From Cordylochernes scorpioides (lineage: Eukaryota; Arthropoda; Arachnida; Pseudoscorpiones; Chernetidae), in NCBI GenBank assembly GCA_030710605.1, contig CP092880.1, forward strand, positions 15,170,454 to 15,234,453: a DNA stretch of 64,000 nt. The letters run 5' to 3'. Under the pieces are notes generated by a model. That model did not search any database and was not told the DNA's origin. It worked only from the letters and a program-made list of their open reading frames with translations. Position 1 is the first letter of the stretch. Each line of letters begins with the position of its first letter. The position numbers were made by a program, and so were the translations under genes. Of the stretch, positions 1 through 64,000 are shown piece by piece.

Positions 1-3000
1 TATTGGGCATCTTGTATCATAGTCGTCTTCTCCAAAATACAGTTGACTCTTGATTCGATATAGTCCATATTCATCTGTAAAAGCATTGAGCTTGTTTATT
101 CGCTTGTCATCTCTCCCAAAACTTATTAGTTGGATATGCCGTAATACTACCTTTTCAGCTTCTTCGAATTCTTCTACAGAAATTTCTTTTGACATCTTAT
201 CATGTTGTCCGGATCGCGATTCATCTGAGATGGTCTTCCTTTTAAAACGCAGTAAATAAGCGACAATCCGTACTATACGATGATAATCTCCATACCACTC
301 AAGTTTGTCCATGAAATTATCTTTCGTGCTGTTGACGGCGATGTTTACTGTCTTCTTCAATTCCTTATTGATTTCTTCTTCATCAAAAATCGGATCAAAT
401 TGATTCCAGCTTGCTTCTTCACTCCAGAGAAAAGAGGGTCCCTCCCACCATTTATGCTCTATCAATTTCTTTACACTGCTCCCACGTGATGGAAGGTCAG
501 CTGGATTGTTTACCCCTGACACATGATGCCAATTTTCTTTCTTCGAAATAGAACAGATTTCGTTGACTCTGTTTCTGACAAATGTTGCCCACGGGTTCTC
601 ATTTTGGATCCAACGAAGTGCAGTTGAGGAGTCCGTCCAAAACCAAATATTTGTCTCTGGTATTGCAATTGATTCCGATATAATCTTCATGACTTGCTTA
701 GTCAATCTGGATCCAATGAGGCATGACATTAATTCTAATCTCGGAATAGTAAGTTTCTTTTTGGGAGCTACTCTTGACTTTGATGCGACGAGTTGTACAT
801 TTACTTCTTCATTTTTCACTGTTCTTAAGTAAATGCAGGTTGCATAGGCATCTTGACTCGCATCACAGAACACATGCAGTGATGGCTGTTCAAACCCATC
901 TCTCATCACCCACCTTGGAATCCTGACAGACAACAATTCGGGAATTTGACTCTGCCATTCCACAAACTTCTTCACAATGTCCTCTGGGACCGGCTGATCC
1001 CATTTCAACTCAGACTTCCAACATTGTTGTAGGATGATCTTCGGCACTATGGTGAATGGAGAAAACAAACCGAGGGGGTCAAACACCGCATGGGCCTCCG
1101 ATAGCATAATCCTCTTTGTCAATTTATGAGTCTGATTTTCTATTTCGGCATCATTCTCTTGATCCAATGACTGATGGGTTGGAGTCATCATTAGCTTATC
1201 CGAAATTGTCAAAGTGTCATCAGCTGTGTCCCATTTCATACCTAGCACAGAAATATTCTCACCGTTAACTATGCCGGGGCCTCCCATCTGCCACTCTCTT
1301 AGATTGAATCCTGCTGGGCTGAGCAGGTCAATAGACTGCTGTTGAAATACTTGCGCTTCTTCTAACGAAGTAACACTATTGATGCAGTTGTCCATGTACA
1401 TACATTTTAGCAATGGGATTACTTCTCTTTCATATTGCTCCAAATGTAACTTCAATGTAGCAGCTAGGAGGAAAGGACTTGATGTAACTCCGAACACCAC
1501 TCTCTTGTGTTGATAAATCCGAAGATTCTCTTGCTTGCCGTCCTCCCACCATAGAAATCTCAAAAATTGTCTGTCTTCTTTTGCCACTGATATTTGGAGG
1601 AAGGCCTTTTCTATGTCTGCTACTACGCCGATTTTATTGAGTCGAAATCTCAGCATGATATCCGGAATGAGCTCCAATAAGTTGGGTCCCTTCGCCAAAC
1701 AATCATTCAGAGACCATCCACCCTTTGTCTTACAGGAAGCATCAAAAACCGGTCGTACTGGTGTCGTGCTGCTACCAGATTTCACTACTGCTCGGTGTGG
1801 TAGAAAGTATTCTAGTGTATCATCTTTATCTGACTGGATTCTTTCGATTATCCCATTTTCCTCCCATTCTTCAAATATCTTGTTGTAGTGGTGATAAAAG
1901 CCTCTTTTCTTTAGATCCTCTGTCATCTTCCGGAGTCTTTTCTCGGCATGGCTTTTATTTTCTTTCAGCTTCTGGGCTGGTTCTATCCATGGAAGGTGCA
2001 CCTCGTATCTACCAGATTCCAATCGCTTTGTTTCAGTCCGAAACTTATCCATAATAGCCTGATCTGTCTCTTTCTTTGACTCTGCTTGCCCGTCATCCAT
2101 GACTCCAATATTTTCCAGAGACCATAAATCGGAAACCTTTATTTCTTGTGTCATTAAAGATGTGATCAGCATACTGTTATGAACCTGGTTAGGATTTTTA
2201 TCTGGGAATTTTCCTTCTGTTTTGCCTTGAACTACCCAACCTAGCAATGTTTCTCGAGCAATAAGATCATCCGATAATCTTATCATATTGGCTGTAGCTA
2301 TTTTTGGGTTACTGTCTGCACCGAGGAGAAGCTCTACCACATCACTTTCGGCTTTAAATGCTGAGAGCTGTATCTTCTTTGACGCAAGTTCACGAGCCCA
2401 TGAACCAAATGTAGGCTTTCTTATACATCTGGCTATTTGATTAGTGGCCGATGCCGGACATGAAATGCATCTATCGTTCTCAATACTTGATAGAGTCAGG
2501 CAGTAGATCCGATGTCGATCAGTATACCTGATCCCACCAAATATTTCATGATCAAGCTCTTCTTCTCCCATGATAGGAACACCCAAATCCTTTACAATGT
2601 GTTCCAAAATGTACGATTGGGATGATCCACTATCAATTACTGCCCGTACCACTTTGCTACCTTTAGGACCCCAAACTTTCACTAATAATGTTTCAAGGCA
2701 TGCTTTGTTGCTTACACAGTTGGACATCTCGTTCACCGTAGCTACATCACTCGAACCTGGAGTTGCCGTTGAATTCTGTGGTCGTTGTGGACTCTTTATT
2801 TCAGTTTCAGCATGATCTGCACCTCTACACATGATGGCATAATGCCCATCCCTCTTGCAGAAATCACAGCGCACTTTCTTTTTACATTGCCTGCTTCTGT
2901 GGCCTGGAAGCAGACATTTAAAACATCTCTTGTAGCTCTTGATTTTCTCATTTTTCTGGTCCATGCCCATTTTCATTCCTTTTCGACAGTCTTGACTTGG

Positions 3001-4073
3001 ATGACCATTGTCGCAGAAAATGCATTTAAATTTCTCATGCAGTGTTGGTGAGATGTCGGAATGCATAAATCCAGAGGTTGTAGCAATTTCACGCCTTGCA
3101 TTGAAACTTCTTTTCTTCGTTTCTATCTTCCCTGGTGTAGGCTGAGCTAAGGAATCTGAATGCTTATTGTAGGCCATTTCTCTATCCTTAGTCTGATTGA
3201 CCTCACGACGAAGAAATTTCATCAAGCTTTCTAGGTCTTCTGGTTCACTGCTGCGCTGCCATGAGATGAGGACATCCTCCGGTAGACATGATTCAACTAC
3301 CGGATACAATATATCGGCACACTTGTCCGTAGTTACACCAAGCATACTTAAATGCCTAATTTGAGAGTTCAACTTTGTCACAAGATCTTTAAAGTTGACC
3401 TTTCTCTCTTGTGCACTTCGGATGACCAACCACAATAGATCTCGAACATAGACCTTTATTAGCATGTTATCTCGCCCAAATCTTTCTTTAAGATCTTTGA
3501 TTACCGAAGAATAATTCTTTCCTGAGACAGGATAACTTAGAACTAGTTGCTGAGCTTCGAAATTTTCCAACATGCAGTCTACTAGATATTGGTACTTATC
3601 TGAGTCTGAGAGATCCTCGTCGTTGTGGATGTCTTCAAACCTTGACCAGAAGGTTATCCATTCCCGTACATCACCTCCAAACTCTGGCAGTTTTCTCTTG
3701 GGAAGCAGAACTCTTCTCCGGCTTGTACTGTTGCTCGTTTCCGAAGATGTTTCATCAGGCTGGGGCGACACACCTTTCTTCGGATTCAGTACTTTCTCTA
3801 ACTCTTCTCTGATCCTTTTGATAAGTCTGTCGTACCTCAGACGTTCATCATATTCTTTGTCCTGTACTTCTTCAGTCATTTCTTCATCCAACATGGCCTC
3901 GGGTACTTTCTCATCCCATTCATGAAGATCTCGATATAAATCTTCAAAGCTGAGACCCTCAAGTCTGTCTTGTCCAGTTCTTCTACTGGTTTCTTCAGGG
4001 CTGTTTCAACACTGTTGATGAGCTTTGTGATTTGGCCACGAACAGGCCTTCTTCCTTTCTTGAGGCGATTCAT
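1..4073 (-). pseudogene. BEL/Pao gag-pol polyprotein, one frameshift, C-terminus outside window
   Basis: The frame starts at ATG 4073 (MNRLKKG) and reads to TGA at 3876. A one-base loss near 3961 puts the rest (EGLSFEDLYRDLHEW...) in a second frame that stays open from 3960 to position 1. Visible in order: gag region (3900-3100); three zinc knuckles (CIFCDNGHPSQDC near 3022-2986, CFKCLLPGHRSRQC near 2923-2884, and one more); retropepsin IDSGSS with Asp at 2632-2634; RT with ADIEKAFLQI (Asp 1615-1617) and YMDN (Tyr 1396-1398); RNase H with CDASQDA (862-864) and WTDSSTAL (631-633); then NPADLPSRG and WWEGPSFL, the usual linker to integrase. The second metal-binding residue of the RT YxDD box reads Asn, as it also does in the second Pao copy here. 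Except for the shift the protein could be functional. Confidence 0.92.
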
Positions 4074-4099
4074 TTTGAGTTACAAAATATGCTGTTGCA

Positions 4100-4119
4100 C
4101 CGTCCTGTCGCGGACGCCA
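4100..4119 (-). promoter_or_regulatory. Primer-binding site of the BEL/Pao element
   Basis: Minus-strand TGGCGTCCGCGACAGGACGG lies five T residues downstream of the LTR end. It resembles the TGGCGACCGTGACAGG-type sites of BEL/Pao elements that prime from a tRNA 3' end. The exact tRNA was not determined. Confidence 0.7.
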
Positions 4120-4124
4120 AAAAA

Positions 4125-4544
4125 TGTCGAGCTTTGAACAATGAAATTCGTATCACTGGACGGTGTAACCAGCATAAAATAATTAAAACTATAGCAACTC
4201 AATGATTGCTGTGAAGAATGAAGATTTATTTATAATTGATACAAAAATTACAGGAAAAGTATTACTTCAAAAGAGAGAGATAGAGTTTTTAGTCTCGAGA
4301 CGCGAGCAGGCGTCGACAACAAGTAGAGAACAACGAGCAGTGGGGGGCGTGAGAGGGCGGAAGTTGCATCATGGGCGTGACCGCCGCCGCTCGCGCCGCG
4401 GGGGAGGAGGGGGGCGTCTTCTTACACGGCTTTCTTACATTTTGAAGGGGCCTCCCTCTGGTTATCTTCAAATAAAATGTGAAATTAAAATGCACACACA
4501 AAAAAGACAGTGGATCTGCAACACTCCACATCTGGGCGCTACAT
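4125..4544 (-). repeat. 5' LTR of the BEL/Pao element
   Basis: About 420 bp, starting (minus strand) TGTAGCGCCCAGATG and ending TCGACA directly before a short T run and the primer-binding site. It holds a GC-rich block (4370-4420). The start is inferred from the TGT/ACA pair and the sequence change to LINE at 4545; the second LTR is not available for comparison. Confidence 0.75.
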
Positions 4545-4800
4545 CAACGTTCTTAGAAATAGACAGCATCAAACAACACTAACAAGATTTAGAACAGGCC
4601 ATCTCAAGCCATTGAAGATAGAAAATAATAACAAAATATACCCCACTTGCTCAAAATGTAGCTTGGCACCTGCACAGCTACAGAACACATTTTGGCTTGC
4701 ATTAGATGCACTAAACAGGACCTTTGGGAGAGGCCGCTGCTTATCATAAAACATCTGGAGGAGCATGAACTCATGGAATTTGTGTAAACTTTACACAAGG
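4545..4800 (+). pseudogene. Jockey-type LINE ORF2 C-terminal fragment
   Basis: Translation of 4545-4750 gives LTRFRTGHLKPLKI followed by a spaced CSKC motif, matching the C-terminal region after RNase H in jockey-group LINEs; the same pattern (TRLRTKHFKGMTI, CNNC) occurs near 60.7 kb. No catalytic domain remains. It is the left-truncated sequence into which the BEL element inserted. Confidence 0.6.
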
Positions 4801-4819
4801 GGATAAGAAACACGTCCGG

Positions 4820-5450
4820 ATTAATCCGTGTCGGACAGCAACCAATTGATTAGAAGAACGACACTCCACTTCAATATCTTAGATAACGACAAGAACCTAA
4901 GAGTTGTCGTCAGAGGTCTTGATCGTTGCATCACGATTCCTGAAATTCAAGAAGATCTTGAAAATAAAGAATTCGAGATGACAAAAATTGTAAAACTACG
5001 TAACAAAAGAGGAAATTCCACTCATGCCTTCCAGGTAACTTCCTAAAACTGCCAAAAACAAAGAAATCTACAACATTACGAACATATGCGACATGAAGTG
5101 TAAAGTCGAGGCATACAAAGGTGTCCTGGCCAATGTCCCAGGTACCAAACTTCGGACCTTCACAATTCCAGTGCAGGGAAACACCCCGATGTGTAAAATG
5201 GGGAGAAAACCACTTCACATCGGAATGCGCCAAAGAAACGAAACCCCGCCAAAATGCGCGAACTGCCAACACAGGGCAAAGCAACGATTCTCTGAATTCT
5301 TAAATGACATAGCACTATTATCTGAAAACTGGCGTAAGCCTTTTCATAAAATAAGGATTCCCAACTACAACGCCATCCGGAATGACAGGCTCAATGTACG
5401 GCGATATTTATCTATAAACAAGATTGTTACATAGAAATTAGGAAATTTAT
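4820..5450 (+). pseudogene. Jockey-type LINE ORF1 (gag-like) fragment with CCHC remnants
   Basis: The frame at 4828-5046 reads RVVVRGLDRCITIPEIQEDL, the conserved block that precedes zinc knuckles in jockey ORF1 nucleic-acid-binding proteins. Knuckle-like pieces (CVKWGENHFTSEC, CANC) follow at 5150-5270 but are split between two frames, so the copy has frameshifts. After the knuckles the text loses similarity. This is a decayed copy with no start-to-stop reading frame. Confidence 0.65.
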
Positions 5451-6053
5451 TTGATGCCAAAACAATTTTCTTTTTAATACCAGAGAGGTAAAGAGGGAAT
5501 TTTAAGAGAGTAACAAAATAAAATGATTAAAATTGTTAATCTATACCTGAAATAATAAATATTTTGCTACAATATAATTAGGCACTAATACAGACTATTT
5601 CGAGATGTATTGCTGGCGAAGTGTACCTTGGACAGCGTTACTATCACAACTATCAATTTCGGAAGATGACCGACTTCTGTACAACGGAATTGTTTGAGAT
5701 TCTTCTGTCACATCGCGTGACACAGGGGAATGGAGTACACCATACTGACTGGAAAGACGTCTGGGCGACACATACCTGGACGCCCGCCGACACGCTTCGT
5801 GGACTAATTAAAGGAACTCATTGGCTTAACGGTCGCCGAGATGTTACATCGAACTCAAGACAGAGATGGCTGGTGTCGCATCGTATTTGTCATGTAATAC
5901 ATACAGTGAGCCACAACGTTCGATCGCGAATAAAATTATATTACTCTACTACAGAATATTATCTTAGGTTTAGAAACAGCAGGAATTTTTCATTTAAAAT
6001 ATACACCGGTGACGCATGAATTTGTACTCTTGCTACAAATCACCAAACATATA
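5451..6053. other. Unassigned flank left of the gypsy insertion
   Basis: AT-rich sequence with one 132-codon plus-strand frame (5621-6019) of no recognisable family and no support on either strand. A GC-richer block lies at 5740-5900, followed by AATAAA at 5928, so an old solo LTR is possible but no paired end was found. Confidence 0.3.
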
Positions 6054-7019
6054 TGTAATATAATCCAAAGTTATTATATCACTGCAATATTTGATGTATT
6101 ATACTGTTGTAGAATCCTGTCGACTTATCCGTTCTGTGACAATATCGTTGCGGAATTTCTTGTTGTTGGATGCGAATGGTGAGATTTGATTGAAGCGCAG
6201 TCGTTTGAGTGGAAGTTGCAGCATACAGTTAGGAATAATCAGGACACGTGATGGGGTTTGAAAATGAAAGGCAACTGGATTGGAGGAAAGAAAGCTTGAG
6301 AAGAGCTGAGCGATTTGACTTATTAATTATCTGATCACATGGTGGTGATTGTACTTAGCTGCGGGATGAGCAGAGGGAGAGTGGTCCAGAGCCGATGTCA
6401 CCTTGTTGGAAGCGGAATCACAACTGTAGGTGTTGTTCCTATGAGAGCCAAATCACTACTAGGTCCGAACTCGGCGAGAGCGAGTGAACAACTGACCATT
6501 CTTGCTTTTCCATTTAACACCACGAGTTAGCTTCCTTCCCATTGGTCGAAAATGGAACGTCCCCGTTTTCCTATTGGTTGACCTACTTAAGGGGAGACTT
6601 TCTAATTGGACCGCGGTTCTCTTTGGTGAAAGATATGGTCTGCCTGATAGGAAGTGTCGGGTGCTATTTCGACTTTATTTACTTCCGCGTTATCAAATAC
6701 GTCCGGTCTTGGGTCGGAAGTATGGGGTGTCTCTCTACTTTTATAACTTCTGGTCACCAGATACGTCCTGCTTTGTCAGGAAGTATTGAGTGCTCCTCGA
6801 CTAATATAGCTTCTGCGGTCACTAGATACGTCCGGCCTTCTGTCAGGAAGTATTGACTGTACAAGTTATTTATAATTGTGCCCGCTTTAAACCTATTTCC
6901 TATGTTTGGTTGCTACTTCTTTCCTCCAGTTACCTTGTTCTTTATTAAGTCTTTGAAAATCATACATTGTACATGCATAGTGGGTCGGGGGTGCATTTAA
7001 TTATATACAAATTATGACA
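6054..7019 (-). repeat. 3' LTR of gypsy element
   Basis: 966 bp, plus strand TGTAATATAATCC to AATTATGACA. The segment 6645-6856 holds three to four imperfect repeats of about 65 bp (shared core ATACGTCCGGYCTT...GGAAGTATTGA). Short open frames inside it recur in the other LTR only because the LTRs are copies. Confidence 0.93.
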
Positions 7020-7239
7020 GATGCGCCCCCTACATGTGAAGAATTCAAGAAGGGGTTAGTCTGAGAGAATTCTGTAAAGTGAAAAATAATTTTGTGGGAA
7101 AATTAGTTGTGGGTATTGAGAGGTTATATACAAGTATTGGTGGTGATATAAGAGGTAAAATAGAGTGGTGTTGATGATATAGGTTGAGTATAATTAATAG
7201 AAATCAAAAATTTTTAATTGTAAGAAATCAATGAATGCT

Positions 7240-7930
7240 ATGGTACATAGTGGGCTAAAAAGAAAGGAAAATGCGCCTAAACGAATTCTACTCGAGATAG
7301 GAAATGAAATCGAGGGAGTTCTATTAAGGCTTTTGAAATCAAAATAAAAATAATATAAAAATAGTTGGATGAAATCAAAATTGAATGTGTTTGGTTGAAA
7401 AAGAAAAATATTTTGTTGCATGGTGACAAAGACAAATGCTTAGTTACTTTTTTGCTCGAATTTTGAGAAAAGAAATCGAGGAAATTTCATAAGGCGCTTT
7501 GAAATCAAAACAAAATAAAATAAGAATAGTTGAATGAAATCAAAATTGAATGTGTTTGGTTGAAAAAGAAAAATTGTTTTGTTGCATGGTGATAAGGGAA
7601 AATGCCTAGTTACTTTTTTGCTCGAATTTTGGAGAAAAGAAATCGAGGAAATTTCATAAGGTCTTTTGAGAAATCAAAAATAAAAATAAAAATAAAAATT
7701 GGAAGAAATCAAAGTGAATGCTTGATGCATGGTGAAAAAAAAAGAAAAATGCCTAACCATATTCTAGCTCGAAATTGGGAATGGAAACCGAGGGAATTTT
7801 ATTAGGGCTTTTGAGAAATCAAAATAAAAATAAAAATAAAATTTCATAAGGTATTTTGAAATCAAATAAAAATAAAAAGTGGTTGAGCGAAATCAAAGTT
7901 GAGTGCTTGGTTGAATGAAAAAAAAAAAAA
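7240..7930. repeat. A-rich tandem repeat, about four units of 150-168 bp, inside the gypsy element
   Basis: Units share a block like AAATGCCTAGTTACTTTTTTG, then CGAGGAAATTTCATAAGG, then GAAATCAAAATAAAAATA and a TTGGTTGAAAAAG block; block starts fall near 7267, 7432, 7598 and 7746. It is non-coding and lies in the 3' untranslated part of the element. Sequence 7930-8760 continues AT-rich and includes a short direct repeat of CCCTATAAATTTTTT at about 8197 and 8229. Confidence 0.75.
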
Positions 7931-8764
7931 GGAAAAATGAAAAATAAAAAGGTTTCAAAAATAGGATGATTTAATGTTTTTAGTGTAACCGAAAACCAAT
8001 GAGTTTTCGTTGATAATGAAGTTATACTAATATAAGTTAAGTGATAAATAGAATGATAATTGATAGTTAAATATGATAATAATTTGAATAAATTGTTAAT
8101 TTGGTTAAATATTTTGAATTTAATTGGAAAATAGTAAAATTGGTTAATGTATAAATAAAAAAAAATGTATTGAATTGAGTTCTTTTGTATCTACATGCCC
8201 TATAAATTTTTTAATTGCTCAATTATGCCCTATAAATTTTTTGTCTCATCTGTAGTGACACTTAGGTGAAAACGTGATTCTACCCCTCAAGTGCGTTTAT
8301 GCTATGTGTACAGGAGACATGGAAATCTATATAACCTTTATGTGTAATTTTTTGTCTTTGTGTGTGTTGTGAAAAAATGTTAGAAGTCTGTTGTGTAAGA
8401 AATGTGTGAGCGAGTTCTATGTGTTGTCTTGTGGATGTGGAATTGGATGGTAAAAATCGATATGTAGACTCGAACTGGAATCCAAAATCGGTGGTATATC
8501 GAGGTTCCCAGTTGACCTCAATAGGGGACCTTCTCATTGTAATTAGAGATACGGAAGTGGGGTGTGTCGGGCAAAAGAGAGGGAATGAAATTGGAGATCG
8601 GACGAGGCGCTCCGCTTTGTTTGCATAGGCCGAATTTATCGCCGCGGACTACACTTCCTGTCGCGGTGTCTCAAAATTCTCACTTCCTGCCGCTTATTTA
8701 TTTTGGGGTGCGGCTCGGATCTTGTTTTTGGAGTATGACTTCTCCGACATTGGTTGGTCATCCT

Positions 8765-10978
8765 TCAATTACTTCTATCTCTTCGGAGTCTATTTAGATT
8801 TTCTGCAAAGATGTTTCCTAATGTTTGTCCAAAATTAAAAACTGCCTCTTGTAGTTCGAAGATTTTATGAGCGGGCATGGTATAGATAAACAAGTAATTA
8901 ATGAATAAAATTGGGATACATTTGTATGGTAGAACTAACATACAAAGGATGAAAATCAGATGAAAGATAGGGTATTGCCCCATGTTCGTCCCGATTTTTG
9001 TAAATGGGGACTCTGAAATATTTGCCTGAACCTTATTAATTGTAGAATTTAAATGATTGGTAGGTTCGCAGTTCTCCTGTTTGATCGTCAATGGTTTTAT
9101 TAGCGATATGTCGGTGGTAATTGATTTAGGTTGAGCTGTGTGATCGTTCTGACGTGGGTGGTGTAATTTTGGCATTGTTTGTGTTGTGTGTACGCTGTGC
9201 TTTATGTACGAATTTTGTTTTGCTTTGGGGTCTGTGTCGGTATTTTTACGTGAAGGTTGGTTGTATTCATTGATTCTTCTAGCGAATCGGCAGGTGGGGC
9301 AGGTTTTTACCTGTTTTGCGATGTCTTGTGTCATGTTCTGCCAATAATATTGTGACGAGATGAGTCTCGTCATCTTGGAGATGTTTGGGTGGTGGTGTTG
9401 TGTGTGTACGGACTTAAGAAGTCTGGTTGTAAGTGAATTTGGGACTATAGTTTTAAGTACTCCTTTTCGGGAGACGGTGCGCAGTTTATTGTGATCCATA
9501 GTCACGCGAGATTTTCCCGGTGGAGAAGACTGTTGGCTCTGTATGAGTGGCGCATCTAGAAAGCCACAAAATGGGATACGAGTTCCAACGCCCGTTTCAT
9601 ATTGTTGTACTCCATTTATGCTACGGACCTCATATTCGTATCTTGACAATCTTAACCTCCATCGAAACAATCTGCCTGACGGGGCTTTGATCTCTTTCAA
9701 CCACTGCAATGCAGGATGGTCAGAAAGTATCGTAAACTTTCTGCCCATTAGACAGGCGCGGAAGTTATCCACACTTTCCACAATGGCTAGACATTGTAGT
9801 TCCAAGTCTGAATAATTTCGCTCGTGACTACGCAGAGATCGGCTGAAATGTTGAACGGTGTATGTCTTCCCATCAGGGTAGACTTGTTTAAGAACGCCTG
9901 TAATGCTGAATGTTGAGGTGTTACAGTACACCTGGCATGGCAGACCTTCCTGGTAAAGGTGTAATGTGGGGTGTGTGGTAAGGTTTTCTTTCAGGTTAGT
10001 GAACGCTTTCTGGCATTCGTCATCCCAGACCCACATGACATCCTTTTTTAGAAGGTTGACAAGTGGCGTCCGCAAGCGGGCGTGGTCTGGAATGAACTCT
10101 TTATAGGCGTTCACAGCTTTTAGGAAAGATCGTAATGTTTTTCGATTGTGTGGTTGTTTGGTGGCGTGAATTTTTTCTATGTTTTGTGTAGACGGGATGA
10201 TTGTGTTATTCTTAACGATTGTGCATGCGCTTACTGGTTGTTGTTGTCTTTTGGCGCGCGTGTTGCGTTTGTTGTGCGGATTGTGCGTGTTTGTTGTGTG
10301 GTGACGTATGGGTGCGTGTATGGATTTTGTGTGGTAAGTGTGTGAGCTGTACTGACACGTTTTTTTGGGCATGATTGGAATTGTAGGTTGAAGCTGTTGT
10401 GGCTTTATGTGTTGTGGGCATAAAGTATTGGCAATTGGGTTGAGTGAAAAGTTGCGTGGTGTGAGATTAGAATGGTGGCATGTAAATATTTGGGGTTTGG
10501 GCAATGAATGCAGGTAAGGGTTTCCATGTGTGAAAGCTTTGGGTGCTGTGCGAGTCCTTTGGGACAGGTTTTGGCCTAGCCCGTGCTTGCATTCATTTGA
10601 CACATGTTTAAAGTGGTAGATAGTATTAGACAATGGGACGCCAAGTTGGAAAATAGTGCCGCGATTATAATTTAGTTTTAATTTATACTGATAAAGGGTT
10701 TTTAAGGTAAGAACTCCAAATGGCAAGGATGCATTTACCACGTGGAAGTTCTCTCTACGGGTTATTTGGCCTATTATCAGAGGGAAAGTTAAATGTCCTA
10801 TTATTTTCGTAAAACTATTTAGGGTGGATAGATCAAGGGAAGGTTTTTTAATACTTAAGTTGGGAAGTTGTGCTTTTAATCTATTGTATAAATGATACGG
10901 CAATAGGTTCGAACCTGCGTCTGGTTCAATTAGAAAGGTACATGGTAGGTCCTGGGTCAGATACAAGTCCAAAGTCAA
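8765..10978 (-). CDS. Chimeric pol-like ORF of the gypsy element: protease remnant, RT connection/RNase H, integrase zinc finger, no catalytic cores
   Basis: An open frame of about 737 codons, ending at 8765; the frame extends upstream beyond 10978 into the end of gag, so it is probably made by a frameshift from gag (pol is +1 relative to gag) rather than from its own start. In order: a retropepsin-like stretch (FLIEPDAGSNLLP; DAG where DTG/DSG is usual); about 170 residues rich in His, Thr, Asn and Pro; the region after the RT palm (WVWDDECQKAFTNL), RNase H (CNTSTFSITGVLKQ, DLELQCLAIVE, ILSDHPALQWL) and an integrase HHCC finger (HHHPNISKM...VKTCPTC); then Thr/Asn/Lys-rich sequence and one hydrophobic segment near residues 670-700. 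The RT palm with its YxDD box and the DDE integrase core are absent. The first RNase H aspartate reads Asn. Yet no stop breaks the frame. Confidence 0.85.
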   Translation of the reverse strand: MTLDLYLTQDLPCTFLIEPDAGSNLLPYHLYNRLKAQLPNLSIKKPSLDLSTLNSFTKIIGHLTFPLIIGQITRRENFHVVNASLPFGVLTLKTLYQYKLKLNYNRGTIFQLGVPLSNTIYHFKHVSNECKHGLGQNLSQRTRTAPKAFTHGNPYLHSLPKPQIFTCHHSNLTPRNFSLNPIANTLCPQHIKPQQLQPTIPIMPKKTCQYSSHTYHTKSIHAPIRHHTTNTHNPHNKRNTRAKRQQQPVSACTIVKNNTIIPSTQNIEKIHATKQPHNRKTLRSFLKAVNAYKEFIPDHARLRTPLVNLLKKDVMWVWDDECQKAFTNLKENLTTHPTLHLYQEGLPCQVYCNTSTFSITGVLKQVYPDGKTYTVQHFSRSLRSHERNYSDLELQCLAIVESVDNFRACLMGRKFTILSDHPALQWLKEIKAPSGRLFRWRLRLSRYEYEVRSINGVQQYETGVGTRIPFCGFLDAPLIQSQQSSPPGKSRVTMDHNKLRTVSRKGVLKTIVPNSLTTRLLKSVHTQHHHPNISKMTRLISSQYYWQNMTQDIAKQVKTCPTCRFARRINEYNQPSRKNTDTDPKAKQNSYIKHSVHTTQTMPKLHHPRQNDHTAQPKSITTDISLIKPLTIKQENCEPTNHLNSTINKVQANISESPFTKIGTNMGQYPIFHLIFILCMLVLPYKCIPILFINYLFIYTMPAHKIFELQEAVFNFGQTLGNIFAENLNRLRRDRSN

Positions 10979-11009
10979 TTTGATAGTGTCATTGGGTGGA
11001 TTGCCTACC

Positions 11010-11486
11010 TCAGTCTCGAAAGGTCTCCACTGTGGCGTCTTCGGCTTGGGATGGCTGGCTTGGAATGTCTGTTGGGCCGGATCGGGACCGTTTGCACTGT
11101 CCGCGCAATTGAAAGGGAAATCTAGTCATTTGTACTGCTTCCATTCGAGTGGACCGCGTTGTCGGTACACTGGGCCCGTGTCGCGTGGATTGCTTCCGGG
11201 TGCACGGGTACGGCATGGCGGGTGGCGACTCCTCGGTGGGCGTCAGGTTGTTCGGACACGTACCGGCGGCGCAGGCGTCGGTTGCCCCGGGGGTGGCGCT
11301 CCGGAACTCCGTCTCATCTTGCGTGGATCTTGCCCCTTGTAGCGCGGCGGTCAGTTCTAAAATTACCGTCGCCAGGGTATGTCTTGTCGCTTCGTTCGTT
11401 GTCAGTTTCTTTCCGCTCGTTGCCAGTTTCTTCTCTCTCGGTTTGTCATTGCCTTTTGTTTTGCTGGCGCCTGGGCTAATTTCCAT
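11010..11486 (-). CDS. Gag-like ORF of the gypsy element
   Basis: ATG at 11486, 158 codons, ending 19 bp from the LTR on its 5' side. The product is Thr/Ser/Arg/Pro-rich and GC-rich compared with the surroundings. No capsid signature and no CCHC knuckle is visible, so it is called gag only by position. Its last codons overlap the upstream extension of the pol frame (PQWRPFETEVGNPPND). Confidence 0.55.
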   Translation of the reverse strand: MEISPGASKTKGNDKPREKKLATSGKKLTTNEATRHTLATVILELTAALQGARSTQDETEFRSATPGATDACAAGTCPNNLTPTEESPPAMPYPCTRKQSTRHGPSVPTTRSTRMEAVQMTRFPFQLRGQCKRSRSGPTDIPSQPSQAEDATVETFRD

Positions 11487-11505
11487 CTTTATCCTGTCGA
11501 CTTTA

Positions 11506-12471
11506 TGTAATATAATCCAAAGTTATTATATCACTGCAATATTTGATGTATTATACTGTTGTAGAATCCTGTCGACTTATCCGTTCTGTGACAATATCGT
11601 TGCGGAATTTCTTGTTGTTGGATGCGAATGGTGAGATTTGATTGAAGCGCAGTCGTTTGAGTGGAAGTTGCAGCATACAGTTAGGAATAATCAGGACACG
11701 TGATGGGGTTTGAAAATGAAAGGCAACTGGATTGGAGGAAAGAAAGCTTGAGAAGAGCTGAGCGATTTGACTTATTAATTATCTGATCACATGGTGGTGA
11801 TTGTACTTAGCTGCGGGATGAGCAGAGGGAGAGTGGTCCAGAGCCGATGTCACCTTGTTGGAAGCGGAATCACAACTGTAGGTGTTGTTCCTATGAGAGC
11901 CAAATCACTACTAGGTCCGAACTCGGCGAGAGCGAGTGAACAACTGACCATTCTTGCTTTTCCATTTAACACCACGAGTTAGCTTCCTTCCCATTGGTCG
12001 AAAATGGAACGTCCCCGTTTTCCTATTGGTTGACCTACTTAAGGGGAGACTTTCTAATTGGACCGCGGTTCTCTTTGGTGAAAGATATGGTCTGCCTGAT
12101 AGGAAGTGTCGGGTGCTATTTCGACTTTATTTACTTCCGCGTTATCAAATACGTCCGGTCTTGGGTCGGAAGTATGGGGTGTCTCTCTACTTTTATAACT
12201 TCTGGTCACCAGATACGTCCTGCTTTGTCAGGAAGTATTGAGTGCTTCTCGACTAATATAGCTTCTGCGGTCACTATATACGTCCGGCCTTCTGTCAGGA
12301 AGTATTGACTGTACAAGTTATTTATAATTGTGCCCGCTTTAAACCTATTTCCTATGTTTGGTTGCTACTTCTTTCCTCCAGTTACCTTGTTCTTTATTAA
12401 GTCTTTGAAAATCATACATTGTACATGCATAGTGGGTCGGGGGTGCATTTAATTATATACAAATTATGACA
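11506..12471 (-). repeat. 5' LTR of gypsy element
   Basis: 966 bp, the same sequence as the left LTR apart from two substitutions seen by eye. Only 19 bp separate its end from the gag ATG. That leader contains ATCCTGTCGACTT (plus strand), which also occurs inside both LTRs (about 6115-6127). No conventional TGG primer-binding site is visible next to it. Confidence 0.93.
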
Positions 12472-12829
12472 TATACCTATACCAAACCTACATCACAGAT
12501 GCTCCAACCCTCTCGGGGATCTGCCACAACTAATTCAAGCGGCTTCAAAATGCTACTGATGTCATGAACTTAGATGTGAGCTAGCCTGATGAACCCACTC
12601 ATGATTCTCCCCAGATATCATAGACATCGCTATCCATAAAAACATTCCTCAAAACATTCACTCAAATATACTGCATTTGCTAACCATCTCCCGGTTCTAC
12701 TAGTGCTACAAGACTTCAAGATCTCCTATTCAAATAGAAAAATCAAAATCACTGACTGGGATTTTTTAAAATGCAAAATGAAAAGTTTTGAGCCATTACT
12801 ATTTCTTCTATACACGCTTATTAAAATAG
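12472..12829. other. Right flank of the gypsy insertion, LINE-derived or unassigned
   Basis: AT-rich, with no frame I can assign. From about 12830 it becomes recognisable LINE-B C-terminal sequence in the same orientation, so this part may be decayed LINE as well. Confidence 0.3.
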
Positions 12830-13243
12830 ATGAGGTCATATAGTGTAAAATATAAAGAATCAACGAAATACAATGAACCAAACATAGTAAGAAAATACCT
12901 TCTCTATATTAAAGAAAAAAAATCAAATGCTGCACATGACTGGTACAGAGCAGGAGGGACAAGCACCGGTTCTGTCCTTCCAAGAGAACAACAGTCTTTG
13001 ATTTCCAGACTTAAGTCTGGTCATCTACGGACAATGACTTTCCAGAATGGTTGCAGGGTTTTCCCACTATGTACTAATTGCAATTCTCAACCTGCAACCC
13101 CAAGACATATTATTGACTGTATTGACTCATCCATTGATGAGCTCTACTCTTCCCCGGCAGACACCATCAAAAATCTCAATCTTTACAAGCTTGATACCTT
13201 AGTGTGATTGAGTGGAGATAAGAAAGAAAGAGAAAAAAAACAC
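12830..13243 (+). pseudogene. LINE-B 3' end (C-terminal zinc region and tail)
   Basis: Reads HDWYRAGGTSTGSVLPREQQ, LISRLKSGHLRTMTF, PLCTNCNSQPATPRHIIDC and ends YKLDTLV*, then the family tail GAGTGGAGATAAGAAAGAAAG. The CxxC...HxxxC pattern is the C-terminal zinc knuckle of jockey-group ORF2. The same text closes the LINE-B copy at 32.4 kb. The copy is 5'-truncated. Confidence 0.75.
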
Positions 13244-13249
13244 TTAACC

Positions 13250-14940
13250 AATAGGCTAAGGAAAGAAATAAAAAAATCCCCGGGACAAAACAGCTTACCT
13301 CACAGCTCCGAGAGAATCTCAAAAGCTAACACATGAGTACGACAACACCAGCTGGGACTCTTTCATAGAAAACCTGAATGTCGAAGACCAAACATTTTGG
13401 AAAGCCATAAAACGCCCCTCTTGTTCTGAGAAAAATTAATAAAGGCAAATAATGAACTTACACTAACCACAGCAGCTGAGCAAATAGATGACAACTACGA
13501 GAAACAATTGAGCCCTAATCCTCATACATCATTTTCCAAACCTACCCGCAAGCATAAAAAAAAGTTGTAGACCACAATGTACAAATAAATTGGACTTGAA
13601 CCTACAAATATCGGCGAAATCAAAACAATCATTAACATGATGCCAATAAAAAAATTAATTAACGAAATACCTAAAGAAGCAGTAAAATTATTTCCAAAAT
13701 CATTTACAAAATTCAATTACAGAAATATTTAATTATATAAAAGGGCGTACCTGGATCTGTAAAGAAAAAAAAAAGCTTTTTTTTTTCTCAAAATATTTCG
13801 AGAGATTGCTCCTTCTTTATCAATTTATTGCACAATATGATAAATAGGGAGCAATCTCTCGAAATATTTTGAGAGAAAATTTTTTTTTTTATTTTTTTAT
13901 TTACAGATCCAGGTACGCCCTTTTATATAATCTTAATTTATGGATCGCCTTTTGACACAGAAATATTTAATGTTTGACTGAAACTTACACATTTCCCTGA
14001 CAAATGGAAAACAATTATCTGTCCAATCCTCAAAAAAAAAAAAGGAAAATCCGACAAAGACCCTATAAGTTACAGGCCAATCTCCTTGCTACCAGCCATA
14101 TCCAAAATATTTGAAAGAATAATATTAAAATTCGTCAACTCCCTTGAAGAAAAAAAAATCTCTAAGAACAGAACAATTCGGCTACCAACCTAAACATTCA
14201 ATATTGCACTAGCTGGCAGTTGTAAGCCATGTCTCTACGCAAAATAACTGGAGCCGTGTTTTTCGACATTCAAAGCATTCGACAAGGTTGGGCATGAGAC
14301 TGTTCTTTATAAAATTTCGGAAAAACACCTCCCTGGGGACATAATTAAAATGACAAGCAACTTCCTAACAAATAGGAAATTCAAGGTGAAGGTAAAATAC
14401 ATAATGTCAATTTCTTGGAAAATCCTAGCTGGGGTCCCTCAGTCACGGGCCCAATCTTATTCGACCCATACACATCGACGACTTCTCATGTATCGAAGAA
14501 ACATCACTGCACTTATTTTCCAACGATACTCTCACCATAACCTCTGCATACATATTTTATAGAGTCCATCTAAAGCTCCAAGAGGTCTGACTGCATGTCT
14601 CTTTGCCAGTATTTGGTGCGAGAAATAAATCTTCCAAAAATCGAAGCCATAATATTCTCCAGCAAAAAAAAAAAAAAAAGACAAAAGAACCTATGGTCGA
14701 AATAGTATTTTCAGATACAGATATTAAATAGAAGGACAATGTTCGCTACCTATAAGGTAACCTTGGACCAACACCTAACCTTCCTTCCAAAAATCTATTG
14801 AAAACAATAAATTTGACAAAGGCTGCACACAAAAGGTTATCTCTACTTTTGGGACGAAAGAGAAAATTATCTCTAAACTGCAAAAGAACAATTTACACAT
14901 CAATACTGAGACCTATTCAAATCTATTAATATTTTTGCAT
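13250..14940 (+). pseudogene. Jockey-type LINE ORF2 fragment (linker and RT), broken
   Basis: Pieces in order: YDNTSWDSFIENLNVEDQTF (pre-RT linker), FPDKWKTIICPILK and SYRPISLLPAISKIFERII (RT), then MTSNFLTNRKFKVKV and AGVPQ. Many frameshifts and stops; the YADD box reads as a decayed form. The RT part is interrupted at 13734-13956 by a fold-back insertion. Confidence 0.65.
13734..13956. mobile_element. 223-bp fold-back insertion inside a LINE, 15-bp direct flanking repeats
   Basis: The flanks carry ACAGAAATATTTAAT at 13719-13733 and again at 13957-13971, and removing the insert plus one copy rejoins the LINE sequence. The insert is nearly a perfect palindrome: GGGCGTACCTGGATCTGTAAA at 13743-13763 is complementary to 13899-13919, and GGAGCAATCTCTCGAAATAT near 13848 is complementary to the block near 13795-13812. 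The 3' 25 bp fall outside the palindrome. Confidence 0.8.
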
Positions 14941-15048
14941 CATAGTCAAAGCGTTTATTTTTAAAATTATTTATAATATTATTTTTCAAATATTTCAAAT
15001 TTAAATTTTATATTTATTAATTTTATAAAAAACATACTATTATAATGA

Positions 15049-17973
15049 CTGGAAGATAATTCTTTGACAATAGTTAATGGAATATCTAGAGGGGATAAAG
15101 ATGGAGATTATACATACATATCTGAAAGAGGCTCTTCGACTATTGACTATTGCATACTCTCACAGGGTTCACTGCAAATTTTACTGGACTTCAAAGTCGA
15201 TGACCAACTGTACTCTGACCACCACCCTTTGGTTTAACGATAAAAGGCCAAAACTTCAATGAGAAAAAAAAACAAACAGGAAGATTATAATAATACGAGA
15301 TATAGATGGTCAGCCGAGGGACTCGCAATGTTTAAAATGAAACTGGAAGAATTGCGGGAAAAAAAACATACCAGCCTCCGATGACCTTGTATATACTTTC
15401 AATCAGCGAATTTTGGAAGCAATGTCATCTGCAAAAATAACGTACTCAATTAAGGGCGGCCCCAGGAAATCTAAGCCGTGGTTCGATAAGGACTGCTATG
15501 ATATGAAAAAACTGGCAAAAGAAAGTCTGAAGAAATATCGTAAAACAAATAGATTGGAAGACAGGGAATGTTATGCTTCTTCCAGAAAGAAATATCTCGC
15601 TTTATTGGATCTAAAAAGGAAAGGCTTTGATAATGAAAAACAGGAAATACTCAGAAATGCTAAAGACTCAAAGACCTTCTGGAAAACTATTGCGCTCTAC
15701 AAAAGCACATCTATAATCCAAGGAGAAATAGCTATACAGAACTGGCTGAACTTTTACCGCGAACTAATGACTACAGAGAAAAATTTGAGAATTTGTAATT
15801 TACATAATGTGATTTCTCAGAACGATCCTATATTGGACTAAGAGATAACCAATGCAGACATATACAAGGAGATAGCTGGTTTGAAGAGTAACAAGGCATG
15901 CGGGCCCGATGGCATCCCCAATGAAGTATTAAAAATACTCCCTGATTCGTACATACTGCTGTTGAAACAACTCTACAATAGTGTTATGACGACTGGAAAA
16001 TACCCAGCAATTTGGACTAATTCCACTATACACCCAATCTTTAAAAATGGTTATAAGAACAGCCCCTCTAACTACCGAGGTATTGCACTGATTAGCAATG
16101 TATCAAAGCTTTTCACTTCAATCCTAAGATCAAGACTGGAGGAATGGGTCGAGGGAAGAGGGTTATACCGGAAAACCAAGCGGGATTTAGAAAAGGAAGA
16201 TCATGTATTGACCACATATTTACACTAACTACTTTAATCCAACTATCATTAAGAAAAAAGAGGGGAAACCTATGTCTTTTTTGTCGATCTAAGGAAGGCA
16301 TTTGATATTGTACCTCACTCAATACTTTGGAAAAAACTTTACAACCTAGGCATAAGTTACCAATTCATAAGTACGATCAGAAGTTACTACGAACAAGCAA
16401 CTATAGCTATCAGATGGAAGGGATCATTCACGGAAAGTATTACGATAAACTCGGGAGTCCTCCAGCGAGAACCACTTTCCCCACTGCTCTTTATATTATT
16501 TATCACGGACTTAATCGAAATTTATAATAATTCAGACCTGCCGAGTGTAAATTTGCCAGGATTTGGAGATATCCATTTATTGCTGTACGCCGACGACATA
16601 GCAATTATAGGTGAGTCCAGGATGAACCTCCAAAAGAAGATCAAAATACTGAAAGAATATCTCGATGAAAACTTAATGACACTAAATGAGTCCAAGTCAA
16701 AGATTATGGTGTTCCGTAATGGAGGTAAACCCTCAAATAAGGATAGATGGTTCTGGAATGATAAACCCATAACAATAACTTCAAGATATACATACTTGGG
16801 ATTCCCTCTGACACCAAAAATAACAACTACTCACCCGGCAAATTACTTTAAAAGAAAAATACTTACAGCAATTAACGCCACACACCCAATATTAATAAAA
16901 TCAAAAGCAAAGTCAATAAATTTATCAAGCAAACTCTTTGATACAATAGTGAGAGCTGTCCTGATGTATGCCGCTCCATTGTGGGCAACAGAGCATAAAG
17001 ACTTACTGGACAGTATACAAGACATATTTATCCGTAGGTTCCTGAATCTGCCCACATACACTCCAGGCTTCATAATCAGATTAGAAACCGGTCGTATCTC
17101 TTTGAGTGTAACAGCTTTAAAATTAACCCTGAAGTATTGGCTGCGGTTGTTGAATATGAGCAGTGACAGATTGCCGCGTATATGTTTTAATAGAACACGG
17201 GAACTGTCTAATGCTTCGGGCACACCCATCGGCTTCATTAAAAAGCTCAACAATCTGCTTAACAATAATGGATCCCCTGCACTTGTTTCCTGTGATGATC
17301 CTGAAACGCTGAGGAGCGCGATTACAGGGCTCTTAAAAACAGCGGCAGACCAATCTATACAAAACGACCTTACAAGAATAGATAAATCTAAGCTATACTC
17401 TCACTACAAAGACATTCACATATTTTTCATGACGGAGGGATACCTTTTAGGGGATTTTCCTTTCCCGGTTGTAAGACTACTCTCACAAGTTAGAATACTT
17501 TCAAGTTTTTTTAGAGAAACCACACCAAGATGCTCTGCGGTGAGGACCCGATTTGTACCTTCTGTAATTCAAAACTAAAAAATTAAATCACTCACTATAT
17601 TTTTGATTGCTCTGCTCTGAAAGAAGAACCCTTATGCTCAAAACTGGGCAACTCTGTGCTTCACTTCCATCAATAATTGACAATATGACCCAGAATAAGT
17701 ATATTGCTACGGCGTTTTATGGTTTCCACAAGTCCATATCTGAGAAGAAGGCCAAGTGACACTCACTCCTCACTTTCTTACTGCTACTCTTTTTGTGTTG
17801 TTTTTCTTGCTTCCCTCTTTCTCTTTCTTGTTTTTTTTTTTCTTTTTTTTTTTCTTTTTCTTCTGTATATATCGTTATTTCCTTTGTCTCACTGCTTTGT
17901 TCTTATGCATACCTCTGGTGAATCCTGTATAGGGTCAGTGACCCTAAATAAAGGCTTTTTGTTGTTGTTGTTG
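15049..17973 (+). mobile_element. LINE-A copy, 5'-truncated in the endonuclease, with target-site duplication
   Basis: Bounded by ACTATTATAATGA (15036-15048) and ACTATAATAATGA (17974-17986), a 13-bp duplication with one mismatch. It starts inside the endonuclease domain (GDYTYISERGSSTIDY, SDHHPLV near 15100-15235) and ends with GGGTCAGTGACCC, AATAAAGG and a (TTG)4 tail. The last 430 bp match 62.9-63.36 kb, so both copies are one family. The ORF1 seen in the second copy and the RT features suggest the CR1/L2/jockey superfamily; the clade is not certain. Confidence 0.88.
15413..17578 (+). pseudogene. LINE-A ORF2 (RT region), stops and frameshifts
   Basis: The frame opens with the pre-RT linker (15413-15840), meets an in-frame TAA at 15839-15841, then continues with the RT start (KSNKACGPDGIPNEVLK, NYRGIALISNVSKL). 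A shift near 16165 moves PENQAGFRKGRSCIDHIF to another frame, and another lies near 16255 before FVDLRKAFDIVPHSILW. From 16553 a 341-codon frame holds LLLYADDIAIIGES, the catalytic box, and KSKIMVFRNGGKPS. A last shift near 17530 separates the C-terminal zinc knuckle (CGEDPICTFCNSK), which is in frame in the other copy. The YADD residues are intact, so the copy decayed by a few lesions only. Confidence 0.85.
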
Positions 17974-17986
17974 ACTATAATAATGA

Positions 17987-18296
17987 AATATTATGTACTA
18001 TAAAATCATTTGTATTTTGATACACTGAATACACAACCTGCTTTAAACTTTGATGTGATAAATAAAGAGATATTCTAGGTGTTACCTAAATATATAGTTG
18101 TCTTATTATTGACTGGTTTAACCTTGTAGGATGGTTGAGACACGTTCTGGAAAGATACAAGACACGTCTGAGGAGAGAATCAAGACTGAAGAGTCTGCTA
18201 AACCGCAACCTGGTGCAACAGTAATGCCACGTGGAAAATTATGGAATACAAACTTCAGGATGACACAGCAATTTATTTAAAGCAAGAACAAACTAT
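17987..18296. other. Unassigned AT-rich sequence, one dispersed repeat fragment
   Basis: No gene seen. The piece TTCAGGATGACACAGCAATTTATTT (about 18254-18278) recurs with changes near 49677, so it belongs to another dispersed repeat, probably the Helitron family of 49.4 kb. Confidence 0.35.
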
Positions 18297-18316
18297 GAAT
18301 GATTAAAAAAAAAAAA

Positions 18317-18488
18317 GTCGGTGGACGAGTGGGTAACACCCTCGATTCCCGACAGTCATGAACCGGGATTTAATCCCGCGTTAACCCTTTGTTTAATATG
18401 TGAATAACTCACATATTATTCATTGTTTCAATTATCATAAACTAGGTTGCTCTTTTTGAGCGGTACCTAATAAAGTGATTTTGGAACC
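18317..18488 (+). mobile_element. SINE family S3, tRNA-like head, with target-site duplication
   Basis: Head GTCGGTGGACGAGTGGGTAA resembles a Ser/Leu-type tRNA with an A-box (TGGACGAGTGG) and a T-arm-like CGGGATTTAATCCCG as B-box region. Body ends TTTTTGAGCGGTACCTAATAAAG. The flanks share GAATGATTAAAAAAA (from 18297) and GAATGATAAAAAAAA (from 18489). A diverged relative of the head is at 44.66-44.79 kb on the minus strand and a 3' fragment is at 19.24-19.30 kb. Confidence 0.65.
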
Positions 18489-18866
18489 GAATGATAAAAA
18501 AAAAATTAAAAAAGCAATGAGGGAAGTTTACAGAGAGAGTATCAAAATATAAACATAAAAAATGTTACTCTGTTAATAAAATAATAAATACTTTGCTACA
18601 ATATGATGTATTAGCCATCTGTTGCCATCCATAAATGCGATACAAGGGGAAATAGGAACTCAGACCGAAACAACTTTAATTTAAATTAGGCCATAACGAT
18701 GAAAAGTAGAGAAGAAGAAAAAATGCACCTCAAATATCAATCAAGCCGAGAAAAATCAAGAAACAAGATCCACAAAGCCCCCAAGATCCCGAACATAAAG
18801 ACATCGATACCATAATAAAATTGTAAATGAACCACATTGTATATAACCACCCGCACATATTCATGT

Positions 18867-19224
18867 CTTCTTCTTTCTTATCTCCACTCAATCATATTAG
18901 GATATCAAGTTGTGACCCTTGATGGTGTCTGTTTGACAGCCACCATGACTGGGTGAAGTAGAATACGTCTGTCTTTGTTATTAAGACTGGGAGCACTACT
19001 CAGTGGCAGGCCGACTTAGCTCCAAAAGAAATGACATGAGGAACAGACGCCATGTGCAGCTGCTCCTAACATGGAGTACAAACGCTGTTCATCCTATATC
19101 CCTGGATTAGCAATCTTGCAGAGTACTATCAGCCGGGCCAGCTGAGCCCAGGTTTTTTAGTGAGCTTGTTACTGCTCCCCCTCCTCCTTTTTCATCCTGG
19201 CTTGGGACCGGCAAAGGCGGGGTA
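18867..19224 (-). mobile_element. LINE-B-derived short element (mini-LINE-B), junction type 1
   Basis: Minus strand runs from CCCCGCCTTTGCCGGTCCC to the tail GGAGATAAGAAAGAAGAAG. The 5' 300 bp equal the 5' end of LINE-B at 28.36 kb and the last 60 bp equal the LINE-B 3' end. Flanking ACATATTCATGT (18855-18866) and ACATATTAATGT (19225-19236) form a 12-bp target duplication with one mismatch. No coding capacity. Confidence 0.85.
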
Positions 19225-19243
19225 ACATATTAATGTAAATATC

Positions 19244-19830
19244 ATAAGCTAGGTTGCTCTTTTTGAGCGGCGCGCCTAATAACGTAATTTGGAACTGGAA
19301 GTACAATAGAATAGCGGTCTGGAGATTAAAATATCGAAACCGCTGGGTGGGTTTACCACTGATGAGCCATACCCTCTATCTTTCAATTTTCATTCATTTC
19401 AGGATAAGGGCTGTAGAAATAGGTTTTCATTATATATATTTTAGAGAGAAAAAATGTATCGTTAAAATTTTCAGAATTTTCATTGATAGAAGACGTTAGT
19501 TAATGATAGTATTTTAAATGTTGCCTAACAAGAGCATATTTTTAGGATTTTGCAGAAGAGCATTACTCGATGCATTATATCTTCAATTTATATATATGTG
19601 ATGATTTAAGACCATGGAATTGTTGTAAATAATCCAGATATCTACTACCACATGTTCCACCACGTGACTGTATACAACTTGTTATTTACTGCAATTAGAA
19701 AGCCTCAAGTAACATCAATCTGTACCGCGTAAGAATCTAATAAAGTATAGCAACTGTGCAGATAGAAGGAATGGAGAATAACAGGAGAAAATTAAGGTTA
19801 AAACTAATCAGGCTTAGGTGAGAATAGGAG
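19244..19830. other. SINE S3 3' fragment and unassigned AT-rich sequence
   Basis: 19244-19300 repeats the S3 tail (GCTAGGTTGCTCTTTTTGAG). 19310-19440 resembles the FB1 fold-back family (GAAACCGCTGGGTGGGTTTA, CCACTGATGAGCCA). The rest to 19830 is AT-rich without a recognisable feature. Confidence 0.4.
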
Positions 19831-19947
19831 AGTAGGCTTAGCAAGTCCAGTCCAATTTTTACGAGGTCGTGGCCCTCCTGGATAATATAAATTTCCTCCC
19901 CTGTTTACGTCATAAAAGGGCAGTGACCTGTTCGGACCCAGCTAAGC

Positions 19948-20034
19948 TATAAAAGGAGGCCCCGAGCCTCAGTTAGTCAGTCCTTAGTTAGTCTTTGTTT
20001 CAGCCCCAGTCCGCCGGACGCTCCGATAGAGGTA
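19948..20034 (+). promoter_or_regulatory. TATA/initiator core promoter candidate with a downstream splice donor
   Basis: TATAAAAG at 19948-19955 lies 31 bp upstream of the A in TCAGTC (19977-19982), the spacing and initiator sequence typical of arthropod core promoters. GATAGAG|GTAAAC near 20031 and CATCAG|GTAACA near 20192 could be splice donors. The block 19920-20215 is GC-richer than its flanks. It could be a host promoter with a 5' non-coding exon or a solo LTR; no matching downstream exon or LTR partner was seen. Confidence 0.4.
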
Positions 20035-20491
20035 AACCCTTTCCTGTCAGAAATCTCCTCGTCCCATTCCTTCTTGACGTTCAGACGCTTCTTAGTGGAA
20101 TCTCTGTTTGTTTATTTCACCTTTGGCCCAGCTGTATCGCCTTCAACCACGACTGCACGGTAGAGTTGACATCGAGGTTCGTCTAGCATCAGGTAACACT
20201 GGTCCCAGAGGTCCCAAGATATCACATATACATTTCTATAGTCCTAGAAGCATCAGTAGAAATATATTTTATTATATATTTTAGAAGTGTATTTATCGTT
20301 AAAAATAATTTGAAGTTTCTATAGAGCCCCCAAAGAGGTCAAATTAAAATAAATAGATATCGAAATTATCGAACTAATCAAATAAAAAAGAAATCTTGTT
20401 ATTTTTTCCTAATATGTAAACTACTAAATTAAATAAATAAAATATTTATATAACGCTTGTTTAACACAAAGCAATAGCGTGCCATCTATAC

Positions 20492-20765
20492 ATATAAAAT
20501 GAAAGGATTTAAAAGCACGAATGTTTCTTTTATACATAATACAATCTTCTACTGTCCTTACTGCGATGAAAAAATATACTGGGAGGGCTTGGCTCATCAG
20601 TGGTAAATTGGCGAAACCGCTGGAAAGGTTCACCACTGATGAGCCAAGCCCTCCCAATATATTTTTTCATCGCAGTAAGGAGAGTTTTGTATTATGTATT
20701 ATGTATTATTAGTTTGTATTATGTATAAAAGAAACATTCGTGATTTTATATCCTTTCATTTTATA
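20492..20765. mobile_element. Fold-back element FB1, arms of about 120 bp
   Basis: The left arm (ATAAAATGAAAGGATTTAAA, TGTTTCTTTTATACATAATA, CTTACTGCGATGAAAAAATA, GGGAGGGCTTGGCTCATCAG) is complementary to the right arm with small gaps, leaving a loop of about 20-30 bp near 20609-20630. Relatives lie at 24.80-25.05, 27.44-27.51, 28.0-28.1 and 42.37-42.48 kb. No transposase frame. Confidence 0.8.
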
Positions 20766-20809
20766 ATGCTTGTTTAAATAATAAAACCCCTCTGACATCA
20801 TCATCCAGG

Positions 20810-21977
20810 CTGGGTTGGCTTTTCTAAAGGAGATCAAGGAGGGGAACTACGAATCAAAGCAAGGACCCGCTGCGCTGCCATACCTCCCATTCAGACGACC
20901 CCTTTCCTTCAGTTTGAACCTAGAATAGGTAACAACGCCACTAATTTTCACAGATGGATCAAAAAGTGATTCAGGCGTTGGTGCTGCGATCATCTTCCCT
21001 TCCCAAGAACATCAGCCAGTTCTCCTACGGATTCACTCAGACTGCACTCCTTTTCAAGTTGAACTTATAGCAATTCTCTGGGCAGCTCAACTCGCGGAGA
21101 TAAGTACAACCAAAGCAGGAGTGACCATTGCCTCGGACTGTAGATCCGCTTTAGCAGCAATCTGCTCCTCTGGACCAATACATACATCGCTAGTGGCGAA
21201 AGTAATAAAAGTCCTGAAGAGAGCTCCTCACATCAGGCTGTGTTGGGTACGGGAACACACTGGAATCAATGGCAATGAACTAGCAGACAGTGCAGCAAAA
21301 ATTCCCCCTACTTCTGTCCTACTACACTCATACCCCACCCTACCTCGAACTCCTGCTCGAACCCTGATACGTAAGCTGCTCTATCATCATGGACTGTATT
21401 ATATTCCCAAGACTACTGTGTGAGAGAGAGAGAGAGAAGAAAAGTCTGGTAAACCTTTCACAAAACAATTATGCGAAATTCGGTAGAAGAATTTAACAGT
21501 GATGATTTTTTGTGGGCTGTTGCAAGGATTTAAATCAGATCACTAAATAGCAGAAAGGAGAGGGTAAAATTCTCCTTCAAACTAACTTTATTCAAAACAT
21601 GGTAAGAGGACATAGGAAAACACCCCGAAGTTGATCCACTTTGCCGTAGTGGGGGGGCCCGAGTCCGACTTCCAAGTCGTTCCGCCAAGAGATCAACACC
21701 ATAGAGGTCCGTACGTCTCTTGACCTCACGGACAATACAGCAGCTACATTATCAATGTCCCATATACTAGATGACTGCCCGCTGTACAATTTCAATGGAG
21801 GAATCTCCAATCTCCACTCTGTCACCCCGGAAGCCCTGAACTGGCTGAAGGCCTTGCCTCTCAGACTTTAATGACCGAGAAGTCCTCACTTCTTTTTTCT
21901 AGATTTGATTCATTTTGTCTCCTCTCTTATTGTAAAGACGTTGCTGTATCACCTCATAAGCATAAATAAATAAATAG
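20810..21977 (+). pseudogene. LINE 3' end with RNase H domain (LINE-C)
   Basis: After a short lead (AGLAFLKEIKEGNYESKQ) the RNase H domain reads IFTDGSKSDSGVGAAIIF, FQVELIAILWAAQLAE, IASDCRSALAAI and HTGINGNELADSAAK, keeping the D, E, D, D positions, though an early frame change separates the first motif. The C-terminal part (ILDDCPLYNFNGG, SVTPEALNWLKALPLRL*) lies at 21740-21870. It ends in an (ATAA) tail near 21960-21977. The 180 bp around 21430-21600 do not fit the LINE and may be an insertion with GAGA repeats. Confidence 0.7.
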
Positions 21978-22090
21978 GAAAACACCAAACTGGTCATCAG
22001 AACAGGCTGCGCTAATCCTTTGTTGCCGGCTGGCGCCGCTGGGTTTGTTTGTTTGCTGTCTGGCCGACGTCCCGAAGTGGATCTCCATTA

Positions 22091-22760
22091 TTACACATAC
22101 TCCCACCCGTTTTCCTCTAGACAAACAATAGGAAAACAATAATAATCGTCCAATCGGTTGGGTATACAAACGGTTCTTCCCGATTTAGTTTGAATATTCG
22201 CAGTTTTCTTTTTATCATTCAGCAAACGCGAAGAAACTGCTGTTGATGATATTTCCAAGGGATATATTTTCTGAAAATGTCTTAGGAAGGTTCCTACTGC
22301 GGTTCCCACTTTCACTAATTTATTCACTCCATCTCTTCCAAATAATAACTCATCGATAACTGCTAGTGACCAGAAGTTACACTTTTTATTGTCCAAACCA
22401 ACAAGGACAACATCCTCAGCTTGAAGTTTTGGATTGTAAATGTGTCTGTTATTTCTTCCTGAATCGTGATTTCAACTCCTCCCTCAGCTTGTTCAAATAG
22501 CGCAGTTTCTGTGTCGTTGGATTAGGTTCCATATATTGGCATTCGGGAAACTCGACATCTGTCTGTTCTTGTAGAAACATGGAAGTTAATATTGTCACAA
22601 TATCATTGGGATTATGTCGCTGACCTAAGTCATGGGCCTTCCATTCATCACTGCCTCTGCATGACACCGCAGGGTCATCAATTGTTGATATGTCAATGTT
22701 GATATTCCGAGCATTCTTTTTAGTATATCTTTGAGGGAACGAAACAATCTCTCCCACCAT
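22091..22760 (-). pseudogene. Pao integrase C-terminal (DUF5641-type) region
   Basis: Two overlapping frames carry the region downstream of integrase: DDPAVSCRGSDEWKAHD to LREELKSRFRKK (22760-22449), then VLVGLDNKKCNFWSLAVIDE (22396-22091). At least one frameshift separates it from the upstream pol frame. This region is the usual last part of Pao polyproteins. Confidence 0.75.
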
Positions 22761-24694
22761 CTAGACTGTATCAGTTGGGAGAGGCTGCATCCTCTGGAGG
22801 ATAAATCAGCTGGATTGCACTCGCTAGGAACATATCTCCAATCTCCAGGATCACTAAGTCTGCATATCTCTTTAACGCGATTCCCGACAAAGGTACCCCA
22901 CTGGTCATCGCGCTTTATCCAAGCGAGGGCTGTTGTGGCATCAGACCAGAATACATTTGTGACATCTTTCAACTCTAGAGCTTCAGGGATCATCTTGTTT
23001 AACCGTGCTCCTACAACATAGACTAAAAGTTCAAGTCTTGGTATCGTAGGTCTCTTGAGAGGAGCGACTCGAGATTTAGCCGCCATCATATGCACTTCAA
23101 TTTTGTCAGCAACCCGTGTCCGAAGGAAGACCACAGCAGCAAGAGCTTCACTACTAGCATCAACAAACGTGTGTATCTGCCAGTCCTTCTGCGGTACCAT
23201 CAATGGATTGAAATTCCTAGGAATTGCCATGCCTTTGTGCAGCTGAAGGTCGTCGAACCATAGGCTTAGTTCATCCTTGTAGTGACGGTCCAATTCATCG
23301 TCCCATGCCAACTTTAGAGTCCAAGATTTTTGCAATAGAATTTTAGACTTTATTAATATTGGATTTAGAAACCCAATAGGGTCATATATCTGAGCTAAGC
23401 AGGACAGGATACTCTTTTTGGTTATCTTGGGGGGTATGGCTACGGGAATTTCACATGACAAACAATCTTTTCCTTTATCCCAACATATACCAAGCACTTT
23501 AGACATCTCTGCTCTTTCAAAGGGGTAAATATAGGAGGCCACGTCCAGGCTATGCTCCCAGCGACTTAGCTTCATCCGAGCATTTTTCATGATGGTCGTT
23601 GCAGTCAATCTGGGATCTTGTAATTCTTCAAAAGAGTTCACACTTGTGACTAAATTGTCCACATAAAAGGATTTTTGCAACCTCTGAGCTAACGGTTTAT
23701 GTTCAGGTCGATCATTAAACAGGTGGTATTCAATTACTTCCTCCAAAATGAAAGGACTACAGTTAACACCGAAAACGACACGTCTATGTCTGAATTATTC
23801 TGTCTTTTTTCCACATTTTGGTAATATCTGTCCCTTTCATTCGCCTCAATCTGCAGAAACGCTTTCTTAATGTCTGCCACGACACCAAACTTGTCATTTC
23901 TAAACCTTAGTATAAGGTTGGGATTCATCTCTATGAGGTTAGGTCCTTTTTCAAGACAGTCATTTAAAGATGGGGATCTAAACATCTTGTTAGAAGCATC
24001 AAAAACAGGCCTGATAGGCGTAGTCCCACTGGAGAGTTTCATCACCGGACGACAAGGCAAGTAGAAGGCCTCAGCGTCGTGTTGTTAAGCTGGGACTTTC
24101 TCAATTATCCCATCAGCCAACCAACCTCGGAAAATATCATCATAGTTCTCATAAAGATTCGAAGAGATTAATTTCTTAGTCGTCTGTTCTAATCTCTTCA
24201 TAGCAACCTCCCTGTTGTCCTCGATTCTAGCTTTCTCTACAGTGTGTCCATGGGAGGGAAGCAAGATATCTTCCAGAAACAGAATGTTGGACTGTTTTTA
24301 GAAAATGTCGACGCGCCAGTGCGTCTCTCTGATCTCTCTGTTTAACTTCAATAGGATCTATAATGCCAAGAACATCGAGATTCCACAGAATGGGTATACT
24401 GCTCTCCGAAATTGTCACCGTTGTAACATGATGAGCGAGTGAAACGTCAATACCTGGCAGACATTCTCCCATTAAAGTCCAGCCAAAACGCGTCTGCGAC
24501 GCAGTCAAAGACTCCTCGGGTAGTTGGCGTTCTATGATCNNNNNNNNNNNNNNNNNNNNNNNNNNNNNNNNNNNNNNNNNNNNNNNNNNNNNNNNNNNNN
24601 NNNNNNNNNNNNNNNNNNNNNNNNNNNNNNNNNNNNNNNTCCTGTTGATGGAAACATCTGAGACATATAAAGGTAAGACTTTGCCTGTTAACAT
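22625..24694 (-). pseudogene. Pao pol remnant: protease linker, RT, RNase H fused to integrase end
   Basis: Linker TRFGWTLMGECLPGIDV at 24.5 kb; RT start GTTPIRPVFDASNK and VADIKKAFLQIEA at 24.05-23.8 kb, with a frameshift near 23740; then an open frame of 373 codons with SFYVDNLVTSVNSFEEL (RT box YVDN), FVDASSEALAAVVFL and FWSDATTALAWIK (RNase H), and CNPADLSSRG. Directly after, SRWWERLFRSLKDILKRMLG joins the RNase H linker WW to the integrase WERL helix, so the integrase zinc finger and most of its catalytic core are missing, without loss of frame. The frame ends at NGRPMT*. Confidence 0.85.
24540..24639. other. Assembly gap (100 N)
   Basis: Exactly 100 N, the usual placeholder for a gap of unknown size, inside the Pao protease/linker region. 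Confidence 0.99.
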
Positions 24695-24794
24695 TTATCT
24701 GGGTTTAGTAGGACAGTCTTCATGCCTAGGGTACCATGAGTACAACACATACTGTCCTGCCCAGAGTCACCTCCCCACCTACACTGATACAAAA

Positions 24795-25050
24795 AGCTTA
24801 TGTCCATAGTTTTCTTGAATATCATTTCTAAGATTCCGCCTCTCATTGCAACATAAATAAGCAGAATCATCCAATACAGTATTAGAGCTACAAGAAGTGG
24901 TCTGGTTGATTGAATTGGAGAAACCGCTGGGAGGGTTCACCACTGATGAGCCAAGTCCTTCCAATATTTTTTAATCGCAGTAAGGACAGTAGAAGTTTGT
25001 TTTGTGTTTAAAAGAAACATTTGTGCTTTAATGCTTCCATTGCTTATACA
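24795..25050. repeat. FB1-related fold-back fragment
   Basis: Contains GAAACCGCTGGGAGGGTTCA, CCACTGATGAGCCAAG and TCGCAGTAAGGACAGTAGAA, as in the FB1 palindrome, with an added 5' block (AGCTTATGTCCATAGTTT) that is also repeated in the 27.5-28.0 kb tandem array. Confidence 0.7.
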
Positions 25051-25117
25051 AGTCGACCATCTTCGTTTTACATAGCCTCAAATTTCACCATGGTATGTAG
25101 ACAGCTCTGACTTGCTG

Positions 25118-25432
25118 CAACTTCTATCTTTTCTTTTTTATATTATTCCTAGTACATGTGGTACAGGCCATAATAATCATGGTCAGTAGAAGTTGACGAC
25201 TGCTTTTACTGTAAGGGCACCACATGTCTACACATGTGAAAAGCAGTTAAACTTTGCACTTGCAAATGTGCCAGAGCCCCGTTTGGTTATTTGCACTCGC
25301 TGGTGGGGTTGGCCTTTGCAAGAATTGGAGGGCCATTGGAGCATTTTTTTATATCAAAAATAAGTGCCCAAAGCGGGAATCGAACCCGGGTCGTAGTGGT
25401 CGAAATCCAATGGTTTAAACCATCCTTATATT
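25118..25432 (-). mobile_element. SINE family S2, tRNA-derived
   Basis: Minus strand begins with a tRNA-like head carrying the B box GGGTTCGATTCCCGC (about 25378-25392) and ends CACATGTACTAGGAATAATA with a short A-rich tail. The body holds palindromic CACATGTGTAGACATGTG. It is nearly full length; a fuller copy lies at 48.87-49.19 kb. Not a functional tRNA gene because no cloverleaf closes. Confidence 0.8.
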
Positions 25433-25639
25433 AGAAAATGAAATGGTTAATATGTTAGGTACAAATGGCTGATATCCAAATGGCCAATAAGCGATCCAAA
25501 ATGTTTCCAATATCAGGGCCACTACTTAAAAAAAGCTTATTTTCCTAAAATAATTCAAAGTTTCCACTGTTTCTCTGAACAGTTAATAAAACAATGCAAC
25601 ATTAAAAATGGGAACATAACTAAAGAAGATTTATAATAC

Positions 25640-25795
25640 AACAAAATAAGACCTAATCCAAATCCATCATCAGACAAAAGAATAAATGAGAAAAAATATC
25701 ATTTTGTCTGATGATGGTAACAATGCTGTTACTGAAAACATCCCACACTATTAATTTATTTAGATTAGGTCTTATTTTCTTGTGTTATAATCTTT
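25640..25795. repeat. Palindromic repeat FB2
   Basis: AATAAGACCTAATCCAAAT and CCATCATCAGACAAAA are complementary to TTTTGTCTGATGATGG and GATTAGGTCTTATTTT at the other end. The same block recurs as an inverted pair near 26.07 and 26.6 kb. Confidence 0.7.
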
Positions 25796-26065
25796 AATCC
25801 AAATTGTACTTTATCATGAAGATTTAATGTGAAAAAAATAAGAGAGCAATGTGAAGATTATTCACTCATGAAGATTTTAATTTAGATGAATGTGTCCATT
25901 GTATAATGTAGTGCTCAAAAAGTTATAGAAAAAATCGATCCTTCAGTTGGTGATAAAAAAAAATTTACACAAACAATTAACTTTTAAACCAACCTTTTAA
26001 GATCCAAAAAACTTTTACTCTTTGTTGGTCTGTTAGAAAATCTCGGATATTACAAAGTATGTGAA

Positions 26066-26640
26066 AATTACAAGGTAACAAGACCTAATCCAAATAAATA
26101 AATGTAGTGTGTGACGTTTCAGTAACAGAGCTGTTACCATCATCAGACAAAAGAATAAATGAGAAAAATATCACAGCATGTTCTTCTCTTCTTCTTTCTT
26201 ATCTCCACTCAATCATATTAGGGTATCAAGTTGTGACCCTTGATGGTGTCTGTTTGACAACCATCATGACTGGGTGAAGTAGAATGTGTCTGCCTTTGTC
26301 ATTAAGACTGGGAGCACTACTCAGTAGCAGGCAGACTTAACTCCAAAAGAAATGGCCGCCTCTGACATGAGGAACAGGCACCATGCTTTTTTACCGAGTT
26401 TGTTACTGCTCCCCCTCCTCCATTTTCATCCAGGCTTGGGACCGGCAAAGGCGGAGTAGTACTGTTATCAAATATGTAAACAAGATATCAGATAAGAAAA
26501 AATAATTTTCTGACACACTTGATAACAGTACTATTTAAGAATGCTGTGATATTTTTTATGATTATTTTGTCTGATGATGGTAACAACGTTGTTACCGAAA
26601 CGTCACACACTATTAATTTATTTGGATTAGGTCTTATTGG
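26066..26640. repeat. FB2 inverted repeat pair split by a mini-LINE-B insertion
   Basis: Left block AGACCTAATCCAAATAAATA, GTGACGTTTCAGTAACA, CCATCATCAGACAAAA (26070-26150) is the reverse complement of the right block at 26560-26640. Between them lies a mini-LINE-B copy. Confidence 0.7.
26184..26455 (-). mobile_element. Mini-LINE-B copy with internal deletion
   Basis: Minus strand CTCCGCCTTTGCCGGTCCC to GATAAGAAAGAAGAAGAG. Same 5'/3' junction as the 18.9-kb copy (TGTCAAACAGACACCATCAA), but about 80 bp of the middle are missing near 26384. Confidence 0.8.
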
Positions 26641-26982
26641 CCATTGGACATGCGTCGGACCAGGAGGCTGTTGTTGGGTGCTGCGCTGCCTGGAGTATAG
26701 GAGCTCCATCTATTATTTCTTCCTGTGGTGAATCTGTATAAGACCATTGGTTTTAATAAAGCTTTGTGTGTGTGTGTGGATTTGACCTTATTACCTTTGT
26801 AGTTCTAATCTATATTCTAAAATGTACCTTTCAATGTCTATGATAGTTTTCTTTCAATTAGTCTTCAAATAAGAAGATTGAATGACTTCACATATAAACA
26901 ATACATGAGTCTATTCACACAATGATGAAATAGGAAAGTTATTTTATTTTGGAGCAATGTATCAATTGCTCAATTTGCAAAA

Positions 26983-27165
26983 GTCCAACCCCACCAGCAA
27001 GTGCAAGTAACCAAAAGGTGCTCTGGAATATTTGTAAGTGAAAGTAGAACTGCTTTTCACATGTGTAGACATGTGGTGCACTTACAGTAAAAGCAGTCGC
27101 CTACTTCTACACCAATCATTATCATGGCCTGTACCATGTGTACTAGGAATAAGAAAAAAAAAGGG
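26983..27165 (+). mobile_element. SINE S2, 5'-truncated copy
   Basis: Plus strand from CCCCACCAGCAAGTGCAAG to CCATGTGTACTAGGAATAAG and an A run. The tRNA head is absent. Confidence 0.75.
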
Positions 27166-27439
27166 TTTGGAGTTGAAAGTTACATAATTTCTATATTTGC
27201 CACCCAATACTACAACTGCCAGCTATTTGATCAAGACATCCTTCAAAGTTTTAAGAGTTAAAATAGATGCAGAATATAATTTATACAAACATTCTCTTTA
27301 ACTGCTCAAAACACTTTTAGTGATTTTTAAAGAGCCTTGTAAAGATGATAAAATGTATTATAATGTGTATACCTAATAGATTGTATATAGAAAATGGATA
27401 CATTAAGACTCGAAGGCTTCTTTTCACAAATAAATTAAA

Positions 27440-28110
27440 CTTATACTGTCCTTACTGCGATGAAATAATATTGGGAGGGCTTGGTTATCAGTGGTGAACC
27501 CTCCCAATATATTCTGCTGTCCTGTCCATAGTTTGCTGGAAAATAATTTCTAAGATTCCACCTTTCATTGCAGCATATTGATGTTTTCCTTTGTTATATA
27601 TAGATGGCGCGTTATTGCATTGTATTATTTTATGCCTAACTTGTCCTTATTGTTTGTGGAAGTGCATTGCTGGATGAAAATATTTATATGTAATTTTATT
27701 GTCCTTAAAGCTTATGTCTATAGTTTGCTTAAATACCATTTCTAAGATTCTACCCTTCATTACAGTATATTGATGTTTTCATTTGTTATATATAAATGGC
27801 GCGTTGTTGCTTTGTATTATTTTATGCCTAATTGGCCTTGTCCTTTTTGTTTGTGGAACATGGCTCGATGCAAATATTTAAATGTAATTCTACTGTCCTA
27901 AAAGCAGTTTGCTTAACTACCATTTCTAAGATACCACCCTTCAGCGTAGCATATATAAGCCTAATGATCCAATACAGTATTAGAGCTCTAAGAAGCGGTC
28001 TGGTAGATTAAATTGGTGAAACCGCTGGGAAGGTTCACCACTGATGAACCAAGCCCTTCCAATATATTTTCATCGCAGTAAGGACAGTAGAAGTTTAATT
28101 TATTTGTAAA
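27440..28110. repeat. FB1-related tandem array (units of about 185 bp) with fold-back ends
   Basis: A short FB1 hairpin (27440-27510) is followed by two and a half tandem units (near 27530, 27711, 27898) sharing TTTCTAAGATTC, TTGATGTTTTC, TATATAGATGGCGCGTT and ATTTTATGCCTAA. The last unit runs into an FB1 core (28018-28095: GAAACCGCTGGGAAGGTTCA). Confidence 0.7.
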
Positions 28111-28361
28111 AAGAAACATTCAAATCTTAATGTTTTCATTCATTTATATATAGATGGGACGTTATTGCTTTGTAATGGATTGTATATTTTTCATTTTGAC
28201 AAAACCAATATTGTAATAATATAGAATGTTTGAGGATGAGGAAGTTGTAAAAATAATTTACTTCAACTTTTTTCTATAAATATTTTTTGATACAAAGGTT
28301 TAAATGGTCTGATATTTAAAACATGTAGAGTATATCAATAATGAAACTTTGGAATATAACT

Positions 28362-31300
28362 CCGCCTTTGCCAGTCCCAAGCCAGGATGAAAAAGGAGGA
28401 GGGGGAGCAGTAACAAGGCTGTAACTGGCCCAGCTGATAGTACCCTGTAAGGGCTCCTAATCCAGGGATACAGGATGAACAGCGTTTGTACTCCATTATT
28501 AGGAGCGGCTGCACATGACGTTTGTTCCTCATGTCAAAGGTGGCCATTTATTTTGGAGCTAAGTCGGCCTGCCACTGAGTAGTGCTTCCAGTCTAAATGA
28601 CAAAGGCAGACGCAATTTACTTTACCCAATCATGATGGTTGTCAAATATCCCCACTATGCTGCATAGGCCGTCGCGCAGAATAATCAGGGCCGGGTCTGG
28701 AGTTTAGGCAGAGGGCTTCATTCTAAAAATTCCCTACAGTCTCCCAATGCCAAATTAAAGGTTTTTCAATGCAACATCAATGGCATATCTACTAAAAATT
28801 AAACTGTTAAAACTGTTAAAAGTTAAACTGGACGAGATATTATCACTGACGGATTCCAAAATTTCTAATATCATTATGCCCAAACTTAAGCCCAACCACC
28901 TTTTTAAGGTAAAGACATTCAAAATACTGAGGAAAGACAGACCTTCAGCAGATCGAGGAGGAGGGCTCCTGACCCTCATCAAATACCTTTCTTTTGAAGA
29001 AATTGACACACCTCCAACAACCCAAACTGAACTACAGGCCTTCAAAATACACCTACCCAATCAGAGACCCCTAACAATAATGAATACCTATCACCCACCC
29101 CAAAAACCAGGCCAAAACTAGACTTAGTTGCATACCTACTTGACCCCAATATACTCATCCTTGATTATTTCAACAGCAAGCATCAATCTTGGAGATATTC
29201 CCTCAACAACACTGAGGACTCTATCCTCAGCACCTTCATTGATGACAACAACCTCACAATTGTTTCCCGTGGTCCTACCTAAATCTCTCACTCCTATGGA
29301 ACTCCGCAAACACTAAATCTCACCATCACCTCTCCATCTATGCAACAGTCAATAAAAAACAGCACCCTGAAAAGCATCGGAAGCGGCCATCTTCCTTTGC
29401 TAACAGAAATCTTCACCTCCCTTCCAAATTCTTCACAAAGACTTTTCTGGAACTATTAGAAAGCCTCCTGGATTCATTTAAAACATTATTAGATAGTCTT
29501 ATCAGCAAAATCTAACTAAATTCCTCTTTGGAAGGAAGGTGGAAGAACTGGAAGTCTGCAGTCCTAATTTCTGCCAAACAAAATATCCCCAGAGGAAACA
29601 GAAAATTCTACATTCCTAGATACAGAGAGGAACTAGATCTTTTGAAAGATGAAATAGAAGATAGGAACCAAGTTTACCTAGACCTTAGTGAGAACAACAA
29701 CACCCTACTCATCAGAGATTAAAATCACCTTGCTGCGAAAATTAAGCTTAAGGCCGACCAAATCAAACAGAATAACTGGATTGAACTCTGCTCTTCAATT
29801 GACCCAAAAACCAGCGACACGAAACTATGGAGACTGCTACATGCCCTCAATCAGGACACTCCATCTCACAGCAGCTCAAACACTTTCAAAAATAATTCTG
29901 GAAATCCCTTCACAGACAAATACAGCATAGAAAATAATTTTGCCCACCATTACAGCTCTACCGCAAAACTTAATTTTAATTTACAGGATAAAATAATAGG
30001 TAGAAAATCTAGACTCCCCGGAAACCTTGCCAAATCCAAACCCAGCCACAACATTCACAGTAAACCTTTTCAAGAGCATGAACTGGACGAAGCTTTAAGT
30101 AATCTTGACCCTGCAAAAGCTCCTGGTCCAGACAACTTCACTGGACCCATGTTAGAAAATCTCAGTTCCCATGCCAAACTAGAACTCTTAAGCATTTTTA
30201 ATTACAGTTGGAGCTCGTCTACCCTCCCTAAAGAGTGGAAACGTGCCACAATTATCCCCATCCACAAACCATGCAAGCTTGAGAACCACCCAACCAAATA
30301 CAGACCTATCTCTCTGACCTCTATTCCCTGCAAAATCATGGAACACATGATTCCCAATAGTGAACTTTTTATCTTAACCTCAACAACCTACTAGAACCTC
30401 ATCAAAGAGCTTTCAAAGCACAGAGGATTCAATCCAGGACAGCTTCCATCATAAATCTACAAAATCTACTATAGCAGCCTTCATCGACATTTCCCAAGCC
30501 TTCGACAGAGTCTGGAAGGAAAAGCTAATTCTCAAACTCGATGAACTTGGAATAGAGGGAAGTATGCTGAGTTGAATCAGAAATTTTCTATCCAAACGCA
30601 CCATACAGGTTAACTTCAACAACATCAAATTAAAAACCGCTCGTATTTACCACGGTCTACCCCAAGGATCAATCCTAAGCCCTATTCTCTTCAATATGTA
30701 CCTAAATGATGTACACACTTTTATCAAACCACCAGCTAAAATTGCCCTTTACGCAGATGACATAATCATCTGGGTCTCTAAAAATAACCTCTCCTATGCA
30801 GAACATTCTCTGAATAAAGCCATGAAAAATCTGCAAAAGGTAACTCAGAAACTAAAATTATCCATCAACATCAGCAAATCTGAAATCGGCCTCTTCACCA
30901 TCAACAACCACCTTCGCCACTGGACCCCAAATATTTCATTGAACAACTCAAAACTCCAATATTGAGATTCCTTAAGATATCTTGGTGTCACACTCGACCC
31001 TGCACTCACTTTTAATAAAAAGAAATATTGACACCATGATAAACAAAGCTAAAAATAGACTCAGAATCTCGAAAAATTCAGGCTTAAACTGGGGTGCAAA
31101 TGCCAATATCTTACAAACAACCTACCTTGCACTCATGAGACCTATTTCGGAATATGCTACACCAACCTGAATCAATCAAGTGAAACAAATCTTCCAGAAT
31201 AGACAGAATCCAAGCAAGCGCAGCTAAAATCATCAGCAGGCTTCGAGGATCCTGCCCCAATCGCATCGTTGAACTTGAATCCAACCTTCTTCCCCTGCAC

Positions 31301-32415
31301 CTAAGGAGAAAAATATGCTTTTCAAAAATTATAACAAAAAATATTAACTCTCCAAAAGAACATCTTACAGGAAAATATATTAGAAATTGGGTCCCAAATC
31401 AAAGACTAAAACGCCCCACTCCTCTCAACATGGGGCTCACAACTCTAATCTTTTAGACATCCCAATTAATCCCAAACACAGAACTTCCTATCTCCCACAC
31501 AGAACTCGCAGCAAACTCATCTGTTTCCCTCATCTACCAGCCAATCCCCACAAACATGAAACTCAGGCAGAATTACTCAAAGCTCTTGGCCACCAAATCA
31601 TTGAGGAAATAGCTCCCTCTTCGACATCACAATTTACACTGACGGTAGCCAACTTGAAACTGGACTGTCTAGCAGTGGAAATGCTATCTACAAAGATCCT
31701 GGAAAAAATCTCCCTCTCCCACCCTATACACCTTTCAGTTTATAAACCGGAACTCTCTGCAATAGAGACAGCTCTAAAAGCCATCAACCTCAACTCGCCA
31801 AGCAAAATAATAATCTACTCCGACTCAAAAGCAGCCATTTATAGCCTTCAAAGCTGCTTTCCAGCCAAGAACCTCTTCTTAAGATCATGCTTAATCTGTA
31901 AACTGACTCCCAGTCAATAGCTCTGTCACAGTGCAATGGCTTCCATCTCATGTTGGAATTCCTGGAAATGAACTGGCAGACTCTCTGGCGTATATAGAAA
32001 ATGTGCTCTGGAGCTCTTGGCCACACAGAGGCCAGGGAATCTACCACCCAACGAGACGAAAGAGACCTCTTTCGTACCATCAAGATCCAATGTCTTCAAG
32101 AATGAAATTCTAACGATGCACATGACTGGTACAGAGCACGAGGGGCAAGCATCAATTCTGCCCTCCCAAGGGAACAATAGTCTTTGATTTCCAGACTTAA
32201 GTCTGGTCATCTACGGACAATGACTTTCCAGAAAGGTTTTCCCACTATGTACTAAGTGCAATTCTCAACCTGCAGTTCCAAACCATATTATTGACTGTAT
32301 AGACTCACCAATTGATGAGCTTTACTTATCCCCAGCAGACACCATCAAAAGTCACAAGTTCTACAAGCTTGATACCCTAATATGATTGTGTGGAGATAAG
32401 AAAGAAGAAAAAGAG
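28362..32415 (+). mobile_element. LINE-B, jockey-type, endonuclease-RT-RNase H, no ORF1, decayed
   Basis: Starts at CTCCGCCTTTGCCAGTCCC, the same first bases as every mini-LINE-B copy, and ends GTGGAGATAAGAAAGAAG. The 5' 300 bp are non-coding. The endonuclease begins only 400 bp in (KVFQCNINGIS), so no ORF1 is present; either the family lacks it or this copy lost it. Domains follow in the order endonuclease, RT, RNase H, zinc knuckle, with many stops and frameshifts. Confidence 0.85.
28768..32390 (+). pseudogene. LINE-B ORF2 remnant
   Basis: Endonuclease: KVFQCNINGISTK, RGGGLLTLIKY, TIMNTYHPPQKPG (28.77-29.12 kb). Linker near 29.53-29.72 kb. RT: DPAKAPGPDNFTGPML, KYRPISLTSIPCKIMEHMI, AFIDISQAFDRVW, LPQGSILSPILFNMYLN, IALYADDIIIWVS (catalytic box intact, about 30745-30780), SLRYLGVTLDPALTFN. 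RNase H: IYTDGSQLETGLSSSGN, SAIETALKAINL, IIYSDSKAAIYSL, WLPSHVGIPGNELADSLAY (all catalytic positions visible, split between frames). C-terminus: CTKCNSQPAVPNHIIDCID and KLDTLI*. At least six frame breaks make it inactive. Confidence 0.85.
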
Positions 32416-32837
32416 TAAAAAAATGTACTCTAAAACCACTTTGTATGCATTGAGGTTTAGTTTCCACCTGGCAAATGAGGGTCAAAAGCTTGAAACACGT
32501 ACATAGTTGAATTTTATTGAATAAATTTATTTTTTTTGGGCCTATTCTTGAATTCTGATTAGTTTATATATTTATTCCTAGAGATCAACAACTTTTAATT
32601 GCAGGATTAGGAGTTGCCTTTCTTTTTTTTTTCAACCTGATTCTAAAGATATATCAATTTTGTAATATTTTTTATATACCTTGGTGTTTTCACGCCTTTA
32701 CGGATATGAATACTAATTCCTTGATTAATCAGAAATCCTCAAATATCAGTTCATTTGGTCATTGTAATAGAGCTTGCAGCACACAGGTGAGGGCCAACAG
32801 CCTGAATGCTAACGTGGAATAGCTTCTTATGGTTAAT

Positions 32838-33184
32838 CTTCTTCTTCTTTCTTATCTCCACTCAATCATATTAGGGTATCAAGCTTGTAAAGATCATGAC
32901 TGGGTGAGGTAGAATGCATCTGCCTTTGTCATTAAGACTGGGAGCAATACTTAGTGGCATGCCGACTTAGCTCCAAAAGAAATGGCCGCCTCTGACATGA
33001 GGAACAGACGCCATGTGCAGCCGCTCCTAACATGGAGTACAAACGCTGTTCATCCTGTATCTCTGGAATAGGAGCCCTTACAGGGTACTATAAGCGGGGT
33101 CAGCTGAACCCAGGTTTTTTAGCGAGCTTGTTACTGCTCCCCTTCCTCCTTTTTCATCCGAGCTTGGGACCCGCAAATGCGGAG
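32838..33184 (-). mobile_element. Mini-LINE-B with perfect 14-bp target duplication, junction type 3
   Basis: TTCTTATGGTTAAT flanks it at 32824-32837 and 33185-33198. The minus-strand copy runs CTCCGCATTTGCGGGTCCC to AAGAAAGAAGAAGAAG, which fixes both ends of the family: a 5' CTCCGC end and an (AAG)n 3' tail. The 5' and 3' LINE-B parts join at CAGTCATGAT|CTTTACAAGC, a different joint from the other copies. Confidence 0.92.
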
Positions 33185-33443
33185 TTCTTATGGTTAATAA
33201 ATAAAGGGTATCTCTTTTCAATCTGTAATTATTAAGAATAATAGATTATTTGAAATTCATTCCGATATATGGTGAAAGCCATCAGAAAATCAGATTTTGT
33301 CGTTGAGGTACAGCTTGCACTGGATAGATAAGGGCCAACAGCTTGAAAAATTTACATGGTTAGCTTAACTTTATTAGTAAAACAAGATTATTAGGTTATT
33401 TAGGGAATGATTAAGAATCAATGATAATTAATATTTATTGTAA

Positions 33444-33800
33444 CTCTGCCTTTACTGGTCCCAAGCCTGAATGAAAAAGGAGGAGAGGGAGCAGTAACAA
33501 GCTTGCTAAATAAACTTGGGCTCAACTGGCCCGGCTGATAGTACCCTGTAATTGCTCTTAATCCAGGGATACAGGATGAGCAGCGTTTGTATTCCATGTT
33601 AGGAGCAGTTGCACATAGCGTCTGTTCCTCATTTCAAAGGCGGCCATTTCATATTGGAGCTAAGTTGGCCTGCCACTGAGTAGTGTCCCAGTCTTAATGA
33701 CAAAGGCAGACATATTCTACTTCAACTAGTCATGATGGTTGTCAAATCTCAATCATTACAAGCTTGATACCCTAATATGATTTAGTGGAGATGAGAAAGA
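33444..33800 (+). mobile_element. Mini-LINE-B copy, junction type 2
   Basis: From CTCTGCCTTTACTGGTCCC to GTGGAGATGAGAAAGATGAAG. The joint reads GGTTGTCAAATCTCAATCAT, where the 5' part meets LINE-B 3' sequence further upstream than in type 3. Diverged; no coding. Confidence 0.85.
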
Positions 33801-33857
33801 TGAAGATGTTTTGATATAGCAGTACTATAATGTTAACCTACAAATAACTTGCTATAT

Positions 33858-34280
33858 TCTATATACAGTTACGAGCGTCATTCCTCATCGGCCTCTGTCA
33901 CCGTTTGCTTTTTTTTTTTTTTTGAATGGCGCCCTCCTATTGGTTGGCTACGATCACGCCAACTTTGCCCCCCCCCCCCTCCCCCCATCATGCCTCCCCC
34001 ACTCGCTCTTTCGTTTTTGTAACTATTGGTTTGGAGCGGGTCGCTCTTTAAATAAATACATATATTAGTTAATAACTAAATGGAATCATCTCTTTCCTTT
34101 TCCCAGTATGAGACGCCTACGGAAGCCAACAGTACATAGACAGATAAAGCACATAGGCTATAGTTATTAACTAATATATGCATTTATTAAAGGCGCCAAA
34201 TTTATAATTGTAACAAATAGTATTTGAATATAAACATTCAATCGGGTAAAACACGGGCGTTGCCCGGGTCATTCGGCTAG
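33858..34280 (+). mobile_element. Short Helitron-like element H1, copy 1
   Basis: Begins TCTATATACAGTTACGAGCG and ends with a hairpin (ACGGGCGTTGCCCG) followed by GTCATTCGGCTAG, the CTAG end with upstream hairpin typical of Helitrons. It carries an internal inverted repeat (ATATTAGTTAATAACTA and TAGTTATTAACTAATAT). Two further copies (45.5 and 47.7 kb, minus) have the same ends. All three are flanked by T on both sides. No Rep/helicase frame: non-autonomous. Confidence 0.8.
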
Positions 34281-34283
34281 TAT

Positions 34284-34446
34284 AGTATAAACTCCATTTA
34301 GCGGACACCACTCTACAAAGGACACTTTTTATTTACAATATTACCATTTTCACTTTTTAGCAACTTTCTAGTAAGAAGATACCTCTCCCTAAAGGACAAA
34401 TTGGCTCTACAATTAGGTGTCCTTTACAGGGAGGTTCTACTGTATA
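34284..34446. mobile_element. Pogo/Tigger-like MITE
   Basis: Terminal inverted repeats AAACTCCATTTAGCGGACACC and, at the other end, GGTGTCCTTTACAGGGAGGTT; outer ends TAGTA/TACTGTA with TA flanks. About 160 bp, no coding. It lies directly against the end of H1 copy 1. Confidence 0.65.
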
Positions 34447-34679
34447 GGAGAGAGAGAAGAGTGTCAAGCTCATTTAATATAAAACCAAAGAGATTTATTT
34501 TTCACTCTGTTGAATTGAAATCTATGTTAAATTGTAGTTGGGTTAGAGTGATGCTATGAGAAATCCATCTCATAAGTGGCCAAAACAATGATTAGGATGG
34601 GAAGTTCAAACCTATATATTCATCATAACATTCATCATAGTCTCCTTTTTTTTCATAAATTTAATTGCCATCTATCGAT

Positions 34680-34800
34680 AAAATTTGTAACAAATAAATT
34701 TACTGGCAATGTGTTTATTTTCATTAAATATAAAAAGGTCTTGAAAGATATTTGATTAAAAGAAATACTTTGCCAGTAAATTAATTTGTTACAAATGTGA
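34680..34800. repeat. Small inverted repeat
   Basis: TTTGTAACAAATAAATTTACTGGCAA (in two blocks: 34685-34697 and 34698-34711) is complementary to the block 34769-34797. A hairpin of about 115 bp without coding capacity. Confidence 0.6.
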
Positions 34801-34825
34801 TATTCTTCTTTCTTAATATAATTTT

Positions 34826-35053
34826 CCGCCTTTGCCGGTCCCAAGCCAGGATGAAAAAGGAGGAGGGGTAGCAGTAACAAGCTCACTAAAAAACCTGGGC
34901 TCAGCTGGCCCGGCTGATAGTACCCTGTAAGGGCTCCTGATCAAGAAATACAGGAGGAGTCAGTACTCCATGTTAGGAGTGGATGCACATGGCATCTGTT
35001 CCTCATGTCAGAGGCGGCCATTTCTTTTGGAGCTAAGTTGGCCTGCTACTTAC
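34826..35053 (+). mobile_element. Mini-LINE-B, cut off by satellite DNA
   Basis: Starts TTCCGCCTTTGCCGGTCCC and follows the family to AGCTAAGTTGGCCTGCTACT, where the 38-bp satellite begins; the LINE-B tail is missing. Confidence 0.8.
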
Positions 35054-35312
35054 TGCACTCTAACTCCTTACTGCGTTTTAGGATTACCTACTACACTCTA
35101 ATTACTTACTACGTTTTAGGATTACCTACTGAACTCTAACTCCTTACTGCGTTTTCAGATTACTTGCTGCACTCTTATTTTTTTGCTGCGTTTTAGGATA
35201 ACCTACTGCACTATTACTTCTAACCTCGTCTTCGGATTACCTACTGCACTCTTACTCCTTACTGCGTTTTAGGATTTCTTACTGCACTCTTACTCCTTAC
35301 TCGGTGCTTTCA
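35054..35312. repeat. 38-bp satellite, left block (about 7 units)
   Basis: Units follow CCTACTGCACTCTAACTCC + TTACTGCGTTTTAGGATTA. The last 105 bp (35204-35312) include the variant CTAACCTCGTCTTCGGATTA and match 39236-39344 base for base. Confidence 0.93.
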
Positions 35313-35316
35313 CCCT

Positions 35317-35652
35317 TTAGCTGAGCCCGGATTTTAAGTTTTTCTCGGCAAGCAGCCGCAGACTCTCACTTTTCCCAAATACACTCTCCAATTGAGTAGT
35401 AAACTCTTCCAAATTCCGGAAGGTCTCCTCATTATTTTCAAACCATTTGAGGGCAGTTCCATTCAGGTAAAAGTAGACATTGGCAAGACAGAGGGTTTCG
35501 TCCCAATGATTATGCTTTGCCACACGTTTGTAACCTTTTAACCAGGTAAGGGGATCCTCACCATCCTCCCCGGAGAACATGGAAGGATTCCTTGGTAGGT
35601 GCTGAACAAAATAATTGCCCACCTGGGTAGCTTCCTCTATATTCACGGTCAT
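35317..35652 (-). pseudogene. Ty3/gypsy gag N-terminal fragment
   Basis: Reads MTVNIEEATQVGNYFVQHLP, then EDPLTWLKGYKRVAKHNHW, VYFYLNGTALKWFEN and LESVFGKSESLRLLAEKNL, the retrotransposon-gag capsid pattern (W..L..., L.GTA..W). It ends where satellite DNA begins (35312), so pol and the 3' LTR are absent. An LTR with primer-binding site lies just upstream. Confidence 0.85.
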
Positions 35653-35749
35653 CTTCTTGAGCTATACACTATCTTCTTGTTTAACAGTTTCAGTCCTTCT
35701 TTTATGTCTGAAGGGATATCGGTCTAGACGATCCAGCGTCTTCACCAGT

Positions 35750-36025
35750 TGTAGAGTAGCAGAAAGGTAGAGTCGGTGATCCACAAACGAAGAACGTTAT
35801 TTTATTAACCAAACAAACCGAGGTCAAAAGAAGAACAAACGAAAAATATGAATGAATTAATTAATTATAATTGAGTGATATCTAGAAATAGCTATATTTA
35901 AAAAAGTAAACAAAGGAGAGAGCGCAAAGAATAAAGTCTCGTAGCCACGCGGCCTCGCAGGGGTTACCTCCACAGGAAGTGACGTCACTCCAGGGTTGCT
36001 GAGCCAGCAATTTCACTTCGCTACA
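35750..36025 (-). repeat. 5' LTR of the gypsy fragment
   Basis: Minus strand TGTAGCGAAGTGAAATTGCT to GCTACTCTACA, 276 bp, followed after two bases by TGGTGAAGACGCTGGATC (35730-35747), a plausible primer-binding site. Gag begins about 80 bp later. Confidence 0.75.
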
Positions 36026-36059
36026 ATATGTAATGGTGGTAAGTAAATATTTTCTGAAT

Positions 36060-36310
36060 CGATCAGGGGTAGATTTGCAATATTTTATATTCTGGAGTAA
36101 AGATTTTACGCGCGCGCGCGCGCGGTTTGGCCAGATTTTTTTAATGTAATGCATTTCCCTATCTCTGCTATCCCACTCACACAGAAAACAACAAAATTTT
36201 GTATATCCAAGCTGTAATCCACGCAAGAGAGAAACGACTTTCAAATCGCTGCATATTTTCCAACCGTATCTTTCATATTCTATCTTTTTCAAAAGCAGTT
36301 TCATTTATTA
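36060..36310 (-). pseudogene. Fragment of an arthropod protein family with the CFLCxWDSR motif
   Basis: Minus strand reads YERYGWKICSDLKVVSLLRG, then LQLGYTKFCCFLCEWDSR and HYIKKIWPNR. I recognise this as a block common in uncharacterised, repeat-associated arthropod proteins (WLICVDLKMVNFLLG...GYTKYPCFLC.WDSRA...HW...WP.R); its function is unknown. After WPNR the coding text changes into a (CG)8 run (36109-36124) and loses similarity. Confidence 0.5.
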
Positions 36311-36494
36311 TGGCAATATATTCATATATACAAGCATTTATTACTGTATATATCCCAATACTAAAAAAAGACCATCAGGCAAAAACCATGGGTGATGGGA
36401 AATTTCTGATTATATTTTTGAGTTCAGCATGAAAAGTTACACTAGAAACACCATAAGGTTCTCTTGTGAAAAAAAAAAGTTTTTTTTTGTAGAC

Positions 36495-39395
36495 CAGTGT
36501 TACCTACTGCACTCTAACTCCTTACTGCGTTTTAGGATTACCTACTGCACTCTAACTCCTTACTGCGTTTTAAGATTACCTACTGCACTCTTACACCTTG
36601 CTGTGTTTTAGGATTACCTACTGCACTCTTTCTCCTTGCTGCGTTTTAGGATTACCTACTGCACTATTTCTCCTTGCTGCGTTTTTGGATAACCTACTGC
36701 ACTCTAACTTCTTACTGCGTTTGAGGATTACCTACTGCACTCTAATTCCTTACAGCGTTTTAGGATTACCTACTGCACTCTAACTCCTTACTGCGTTTTA
36801 GGATTACCTACTGCACTCTAACTCCTTACTGCGTTTTAGGATTACCTACTGCACTCTTACTCCTTACTGCGTTTTAGAATTACCTACTGCATTCTTACTC
36901 CTTACTGCGTTTTAGGATTACCTACTGCACTCTAACTTCTTAATGCGTTTTAGGATTATCTACTGCACTTTTACTCCTTTCTGCGTTTAAGAATTACCTA
37001 CTGCACTCTTACTCCTTACTGCGTTTTAGGATTACCTACTGCACTCTAACTTCTTACTGCGTTTTAGGATTATCTACTGCACTCTTACTCCTTTCTGCGT
37101 TTCAGAATTACCTACTGCATTCTTACTCCTTACTGCGTTTTAGGATTACCTACTGCACTCTAACTTCTTTCTGCGTTTTAGGATTACCTACTGCACTCTA
37201 ACTTCTTACTGCGTTTTAGGATTATCTAATGCACTCTTACTCCTTTTTGCGTTTCAGAATTACCTACTGCACTCTTACTCCTTACTGCGTTTTAGGATTA
37301 CCTACTGCACTCTAACTTCTTACTGCGTTTTAGGATTATCTACTGCACTCTTACTCCTTTCTGCGTTTCAGAATTACCTACTGCACTCTTACTCCTTACT
37401 GCGTTTTAGGATTACCTACTGCACTCTAACTCGTTACTGCGTTTTAGGATTATCTACTGCACTCTTACTCCTTTCTGCGTTTCAGAATTACCTACTGCAC
37501 TCTTACTCCTCACTGCGTTTTAGGATTACCTACTGCACTCTAACTTCTTACTGCGTTTTAGGATTATCTACTGCACTCTTACTCCTTTCTGCGTTTCAGA
37601 ATTACCTACTGCACTCTTACTCCTTACTGCGTTTTAGGATTACCTACTGCACTCTAAGTTCTTACTGCGTTTTAGGATTAACTACTGCACTCTTACTCCT
37701 TTCTGCGTTTCAGAATTACCTACTGCACTCTTACTCCTTACTGCGTTTTAGGATTACCTACTGCACTCTAACTTCTTATTGCGCTTTAGGATTATCTACT
37801 GCACTCTTACTCCTTACTGCGTTTTAGGATTACCTACTGCACTCTTACTCATTACTGAATTTTAGGATTACCTACTGCACTCTTACTCCTTACTGCGTTT
37901 TAGGATTACCTACTGCACTCTTACTCCTTACTGCGTTTTTAGGATTATCTACTGCACTCTTACTCCTTACTGCGTTTTAGAAATATCTATTGCACTCTTA
38001 CTCCTTACTGCGTTTTAGGATTACCTACTGCACTCTAACTCCTTAATTCGTTTTAGGATTACCTACTGCACTCTTTCTCCTTGCTGCGTTTTAGGATTAA
38101 CTACTGCAATCTTATTCCTTTCTGATTTTTAGGATTACCCACTGAACTCTTACTCCTTACTGCGTTTTAGGATTACTTACTGCACTCTAACTCCTTACTG
38201 CCTTTTAGGATTACCTACTGCACTCTTTCTCCTTGCTGCGTTTTAGGATTAACTACTGCACTCTAACTCCTTACTGCGTTTTAGGATTAACTACTGCACT
38301 CTTTCTCCTTGCTGCGTTTTAGGATTAACTACTGCAATCTTACTCCTTACTGCGTTTAAGGATTACCTACTGCACTCTAAATTCTTACTGCGTTTTAGGA
38401 TTACCTACTGCACTCTCACTCCTCACTGCGTTTTAGGATTACCTACTGCACTTTAACTCCTTACTGCGTTTTAGGATTACCTACTGCACTCTAACTCCTT
38501 ACTGCGTTTTAGGATTACCTACTGCACTCTAATTCCTTACTGTGTTTTAGGATTATCTACTGCACTCTTACTCCTTACTGCGTTTTAGAAATATCTATTG
38601 CACTCTTACTCCTTACTGCGTTTTAGGATTACCTACTGCACTCTAACTCCTTAATTCGTTTTAGGATTACCTACTGCACTCTTTCTCCTTGCTGCGTTTT
38701 AGGATTAACTACTGCAATCTTATTCTTTTCTGATTTTTAGGATTACCCACTGAACTCTTACTCCTTACTGCGTTTTAGGATTACTTACTGCACTCTAACT
38801 CCTTACTGCCTTTTAGGATTACCTACTGCACTCTTTCTCCTTGCTGCGTTTTAGGATTAACTACTGCACTCTAACTCCTTACTGCGTTTTAGGATTAACT
38901 ACTGCACTCTTTCTCCTTGCTGCGTTTTAGGATTAACTACTGCAATCTTACTCCTTACTGCGTTTAAGGATTACCTACTGCACTCTAAATTCTTACTGCG
39001 TTTTAGGATTACCTACTGCACTCTCACTCCTCACTGCGTTTTAGGATTACCTACTGCACTTTAACTCCTTACTGCGTTTTAGGATTACCTACTGCACTAT
39101 CACTTTTAAACTCGTCTTCGGATTACCTACTGCACTCTAATTCCTACTGTGTTTTAGGATTACTTCCTGCCTTCTTACTCCTTATTACGTTTTAGGATTA
39201 CTTCCTGCACTCTTACTCCTTACTGCGTTTTAGGATTACCTACTGCACTATTACTTCTAACCTCGTCTTCGGATTACCTACTGCACTCTTACTCCTTACT
39301 GCGTTTTAGGATTTCTTACTGCACTCTTACTCCTTACTGCGTTTCAGGACTACCTACTGCACTCTCTTTCGTTACCGCATCTTCGGATTACCTAT
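36495..39395. repeat. 38-bp satellite, main block (about 76 units) with higher-order structure
   Basis: Monomer CCTACTGCACTCTAACTCC + TTACTGCGTTTTAGGATTA, 38 bp, continuous without spacers. From about 36940 to 37800 units alternate as a three-unit repeat (114 bp; one member has CTTTCTGCGTTTCAGAATTA). A block of about 525 bp at 37946 recurs at 38554, a shift of 608 bp = 16 units, almost unchanged. The open frames across it are by-products of the repeat. Confidence 0.95.
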
Positions 39396-40217
39396 AGGGT
39401 TGTACTACCGGGGAACAAACCAACTTTCAACCAGTAAATTATCTTCAAAAACAATTCAATCAATATGTAAAATGATACCCTTTAAACTCTAAGTTTTCGA
39501 AAATGTGCCATGATTAACTTTTAGTGATGGATAAAATTGAATTAATACATTCTTTTTTAGCAAAGAAAAAATTCTAATACCATTTTATCTTTGTGAATAA
39601 AGGCATTGTGGCGGGTAAGCAAATAAATTCAGAATATGGAGAAAACCCTTATTTTTTATTTGTAAAAAAAAAAAACATTATATTTTAAGGAAATCTTTTA
39701 GGGATGTTTGCTTTTGGTCTAGAACCCTTTTTAGTGTGAAATCTAGCTCATCAATCTTCAAAGGTCAGGAATGTATCATATTTTTGTAGGTTTAAGTATT
39801 GTTTTGGGTTTTTTGTATGGTTTAGTTGAAAATGTAATTTATTTTTGGAAAATAATAATAAAATTATTCTTTATTTAGCACATTTTTCATTGCTAGTCAT
39901 TCCCTTTGCTCTCTTTCAGGCAAATGAATGTTGTTGTGTCCAATAAAATCCTTCAGATATCTACATGTACCTCTATCATAGCAGTCACAATATCTACACC
40001 TACCTAGAAGTTCTCCTCTATGTGGTGGGCGGGAGAAGCAGCACAAGTAAGAGACTGCCCTTTAGTACGGTGTCGTGAGCTCTGAGCCGCTACAGTAACC
40101 GTGAAAGCCTACAAGGAACTCTGAAATGTGGCTGACTAACGGAGCAATGGCATCCTTCTTTCCATGGAGCAACAGTATCCTCTTAGAAGAGAAAATTGTT
40201 ATAAAGTATAAAGTAAT
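39396..40217. other. No feature recognised
   Basis: AT-rich, homopolymer runs, no frame or repeat I can assign on either strand. Confidence 0.5.
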
Positions 40218-40426
40218 AATATAAACAGTAGCGCGCGCAATGCGTTTCCTTATTCGCGCAAAGTGCAAGTGTTCAGATCTTTATAATCCTTCTACTGGCA
40301 TAGCTATAAGTTGAGAGAATGAGGATTCCCTCAACTTATAGCTATACCTGTGGAAGTATTATAAAGATCCGAGAGCTTGCACTTTACACGAATAAAGAAA
40401 CGTATTGCTATTGTTTATATTCTCAC
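40218..40426. mobile_element. Fold-back element, arms about 90 bp
   Basis: ATATAAACA, GCAATGCGTTTCCTTATTCG, AAAGTGCAAG, AGATCTTTATAAT and AGCTATAAGTTGAG in the left arm are complementary, in reverse order, to the right arm; the loop is near 40315-40335. No coding. Confidence 0.75.
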
Positions 40427-40841
40427 AATATTCTCTATCTTTGATAATTCTGCATTAAAAGAATTACTCATCTTTTGAGACTATCCACAATGTGACACAA
40501 ATGTTGGTACCTTCATAAGATTGGAAGTTCTGTTCAGACAGGCAATGAGTTGTCAGTTGAAAGTCATGATAATTATATGGAACATTGTCTATGGGTATGT
40601 GCAATAGGACATTCCAGTTAAGTGCTTTTAACATGTCCTTGACCACTTTTTCAACATGGTGGCATGTGCTGGAAAAACACTTTGTCATCTACTTTGTCAT
40701 ATCCCTGACCCATTCATCGCCAACTACTGATCCCTACATATCTATCTCACAGACCATCCCATCTCCCCTAGTGCCCCATTATCTAAAAAAGGAGCCAGTG
40801 CTGCCGTTTTACCAGACCTACACTTTAAATGAATTTGAAAC
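40427..40841. other. No feature recognised
   Basis: Moderate AT content; the short frames on both strands have no family match that I can see. Confidence 0.4.
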
Positions 40842-41268
40842 TCCGCCTTTTCTGGTCCCAATCCCAGATGAGAAAGGAGGAAGAGTAGCGGTAACAAAAT
40901 TCGATAAAAAAACCAGGGCTTAGCTGGCCCGGCTGATTGTACCCCGCAATGGCTCCCGATCCAGGGATACAAGATGAGTCTGTACTCCATGTTAAGAGCG
41001 GCTTTACATGGCGTCTGTTCCTCATGTCAGAGGTGGCCATTTCATATTGGAGCTAAGTCAGCCTGCCACTGAGTAGTGCTCCCAGTCTTAATGACAAAGA
41101 CAGACACATTCTAGTTCACCCAGTCATGATGGTTGTAAGCAGTCGCCAACTTCTACCCACCATGATTATTTTGGCTTGTACCACGTGTATTTGGTATAAT
41201 TAAAAAAAGATTGTTGTCAACTCTACAATCTTGATACATTAATATGATTGAATAAAGATAAGAAAGAA
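40842..41268 (+). mobile_element. Mini-LINE-B copy carrying a truncated SINE S2
   Basis: Starts CTCCGCCTTTTCTGGTCCC and ends GATTGAATAAAGATAAGAAAG. The joint region is split at GATGGTTGT/GATTGTTGT by an 80-bp S2 3' fragment (41131-41208), with the repeated nonamer as its probable target duplication. Confidence 0.82.
41131..41208 (+). mobile_element. SINE S2 3' fragment inserted in mini-LINE-B
   Basis: GCAGTCGCCAACTTCTACCC to CCACGTGTATTTGGTATAAT plus A7. Flanks GATGGTTGT and GATTGTTGT differ by one base. Confidence 0.7.
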
Positions 41269-41430
41269 GAGAAAATAAATACATTTGAAGAAATAATAAG
41301 ATGCTCATTTACTATAGTCGCACCCTCCTTCATTGTTGTCACAAATATTATATTTTAAGATAATGAGAGCACTCCAAATATATAGACAAACATTCATTTA
41401 CTCTTTTCTAAAGAAGTTGATAATGCATTT

Positions 41431-42201
41431 ACCGCATGAATGCCAAGTTAAAGAAGGGACTCGGTGACATAAGAAGGGGTCTTAAAGAAAGACAATTACC
41501 TAAATGTTAACTAGACATAGTGAGGGCTCCAGGTGATATCTAGATTCATAACACAGAGGGGGTTAGATGTATACTATACTATCTCACTCCGTCATGTATT
41601 GCTACACCCCTGACCCCAACTTCCCAATTCCGACAGCTCGCTGTAGGGTTTCTATTGACAACAAGTAGAATGGAGTGGACTAGAGACTGAAAACAGCACT
41701 GCTGGACACCGACAACGCTGAAAGCCGGACTTACGTCTACACGCGAGGCCTCCCGTCGGAGTTTTGCGCCAGAGCCAACAGCCTAGTAATCAGTACCTAG
41801 TCCTAGGTCAGTGGAGCGAGCAAGCTATCGGAGGGGAAGTTGAGTATCATTCCAGGCTATGTGAATACACAGGGTTAAAGTAGTAGGGTCCCCACCCCCC
41901 TTCCCAGCGTGGAAATGACCAATGACCAAAGCGGGATAGTCTAGGGCGGCTAATCGCGCAGTGGCCACCACAGGGGTGTAAGCACTAAATCCCAACTCAC
42001 TGTCAATGTCCCAGTACTTTATAGAAACTATCTAGATCCTGCAACAATGGCATTAGTATAGCTGGATCGCAGGGAAGTCACACTGTGGGTCTCTCCATCT
42101 GGAACATCTGTTACACACAGCAGCCTAGAATTCAGACTTTATGTTCAACAGATTGCTATTGTCACCGAGTCTCTTTTTTTATCCTTGGCATTCAAGCGGT
42201 T
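41431..42201. mobile_element. Unclassified TIR element, about 770 bp, GC-richer core
   Basis: ACCGCATGAATGCCAAG and GACTCGGTGACA at the left end are the reverse complement of TGTCACCGAGTC and CTTGGCATTCAAGCGGT at the right. The interior (41580-42150) is distinctly GC-richer than its surroundings and has no long frame on either strand. Target duplication not clear. Confidence 0.55.
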
Positions 42202-42364
42202 TGTAAGTTTTTTATTCTACCATATTCTTGGTGATTCGAATTTAAAAGTTTAAACTTCACAAATAAGACAAATAACTAAAGGTTATGTTCATAGATAATC
42301 TAAAATACCCATTCCAAGAATCTAGCATCAATATCACTATAAAAGGAAGATAAAAAATGCAATA

Positions 42365-42480
42365 TAACAGCGGTATGGTAGATCAAACTGGCGAAAGGCT
42401 GGATGGGTTTATCACTGATTGATTTTTTCCATTGCAGTAAGGGCAGTAGAAATTGTTTATTTTTAAAAAGAATCATACGC
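42365..42480. repeat. FB1-related fragment
   Basis: Contains GGCGAAAGGCTGGATGGGTT, ATCACTGAT and TTGCAGTAAGGGCAGTAGAA, diverged from the FB1 core. Confidence 0.5.
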
Positions 42481-43069
42481 GTCAATAATAGTTTTGAATT
42501 TTTAAAACACGTGTATTATTCGACAGAGTTCATGAAATTTATATAGATAAATTGGTAGATGTAAGAGAGTTAAATGATTAAGATCAGGGAACAAACGTTG
42601 TCTCACTTCTGTAAAGTTGAGTATGGTTTAGTTGAGATGTCTTCTGTGTGGATATATTGGATATAAAATCCTACCTGAATTCTTCTGCATCATTAATTTA
42701 AACTTGAATTGAAGTTGATTGTTTTTACTTCTAAATTATTTTTGGGATCTTATATGCACATATAATAATCTGGCTTTTATTGATTTATCAAGAAAATGGA
42801 TTGGCCAAATATCAGGGAATAGGTTAAATGGTTCCACTAGATGGCGCTCTGCCATCTAAAAATCACATGAGCTCGTGGTCAGGAAATGCCTTCATTATTT
42901 TTAATATCAACCCCTGACCTTTTATTTTCTATTGTCTTTTCATATAATAATCAATTGAGCTTCAAAACATGATTATCAACATGTAGATTTTAAGATCGAG
43001 AGAATTATACAGGCTCCATATTTGATTGTTGTATGAATAGTTTTGTTGTCCATGGTACTGAATTCTTCC

Positions 43070-43630
43070 ACGTTTTCTTCTTAAATATTTCCATGTGTTT
43101 TAGATTTGTTGTCGTGAAGATTCCGATCTTCTAAATAAGTAAAATTCAACAAAATATCGCAGATAATCTCATAATTTATCAATTATATTTTCTTTAAAAC
43201 TTGGTACTTTGAATAAATAATTTATTTCATTTTTGCAAAAATAAATATATTTTTGATCTAATATTTCGATTTGGAAAAATATTAAAATATATACAGTATT
43301 TAGAGAAAAAATATGATTAATAGATCAAAATTGTATATTTTTTACGTTTTCTTTTTAAATATTCCTTTATGTTTTTGATTTGTTGTCGTGAAGAATCTGA
43401 GATCTTCTAAATGAGTAAATTTCAACAAAATATCACAGATAATCTCATAATTTATCAATGTTTTCTTCTTTTACAAAACTTGGTACTTTGAATGATAATT
43501 TCCTTTGTACTAAATACAAATTTTTGAACTCTTATAATTCGATAAGACAAATTTTAAAATATATTTAGAGGAAAAGAGATATAAATATGAATAACTTTAA
43601 TAGTTTGAAATTATATCTTTTCTTTGCTAA
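43070..43630. repeat. Tandem duplication, two units of about 272 bp
   Basis: Both units begin ACGTTTTCTTYTTAAATATT and contain TTTGTTGTCGTGAAGA, CAACAAAATATC and CAGATAATCTCATAATTTAT at matching spacing (43070 and 43343). Non-coding and diverged. Confidence 0.75.
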
Positions 43631-44049
43631 AAACTACCATTGTTGTTATATCAAACCTTTAAATAAAATAAAGACATGATTAAAAATGGTTTTAAATATC
43701 TCCATATTATTATGTTTACATGGATATTAAGAATTTGCCTATTTCAGGAATGTCAATTTCCTCTAGGATGTCTACAATAGTGGTCACTTTTAGAGATATC
43801 TACCAAATCTGGTCTTAAGATCTTTTATCCTGGACGAGCCCTCTTTTTTTTTTGGGGGGGCTCAAAAATCATCCACTTTGGTTAGAAGCCCGTAAAACCA
43901 TATTCTCTCTTAAGATCTTCGGTATTTTTAAATATTTTAAATATGAAATTATCTGATTAATTTACATGGGATGATATTAAATCTATAAAGAAAATAATTT
44001 TCCATAAGATTTTGTCAAGGCAAATACAAATTTTACTGCAATTTACCTT

Positions 44050-44501
44050 TTTATTGATATAGGTATGCCCATGTTTTATGAGAGACATTGCTGAGAGTGT
44101 TGAAGGGAAAACTCCGGGGTAAGAGATCGAGGGGAAGGAGACGACAGGGATACACAGACGATCGAAAACAATGGACAGGACGACACGAGGAGATGAAGAG
44201 GATGGCGGAAAAAATATGGAGAGACCATGTGGCCCACCCGCAGTAGAGGAAGACATTGAAGAAGAGAGATATGGAGATAGCATGTAGCCCACCCTCAGTA
44301 GAAGAAGGCATTCAAGGAGGGAGATATGGAAAAACCATGTGGTCCACCCTCGGTAGAAAGAGGCATTGAGGGAGGGAGAAATGGAAAGACCATGTGGCCC
44401 ACCCTCAGTAGAAAAAGGCACTGAAGGAGGGAGATATGGAGAGACCATGTGGCCCACCCTCAGTAGAGGAAGGCAATGAAAGAGGGAGATATGTAGAGAC
44501 C
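44050..44501 (+). repeat. Minisatellite (about 59-bp units) grown from a LINE C-terminal end, running into an assembly gap
   Basis: 44110-44230 reads RGRRRQGYTDDRKQWTGRHE and MAEKIWRDHVAHP, the Arg-rich C-terminal tail pattern of RTE-like LINE polyproteins. The segment GAGACCATGTGGCCCACCCT + CAGTAGAGGAAGGCATTGAA then repeats about five times until the gap at 44502. The array is probably longer than shown. Confidence 0.7.
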
Positions 44502-44601
44502 NNNNNNNNNNNNNNNNNNNNNNNNNNNNNNNNNNNNNNNNNNNNNNNNNNNNNNNNNNNNNNNNNNNNNNNNNNNNNNNNNNNNNNNNNNNNNNNNNNN
44601 N
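44502..44601. other. Assembly gap (100 N)
   Basis: Exactly 100 N, entered directly from a minisatellite, so a collapsed repeat is the likely cause. Confidence 0.99.
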
Positions 44602-44654
44602 ACCTAGCTTATGTTATGTACAATGAAAAATATGAACAGGTTATTCACAGTAAA

Positions 44655-44800
44655 AAAAAAAAAAGTGTACAATACAGGATTCGATCCCGTTCATGGCTGT
44701 TGGGAATCGAAGGTTTTAAACACTCGTCTAACGACTTCACTTCTTTCTACATAAGCAGACATTTCTACAATGATTATCATGACCCGCACCATGTATATGG
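44655..44800 (-). mobile_element. SINE S3-related copy
   Basis: Minus strand GTCGTTAGACGAGTGTTTAA ... TTCGATTCCCAACAGCCATG and GGGATCGAATCC match the S3 tRNA-like head at 18.3 kb position for position with substitutions. The plus-strand part to 44800 (ATGATTATCATGACCCGCAC) resembles the S2 tail, so two SINE types may be joined here. Confidence 0.6.
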
Positions 44801-44856
44801 GTGAGGTGTAAAAAAATACTCCACACCAAGCTATCTGCACCACCCTACCCACGTAC

Positions 44857-45045
44857 CGTCGCTGCAGGCGGCGGTAGGCAGCCAGGTCCCTCGGTCCGAG
44901 CACGCCACCGTCACGAGGGTCCCCCCGCCACAGTAGAGGTTACACCTGCCCCCCGGGCTGAGGTCGCAGGGGAAAACTGGGATCCCTCTCTCCTGTGTTG
45001 GCAGCGGGCATCGCCCAGCCCGTCTTGACACCGCCGCACCGCTCC
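44857..45045 (-). CDS. Sushi (CCP)-domain exon of a putative secreted host protein
   Basis: A 189-bp open exon on the minus strand between TGCAG (acceptor, 45050-45046) and GACG|GTACGT (donor, 44856). Both borders are in phase 1, the usual arrangement for Sushi modules. The product has Cys spacing and a Trp as in a six-cysteine Sushi domain: CPLPTQERGIPVFPC, GGRCNLYCGGG, VACSDRGTWLPTAAC. It is GC-rich against an AT-rich, repeat-filled background. The polypyrimidine tract before the acceptor is weak. An upstream signal-peptide exon at 48.3 kb ends in the matching phase. Further exons to the left were not found. Confidence 0.62.
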
Positions 45046-45059
45046 CTGCACCACCGACG

Positions 45060-45510
45060 TTCTAGATTATTGGTCCCCTCTTACTTGACCTATTTACATA
45101 TAGTGTTAAAACGACGTCCGTAGGGGCTGAAACCGTCCACCACATGTAGACCGGGAGCTGATTTGTTTGTTGAGGTTGATTTGCCAATTAGAGAATGGTC
45201 ATCTAACCTAGCTAAAATGTCCAGACGCGACTAAGGATCAAGGAAACCAAGGATCAGTCAGTCCAGACTTCAATGATAAAACAAGAGAGAAAATAAAACG
45301 ATTAAAGATTAACTATACGTGTATCTATATTGCGTACAATCTGACTTTCGATCACGTGTTGTCACAATACGTTTCTTTCTTGTATAAAAGTTAGCATCCG
45401 TAGTAGTTTTATAGTATGAATACTTCTAAAAATGTAGTGTAACAAAGAGTTTGAAAGTTGAGAAGATGAAAGGATCAGGGAGGGTGATATATAGTAAAAT
45501 ACTAGCCGAA
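45060..45510. other. Putative intron sequence, nothing recognised
   Basis: Mixed composition, no frame or repeat seen; lies upstream (minus strand) of the Sushi exon. Confidence 0.35.
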
Positions 45511-45512
45511 TG

Positions 45513-45912
45513 ACCCGGGCAACGCCCGTGTTTTACCCGATTGAATGTTTTGATTCAAATACTATTTGTTTCAATTATAAATTGGCGCCTTAAATAAATG
45601 CATATATTAGTTAATAACTATAGCCTATGTGCTTTATCTGTCTATGTACTGTTGGCTTCCGTAGGCGTCTCTTACTGGGTAAAAGAAAGAGAGGATTCCA
45701 TTTAGTTATTAACTAATATATGCATTTATTTAAGGAGCGACCCGCTCCAACACAATAGTTACAAAAACAACAAAGCGAGTGGGGGGGCATGATGGAGGGG
45801 GGCAAAGGTGGCGTGATCGTAGCCAACCAATAGGAGAGCGCCATTCCAAGAAAAAAGGCAAACGGTGACAGATATGAAAAAGAATTGATGATGCTCGTAA
45901 CTGTATATAGAA
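45513..45912 (-). mobile_element. Short Helitron-like element H1, copy 2
   Basis: Minus strand TCTATATACAGTTACGAGC to GTCATTCGGCTAG, with the ACGGGCGTTGCCCGGG hairpin and the internal TTAGTTAATAACTA inverted repeat. Flanked by T on both sides on its own strand. Confidence 0.82.
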
Positions 45913-45927
45913 TATGAATAATACGAG

Positions 45928-47136
45928 AGAGGGCTGTACGATAAGTAAGGTAAAAATAAATAAAGAAAACATTTTGGAAAATGATGTTTTATATTTCAAC
46001 ATAGTCCCCATCAGCTCCACTCACCCGGTCCAGCGATGTTCTGATGTTTTTTATCCCCACGGAAAAGTTGGATGTTTCGAGGTCCTCAAAGTATCCATTT
46101 TATCGTCGATAACCTCTTCATTTGATGTCCTCCCAGCCATTTCTATAGATTTGGGAAGAGAAAAAAGTCACACGGAGCCAAATCTGGGTAATAAGATGAA
46201 TGAGAGAGACCAATTATAAACCTAATTTGAGCAATTTGGCAGCTGCTACATTCTGCTTATAGGGAGGAGCATTATCTTGGTTAAAAAAAACACCTATTTC
46301 CGAGTCAATTTCGGACGTTTGGCACGCAATTTTTTCTTTAACCGATCAATAAGTGTTGCATAATATATACTCTCCTGTTATTGTTTTCCATTTTCAAACT
46401 AGTCAATTAGAATTATTCCTTGAGAATCCCAAAAGACAGTAGCCATCACCTTTCCGTCTGACACAAGTCTTTGCCTTTTTTGGAGTCCTTCCACCCGGAC
46501 TTGTCCATTGTTTTGACTGCTGTTTGGACTCTGGTGTATAGTGGTGTATCCAGGTCTCGCCTACCGTCACAAAATGGCACCAAAAGTCTCAAGGATTAAG
46601 AGCGAACAAAAATTAACACTGCTGGGAAATGTCTGTCCGCATGCGTTTTTGGTCGATCGTGAGCAATCGCGGCATCCATCTAGCGCACAGCTTCTTCATC
46701 TGTAATTTTACATGATGGATATGGTGTACCCTGTCTAATAGGATGCCCGTGGTCTCAGCTATCTCACGTATCTTCACTCATCGATCTTTCATAACGATGC
46801 AATGCATTTTTGATACTATTTCTGGAGTGGTTATTTCCATAGGCCGTCCGGAACGCGGTTCACCTTGTGTTGGTTTTCGGCCATGTTTAAATTTATTCAT
46901 TCATCCAGTAATAAACGGTTTTAAATGACGGGATCGAGTCTCCATTAACTTCGTCAGCTCGGTTTTAATTTGGGAAGGCGATCAACGACTATCAAAGAAA
47001 TGTTTGATAACAGCTCGTAGTTAATTTTAATCCATTTTGGAATCAATCGATACGTCGCGAGCTTTCTAAAAGGGAGATGGGATATTTGTGTTTCCATATT
47101 TATATTCTTTTTACCTTACTTATCGAACAGCCCTCA
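45928..47136 (-). mobile_element. Mariner transposon, nearly full length, decayed
   Basis: Terminal inverted repeats: plus GAGGGCTGTACGATAAGTAA at the left and, reversed, GAGGGCTGTTCGATAAGTAA at the right, with TA next to the right end. About 1.2 kb, the usual mariner length. Confidence 0.85.
45985..47060 (-). pseudogene. Mariner transposase remnant
   Basis: Minus strand carries PESKQQSKQWTSPGGRTPKK, KWKTITGEYILCN, FFNQDNAPPYKQN (second catalytic Asp block, near 46270) and, at the end, RVSGADGDYVE, the order and motifs of SETMAR/mariner-type transposases. Numerous stops and frameshifts; not functional. Confidence 0.82.
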
Positions 47137-47149
47137 TAAAAGGACACCT

Positions 47150-47620
47150 CCAGATCACGTTACTGAATGTTGCTGATGATCCACTGCCATATATCGAAAA
47201 TATATCAATTATCAACAATCATTCAGCAACGGCCTCCAAGGATAAGTTTCTTGCATTTTTCAGGGAAGAAGGTATAAAATCGTTCTCTTCGCATCTTCTA
47301 TTAAATATGAGGTGCTTTCTCCATCTTGCTGAAGTTAAAATATTTTATATAAGAAAGAAAATTATCCTCGGAGGCCATTTTTTAAAAATTATTTCTTACA
47401 TTTCAGAGGTTTCTATTTTGCGAATCTTTCACAAATACACATAACCGTACTAAAGCCAAGACTTCCCTCGAAGATGACGATGTCTCTATAGACGATACGA
47501 CGACAAAGCCGCTCTTCACGCCGCAAGAAAAAGGACGCAAAGATACTAGGGACAAAGTTACGATGGAATCCTTGGCAGAAGCACGTCAGATCCATGTCAG
47601 TATCTACAATAATTGCTAGC
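47150..47620 (+). other. Possible host exons, plus strand (unidentified)
   Basis: 47406-47620 follows a good acceptor (TTATTTCTTACATTTCAG) and reads FLFCESFTNTHNRTKAKTSL, then DDTTTKPLFTPQEKGRKD and ends SIYNNC*, acidic and unlike the nearby repeats. An upstream open stretch (VADDPLPYIENISIINNHSA to FFREE) ends at GAAG|GTATAA near 47270. The phases do not agree, so they may not belong together. No family recognised. Confidence 0.3.
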
Positions 47621-47716
47621 TGTGGGTCACTACTCCCATAGGGAAGAAGCTATGTGTAACAAAGTATTTATTAATTTTATTATTTTATTAACAGAGTGGT
47701 CATTTTTATGTTTATA

Positions 47717-48150
47717 CTAGCCGAATGACCTGGGCAACGCCGTGTTTTACCCGATTGAATGTTTTGATTCAAATACTATTTGTTACAATTATAAATTGGC
47801 GCCTTAAATAAATGCATATGTTAGTTAATAACTATAGCCTATGTGCTTTATCTGTCTATGTACTGTTGGCTTCCGTAGGCGTCTCTTACTGGGAAAAGGA
47901 AAGAGAGGATTCCATTTGGTTATTAACTAATATATGCATTTATTTAAGGAGCGCCCCGCTCCAACACAATAGTTACAAAAACGAAAAAGCGAGTGGGGGG
48001 GGGGGGGGGGGGGGGCAAAGGTGGCGTGATCGTAGCCAACCAATAGGAGGGCGCCATTCCAAAAAAAAAAAAAAAAAAAAAGCAAACGGTGACAGAGATG
48101 ACAACTGATTAAGAGATGAAGAATTGATGACGCTCGTAACTGTATATAGA
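47717..48150 (-). mobile_element. Short Helitron-like element H1, copy 3
   Basis: Same ends as the other copies (minus TCTATATACAGTTACGAGC, CGGCTAG). It contains a 22-bp G run (about 47994-48015) and an A run near 48061-48081. Confidence 0.82.
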
Positions 48151-48293
48151 ATGTGGGCCATCAGCGCAACATTCAGTTACACGATCACAGGAGAGGTTTA
48201 TTCTATATTTAACTAAGTGTGTTAACACAGAGGCAGCAGCAGCTTGTACAGTTTACCTATTTGACCATATGTCAACTCCCCATCAGTCCTCAC

Positions 48294-48351
48294 CTATTGC
48301 CGCCAGAGTGAGCAGGAGAATGAGGAGGAGGCTACTGGAGGTCTGGCTCAT
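48294..48351 (-). CDS. Signal-peptide first coding exon of the putative Sushi protein
   Basis: ATG at 48351-48349 reads MSQTSSSLLLILLLTLAAIG, a typical cleavable signal sequence, and ends ATAG|GTGAGG, a strong splice donor, one base into a codon (phase 1). The Sushi exon 3.25 kb downstream on the same strand starts in phase 1, so joining keeps the frame. A second in-frame ATG lies 51 bp upstream directly after a TAG; the downstream ATG gives the better signal peptide. The intron contains a Helitron, a mariner and another Helitron. Confidence 0.6.
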
Positions 48352-48869
48352 ACCATCGCCGCACGCGTCGTCTCTGGACACATCACCTCGCGATGGTAAC
48401 ATCTACCTAGAAACTTGTTTGTTTAGAACCACTTGGAAATAGATTTGTTTGTACCATCGTATCTCAGCTTATCTCTACCAAGGACATAGCACCGTCAACC
48501 GTACTCAAGGCCTTTTCTCAGTTTTCTCTCTTAAATATGTAAAATATTTGAACTTTTTAATATCAAAATATAGTGTTTTATTGTTATCTCCCTCCCTCTC
48601 TATATTGTCACATTACAGTAATCTACATTTAGCTTCTTTACAAAGGAAAAACTAGCCAGCCTTCTCCATGTCATGGAATACCTAAAATGGTAGTAGCTCA
48701 CTGTTAGAACGAGATGGAGAGAGGTTCACAGTAAAATTATCAACTTTCAGTAGTGGGGAAGAACGAATAAAAAATACTATTAACTACGAATTTTATATAT
48801 TAGGCAAAAGCAATATTTTGTGCTTTGTTAGCAATCCATACATATAATTGTTATTCAGTCCTCATAAAG

Positions 48870-49187
48870 AGTTTTTTCTTTGCTTATCCCTAGTACACGT
48901 GGTACAGGCAATGATAATCATGGTGGGTAGAAGTAGGCGACTGCTTTTACTGGAAGTGCACCACATGTCTACACATGTGAAAAGCAGTTCGACTTTGAAC
49001 TTACAAATATGCCAGAGCCCCGTTTGGTTACTTGCACTCGCTGGTGGGTTTGGACTTTTGCAAGAATCGGGGGCCATTGGAGCACTTTTTTTTTATCAGA
49101 AAAAAAGTGCCCAATGCGGGAATCGAACCCGGGTCGTAGCGGTCGAAAACCAACGGTTTTAACCATCCTTCCACCGACCACCATCAT
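48870..49187 (-). mobile_element. SINE S2, full-length copy
   Basis: Minus strand: tRNA-like head GGTGGTCGGTGGAAGGATGG, B box GGGTTCGATTCCCGC (about 49117-49131), body with CACATGTGTAGACATGTGG, 3' end CGTGTACTAGGGATAAGC and an A-rich tail. About 318 bp. Head and tail match the 25.1-kb copy. Confidence 0.82.
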
Positions 49188-49696
49188 AAATGACCCTCCC
49201 TTTCCACTTTATAAATCCAAATTCAAGTCTGAATTACTAAATATCACTGTCGAGCTATTGAATATCTGAATAATTGGAAACACTTGCCAATTATACTTGG
49301 ATTTTTCTCTAGCTTCATAAAAATAATTTCAAAAATTTGTTTTAAATATATAAATAACTATTTCTACCTTTTTGGGTTGAAGATATTCTAATTTATCAAT
49401 CTATATATATAAAAATGAATGTATGTGTGTGTGTGTGTGGTCTGTTTGTCCTTTATGCCTGACCAAACCACTCATTGGAACGCCATGAAACTTTGGGAAG
49501 TTATTTAGTATAGTACTGGGAAGGTTTCTAGCAAATAAAATTTTTGAAATAACTTTTCGCTTTAAAATAATCAAGATAAATATTCTAATTTATCTGTTAT
49601 AATTCAACAATCTGCTCTAAATATTATCATGATGATACGATGATTTTGTAATGTAGAAAATTAGGAAAGACAAAATTCAGGATGACACGGCAATTT

Positions 49697-50068
49697 ATTT
49701 GAGACAAGAATAATGATACAATTCAAAGGCAAGATACTATTCCTTTAACTTCCAATTACCGAGGGAACCAATTAATATTGATTTTATTCAACTTATCGAG
49801 TATTTTTCAAGGGACCGGGAAAAAATGTTCACTTTATCGAGAGATTCGTTAGACAAACCTTTACTCGGGTAAAACCCGGGCGAAGCCGGGTACGTCCATA
49901 CAAGAATAATGATACAATTCCAAGGCAAGATACTATTCCTTTAACTTCCAATTACCGAGGGAACCAATTAATATTGATTTTATTCAACTTATCGAGTATT
50001 TTTCAAGGGACCGGGAAAAAATGTTCACTTTATCGAGAGATTCGTTAGACAAACCTTTACTTCGGGTA
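49697..50068 (+). repeat. Tandem duplication of the Helitron 3' region
   Basis: About 210 bp (ACAAGAATAATGATACAATT to TCGTTAGACAAACCTTTACT) is repeated from 49906. The first unit ends with the full 3' hairpin (ACCCGGGCGAAGCCGGGT, 49872-49889) but lacks CTAG. The second unit is interrupted by LINE-A and completed at 63.36-63.40 kb. Confidence 0.85.
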
Positions 50069-50527
50069 GATTCGCCGCTAGGTGGCCGGACAATAAACAG
50101 CACGTGCAGCACCGCTCCGGTAAATATACAGGGTGATCCAAAAGTCCCGCACAACTTTAAAAATTAATAACTCCGCGAATATTTGCGTTAGAGCAATGCG
50201 GTAAACACCATTGTGTTCAGGATGCAATGGGATTTTTTATGGCAAATAATGAAAAATTCGAAATTGATTTTAGTTACAATTTTATTCACCAGATGGCGCT
50301 CTACCAGATTCAGATATTCAGCGGCCAGATTGTTTGATAAATTGAAAAATATAATTGAACGACACGTATTTTTCCTTTTTGAATACCAGGAAAGAACCCT
50401 AATAATATCAAATAACAAATTAATAAAACACCACTTCGCCAAAAGTATGAAGAATTGGTTAACGATTTTCAAATACAATCAGAGATATGTAAAATAGGCA
50501 AATGCAAATTAAAACATGTAGCAAAAA

Positions 50528-51110
50528 TATTTATATTTTATATGGGGTTTTGTGAAATAGATTGAATGTTTGAAAAATACTGCTGATATCAATACACGAA
50601 TTTTGATATGTTAATATAGTACCAAAAATTATGATGGCACTACTAATAGGATTTCTTGCTATAAGAAATGTGTAGTTTCTTGACTAATTGGAGACCCTTG
50701 ACTATTTAACTGGATATTTCTCATGATCCAACAAATGAAATATAGAGGGGAGTGACAAAATATATTTGTCGTACTTTATTCCAAATATCCTATGGGCTTG
50801 TCAAATGTTATCATTGTTTATTATACTGTACACAATTTTAAAAAATGTTTCCCCTCAAATAAAAATAATTTTTAAATAGACCTTTTGCGTTGAAAAACGT
50901 GGTAGTAAAATCATTTTGTATTATTTTTTTTCACAAAATTTCTAAAGTTATTGGTATACAGAAAATATTCCTTATGCTATTTCTTCTAATGAGCGAAAGG
51001 CGAAAACTAAACATAAGGGGAAAAATTGTGTGTACCAGTGTTATTCGAGAAGTTATAACACTCTGGTTTGCACGACATAATATGTGAGCAAATGACAAAC
51101 AAAAAATTAC
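50528..51110. other. Transposon interior, no gene seen
   Basis: AT-rich sequence between the left inverted repeat and the transposase remnant; presumably transposon non-coding DNA. Confidence 0.4.
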
Positions 51111-51113
51111 CGT

Positions 51114-51960
51114 TCACAAATAAAAAAAGATAGTCAAGATGTGAGGACAGCATTTATTATCCCCATATCCCAACACAAAGAGCTGCAAAATATTGGTAGA
51201 TAATATAATACATGGCGGCTTATATAACACATGAGGTAACTGCCTTCTCTCTTGTATTAGGTCACAATCCTTGCTCAATGTGGCACCCTTCATTCTCAAT
51301 CACCGCCTGCAGACGATAAATGACAGAATGGACAGCATTAAATAACATATCTGTTGAAAATTGATAAAACGTGCCATCTGATAGAAGCCTTCAACATGGC
51401 CAATGTGGTAGGCCAGCATCGATAAACACACGATTTAATGTACCCCCATTACAAAAATCGCAAGGCGTCAAGTCTGGTGATCTTGGAGGCCACTGGTATA
51501 TAAAGTGGCGACTTATCACACGATTTTCACTGAACGTATCCTTCAGCAATTGTTTGGCACCTCGGGAGATATGAGGAGGTCCTCCATCTTTCATGAATGT
51601 TATTTCGCTTAGTGCTTTTGCCCTGCAATATGGGAATACCCTTTTCTCTCAAAAGTTGGACATAACGTTCATCAGATACAAAAACGGTTTTAAAAGTTCT
51701 TCCATTGATTTTACAAAGAAAAATGGCCCAATAATAAAAGAAGTGAACCCACACAAAACTGTAACTCTAGGCTGGTAAAGTGGCATTTCTGTAAAAATCC
51801 TAGGGTTGTCTGTTGCCCAAATGCGGCTGTTTTGAATGTTAAATTCTCCGTTTAGAGAAAAGTGAGCATCATCTGTCCACAGAACATTCGACAGCCAGTT
51901 TCATCAATATCAATTCGCCAGAAAACCCATGCAGCGAATTCTTGACGCATCTCAAAATCG
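51114..51960 (-). pseudogene. IS630/Tc1-superfamily transposase, C-terminal half
   Basis: Minus strand: NVLWTDDAHFSLNGEFN (first catalytic Asp block, about 51870), RIWATDNPRIFTEMP, VTVLCGFTSFIIGPFF, then MKDGGPPHISRGAKQLL (second Asp block, about 51590) and WPPRSPDLTPCDF, the classic order of the arthropod DDE families of this type. Several stops and shifts. The N-terminal DNA-binding half is missing because LINE sequence starts at about 51960. Confidence 0.85.
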
Positions 51961-54490
51961 CCAACTTTCAGCTCGTGAAATCTTTGAATTTTGTATGGGT
52001 ACACACAATAGAGACATTAAGTGAAGCGTCTTCGGATATCACAATCATACTCGGCGAATTTAACGCCAAAAGTTCAATTTGGGGATCACCTGTCCTGGAT
52101 AACAAAAGTCAGCAGGTTGAGGACATGCTAACAGACCTCGACCTTACACCGTTAAATAACGGAGAGAACACCTATCTAAGTCCACAGGCACAGAATCCGC
52201 AATAGACATCACAGCGATAAATTACAACATCGCACCCACAACACAATGGAAAATCATGAGAGGTGCAATCAGTGACCACAGACCAATTTTAACAACCCTA
52301 AACTTCAAAATTGAGAACGTCCATTAGAATAAAAGAACATGGGACTTTAGGAAAGCCGACTTGAAAAAAATTCACAGAAAAGCTTGAAGAACTGTGCAAC
52401 GAAAAATTGAATTACAGAACGCTTGACAAAAACTTGGAAAAATTCTCTTCGAACATTTCAAAATCTGCAAAAGCATCGATACCTAGAGGTAGACGTAAAG
52501 ACCTGTGGATACCTTACTGGAAGGACCACAACATCGAGGCAGTGATTTCAGAGAGAGAGACAATATCAATGAACTTCTTAAAAAATAAAACAGAAGAAAA
52601 CAGAAAGAACTCATTGAAATTAGTCACAAAATAGAAGAAGAAATTTGGATATGCAAACAAGAAAAATGGCAGAATTCTGCGAAAAAATGGATCCAAGAAA
52701 GGACAGCCAACACTGGAATATGATTAGAGTGTTAGAGAACAATAAACACCAACACCAATCCTCCAATACTCTAACCGATATGAATAGAACAGCGCGAACG
52801 AGAACAAACAGATGGCTGACATAATTGCTGAATATCTTTCAAGCACTTCCATACTCAATTATACGAATGAAGACAGGACTCTAAAAATAATATAAACCAG
52901 TTAGTTAAACAAGCAAGAAACTTCCATCAACAAGATATTTTCTCGAAAGACTTCACACTGAATGAGCTAAACTTATCAATAAAAAAATCCAAGAGGTCAC
53001 CAAGAGATAATCTAATCTTTGGTTAAATGATCAAACACTTTGAAGACAAAGCTAATAATCAACTCCTACGAATACTGAAAATTTCATGGCAAACTGGTAA
53101 ACTACCAAAGAATTGGAAGATATCAATTATAGTGCCAATACTGAAGCCAAACAAAGATGCCAAGGAATACAAGAACTATCGGCCAATTGCTCTCACCAGC
53201 AAACTTTGTAAAATACCAGAACGAATTATCCACTCTAGGCTCATAGTCTGGCTCACTAACAATAATAAAATAAACCTCTACCAAACTGCCTATAGATCCC
53301 AACCATGTACGACTGATCAACTGCTTTACTTCTGTCAATCAATAATAGATTCTTTCCAGGAAAAGCCGCCAAAGAAGACCACGGCTATATTCCTTGATAT
53401 GACCTCAGCTTTTGATCGAGTGTGGAGGGAGAAATTACGCGAAAAGCTGCACAACATCGGAGTAAGAGAAAAACCTTAATCTGGATTGCAGACTTCTTAA
53501 GGGGAAGAAGGTTAAAGGTTCGGGTCAATGGAGAATTTTCCAAGGAAGGAAGAACATGGGCTGGTGTAACTCAGGGATCTGTGCTCAGTCCTCTACTTTA
53601 TCTGCTATATATTAACGACATCCATCCTTAGCTCAATGAAGACACAAAGGCTGTCTGTTATGCAGATGATATAGCCATATGGCACACAAGTAGCAGCATA
53701 GAAAAATCGTAAAAATACTGAACACATCAATGAGAGGACTGGAGAAGTGGGCAATGGAACTCCAAATGACCATAAACCCAATAAAACCAACCTATGCGTC
53801 TTCTCCACTCACAGGGAAAAAGGCATAAATATAACAAAAAATAAGCATAAACAAACAAATGATTGATAAAATTAGAAATCCATAATACCTAGGTGTGATA
53901 CTGCAGTCCTGTATCTTTCAAGTTGGTCTCGAGGACCACGCCATCACCATCTCCTAAGCGGCAAAGTACGCGATCTACGTATTCATCGTAGATAGCAAAA
54001 TGCGTGGTGTCGCCGGAGACCCACTGGCGATTCTCCACAAACTCTGCAGCGCTGGAAGAGGCGCCATATTCATTGTACATAGTGTATATAATGCATATTA
54101 TCTTTTTTTAATAGTGCAGACTGTGCATGTATTGACAAGATGTCAACAAAATTATTTTAATTATTATTGATGAGGAATTGGAATTTTCAGAACACATAAT
54201 TAGCACCTCAAATAGAACTATCAGAAAACTAAACATTCTGAGAAGGCTATGTGGAACAAATTGGGTAGCAAAACCCAGAATTCTCAGAACAACATATACC
54301 ACCTAAATAAGGCCGATAATGGAATATGCAACACCGGTCTGGGCTCCCTCAAGCTCATCACTAAAAGTAAGACTAGACAGTGTTCAAGCAAAAGCGGCCA
54401 AAATAATCACTGGTGCTGTTTCAATCACCAACAATGAGAAAATTCAGAGAGAATGTGTTCTAGACCTACTCGCTCGAAAGCAGAAGACAA
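51961..54490 (+). pseudogene. Jockey-type LINE (LINE-D): endonuclease end to RT, broken
   Basis: Endonuclease piece ITIILGEFNAKSSIWGSPVL; linker KASIPRGRRKDLWIPYW; RT with TGKLPKNWKISIIVPILKPN, NYRPIALTSKLCKI, IFLDMTSAFDRVWR, GVTQGSVLSPLLYLLYINDI, AVCYADDIAIWHTSS (box intact near 53660) and, after an insertion, ELEFSEHIISTSNRTIRKLN and MEYATPVWAPSSS. Multiple frameshifts. RNase H is missing; the next LINE starts at about 54.49 kb. A 256-bp foreign piece sits at 53912-54167. Confidence 0.82.
53912..54167 (-). other. GC-rich foreign insert in LINE-D, origin unknown
   Basis: LINE sequence breaks after YLGVILQ (53911) and resumes at ELEFSEH (54168). The insert begins with about 160 bp of GC-richer DNA that is open on the minus strand (ASSSAAEFVENRQWVSGD, THFAIYDEYVDRVLCRLGDG), followed by AT-rich sequence. 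It resembles an exon or transcript fragment; I do not recognise the protein. Confidence 0.4.
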
Positions 54491-56903
54491 AATAAAAACA
54501 ACTTGGATCGGCACTTCGGAAACGAGGAACCAAAGGACGAGATCTTTCTGACCACTTGTGGTTTGGAAGATCCGCCCTTTTCTGAGAATGAGGTTAAACT
54601 GACGGCTTTCAAGTTCGGGAAAAGGAAATCTCCTGGTCCCGAAGGGATCGATAACACGGTCGTGAAAGCCCTGGTAAGGATGCACCCATCGCTTCTTTCC
54701 AGGTTATTCAATAGGTGCCTGGACACTGGTACTTTTCCTGAGGCATGGAAGGTTGCCCGAGTAGTGCTTCTAGAAAAGTCTGGTAGAAAGGGTAATTCTC
54801 CTAATGATTATCGTATGCTTTCTTTACTAGCATGTCTAGGTAAGGTCCTGAATAGCCTACTAGCTCAGCGACTGAAGCACTGGCTAGAAAGTAATGAGCT
54901 CCTTTCCTCTTTCCAACATGGTTTTAGGGAAGGGAAGTCCACAACCACAGCTCTGAACGAGGTGTTAGAGGGGGTTGAGATGGGCTTAAATAAGGGTGCT
55001 TGGGTTCTTTTCGTGGCCCTGGACATTGATGGCGCGTTCAACTCCATGAACTGGAACAAGCTGATGAGAAATTTGATGGACATGGGTTGCCCTGATAATT
55101 TGTGCAGCTTGGTTCGTGACTTCCTGAGGGATAGACGGATTAGCCTCAGTTTTGGTGGGCGGAAGTTGGAAAGAAACTGTGCTAGGGGTTGCCACCAGGG
55201 CTCTTGCTGCGGACCTATTCTGTGGAATATCCTGGTAAACACCGTTTTCCAGGAGGAGCTCCCTGAGGGAGCCAGGCTGGTTCTCTAAGCTGACGATCAG
55301 TTCCTCATTGTTGAGGCTGCTTCGAGAGCGAAGGCTGAGAAGTGTGTTGAAACTTCTCTCCAAATTCTCTCGAACTGGGCCCATGACTCTGGCCTTAAGT
55401 TCAATGTCTCCAAAACTAAAGCCCTCAGCTTTAAGCCTAGGGACATAAGAACTAAAAGGAAAGGGATCAAATGGGAACACAAGCCGGCTATCGGGATCGA
55501 AGGACGGAGGGTAGCGTTGGTCAATAGGATGACCATCCTGGGGGTGGTCATTGATGACAAGATGGGTTGGCAATACCAGGCGGAGGAGATGGTGGAGAGA
55601 GGCAGGAAGGCGTTGTGCAGGCCTGTCCTGGTTGGCTCTCAACAGGGGGGGGGAAGGAGGGTACTATTTTTAGGAACCTCTGCCTCTCCTGTGTCGAGCC
55701 AATCCTGCTATATGCTTCCAGGGCTTGGTGTCGCCGAAACAGGGATCAGAAGGTGGCGACTACTCTAGAGAGAGTGCAGAGGTTAGCGGCACTCAGAATC
55801 ACAGGGGGATATCGCACTACCAGCAGTGAGGTCTTTTTGGTCCTCGCTGGTCTTATTCCCCTGGAGTTGAAACTAGAGGAGGAGAACATCAGACAGAAGA
55901 TCTAAGAGAACAGGGAAGATGCCCTGGGACTTGAAGCGGGAGCCCTGGAATGGAAGAGGGACCCAAGAAAGCCTCCGCAGTGGTTGCCAAAGTGGAATTG
56001 GAGTCCTGGAGGGCCGACAGGGAATCGGCACGGAGGTTTTCACTGATGGGAGTAGGTCTGGAACCAATACTGGAGCTGGGATAGTGATTTTCACTAATGG
56101 AGAGCTGATCTTCCAAGAAAGTTTAACACTCAGAGTGGACGAATTGGTCTTTTCAGCCGAGCTGGTTGCGATCAGGGTAGCCCTCAGAGTGTGTGCCGAG
56201 AAGAACTTCAGCCCGGACCGCCTCTATTCAGATTGTATGTCAGCCCTCGTCGCCATCAATCTGGAGAAAGGGCAACTCGCGCATCAAATAATCCAGGAGC
56301 TGGAGATGATGACGCGGGCTCCGGAGCTCCCTTGGTTTAGGAGACACAGCCTCATCGAAGGTAATGAGTTCGCAGACAGGATATCTAAGGCAGGATGCTT
56401 AAAAGGTAGATCACCGAGGACCACAGTGACCAAGAAAGAAGTTTATAGGAGGATCAGGGGGCACGTCCAGGACTTATGTTTGGACAGATGGAGGAACATT
56501 GTGAAGGGGAGAGAGTTATTCAATGGGGTAACAACACCCAAGTACCTCTGTAAGGTAATGTCCCACAAACTCATTAGGGTAGTTTGGGACATGGGCTCTT
56601 CCCCAAGTCTCCACAGATTTGAAATTAAGAGCAATCCTGATTGCGTCTGTGGAGAAAGGGATGAGAATGCATGCCACTACGTCTTGGATTGTCCAAGGGT
56701 AGTGGGTGTGCAGGAAGAGAGAAGGAGGGCGAGGGGCGCGATCGAGACTGAGCTGCTGAGAAATCACAGCAAGCTTCTTGAGAAGGCCCACGACGTGGCA
56801 GCTGAGCTTTTCCTCAGCTGTGAGTGAACAGAGTCGACCGGGGTCTGCCTCCCCGCGGTCCCTGCTGGGCACAGTAGATAGTTTCCTATTTTGCTGTGAT
56901 TAA
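54491..56903 (+). mobile_element. R1/LOA-type LINE, 5'-truncated
   Basis: GC-richer than its neighbours. RT, RNase H and a C-terminal zinc knuckle are present; it ends with a short 3' UTR at GCTGTGATTAAA. The 5' part (endonuclease) is missing. It abuts the 3' end of an oppositely oriented LINE at about 56904. Confidence 0.82.
54503..56827 (+). pseudogene. R1/LOA-type LINE ORF2 with a stop at the YADD tyrosine
   Basis: RT: FGKRKSPGPEGIDNTVVKAL, NDYRMLSLLACLGKVLN, FQHGFREGKSTTTALNEVL, FVALDIDGAFNSMNWNKL, ARGCHQGSCCGPILWNILV, then RLVL*ADDQFLIVEA: the codon of the YADD tyrosine is TAA (55286-55288) and the frame continues unchanged after it. A shift lies at the G run near 55648, then LSCVEPILLYASRAWCRRN follows; further breaks near 55905 and 56000. 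RNase H from 56030: EVFTDGSRSGTNTGAGI, VFSAELVAIRVAL, LYSDCMSALVAI and GNEFADRISKAG (four catalytic positions kept). C-terminal knuckle: CVCGERDENACHYVLDCP. Confidence 0.85.
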
Positions 56904-59900
56904 AGGCCACCGGTATATAAATCCTTCAAGACACGTTGTCTGGGAGGTGGTGTTTCAAGGTACAATGTCCAATCACTAGCTTGGATACCGTTACTTGGCT
57001 TATGAGTTGAACAGAATAGCAGCGAAGTCATGCTTCGCATGCCGGCTTGTGGACCGAAAGGTCTGGGTGGCCATCTGCTTCTAGGATATACCAACTGTGC
57101 TTAGGTGGGATCCTCCAGTTCTTGTTATTTTGACTACTGTTTCTATTTCTTTGAAAGTAAGTTTATTTTTCTGTAGCAATGGTTCTTTTGTGCCTTTTTT
57201 CGCTAGCGCATCAGCAGCTTCATTGCCTTCAATGCTAACATGTAAGAGTATCCATTGAAGGTGAATTTTTGAGGTATTGAGAGTTTTTGGAGATAACCAA
57301 TTATGTTCCTGCTTACTTTGTCTCTAAGTTCCCCTGTGTGACTCAAGTGTTGTATGGCACTTCTACTATCAGTAAGAATCCATATATCGTGATGTTTAAT
57401 GTTTCTGATGGATTTTAAGACTTCATAGATGGCTATAAGTTCTGATCTGAAGACTGAGCAAAATTCTGGGTTTCTTCTGTTTATTTTCTCAATGCCATTT
57501 GTGGTTTTAATGAGAGAGCCACTGCCAGTGTGTCCCAACTCATCTCTGCTACCTTCGGTATAGATAGTTATTGCATTTTTAGGAATTTTATTAATTATTT
57601 CTAATGATAATTGTTTTAAGTATTCTGGATTTGGTATTGTCTGTTGGTGGTTTCATTTAAAGTGGCATTAAAAATAACATTTTGTTAGTGGTTCGCATGG
57701 AGATATTTTTTTTCAGCTAAATAATATTTTTCCACTTTATATTTTAAAAATCCATTTCTTTTGGCCAGGTGGAGAGGGCCTTCTTTTTTGAGTCTTAGAT
57801 TGGATTCCCAATTAAGTATGTAATTGAAAGTTCTGTGTTTGTTTTCATAACTCTTGATTTTGTTTATATATTTTGCAGATTGTAGCTTATTCTATTCTTT
57901 AAGGGCATAATGTCTGCCTCGTAAAGTACGATATCATTAGGACAGGGTTTTCGAAGACCTGTAATAATTCTAGCTGCACTTAGTTGTATCCTTTCCAGTG
58001 ATTTTAGATTTGTTTCAGATGCTGTACCATAGATTTGATATCCATATTCCAGGATAGGTCTCATTAGAGATGTGTAAGTTAATTTTATTGTTGATGTTTC
58101 AGCTCCCCACTCTTCCTGAAATATATTTCAAGATTTTTAGTCGGTCTTTTCCTTTTCTAACAACTCCTTCAATATGCTTACTGGAGTTGATTTCTGGATC
58201 CAGGGTGTAGCCGAGATATTTAGGATGTTTATTATATTGCAATTGTTGTTCTTTCAGAATAATATTTGGTCTTATTTTGTATAGTTTCTTATCGGTAGTA
58301 AAAAGACAGGTTTCAGATTTTTGGGGGTTAAATTCTAATTTATGTTTATTAGAAAATTTTTCTAGGTGGAGAAGAGTCTTGTTAAATCTCTTTCAGCTTT
58401 TTTCCAGTTAGTGCTGCTGCTCCATAGAATAATGTCATCAGCGAAAAGTCCAATATTGGTTTTATGTGAAATTTATTTTTCTATGCCTGCAATAAATAGG
58501 GTGAAGAGAGTTGGGCTAAGGACTGATCCTTGTGGTAATCCTTGGTACAATTTGAAGGTTTTAGATAGAGTGCCATTATATTTGATCCTGATTTATATAT
58601 TTTTAAGAGAATCATTTATCCAAGTGATAGCTTTTCCATCAATTTTGAAATGTTTGTATAATTTTGTAATTAACTTGTTTTTCCATACCTTATCAAAAGC
58701 TTGTGTAAGGTCTAAAAAGCAGCTATGGTGTGGTTAGTTGGTTTTCGTTTTGTGTATCTTTTACCTTTTGTGTGAAAAATAAGAGTTGGTCTATTGTCCC
58801 ATGTCCTTTCCTAAATCCATATTGTTCTTCTGGTAAGATATTTCTTGTGTCGGGGTGGTAGGTGAGTCGTCTGAGTATAATTTTTTTCCATTAATTTGCA
58901 GCAAATATTTGTTAGGGAGATAGGTCGGTAGTTTTTTGGGTCATCAGCAGATTTGTCAAGTTTTATAATGGGAATCATTGTTGCATTTTTACAGTCTTGA
59001 GGCAATTTTCCAGTTTTCCAGGAGTTATTGAAAATATTAAGAAGTCTTTCTTTGCCAATTTTGCCCAAGTTTGATATCATTCGGCCATGGATTCCATCTG
59101 GCCCAGGAGTCTTGTTTAGGTCAGTGTTTTCTAATGTATAAGCTAGCTCTTTCATATTGATTTTTTTAATGGAAAATATTATGAGTGCTGGTGACATTTT
59201 TACAGTCATGAATAATCTTTCGAGCCTTTTTTCAACCTTGATTTTACTACTTATTTGATATGAATTACCTAAAAGATTGGCAGCAATTTTGTCATAAGTT
59301 GCTGGTGTACCATCTGTATTCTTAATCATATTTGTGTTTTCAGTTTGTGGCTGGACTCTGTCAATTTGTTTTGCCCAATTCCAAAGTTTTGTATTTGGGT
59401 TTCTTGGGTTCAGGTTTTCACAAGTTTGTTTCCATTTTTTTCCTTTCCACATTTACGTATAATCTTTTTTTATTTTTGCAATCACAATGTTCAGTTCAGT
59501 TCTACAATATTTTTGGTTTTGGGTGCACTTTTTTGTAGTTCATTTCTTTTAGTTATAAGTGTTTGAATATTTTTTGCCTGGTGTGTATAATTTGGAATCC
59601 ATTTCTTAATATTGCCTCTTGGTATTGAAACTTTGGCTTCTTTAATAATGGTGTTTTCGAAAGATATCATATTAGCCTTTTTGAAGTTCCAGAATTTTTC
59701 TTAATTGAGCTAGTTTTGTTCTTGGTGCTATTTTCCATCAAATTAGGCAAATGATCACTTACAAAACTTTTTAATATTTGCTATTTGCATTTGTGGAAAA
59801 TGTCAGGATAGTAAAACCTTATATCAAGGGCTTGTGCAGTATTATAGCTTGTTGGAATGATGGGTAGGATTCCCATCATTTAAGCACATGAAGGCATTGT

Positions 59901-60190
59901 CGTCAAATATGTTTGAAAGTATTTTGCCTCTTGGGTTTGGCGTAGAACATCCCCATAGTTGATATTTGGCATTAAGGTCACCTACAATAATAGTGTTGTC
60001 TGTAAGAAATTGAGCCATTGTTCCATCGTCAATAAATGTATTGTTTGGAGGGTGATACATATTGTATATGTGGATGGCTTCGTTTTGATTGAGGTAGACT
60101 TTGATACCTTGGGCTTCGAGGTCTAATGTGTTTGTAATATTAACAGCTATGTCCTCATAGTACAAATTCTTGATTAAAATTGCTAGGCCA
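56904..60190 (-). pseudogene. Jockey-type LINE (LINE-E), endonuclease-RT-RNase H, minus strand, broken
   Basis: From right to left: endonuclease (VRGLAILIKNLYYEDIAVNI, HIYNMYHPPNNTF, IIVGDLNAKYQLWGC), linker, RT (NKTPGPDGIHGRMISNLG, NYRPISLTNICCKLMEK; the plus-strand text at 58.4-58.75 kb is the reverse of the palm region), MRPILEYGYQIYGTASETNL, RNase H (FRSELIAIYEVLKSI, WILTDSRSAIQHLSH, EGNEAADALAKKGTK). Several frameshifts. The 3' end meets the R1-type LINE tail to tail; the 5' end is truncated in the endonuclease. Confidence 0.82.
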
Positions 60191-60194
60191 CGCA

Positions 60195-60992
60195 CTTCAA
60201 CAGCATATACAGATGGATCTTCAGACCTTACCCTGAGTAATGGAGGGGCCGGAATTAACATAATACTGCAAGATGGAACAAACATCAAAATCAAAGAAGG
60301 AGCAGGACAGATTTCGTCAAACTTCACTTGTGAACTGACAGCTATCTGGAAAGCCCTTGATGTATGCCCTGACCAACCATCCCTGCATCAAGCAGAAGGA
60401 ATTTTAATATACAGCGACTCCATATCCGCTCTAGAAGCAATTCAGAAGAGCAATACTAAAATCAAACAGAAAATACACTCGTTACTTACCCAACTGGAAC
60501 CATTGGAGAATAACTGCATTCTACATTGAATCCCTGCCCATGCTGGGATCAGGGGTAATGAAATGGCATTCGAATTGGCAAAGGAAGCCAGAAAGTTGAG
60601 CCAAAGGAAAGAACAAATGTCATTATTTGACGCTGATTCTTTGTCAAAATACAAGATAATTAAACAAACAAAAAATAAGAAAAGATCAAAATGCGAAATA
60701 AACTCTGAGAGAGAAATGACAAAAACTATAACAAGACTTAGAACAAAACACTTTAAAGGAATGACAATACATCCAGATGGCACAAGAACCTATAGGGCAT
60801 GCAACAATTGTCCTGGTGTGGAACTTACACCTACCCACATATTCTTATAGCCAGCAATGGCCGCAGCCTTGCAGAAAATTAGACATAGACCCTGAGCAGC
60901 AGCTTTACACACCTAAGATAGTGGACATTGCTGCTGCTGTGATGTAGTACATGGATACATCTGAGGCTCTTTATTGGACACGACAACAACAA
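60195..60992 (+). pseudogene. Jockey-type LINE 3' fragment: RNase H and C-terminal knuckle
   Basis: RNase H reads AYTDGSSDLTLSNGGAGI, FTCELTAIWKALDV, ILIYSDSISALEAIQ and, after a shift near 60525, IPAHAGIRGNEMAFELAKEA. The C-terminus has TRLRTKHFKGMTI and CNNCPGVELTPTHI. It ends in a (CAA)n tail near 60980-60992. It faces LINE-E head to head but is a different family. Confidence 0.78.
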
Positions 60993-61585
60993 CGGCATTC
61001 CAGAGTAAAATAAATTATCAGAGATAGATACATATTTTTCAAATGAATTAAAATAAATATAATCGATACTGAGTGAGAGTTGAATTAAAAATATTAGAAA
61101 TTTATTATCTTCGGAAACAAACCGTATCTGAAAATATCAATTTTCTTTTTGCTACATGTTTAATTTGCATTTACCTATTTTACATATCTCTGATTGTATT
61201 TGAAAATCGTTAACCAATTCTTCATACTTTTGGCGAAGTGGTGTTTTATTAATTTGTTATTTGATATTATTAGGGTTCTTTCCTGGTATTCAAAAAGGAA
61301 AAATACATGCCGATCAGTTATATTTTTCAATTTATCAAACAATTTGGCCGCTGAATCTCTGATTCTGGTAGAGCGCCATCTGGCGAATAAAATTGTAACT
61401 AAAATCAATTTCGAATTTTTCATTATTTGCCATAAAAAATCCCATTGCATCCTGAACACAATGGTGTTTACCGCATTGCTCTAGCGCAAATATTCGCGGA
61501 GTTATTAATTTTTAAAATAGTGCGGGACTTTTGGATCACCCTGTAGTTATATTACTAATATTTCAGTGTATATTTGCCTTATACT

Positions 61586-62545
61586 ATGAAAGGGATAATA
61601 CGGTTACTCCTAATACTTGTGGTATGCAACACTAAATATGTAAATTTACTCAAAGTAACGCACTATGCAAAAATCTCAGTACGAAGGGATAATGATGGAC
61701 AATGTGGTCAAAATATAAACTTACCATCTGGGAATATATCTGGTAACCAAAAAAGACTGCTATGTATCATTCTGGCTCTATTATTTATCTCAGGCATTGA
61801 ACAAAACCCAGGCCCCCCAACCAAAAGGCAAACTACATTGACTGCGCCAGTACACTCAGGAGAGAGAGAATCAATAGATGGCGAGCTAAAAATGCTAATC
61901 TTAAACATGGCGGCGGAAATAAAGAGTCTAGGAGAGAGAATTGACATCAGAATTACCAAAATAGAGACTCGAATGGACGATTGGAATATGCGATTCTGCA
62001 ATATGGAGGAGAAGCTAACTAAATGTATAGAGTCTCAACAGGCTACCGAAAAATTGGCTTCATGTAATTCGTTAAAGGTAAATGAACTGGAGGCTAGAGT
62101 CGAATTTTTTGAGACGAGACTGCGTGAGTCCAATCTAGTGTTCTATGGTATTGAGAGGGAGGGTGACGAAAACCAGGCAGATTGTAACTTAAAGATTCAA
62201 AACGTAATTAGAGATAAAATGGAAATCGGAGATGATTTAAAAATAACAAAATGTCACCGACTTTCACGCGGATCCAATGCACCAGTTCTTGTTGTGGTGC
62301 CTGATTATGCTGATAGAGCAAACATATTTAAAAATGCCTACAAACTCAGAGATACTAAAATATCGATAAGTAAAGATTATAGTAAAAATGTTAGAGAGCA
62401 ACGGCGCATCCTAATTGCAAAAAGGAAAGAATTGGGTGAAAGGGGAATAAAATCGAAGTTGAGAGATAACAAGCTTTTTGTAAATGATAAAGTCTGTAAA
62501 GTGATGAATGGCCAAGTTGTTGATAGCACAGGAGCTGCTATATAG
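61586..62545 (+). CDS. LINE-A ORF1 protein with 2A-like peptide, coiled coil and RRM-type domain
   Basis: ATG at 61586 (MKGIIRLLLILVV), 319 codons, no lesion. Residues 4-13 and 57-69 are hydrophobic. Residues 70-77 read GIEQNPGP, matching the 2A core [I/V]ExNPGP; ribosome skipping would separate the product between Gly (61811-61813) and Pro (61814-61816). Next come a Glu/Lys-rich heptad-like stretch (about residues 90-165; MRFCNMEEKLTKCIESQQAT), an RRM-like domain (RESNLVFYGIEREGDE, HRLSRGSNAPVLVVV, ADRANIFKNAYKLRDTKI) and a basic C-terminal domain (REQRRILIAKRKELGERGIK). The layout fits ORF1 of CR1/L2-type LINEs, an RNA-binding trimer-forming protein of the retrotransposition particle. Confidence 0.85.
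   Translation: MKGIIRLLLILVVCNTKYVNLLKVTHYAKISVRRDNDGQCGQNINLPSGNISGNQKRLLCIILALLFISGIEQNPGPPTKRQTTLTAPVHSGERESIDGELKMLILNMAAEIKSLGERIDIRITKIETRMDDWNMRFCNMEEKLTKCIESQQATEKLASCNSLKVNELEARVEFFETRLRESNLVFYGIEREGDENQADCNLKIQNVIRDKMEIGDDLKITKCHRLSRGSNAPVLVVVPDYADRANIFKNAYKLRDTKISISKDYSKNVREQRRILIAKRKELGERGIKSKLRDNKLFVNDKVCKVMNGQVVDSTGAAI
61799..61816 (+). promoter_or_regulatory. 2A-like ribosome-skipping site in LINE-A ORF1
   Basis: Codes for EQNPGP at the end of LALLFISGIEQNPGP. The family motif is D[V/I]ExNPGP; here the first position is Gly. The hydrophobic upstream stretch agrees with known 2As. N-terminal 2As in sea-urchin and other LINEs and NLR genes have been reported to act as translational recoding signals or alternative signal peptides. 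Confidence 0.7.
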
Positions 62546-62879
62546 CAACAACCTCGTAGAAACATTTGTGTAAATAGAAGAAATACGACATCAAAATCAC
62601 AAATTAATTCTCCACCCAACAATCAAATAACGGAAAGTTACTTCGACACAAATACATGTAAATTCGATTTTCAAGACGCTGACAATGCAATTTTTTCTGA
62701 AAATTCGCGAGACATAGATTAGACAATTCAGAAAAGGATGGCACTTGGTTATCTATTTTCTTATCAACAAACACAAGAGCCCTCCAACACGTTATCTGTT
62801 TGATATTTGTATACCTTCCTCCAAACCAAATACAGCTGCATAACTTAGATAAACTGTCTACATATATTCAAAAGCAAAT

Positions 62880-63357
62880 AGCAGATGGAAATTTTTTAGA
62901 GAAAACCACACCAAGATGCTCTGCGGTGAGGACCCGATTTGTACCTCCTGTAATTCAAAACTAAAAAATGAAATCATTCACTATATTTTTGATTGCTATG
63001 CTCTGAAAGAAGAAAGAAGAACCCTTATGCTCAAAACTGGGCAACTCTGTGCTTCACTTCCATCAATAATTGACAATATGACCCAGAATAAGTACATTGC
63101 TACGGCGTTTTATGGTTTCCACAAGTCCATATCTCAGAAGAAGGCCAAGTGGCACTCACTCCTCACTTTCTTACTGCTACTCTTTTTGTGTTGTTTTTCT
63201 TGCTTCCCTCTTTCTCTTTCTTGTTTTTTCCCCCTTTTCTTCTTTATATATCGCTATTTCCTTTGTCTCACTGCTTTGTTCTTATGCATACCTCTGGTGA
63301 ATACTGTATAGGGTCAGTGACCCTGAATAAAGGCTTTTTTGTTTGTTGTTGTTGTTT
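62880..63357 (+). pseudogene. LINE-A ORF2 C-terminus and 3' UTR
   Basis: CGEDPICTSCNSKLKNEIIH and YIFDCYALKEER form the zinc knuckle, in one frame to KAKWHSLLTFLLL. The 3' UTR has GGGTCAGTGACCC (5-bp stem, AGT loop), TGAATAAAGGC and a TTG/TTTG repeat tail. It matches 17.5-17.97 kb closely. Confidence 0.85.
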
Positions 63358-63400
63358 GTTACTCGGGTAAAACCCGGGCGAAGCCGGGTATGTCCGCTAG

Positions 63401-64000
63401 TATTTAAATAAAAATATATATGTCTTTTTTATATTTTAGAAAGCATTATTTGTTGATCATGGATATATCGTATATATTTCATGTACTAATTATTTTTCAA
63501 ACATTGACGTTTTAAGATAGCAAAAGAAAATAAATATAAAGTATATCCCTTTACGCCAAAAAACGAATATATATTTCAGAAAAAAAGAACAACAGAAAAC
63601 CTGAAATATAAATAATAATAAGAGGGGCATATGTATCTAAAAAAAATAATATTATTTTAAAAACAAATATATTCGTTTTTTAAAAAGGTTCAAACAATTT
63701 TAAAAAATGAATACAAGTAAATATTTAAAATGACTCACTGCTGGGGCATTTCGACAATATTTTATTATGAATATGAATATGAATATGAATATAAATGATA
63801 ATGCATTAAATATTTAAGAAATATGATTTTCGAAGCGCTTTTGTTTTAAAAATTATCATACTTGTTAAGCCTACAATTTAGAGAAATAATTTTACATAAA
63901 ATTGATAAAATGTTGTCTAAAATCCCGATACAATTATACATTTTTAATGATATGTGAAGGAATATTTAAAAATAACTCACAATTAAGTAAAGGATTGCTT
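63401..64000. other. No feature recognised
   Basis: Very AT-rich; a small ATGAATATGAATATGAATAT microsatellite near 63766-63792. No gene on either strand. Confidence 0.5.

Follow-up and report, generated by a model that had tools for sequence, protein, structure and literature searches.

A LINE Family with a Conserved 2A/StopGo-Type Motif behind a Hydrophobic ORF1 Leader, a TAG-C Junction to ORF2 and an ORF2-Deleted Subfamily

Layout of the LINE Copy

The window, i.e., the whole 64-kb stretch of DNA that was analyzed, contains a LINE copy in two parts. The LINE copies, their parts and the flanking heptamers described below lie on the forward strand; no strand was assigned to the insertion between the two parts. 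The first 59 bases of the copy, representing the 5' end of its 5'UTR, are located at 50070–50128 (98% to positions 1–59 of the natural copy L032), and the rest of it, with 5'UTR, ORF1, ORF2 remnant and 3' end, at 61546–63354. The insertion of approximately 11.4 kb (50127–61545) is situated at a TA in the 5'UTR and is bordered by 387-bp terminal inverted repeats that are 97% complementary; the match to the LINE breaks off at one side of it and resumes at the other. Its ends, TACAGGGTGATCC...GGATCACCCTGTA, are presumably mariner-like, and it contains reverse transcriptase-like pieces. The LINE copy is 5'-complete, yet its 5'UTR is split by this insertion, and its own 5' end may fail to drive its expression.

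From 61547 onwards, the copy matches element positions 62–1230, 1459–1644 and 4253–4740 of L032. The 5' remnant of ORF2 (62546–62891) is initially in the ORF1 frame and has a small internal deletion near 62706–62715. A 2.6-kb deletion, which other copies have in common with this one, joins it to the 3' end of ORF2 and the 3' tail (62892–63354). The heptamer TCGGGTA occurs at 50062–50068 and again at 63363–63369 and is a probable target-site duplication, for which 7 bp constitute modest evidence.

At 15049–17978, this LINE family is represented by a further copy, which is 5'-truncated and consists mostly of ORF2 (96% to L032). As separate observations, the sequence behind the LINE at 63363–63401 (ACCCGGGCGAAGCCGGGTATGTCCGCTAG) resembles, as we assume, a Helitron 3' end, a tandem array of about 76 copies of a 38-base unit occupies 36500–39394, and a TTAGG array is present on C1, all places listed belonging to one array; it gives a faint indication of an arthropod.

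ORF1 and Its 2A Core

ORF1 (61586–62542, ATG at 61586, TAG at 62543–62545) is open over 319 codons and carries the 2A/StopGo core GIEQNPGP at residues 70–77 (61793–61816), directly behind the hydrophobic run RLLCIILALLFIS. The frame, the core and the preceding run had been placed at these coordinates in the preliminary description, and the coordinates proved correct. Skipping is predicted between G76 and P77 and would release a leader of residues 1–76 (61586–61813) ending in NPG. Two hydrophobic segments are present in this leader: a signal-sequence-like one at residues 3–15 (61592–61630), with a 13-residue Kyte–Doolittle mean of 2.4, and a second at residues 58–70 (61757–61795), with a 13-residue mean of 3.0, which reaches into the 2A core.

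The predicted ORF1 protein proper (61814–62542) would begin with Pro77 and comprises a QTTL motif, a coiled-coil-like stretch and a conserved C-terminal domain. The QTTL motif and the C-terminal domain are based on invariant alignment columns, and profile and structure database searches with ORF1 yielded, among the matches listed, only those of coiled-coil type. A likeness to L1-type ORF1p (coiled coil, RRM, CTD) is our assumption; homology to L1 ORF1p found no sequence support among the matches listed, there being no match to L1 ORF1p or Transposase_22 among the Pfam and PDB matches listed (best 60 of 326; first 25 of 47 families).

Within the element, no ATG comes before that of ORF1, and in L032 about 100 nt without an earlier ATG lie ahead of it, an argument that assumes transcription starting at the first base of the element. 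A start downstream of NPGP was considered and rejected as the likely start, as the first ATG lies upstream of the motif and ORF2-bearing copies keep the leader.

The NPGP DNA pattern was matched once in the 64-kb window against 0.54 matches expected, which is weak by itself; the case for a 2A therefore rests on conservation genome-wide.

Full-Length Copies and Related ORF1 Groups

The genome searched was the window's own assembly (2.62 Gb, 24 contigs). In a whole-ORF1 search, the best 125 of 5,327 first-look candidates were 93–100% alike, and 89 of these 125 best-scored copies had no internal stop; 19 of the 125 have an identical score, suggestive of a young subfamily. Three natural copies (L031, L032 and L033) extend over the full length of the element and are more than 99% alike. 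A single TAG separates ORF1 of L032 from an open frame of 1,150 codons that encodes an endonuclease and a reverse transcriptase; the ORF2 domains (P0002) corresponded to PF14529, PF03372 and PF00078, with PDB matches to LINE-1 ORF2p and R2. By these domains, the element can be assigned to the APE-type LINEs (non-LTR retrotransposons); its 5'UTR comprises about 100 bases. A scan of both the prokaryote-genome and the virus-contig collections confirmed no relatives there.

According to the preliminary description, full-length copies that lacked NPGP, or whose ORF1 started behind it, would mark the motif as a product of chance. The motif was kept in all four copies that were read with ORF2 sequence behind ORF1 (L031, L032, L033 and L037).

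For comparison across related families, 12 ORF1s from nine groups were aligned, with 36–57% identity between groups; three within-group pairs were left out of the pN/pS calculation. All rows except those of the window and L032 had been found through the core. They were drawn from 20 loci, 11 of which had an open ORF1 with leader; L057 was omitted as near-identical to L058, and nine loci were omitted as broken (L061, L062, L066–L069, L071, L075 and L076). L052 and L037 were also left out of the alignment, as same-family copies.

A separate observation concerns L059:1306–2601, L060:1306–2601, L058:1300–2601 and L072–L074, in which ORF1 and the start of ORF2 appear to have been shuffled between families at the TAG. 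L059 and L060 have ORF1 in common (93%) and ORF2 starts that diverge further on, the ORF2 start of L059 being like that of L058.

ORF1–ORF2 Junction

In the window, the ORF1 stop TAG is followed by CAACAACCT (62543–62554), the proposed readthrough site. The end of ORF1 was read for 13 groups, in all of which TAG was followed by C; the next triplet was CAR in ten of them (in the L063/L064/L084 group, for two copies out of three), CTA in two and CGC in one decayed copy. Exceptions were TAG-A in one of 30 copies of the window subfamily and L087, which has lost its ORF1 end and stops at TGA. The full UAG-CAR-YYA sequence, which is the tobamovirus readthrough motif (PMC3542737), was present only in L082, most groups having UAG-CAR only.

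The endonuclease motif lies in the ORF1 frame in six of the nine groups whose downstream sequence was read. Five of these six have no ATG ahead of it; L032 reaches its first in-frame ATG at ORF2 codon 341, beyond the entire endonuclease match. For the other three groups (L063/L064, L065 and L072), the fetched copies had no endonuclease motif in the ORF1 frame. From TAG-C, the in-frame ORF2 and the lack of an ATG before the endonuclease, it is likely that ORF2 is made by UAG readthrough.

It could be argued instead that the 2A works and that ORF2 is reached by reinitiation, a non-AUG start, frameshifting or splicing, TAG-C being inherited or serving termination. Reinitiation has LINE precedents in SART1 and L1 (PMC5972666) and would be possible in L057/L058, where in-frame ATGs lie ahead of the endonuclease; in L064, the endonuclease motif is shifted by two bases relative to the ORF1 frame and lies in an open stretch, an ATG standing immediately ahead of it. 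A stable 3' stem behind the stop, the lack of which also fits such a route, was not found (100 mononucleotide shuffles per sequence, z −0.6 to 1.7). However, neither the position of the first in-frame ATG in L032 nor the five groups without an ATG ahead of the motif agree with it, and the same frame and TAG-C recur although synonymous sites are saturated. This route to ORF2 is accordingly regarded as unlikely.

Leader and StopGo Context

In all 12 sequences measured, the leader was 71–82 residues long and had hydrophobic segments at two places, one close to its start and one just ahead of the core, separated by a polar or neutral stretch. The residues before p12 are L-rich (LLFIS, LLLIS, LLLMA, LLIIG and similar across groups) and end in S, A or G; this context was judged by eye against motif 5 of PMC12846837, an L-rich upstream class ending in (A/G/S)G. 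The window sequence GIEQNPGP fits the expanded StopGo core (D/G/C/N)(V/I)ExNPGP of the same paper, and the G, C and D forms were all found genome-wide.

In the preliminary description, Gly in place of Asp had been thought possibly new. This does not hold, as G and C at p12 are known StopGo variants (PMC12846837, PMC6249498): in RNA viruses, G is as prevalent as D and C is an active variant (PMC12846837), and GxExNPGP gives skipping (PMC6249498).

Synonymous sites were saturated across the regions of the 12-ORF1 alignment, with pS of 0.71–0.81. The pN/pS ratio was 0.11 for the eight-residue core (at pS 0.745), 0.45 over 22 residues including the core and 0.40 for the C-terminal domain. For the leader it reached 0.84, its amino acids evolving almost freely.

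A conventional signal or membrane segment that closes with a conserved NPGP turn, with no skipping and with ORF1p membrane-anchored or secreted by design, would also account for the two hydrophobic segments in each of the 12 sequences. Skipping is here a prediction, and chimeric 2A contexts are often inactive (PMC12846837). Such a segment is nevertheless highly improbable, since it is exactly the StopGo positions that are fixed (p12 as G, C or D; V/I; E; N, P, G, P), whereas the hydrophobic residues vary, and p15 can, like its viral 2A counterpart, be occupied by various residues (Q, S, P, L). The reading of the preliminary description, a conserved 2A/StopGo-type motif placed to free a 76-residue hydrophobic leader, was upheld as a prediction, for a family that has full-length copies.

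Genome-Wide Conservation of the Core

In the 2.6-Gb genome, G(I/V)ExNPGP gave 986 + 1003 = 1,989 matches, in many codon spellings, compared with 1 + 1 in the reversed control. The C-type core gave 128 + 139 = 267 matches against none, and the D-type core 11 + 4 = 15 against 1 + 1. Eleven of the 15 D-type loci were read, the reverse-lying L047, L051, L053 and L055 being outside that reading; L043 and L052 were single G-to-D copies of the window family, and other loci belonged to related families. A cluster of D-type ORF1s (DIEPNPGP/DIELNPGP) with short open frames was observed at G000:C9:27560700-30003457 (L045, L046 and L048–L050).

Because most alignment rows had been found through the core, three further samples were taken without the core as a condition. 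In the first, based on the C-terminal part of L063, which represents another family than that of the window, at least 150 copies were scored, and 10 of them fell within the part of C1 covered by the core list; by eye, the core was at the exact offset in nine of these 10 loci and lacking in one. In the second, a whole-ORF1 query for the window family, the core was present, again by eye, in all 11 loci of the covered part of C1.

The third sample was based on a DNA pattern for KLRDNKL at the ORF1 C-terminus, with 2,106 matches compared with 24 in the control. Among its first 100 loci, taken with no 2A condition, a G-type core was found upstream in 50, at 603–664 bases in 49 cases and at 949 in one, and a C-type core 649–735 bases away in 12 more. 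This corresponds to 62 of 100 loci with a G- or C-type core and 38 with neither. When 12 of the 50 G-type misses were fetched, two were C-type, already among the 12 mentioned. Ten of the 38 were read: three contained GVELNPGP with a codon outside the pattern, one had a decayed GVEHNLGP in a frameshifted copy, five had no recognizable ORF1 sequence over the core and one was unrelated, so that no intact ORF1 without a 2A was seen among these 10 of 38.

A chance NPGP in a decayed LINE, with which the 0.54 matches expected in the window would agree, is ruled out by the genome counts against their controls (1,989 v 2, 267 v 0 and 15 v 2) and is further opposed by the several codon spellings, the conservation across groups and the presence in ORF2-bearing copies, leaving it a negligible probability. 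Judged from these counts, the 2A core in ORF1 is not a matter of chance.

Pairs of cores 132 bases (44 codons) apart were also observed on C1 of G000, at 88090229/88090361, 92169229/92169361, 118291302/118291434 and 138243507/138243639. This doubled-2A subfamily perhaps carries a tandem double StopGo. L066 has two cores spaced 133 bases apart, with the frame broken.

Half-LINE Subfamily

The ORF2 deletion of the window copy, from element position 1644 to 4253 (2.6 kb), was present in 29 of the 30 best-scoring loci (L001–L030, window included). The sole exception was L004, whose 3' side does not align. Five more small deletions were noted behind ORF1, in different copies. No internal ORF1 stop was found in 26 of 30 copies read codon by codon, a share that is biased upward, as the 30 copies were chosen by ORF1 similarity. 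The window sequence served as L001 in the codon-by-codon set, and the set was formed without L034, L035, L036 and L038 (the same places as L002, L006, L009 and L003, respectively), L053 and L055.

Since the deletion is common to 29 of 30 loci and ORF1 is free of stops in 26 of 30 copies, the window copy is, on the evidence of these alignments, a member of a half-LINE subfamily that has spread, and its deletion is not a private lesion.

A search for the deletion junction gave 641 candidates, of which 40 were scored; approximately 14 of these 40 were, by eye, among the ORF1 matches listed, and two other junction copies that were read (L089 and L090) were 5'-truncated deletion copies. In half-LINE ORF1, singleton changes amounted to N31:S27 and shared changes to N10:S7 plus one shared stop, for a neutral expectation of 0.69:0.28. 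These ratios are suggestive of selection on half-LINE ORF1, in a sample that is small and was chosen by ORF1. The idea of the preliminary description that ORF1 could have been kept without ORF2 is borne out in part: the common deletion and the 26 stop-free copies favor it, whereas the choice of the sample by ORF1 and the existence of 5'-truncated deletion copies count against it.

Proposed Mechanism

The motif, its position and conservation, the two hydrophobic segments, TAG-C with an in-frame ORF2 in six groups and the common deletion are best explained as a whole by an ORF2-deleted LINE copy with 2A leader release, UAG readthrough and a half-LINE subfamily, an explanation that we consider probable.

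The first ATG in the RNA of the element would be the translation start, and the ribosome would make a leader of 71–82 residues with two hydrophobic segments. At NPG/P, the Gly-Pro bond would fail to form, the leader would be released, and ORF1p would continue, starting with Pro. At UAG-C, mostly UAG CAR, a minority of ribosomes would read on in frame and produce an ORF1p-ORF2p fusion with endonuclease and reverse transcriptase. In the absence of the 2A, the signal-like leader would direct both ORF1p and any fusion protein to the secretory pathway; the 2A would keep the working proteins cytosolic. This step is modeled on sea-urchin NLRs, whose leader combines a signal sequence with a 2A, the skipped product being cytoplasmic and the fused product going to the secretory pathway (PMC4981915). 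The window copy, having lost most of ORF2, would depend on ORF2 protein from full-length copies. We infer skipping and its efficiency, the fate of the leader, readthrough and supply in trans from the features of the sequence.

More tentatively, and about as open to doubt as to belief, the lineage may follow a virus-style plan with one start codon: StopGo would free a two-helix membrane peptide, ORF1p would follow, and UAG readthrough would then give a minor ORF1-ORF2 fusion, a ratio control resembling that of gag-pol. The ORF1-only derivatives would keep StopGo and ride on the fusion of the full-length copies.

These families make available numerous natural StopGo sequences of the G and C types, and they do so in a cellular genome, a setting in which StopGo is rare (PMC12846837). 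It has long been asked how a LINE obtains its ORF2 protein from an RNA with two frames, and these elements make a clean case of it: the endonuclease lacks a preceding ATG, the context of the stop is conserved, and copies that are nearly identical are available for testing. A further question is why a retrotransposon conserves a leader of the membrane-peptide type and then cuts it off.

Comparison with Known Systems

LINE 2As are known in CR1 and other clades; the L1Tc element is a single long frame with an N-terminal 2A. HAL1 ("half-a-LINE") of mammals is an ORF1-only derivative of an autonomous LINE, like the subfamily described here; it differs in belonging to another LINE lineage, and here ORF1 carries a 2A. 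A 2A in a LINE and G and C at p12 are already known. Added here to the preliminary description are TAG-C at the junction, an ORF2 in the ORF1 frame that lacks an upstream ATG, the N-terminal hydrophobic segment and the related families. The literature searched, available in excerpts and with the central 2A-LINE papers outside it, gave no description of UAG readthrough joining ORF1 and ORF2 of a LINE, nor of a retained two-segment leader combined with a G/C-type StopGo and a same-frame UAG-C junction with no start for the endonuclease.

The LINE 2As of a 2013 paper (cited in PMC4981915 and PMC12846837) likewise show a StopGo-type core in an APE-type LINE. In the families described here, p12 is mostly G or C, compared with D in the motif quoted by PMC4981915, and an in-frame TAG-C junction to ORF2 is present in addition. 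In contrast to the trypanosome L1Tc 2A (cited in PMC5972666 and PMC11512398), a TAG divides ORF1 and ORF2 here. Tobamovirus-type readthrough (PMC3542737) shares UAG followed by C, mostly CAR; unlike there, YYA is complete only in L082, and the host element is a LINE.

Viral StopGo sequences of the L-rich motif 5 (PMC12846837) likewise have G at p12 and an upstream context ending in (A/G/S)G, whereas the sequences described here belong to a LINE lineage, with G, C or, rarely, D at p12. Sea-urchin SpNLR2A (PMC4981915) also has an N-terminal leader ending in a 2A, there tested for skipping and dual targeting. SpNLR2A sequences belong to host immune genes, readthrough not being described in the excerpts of that paper, whereas the leader reported here belongs to a mobile element and has two hydrophobic segments.
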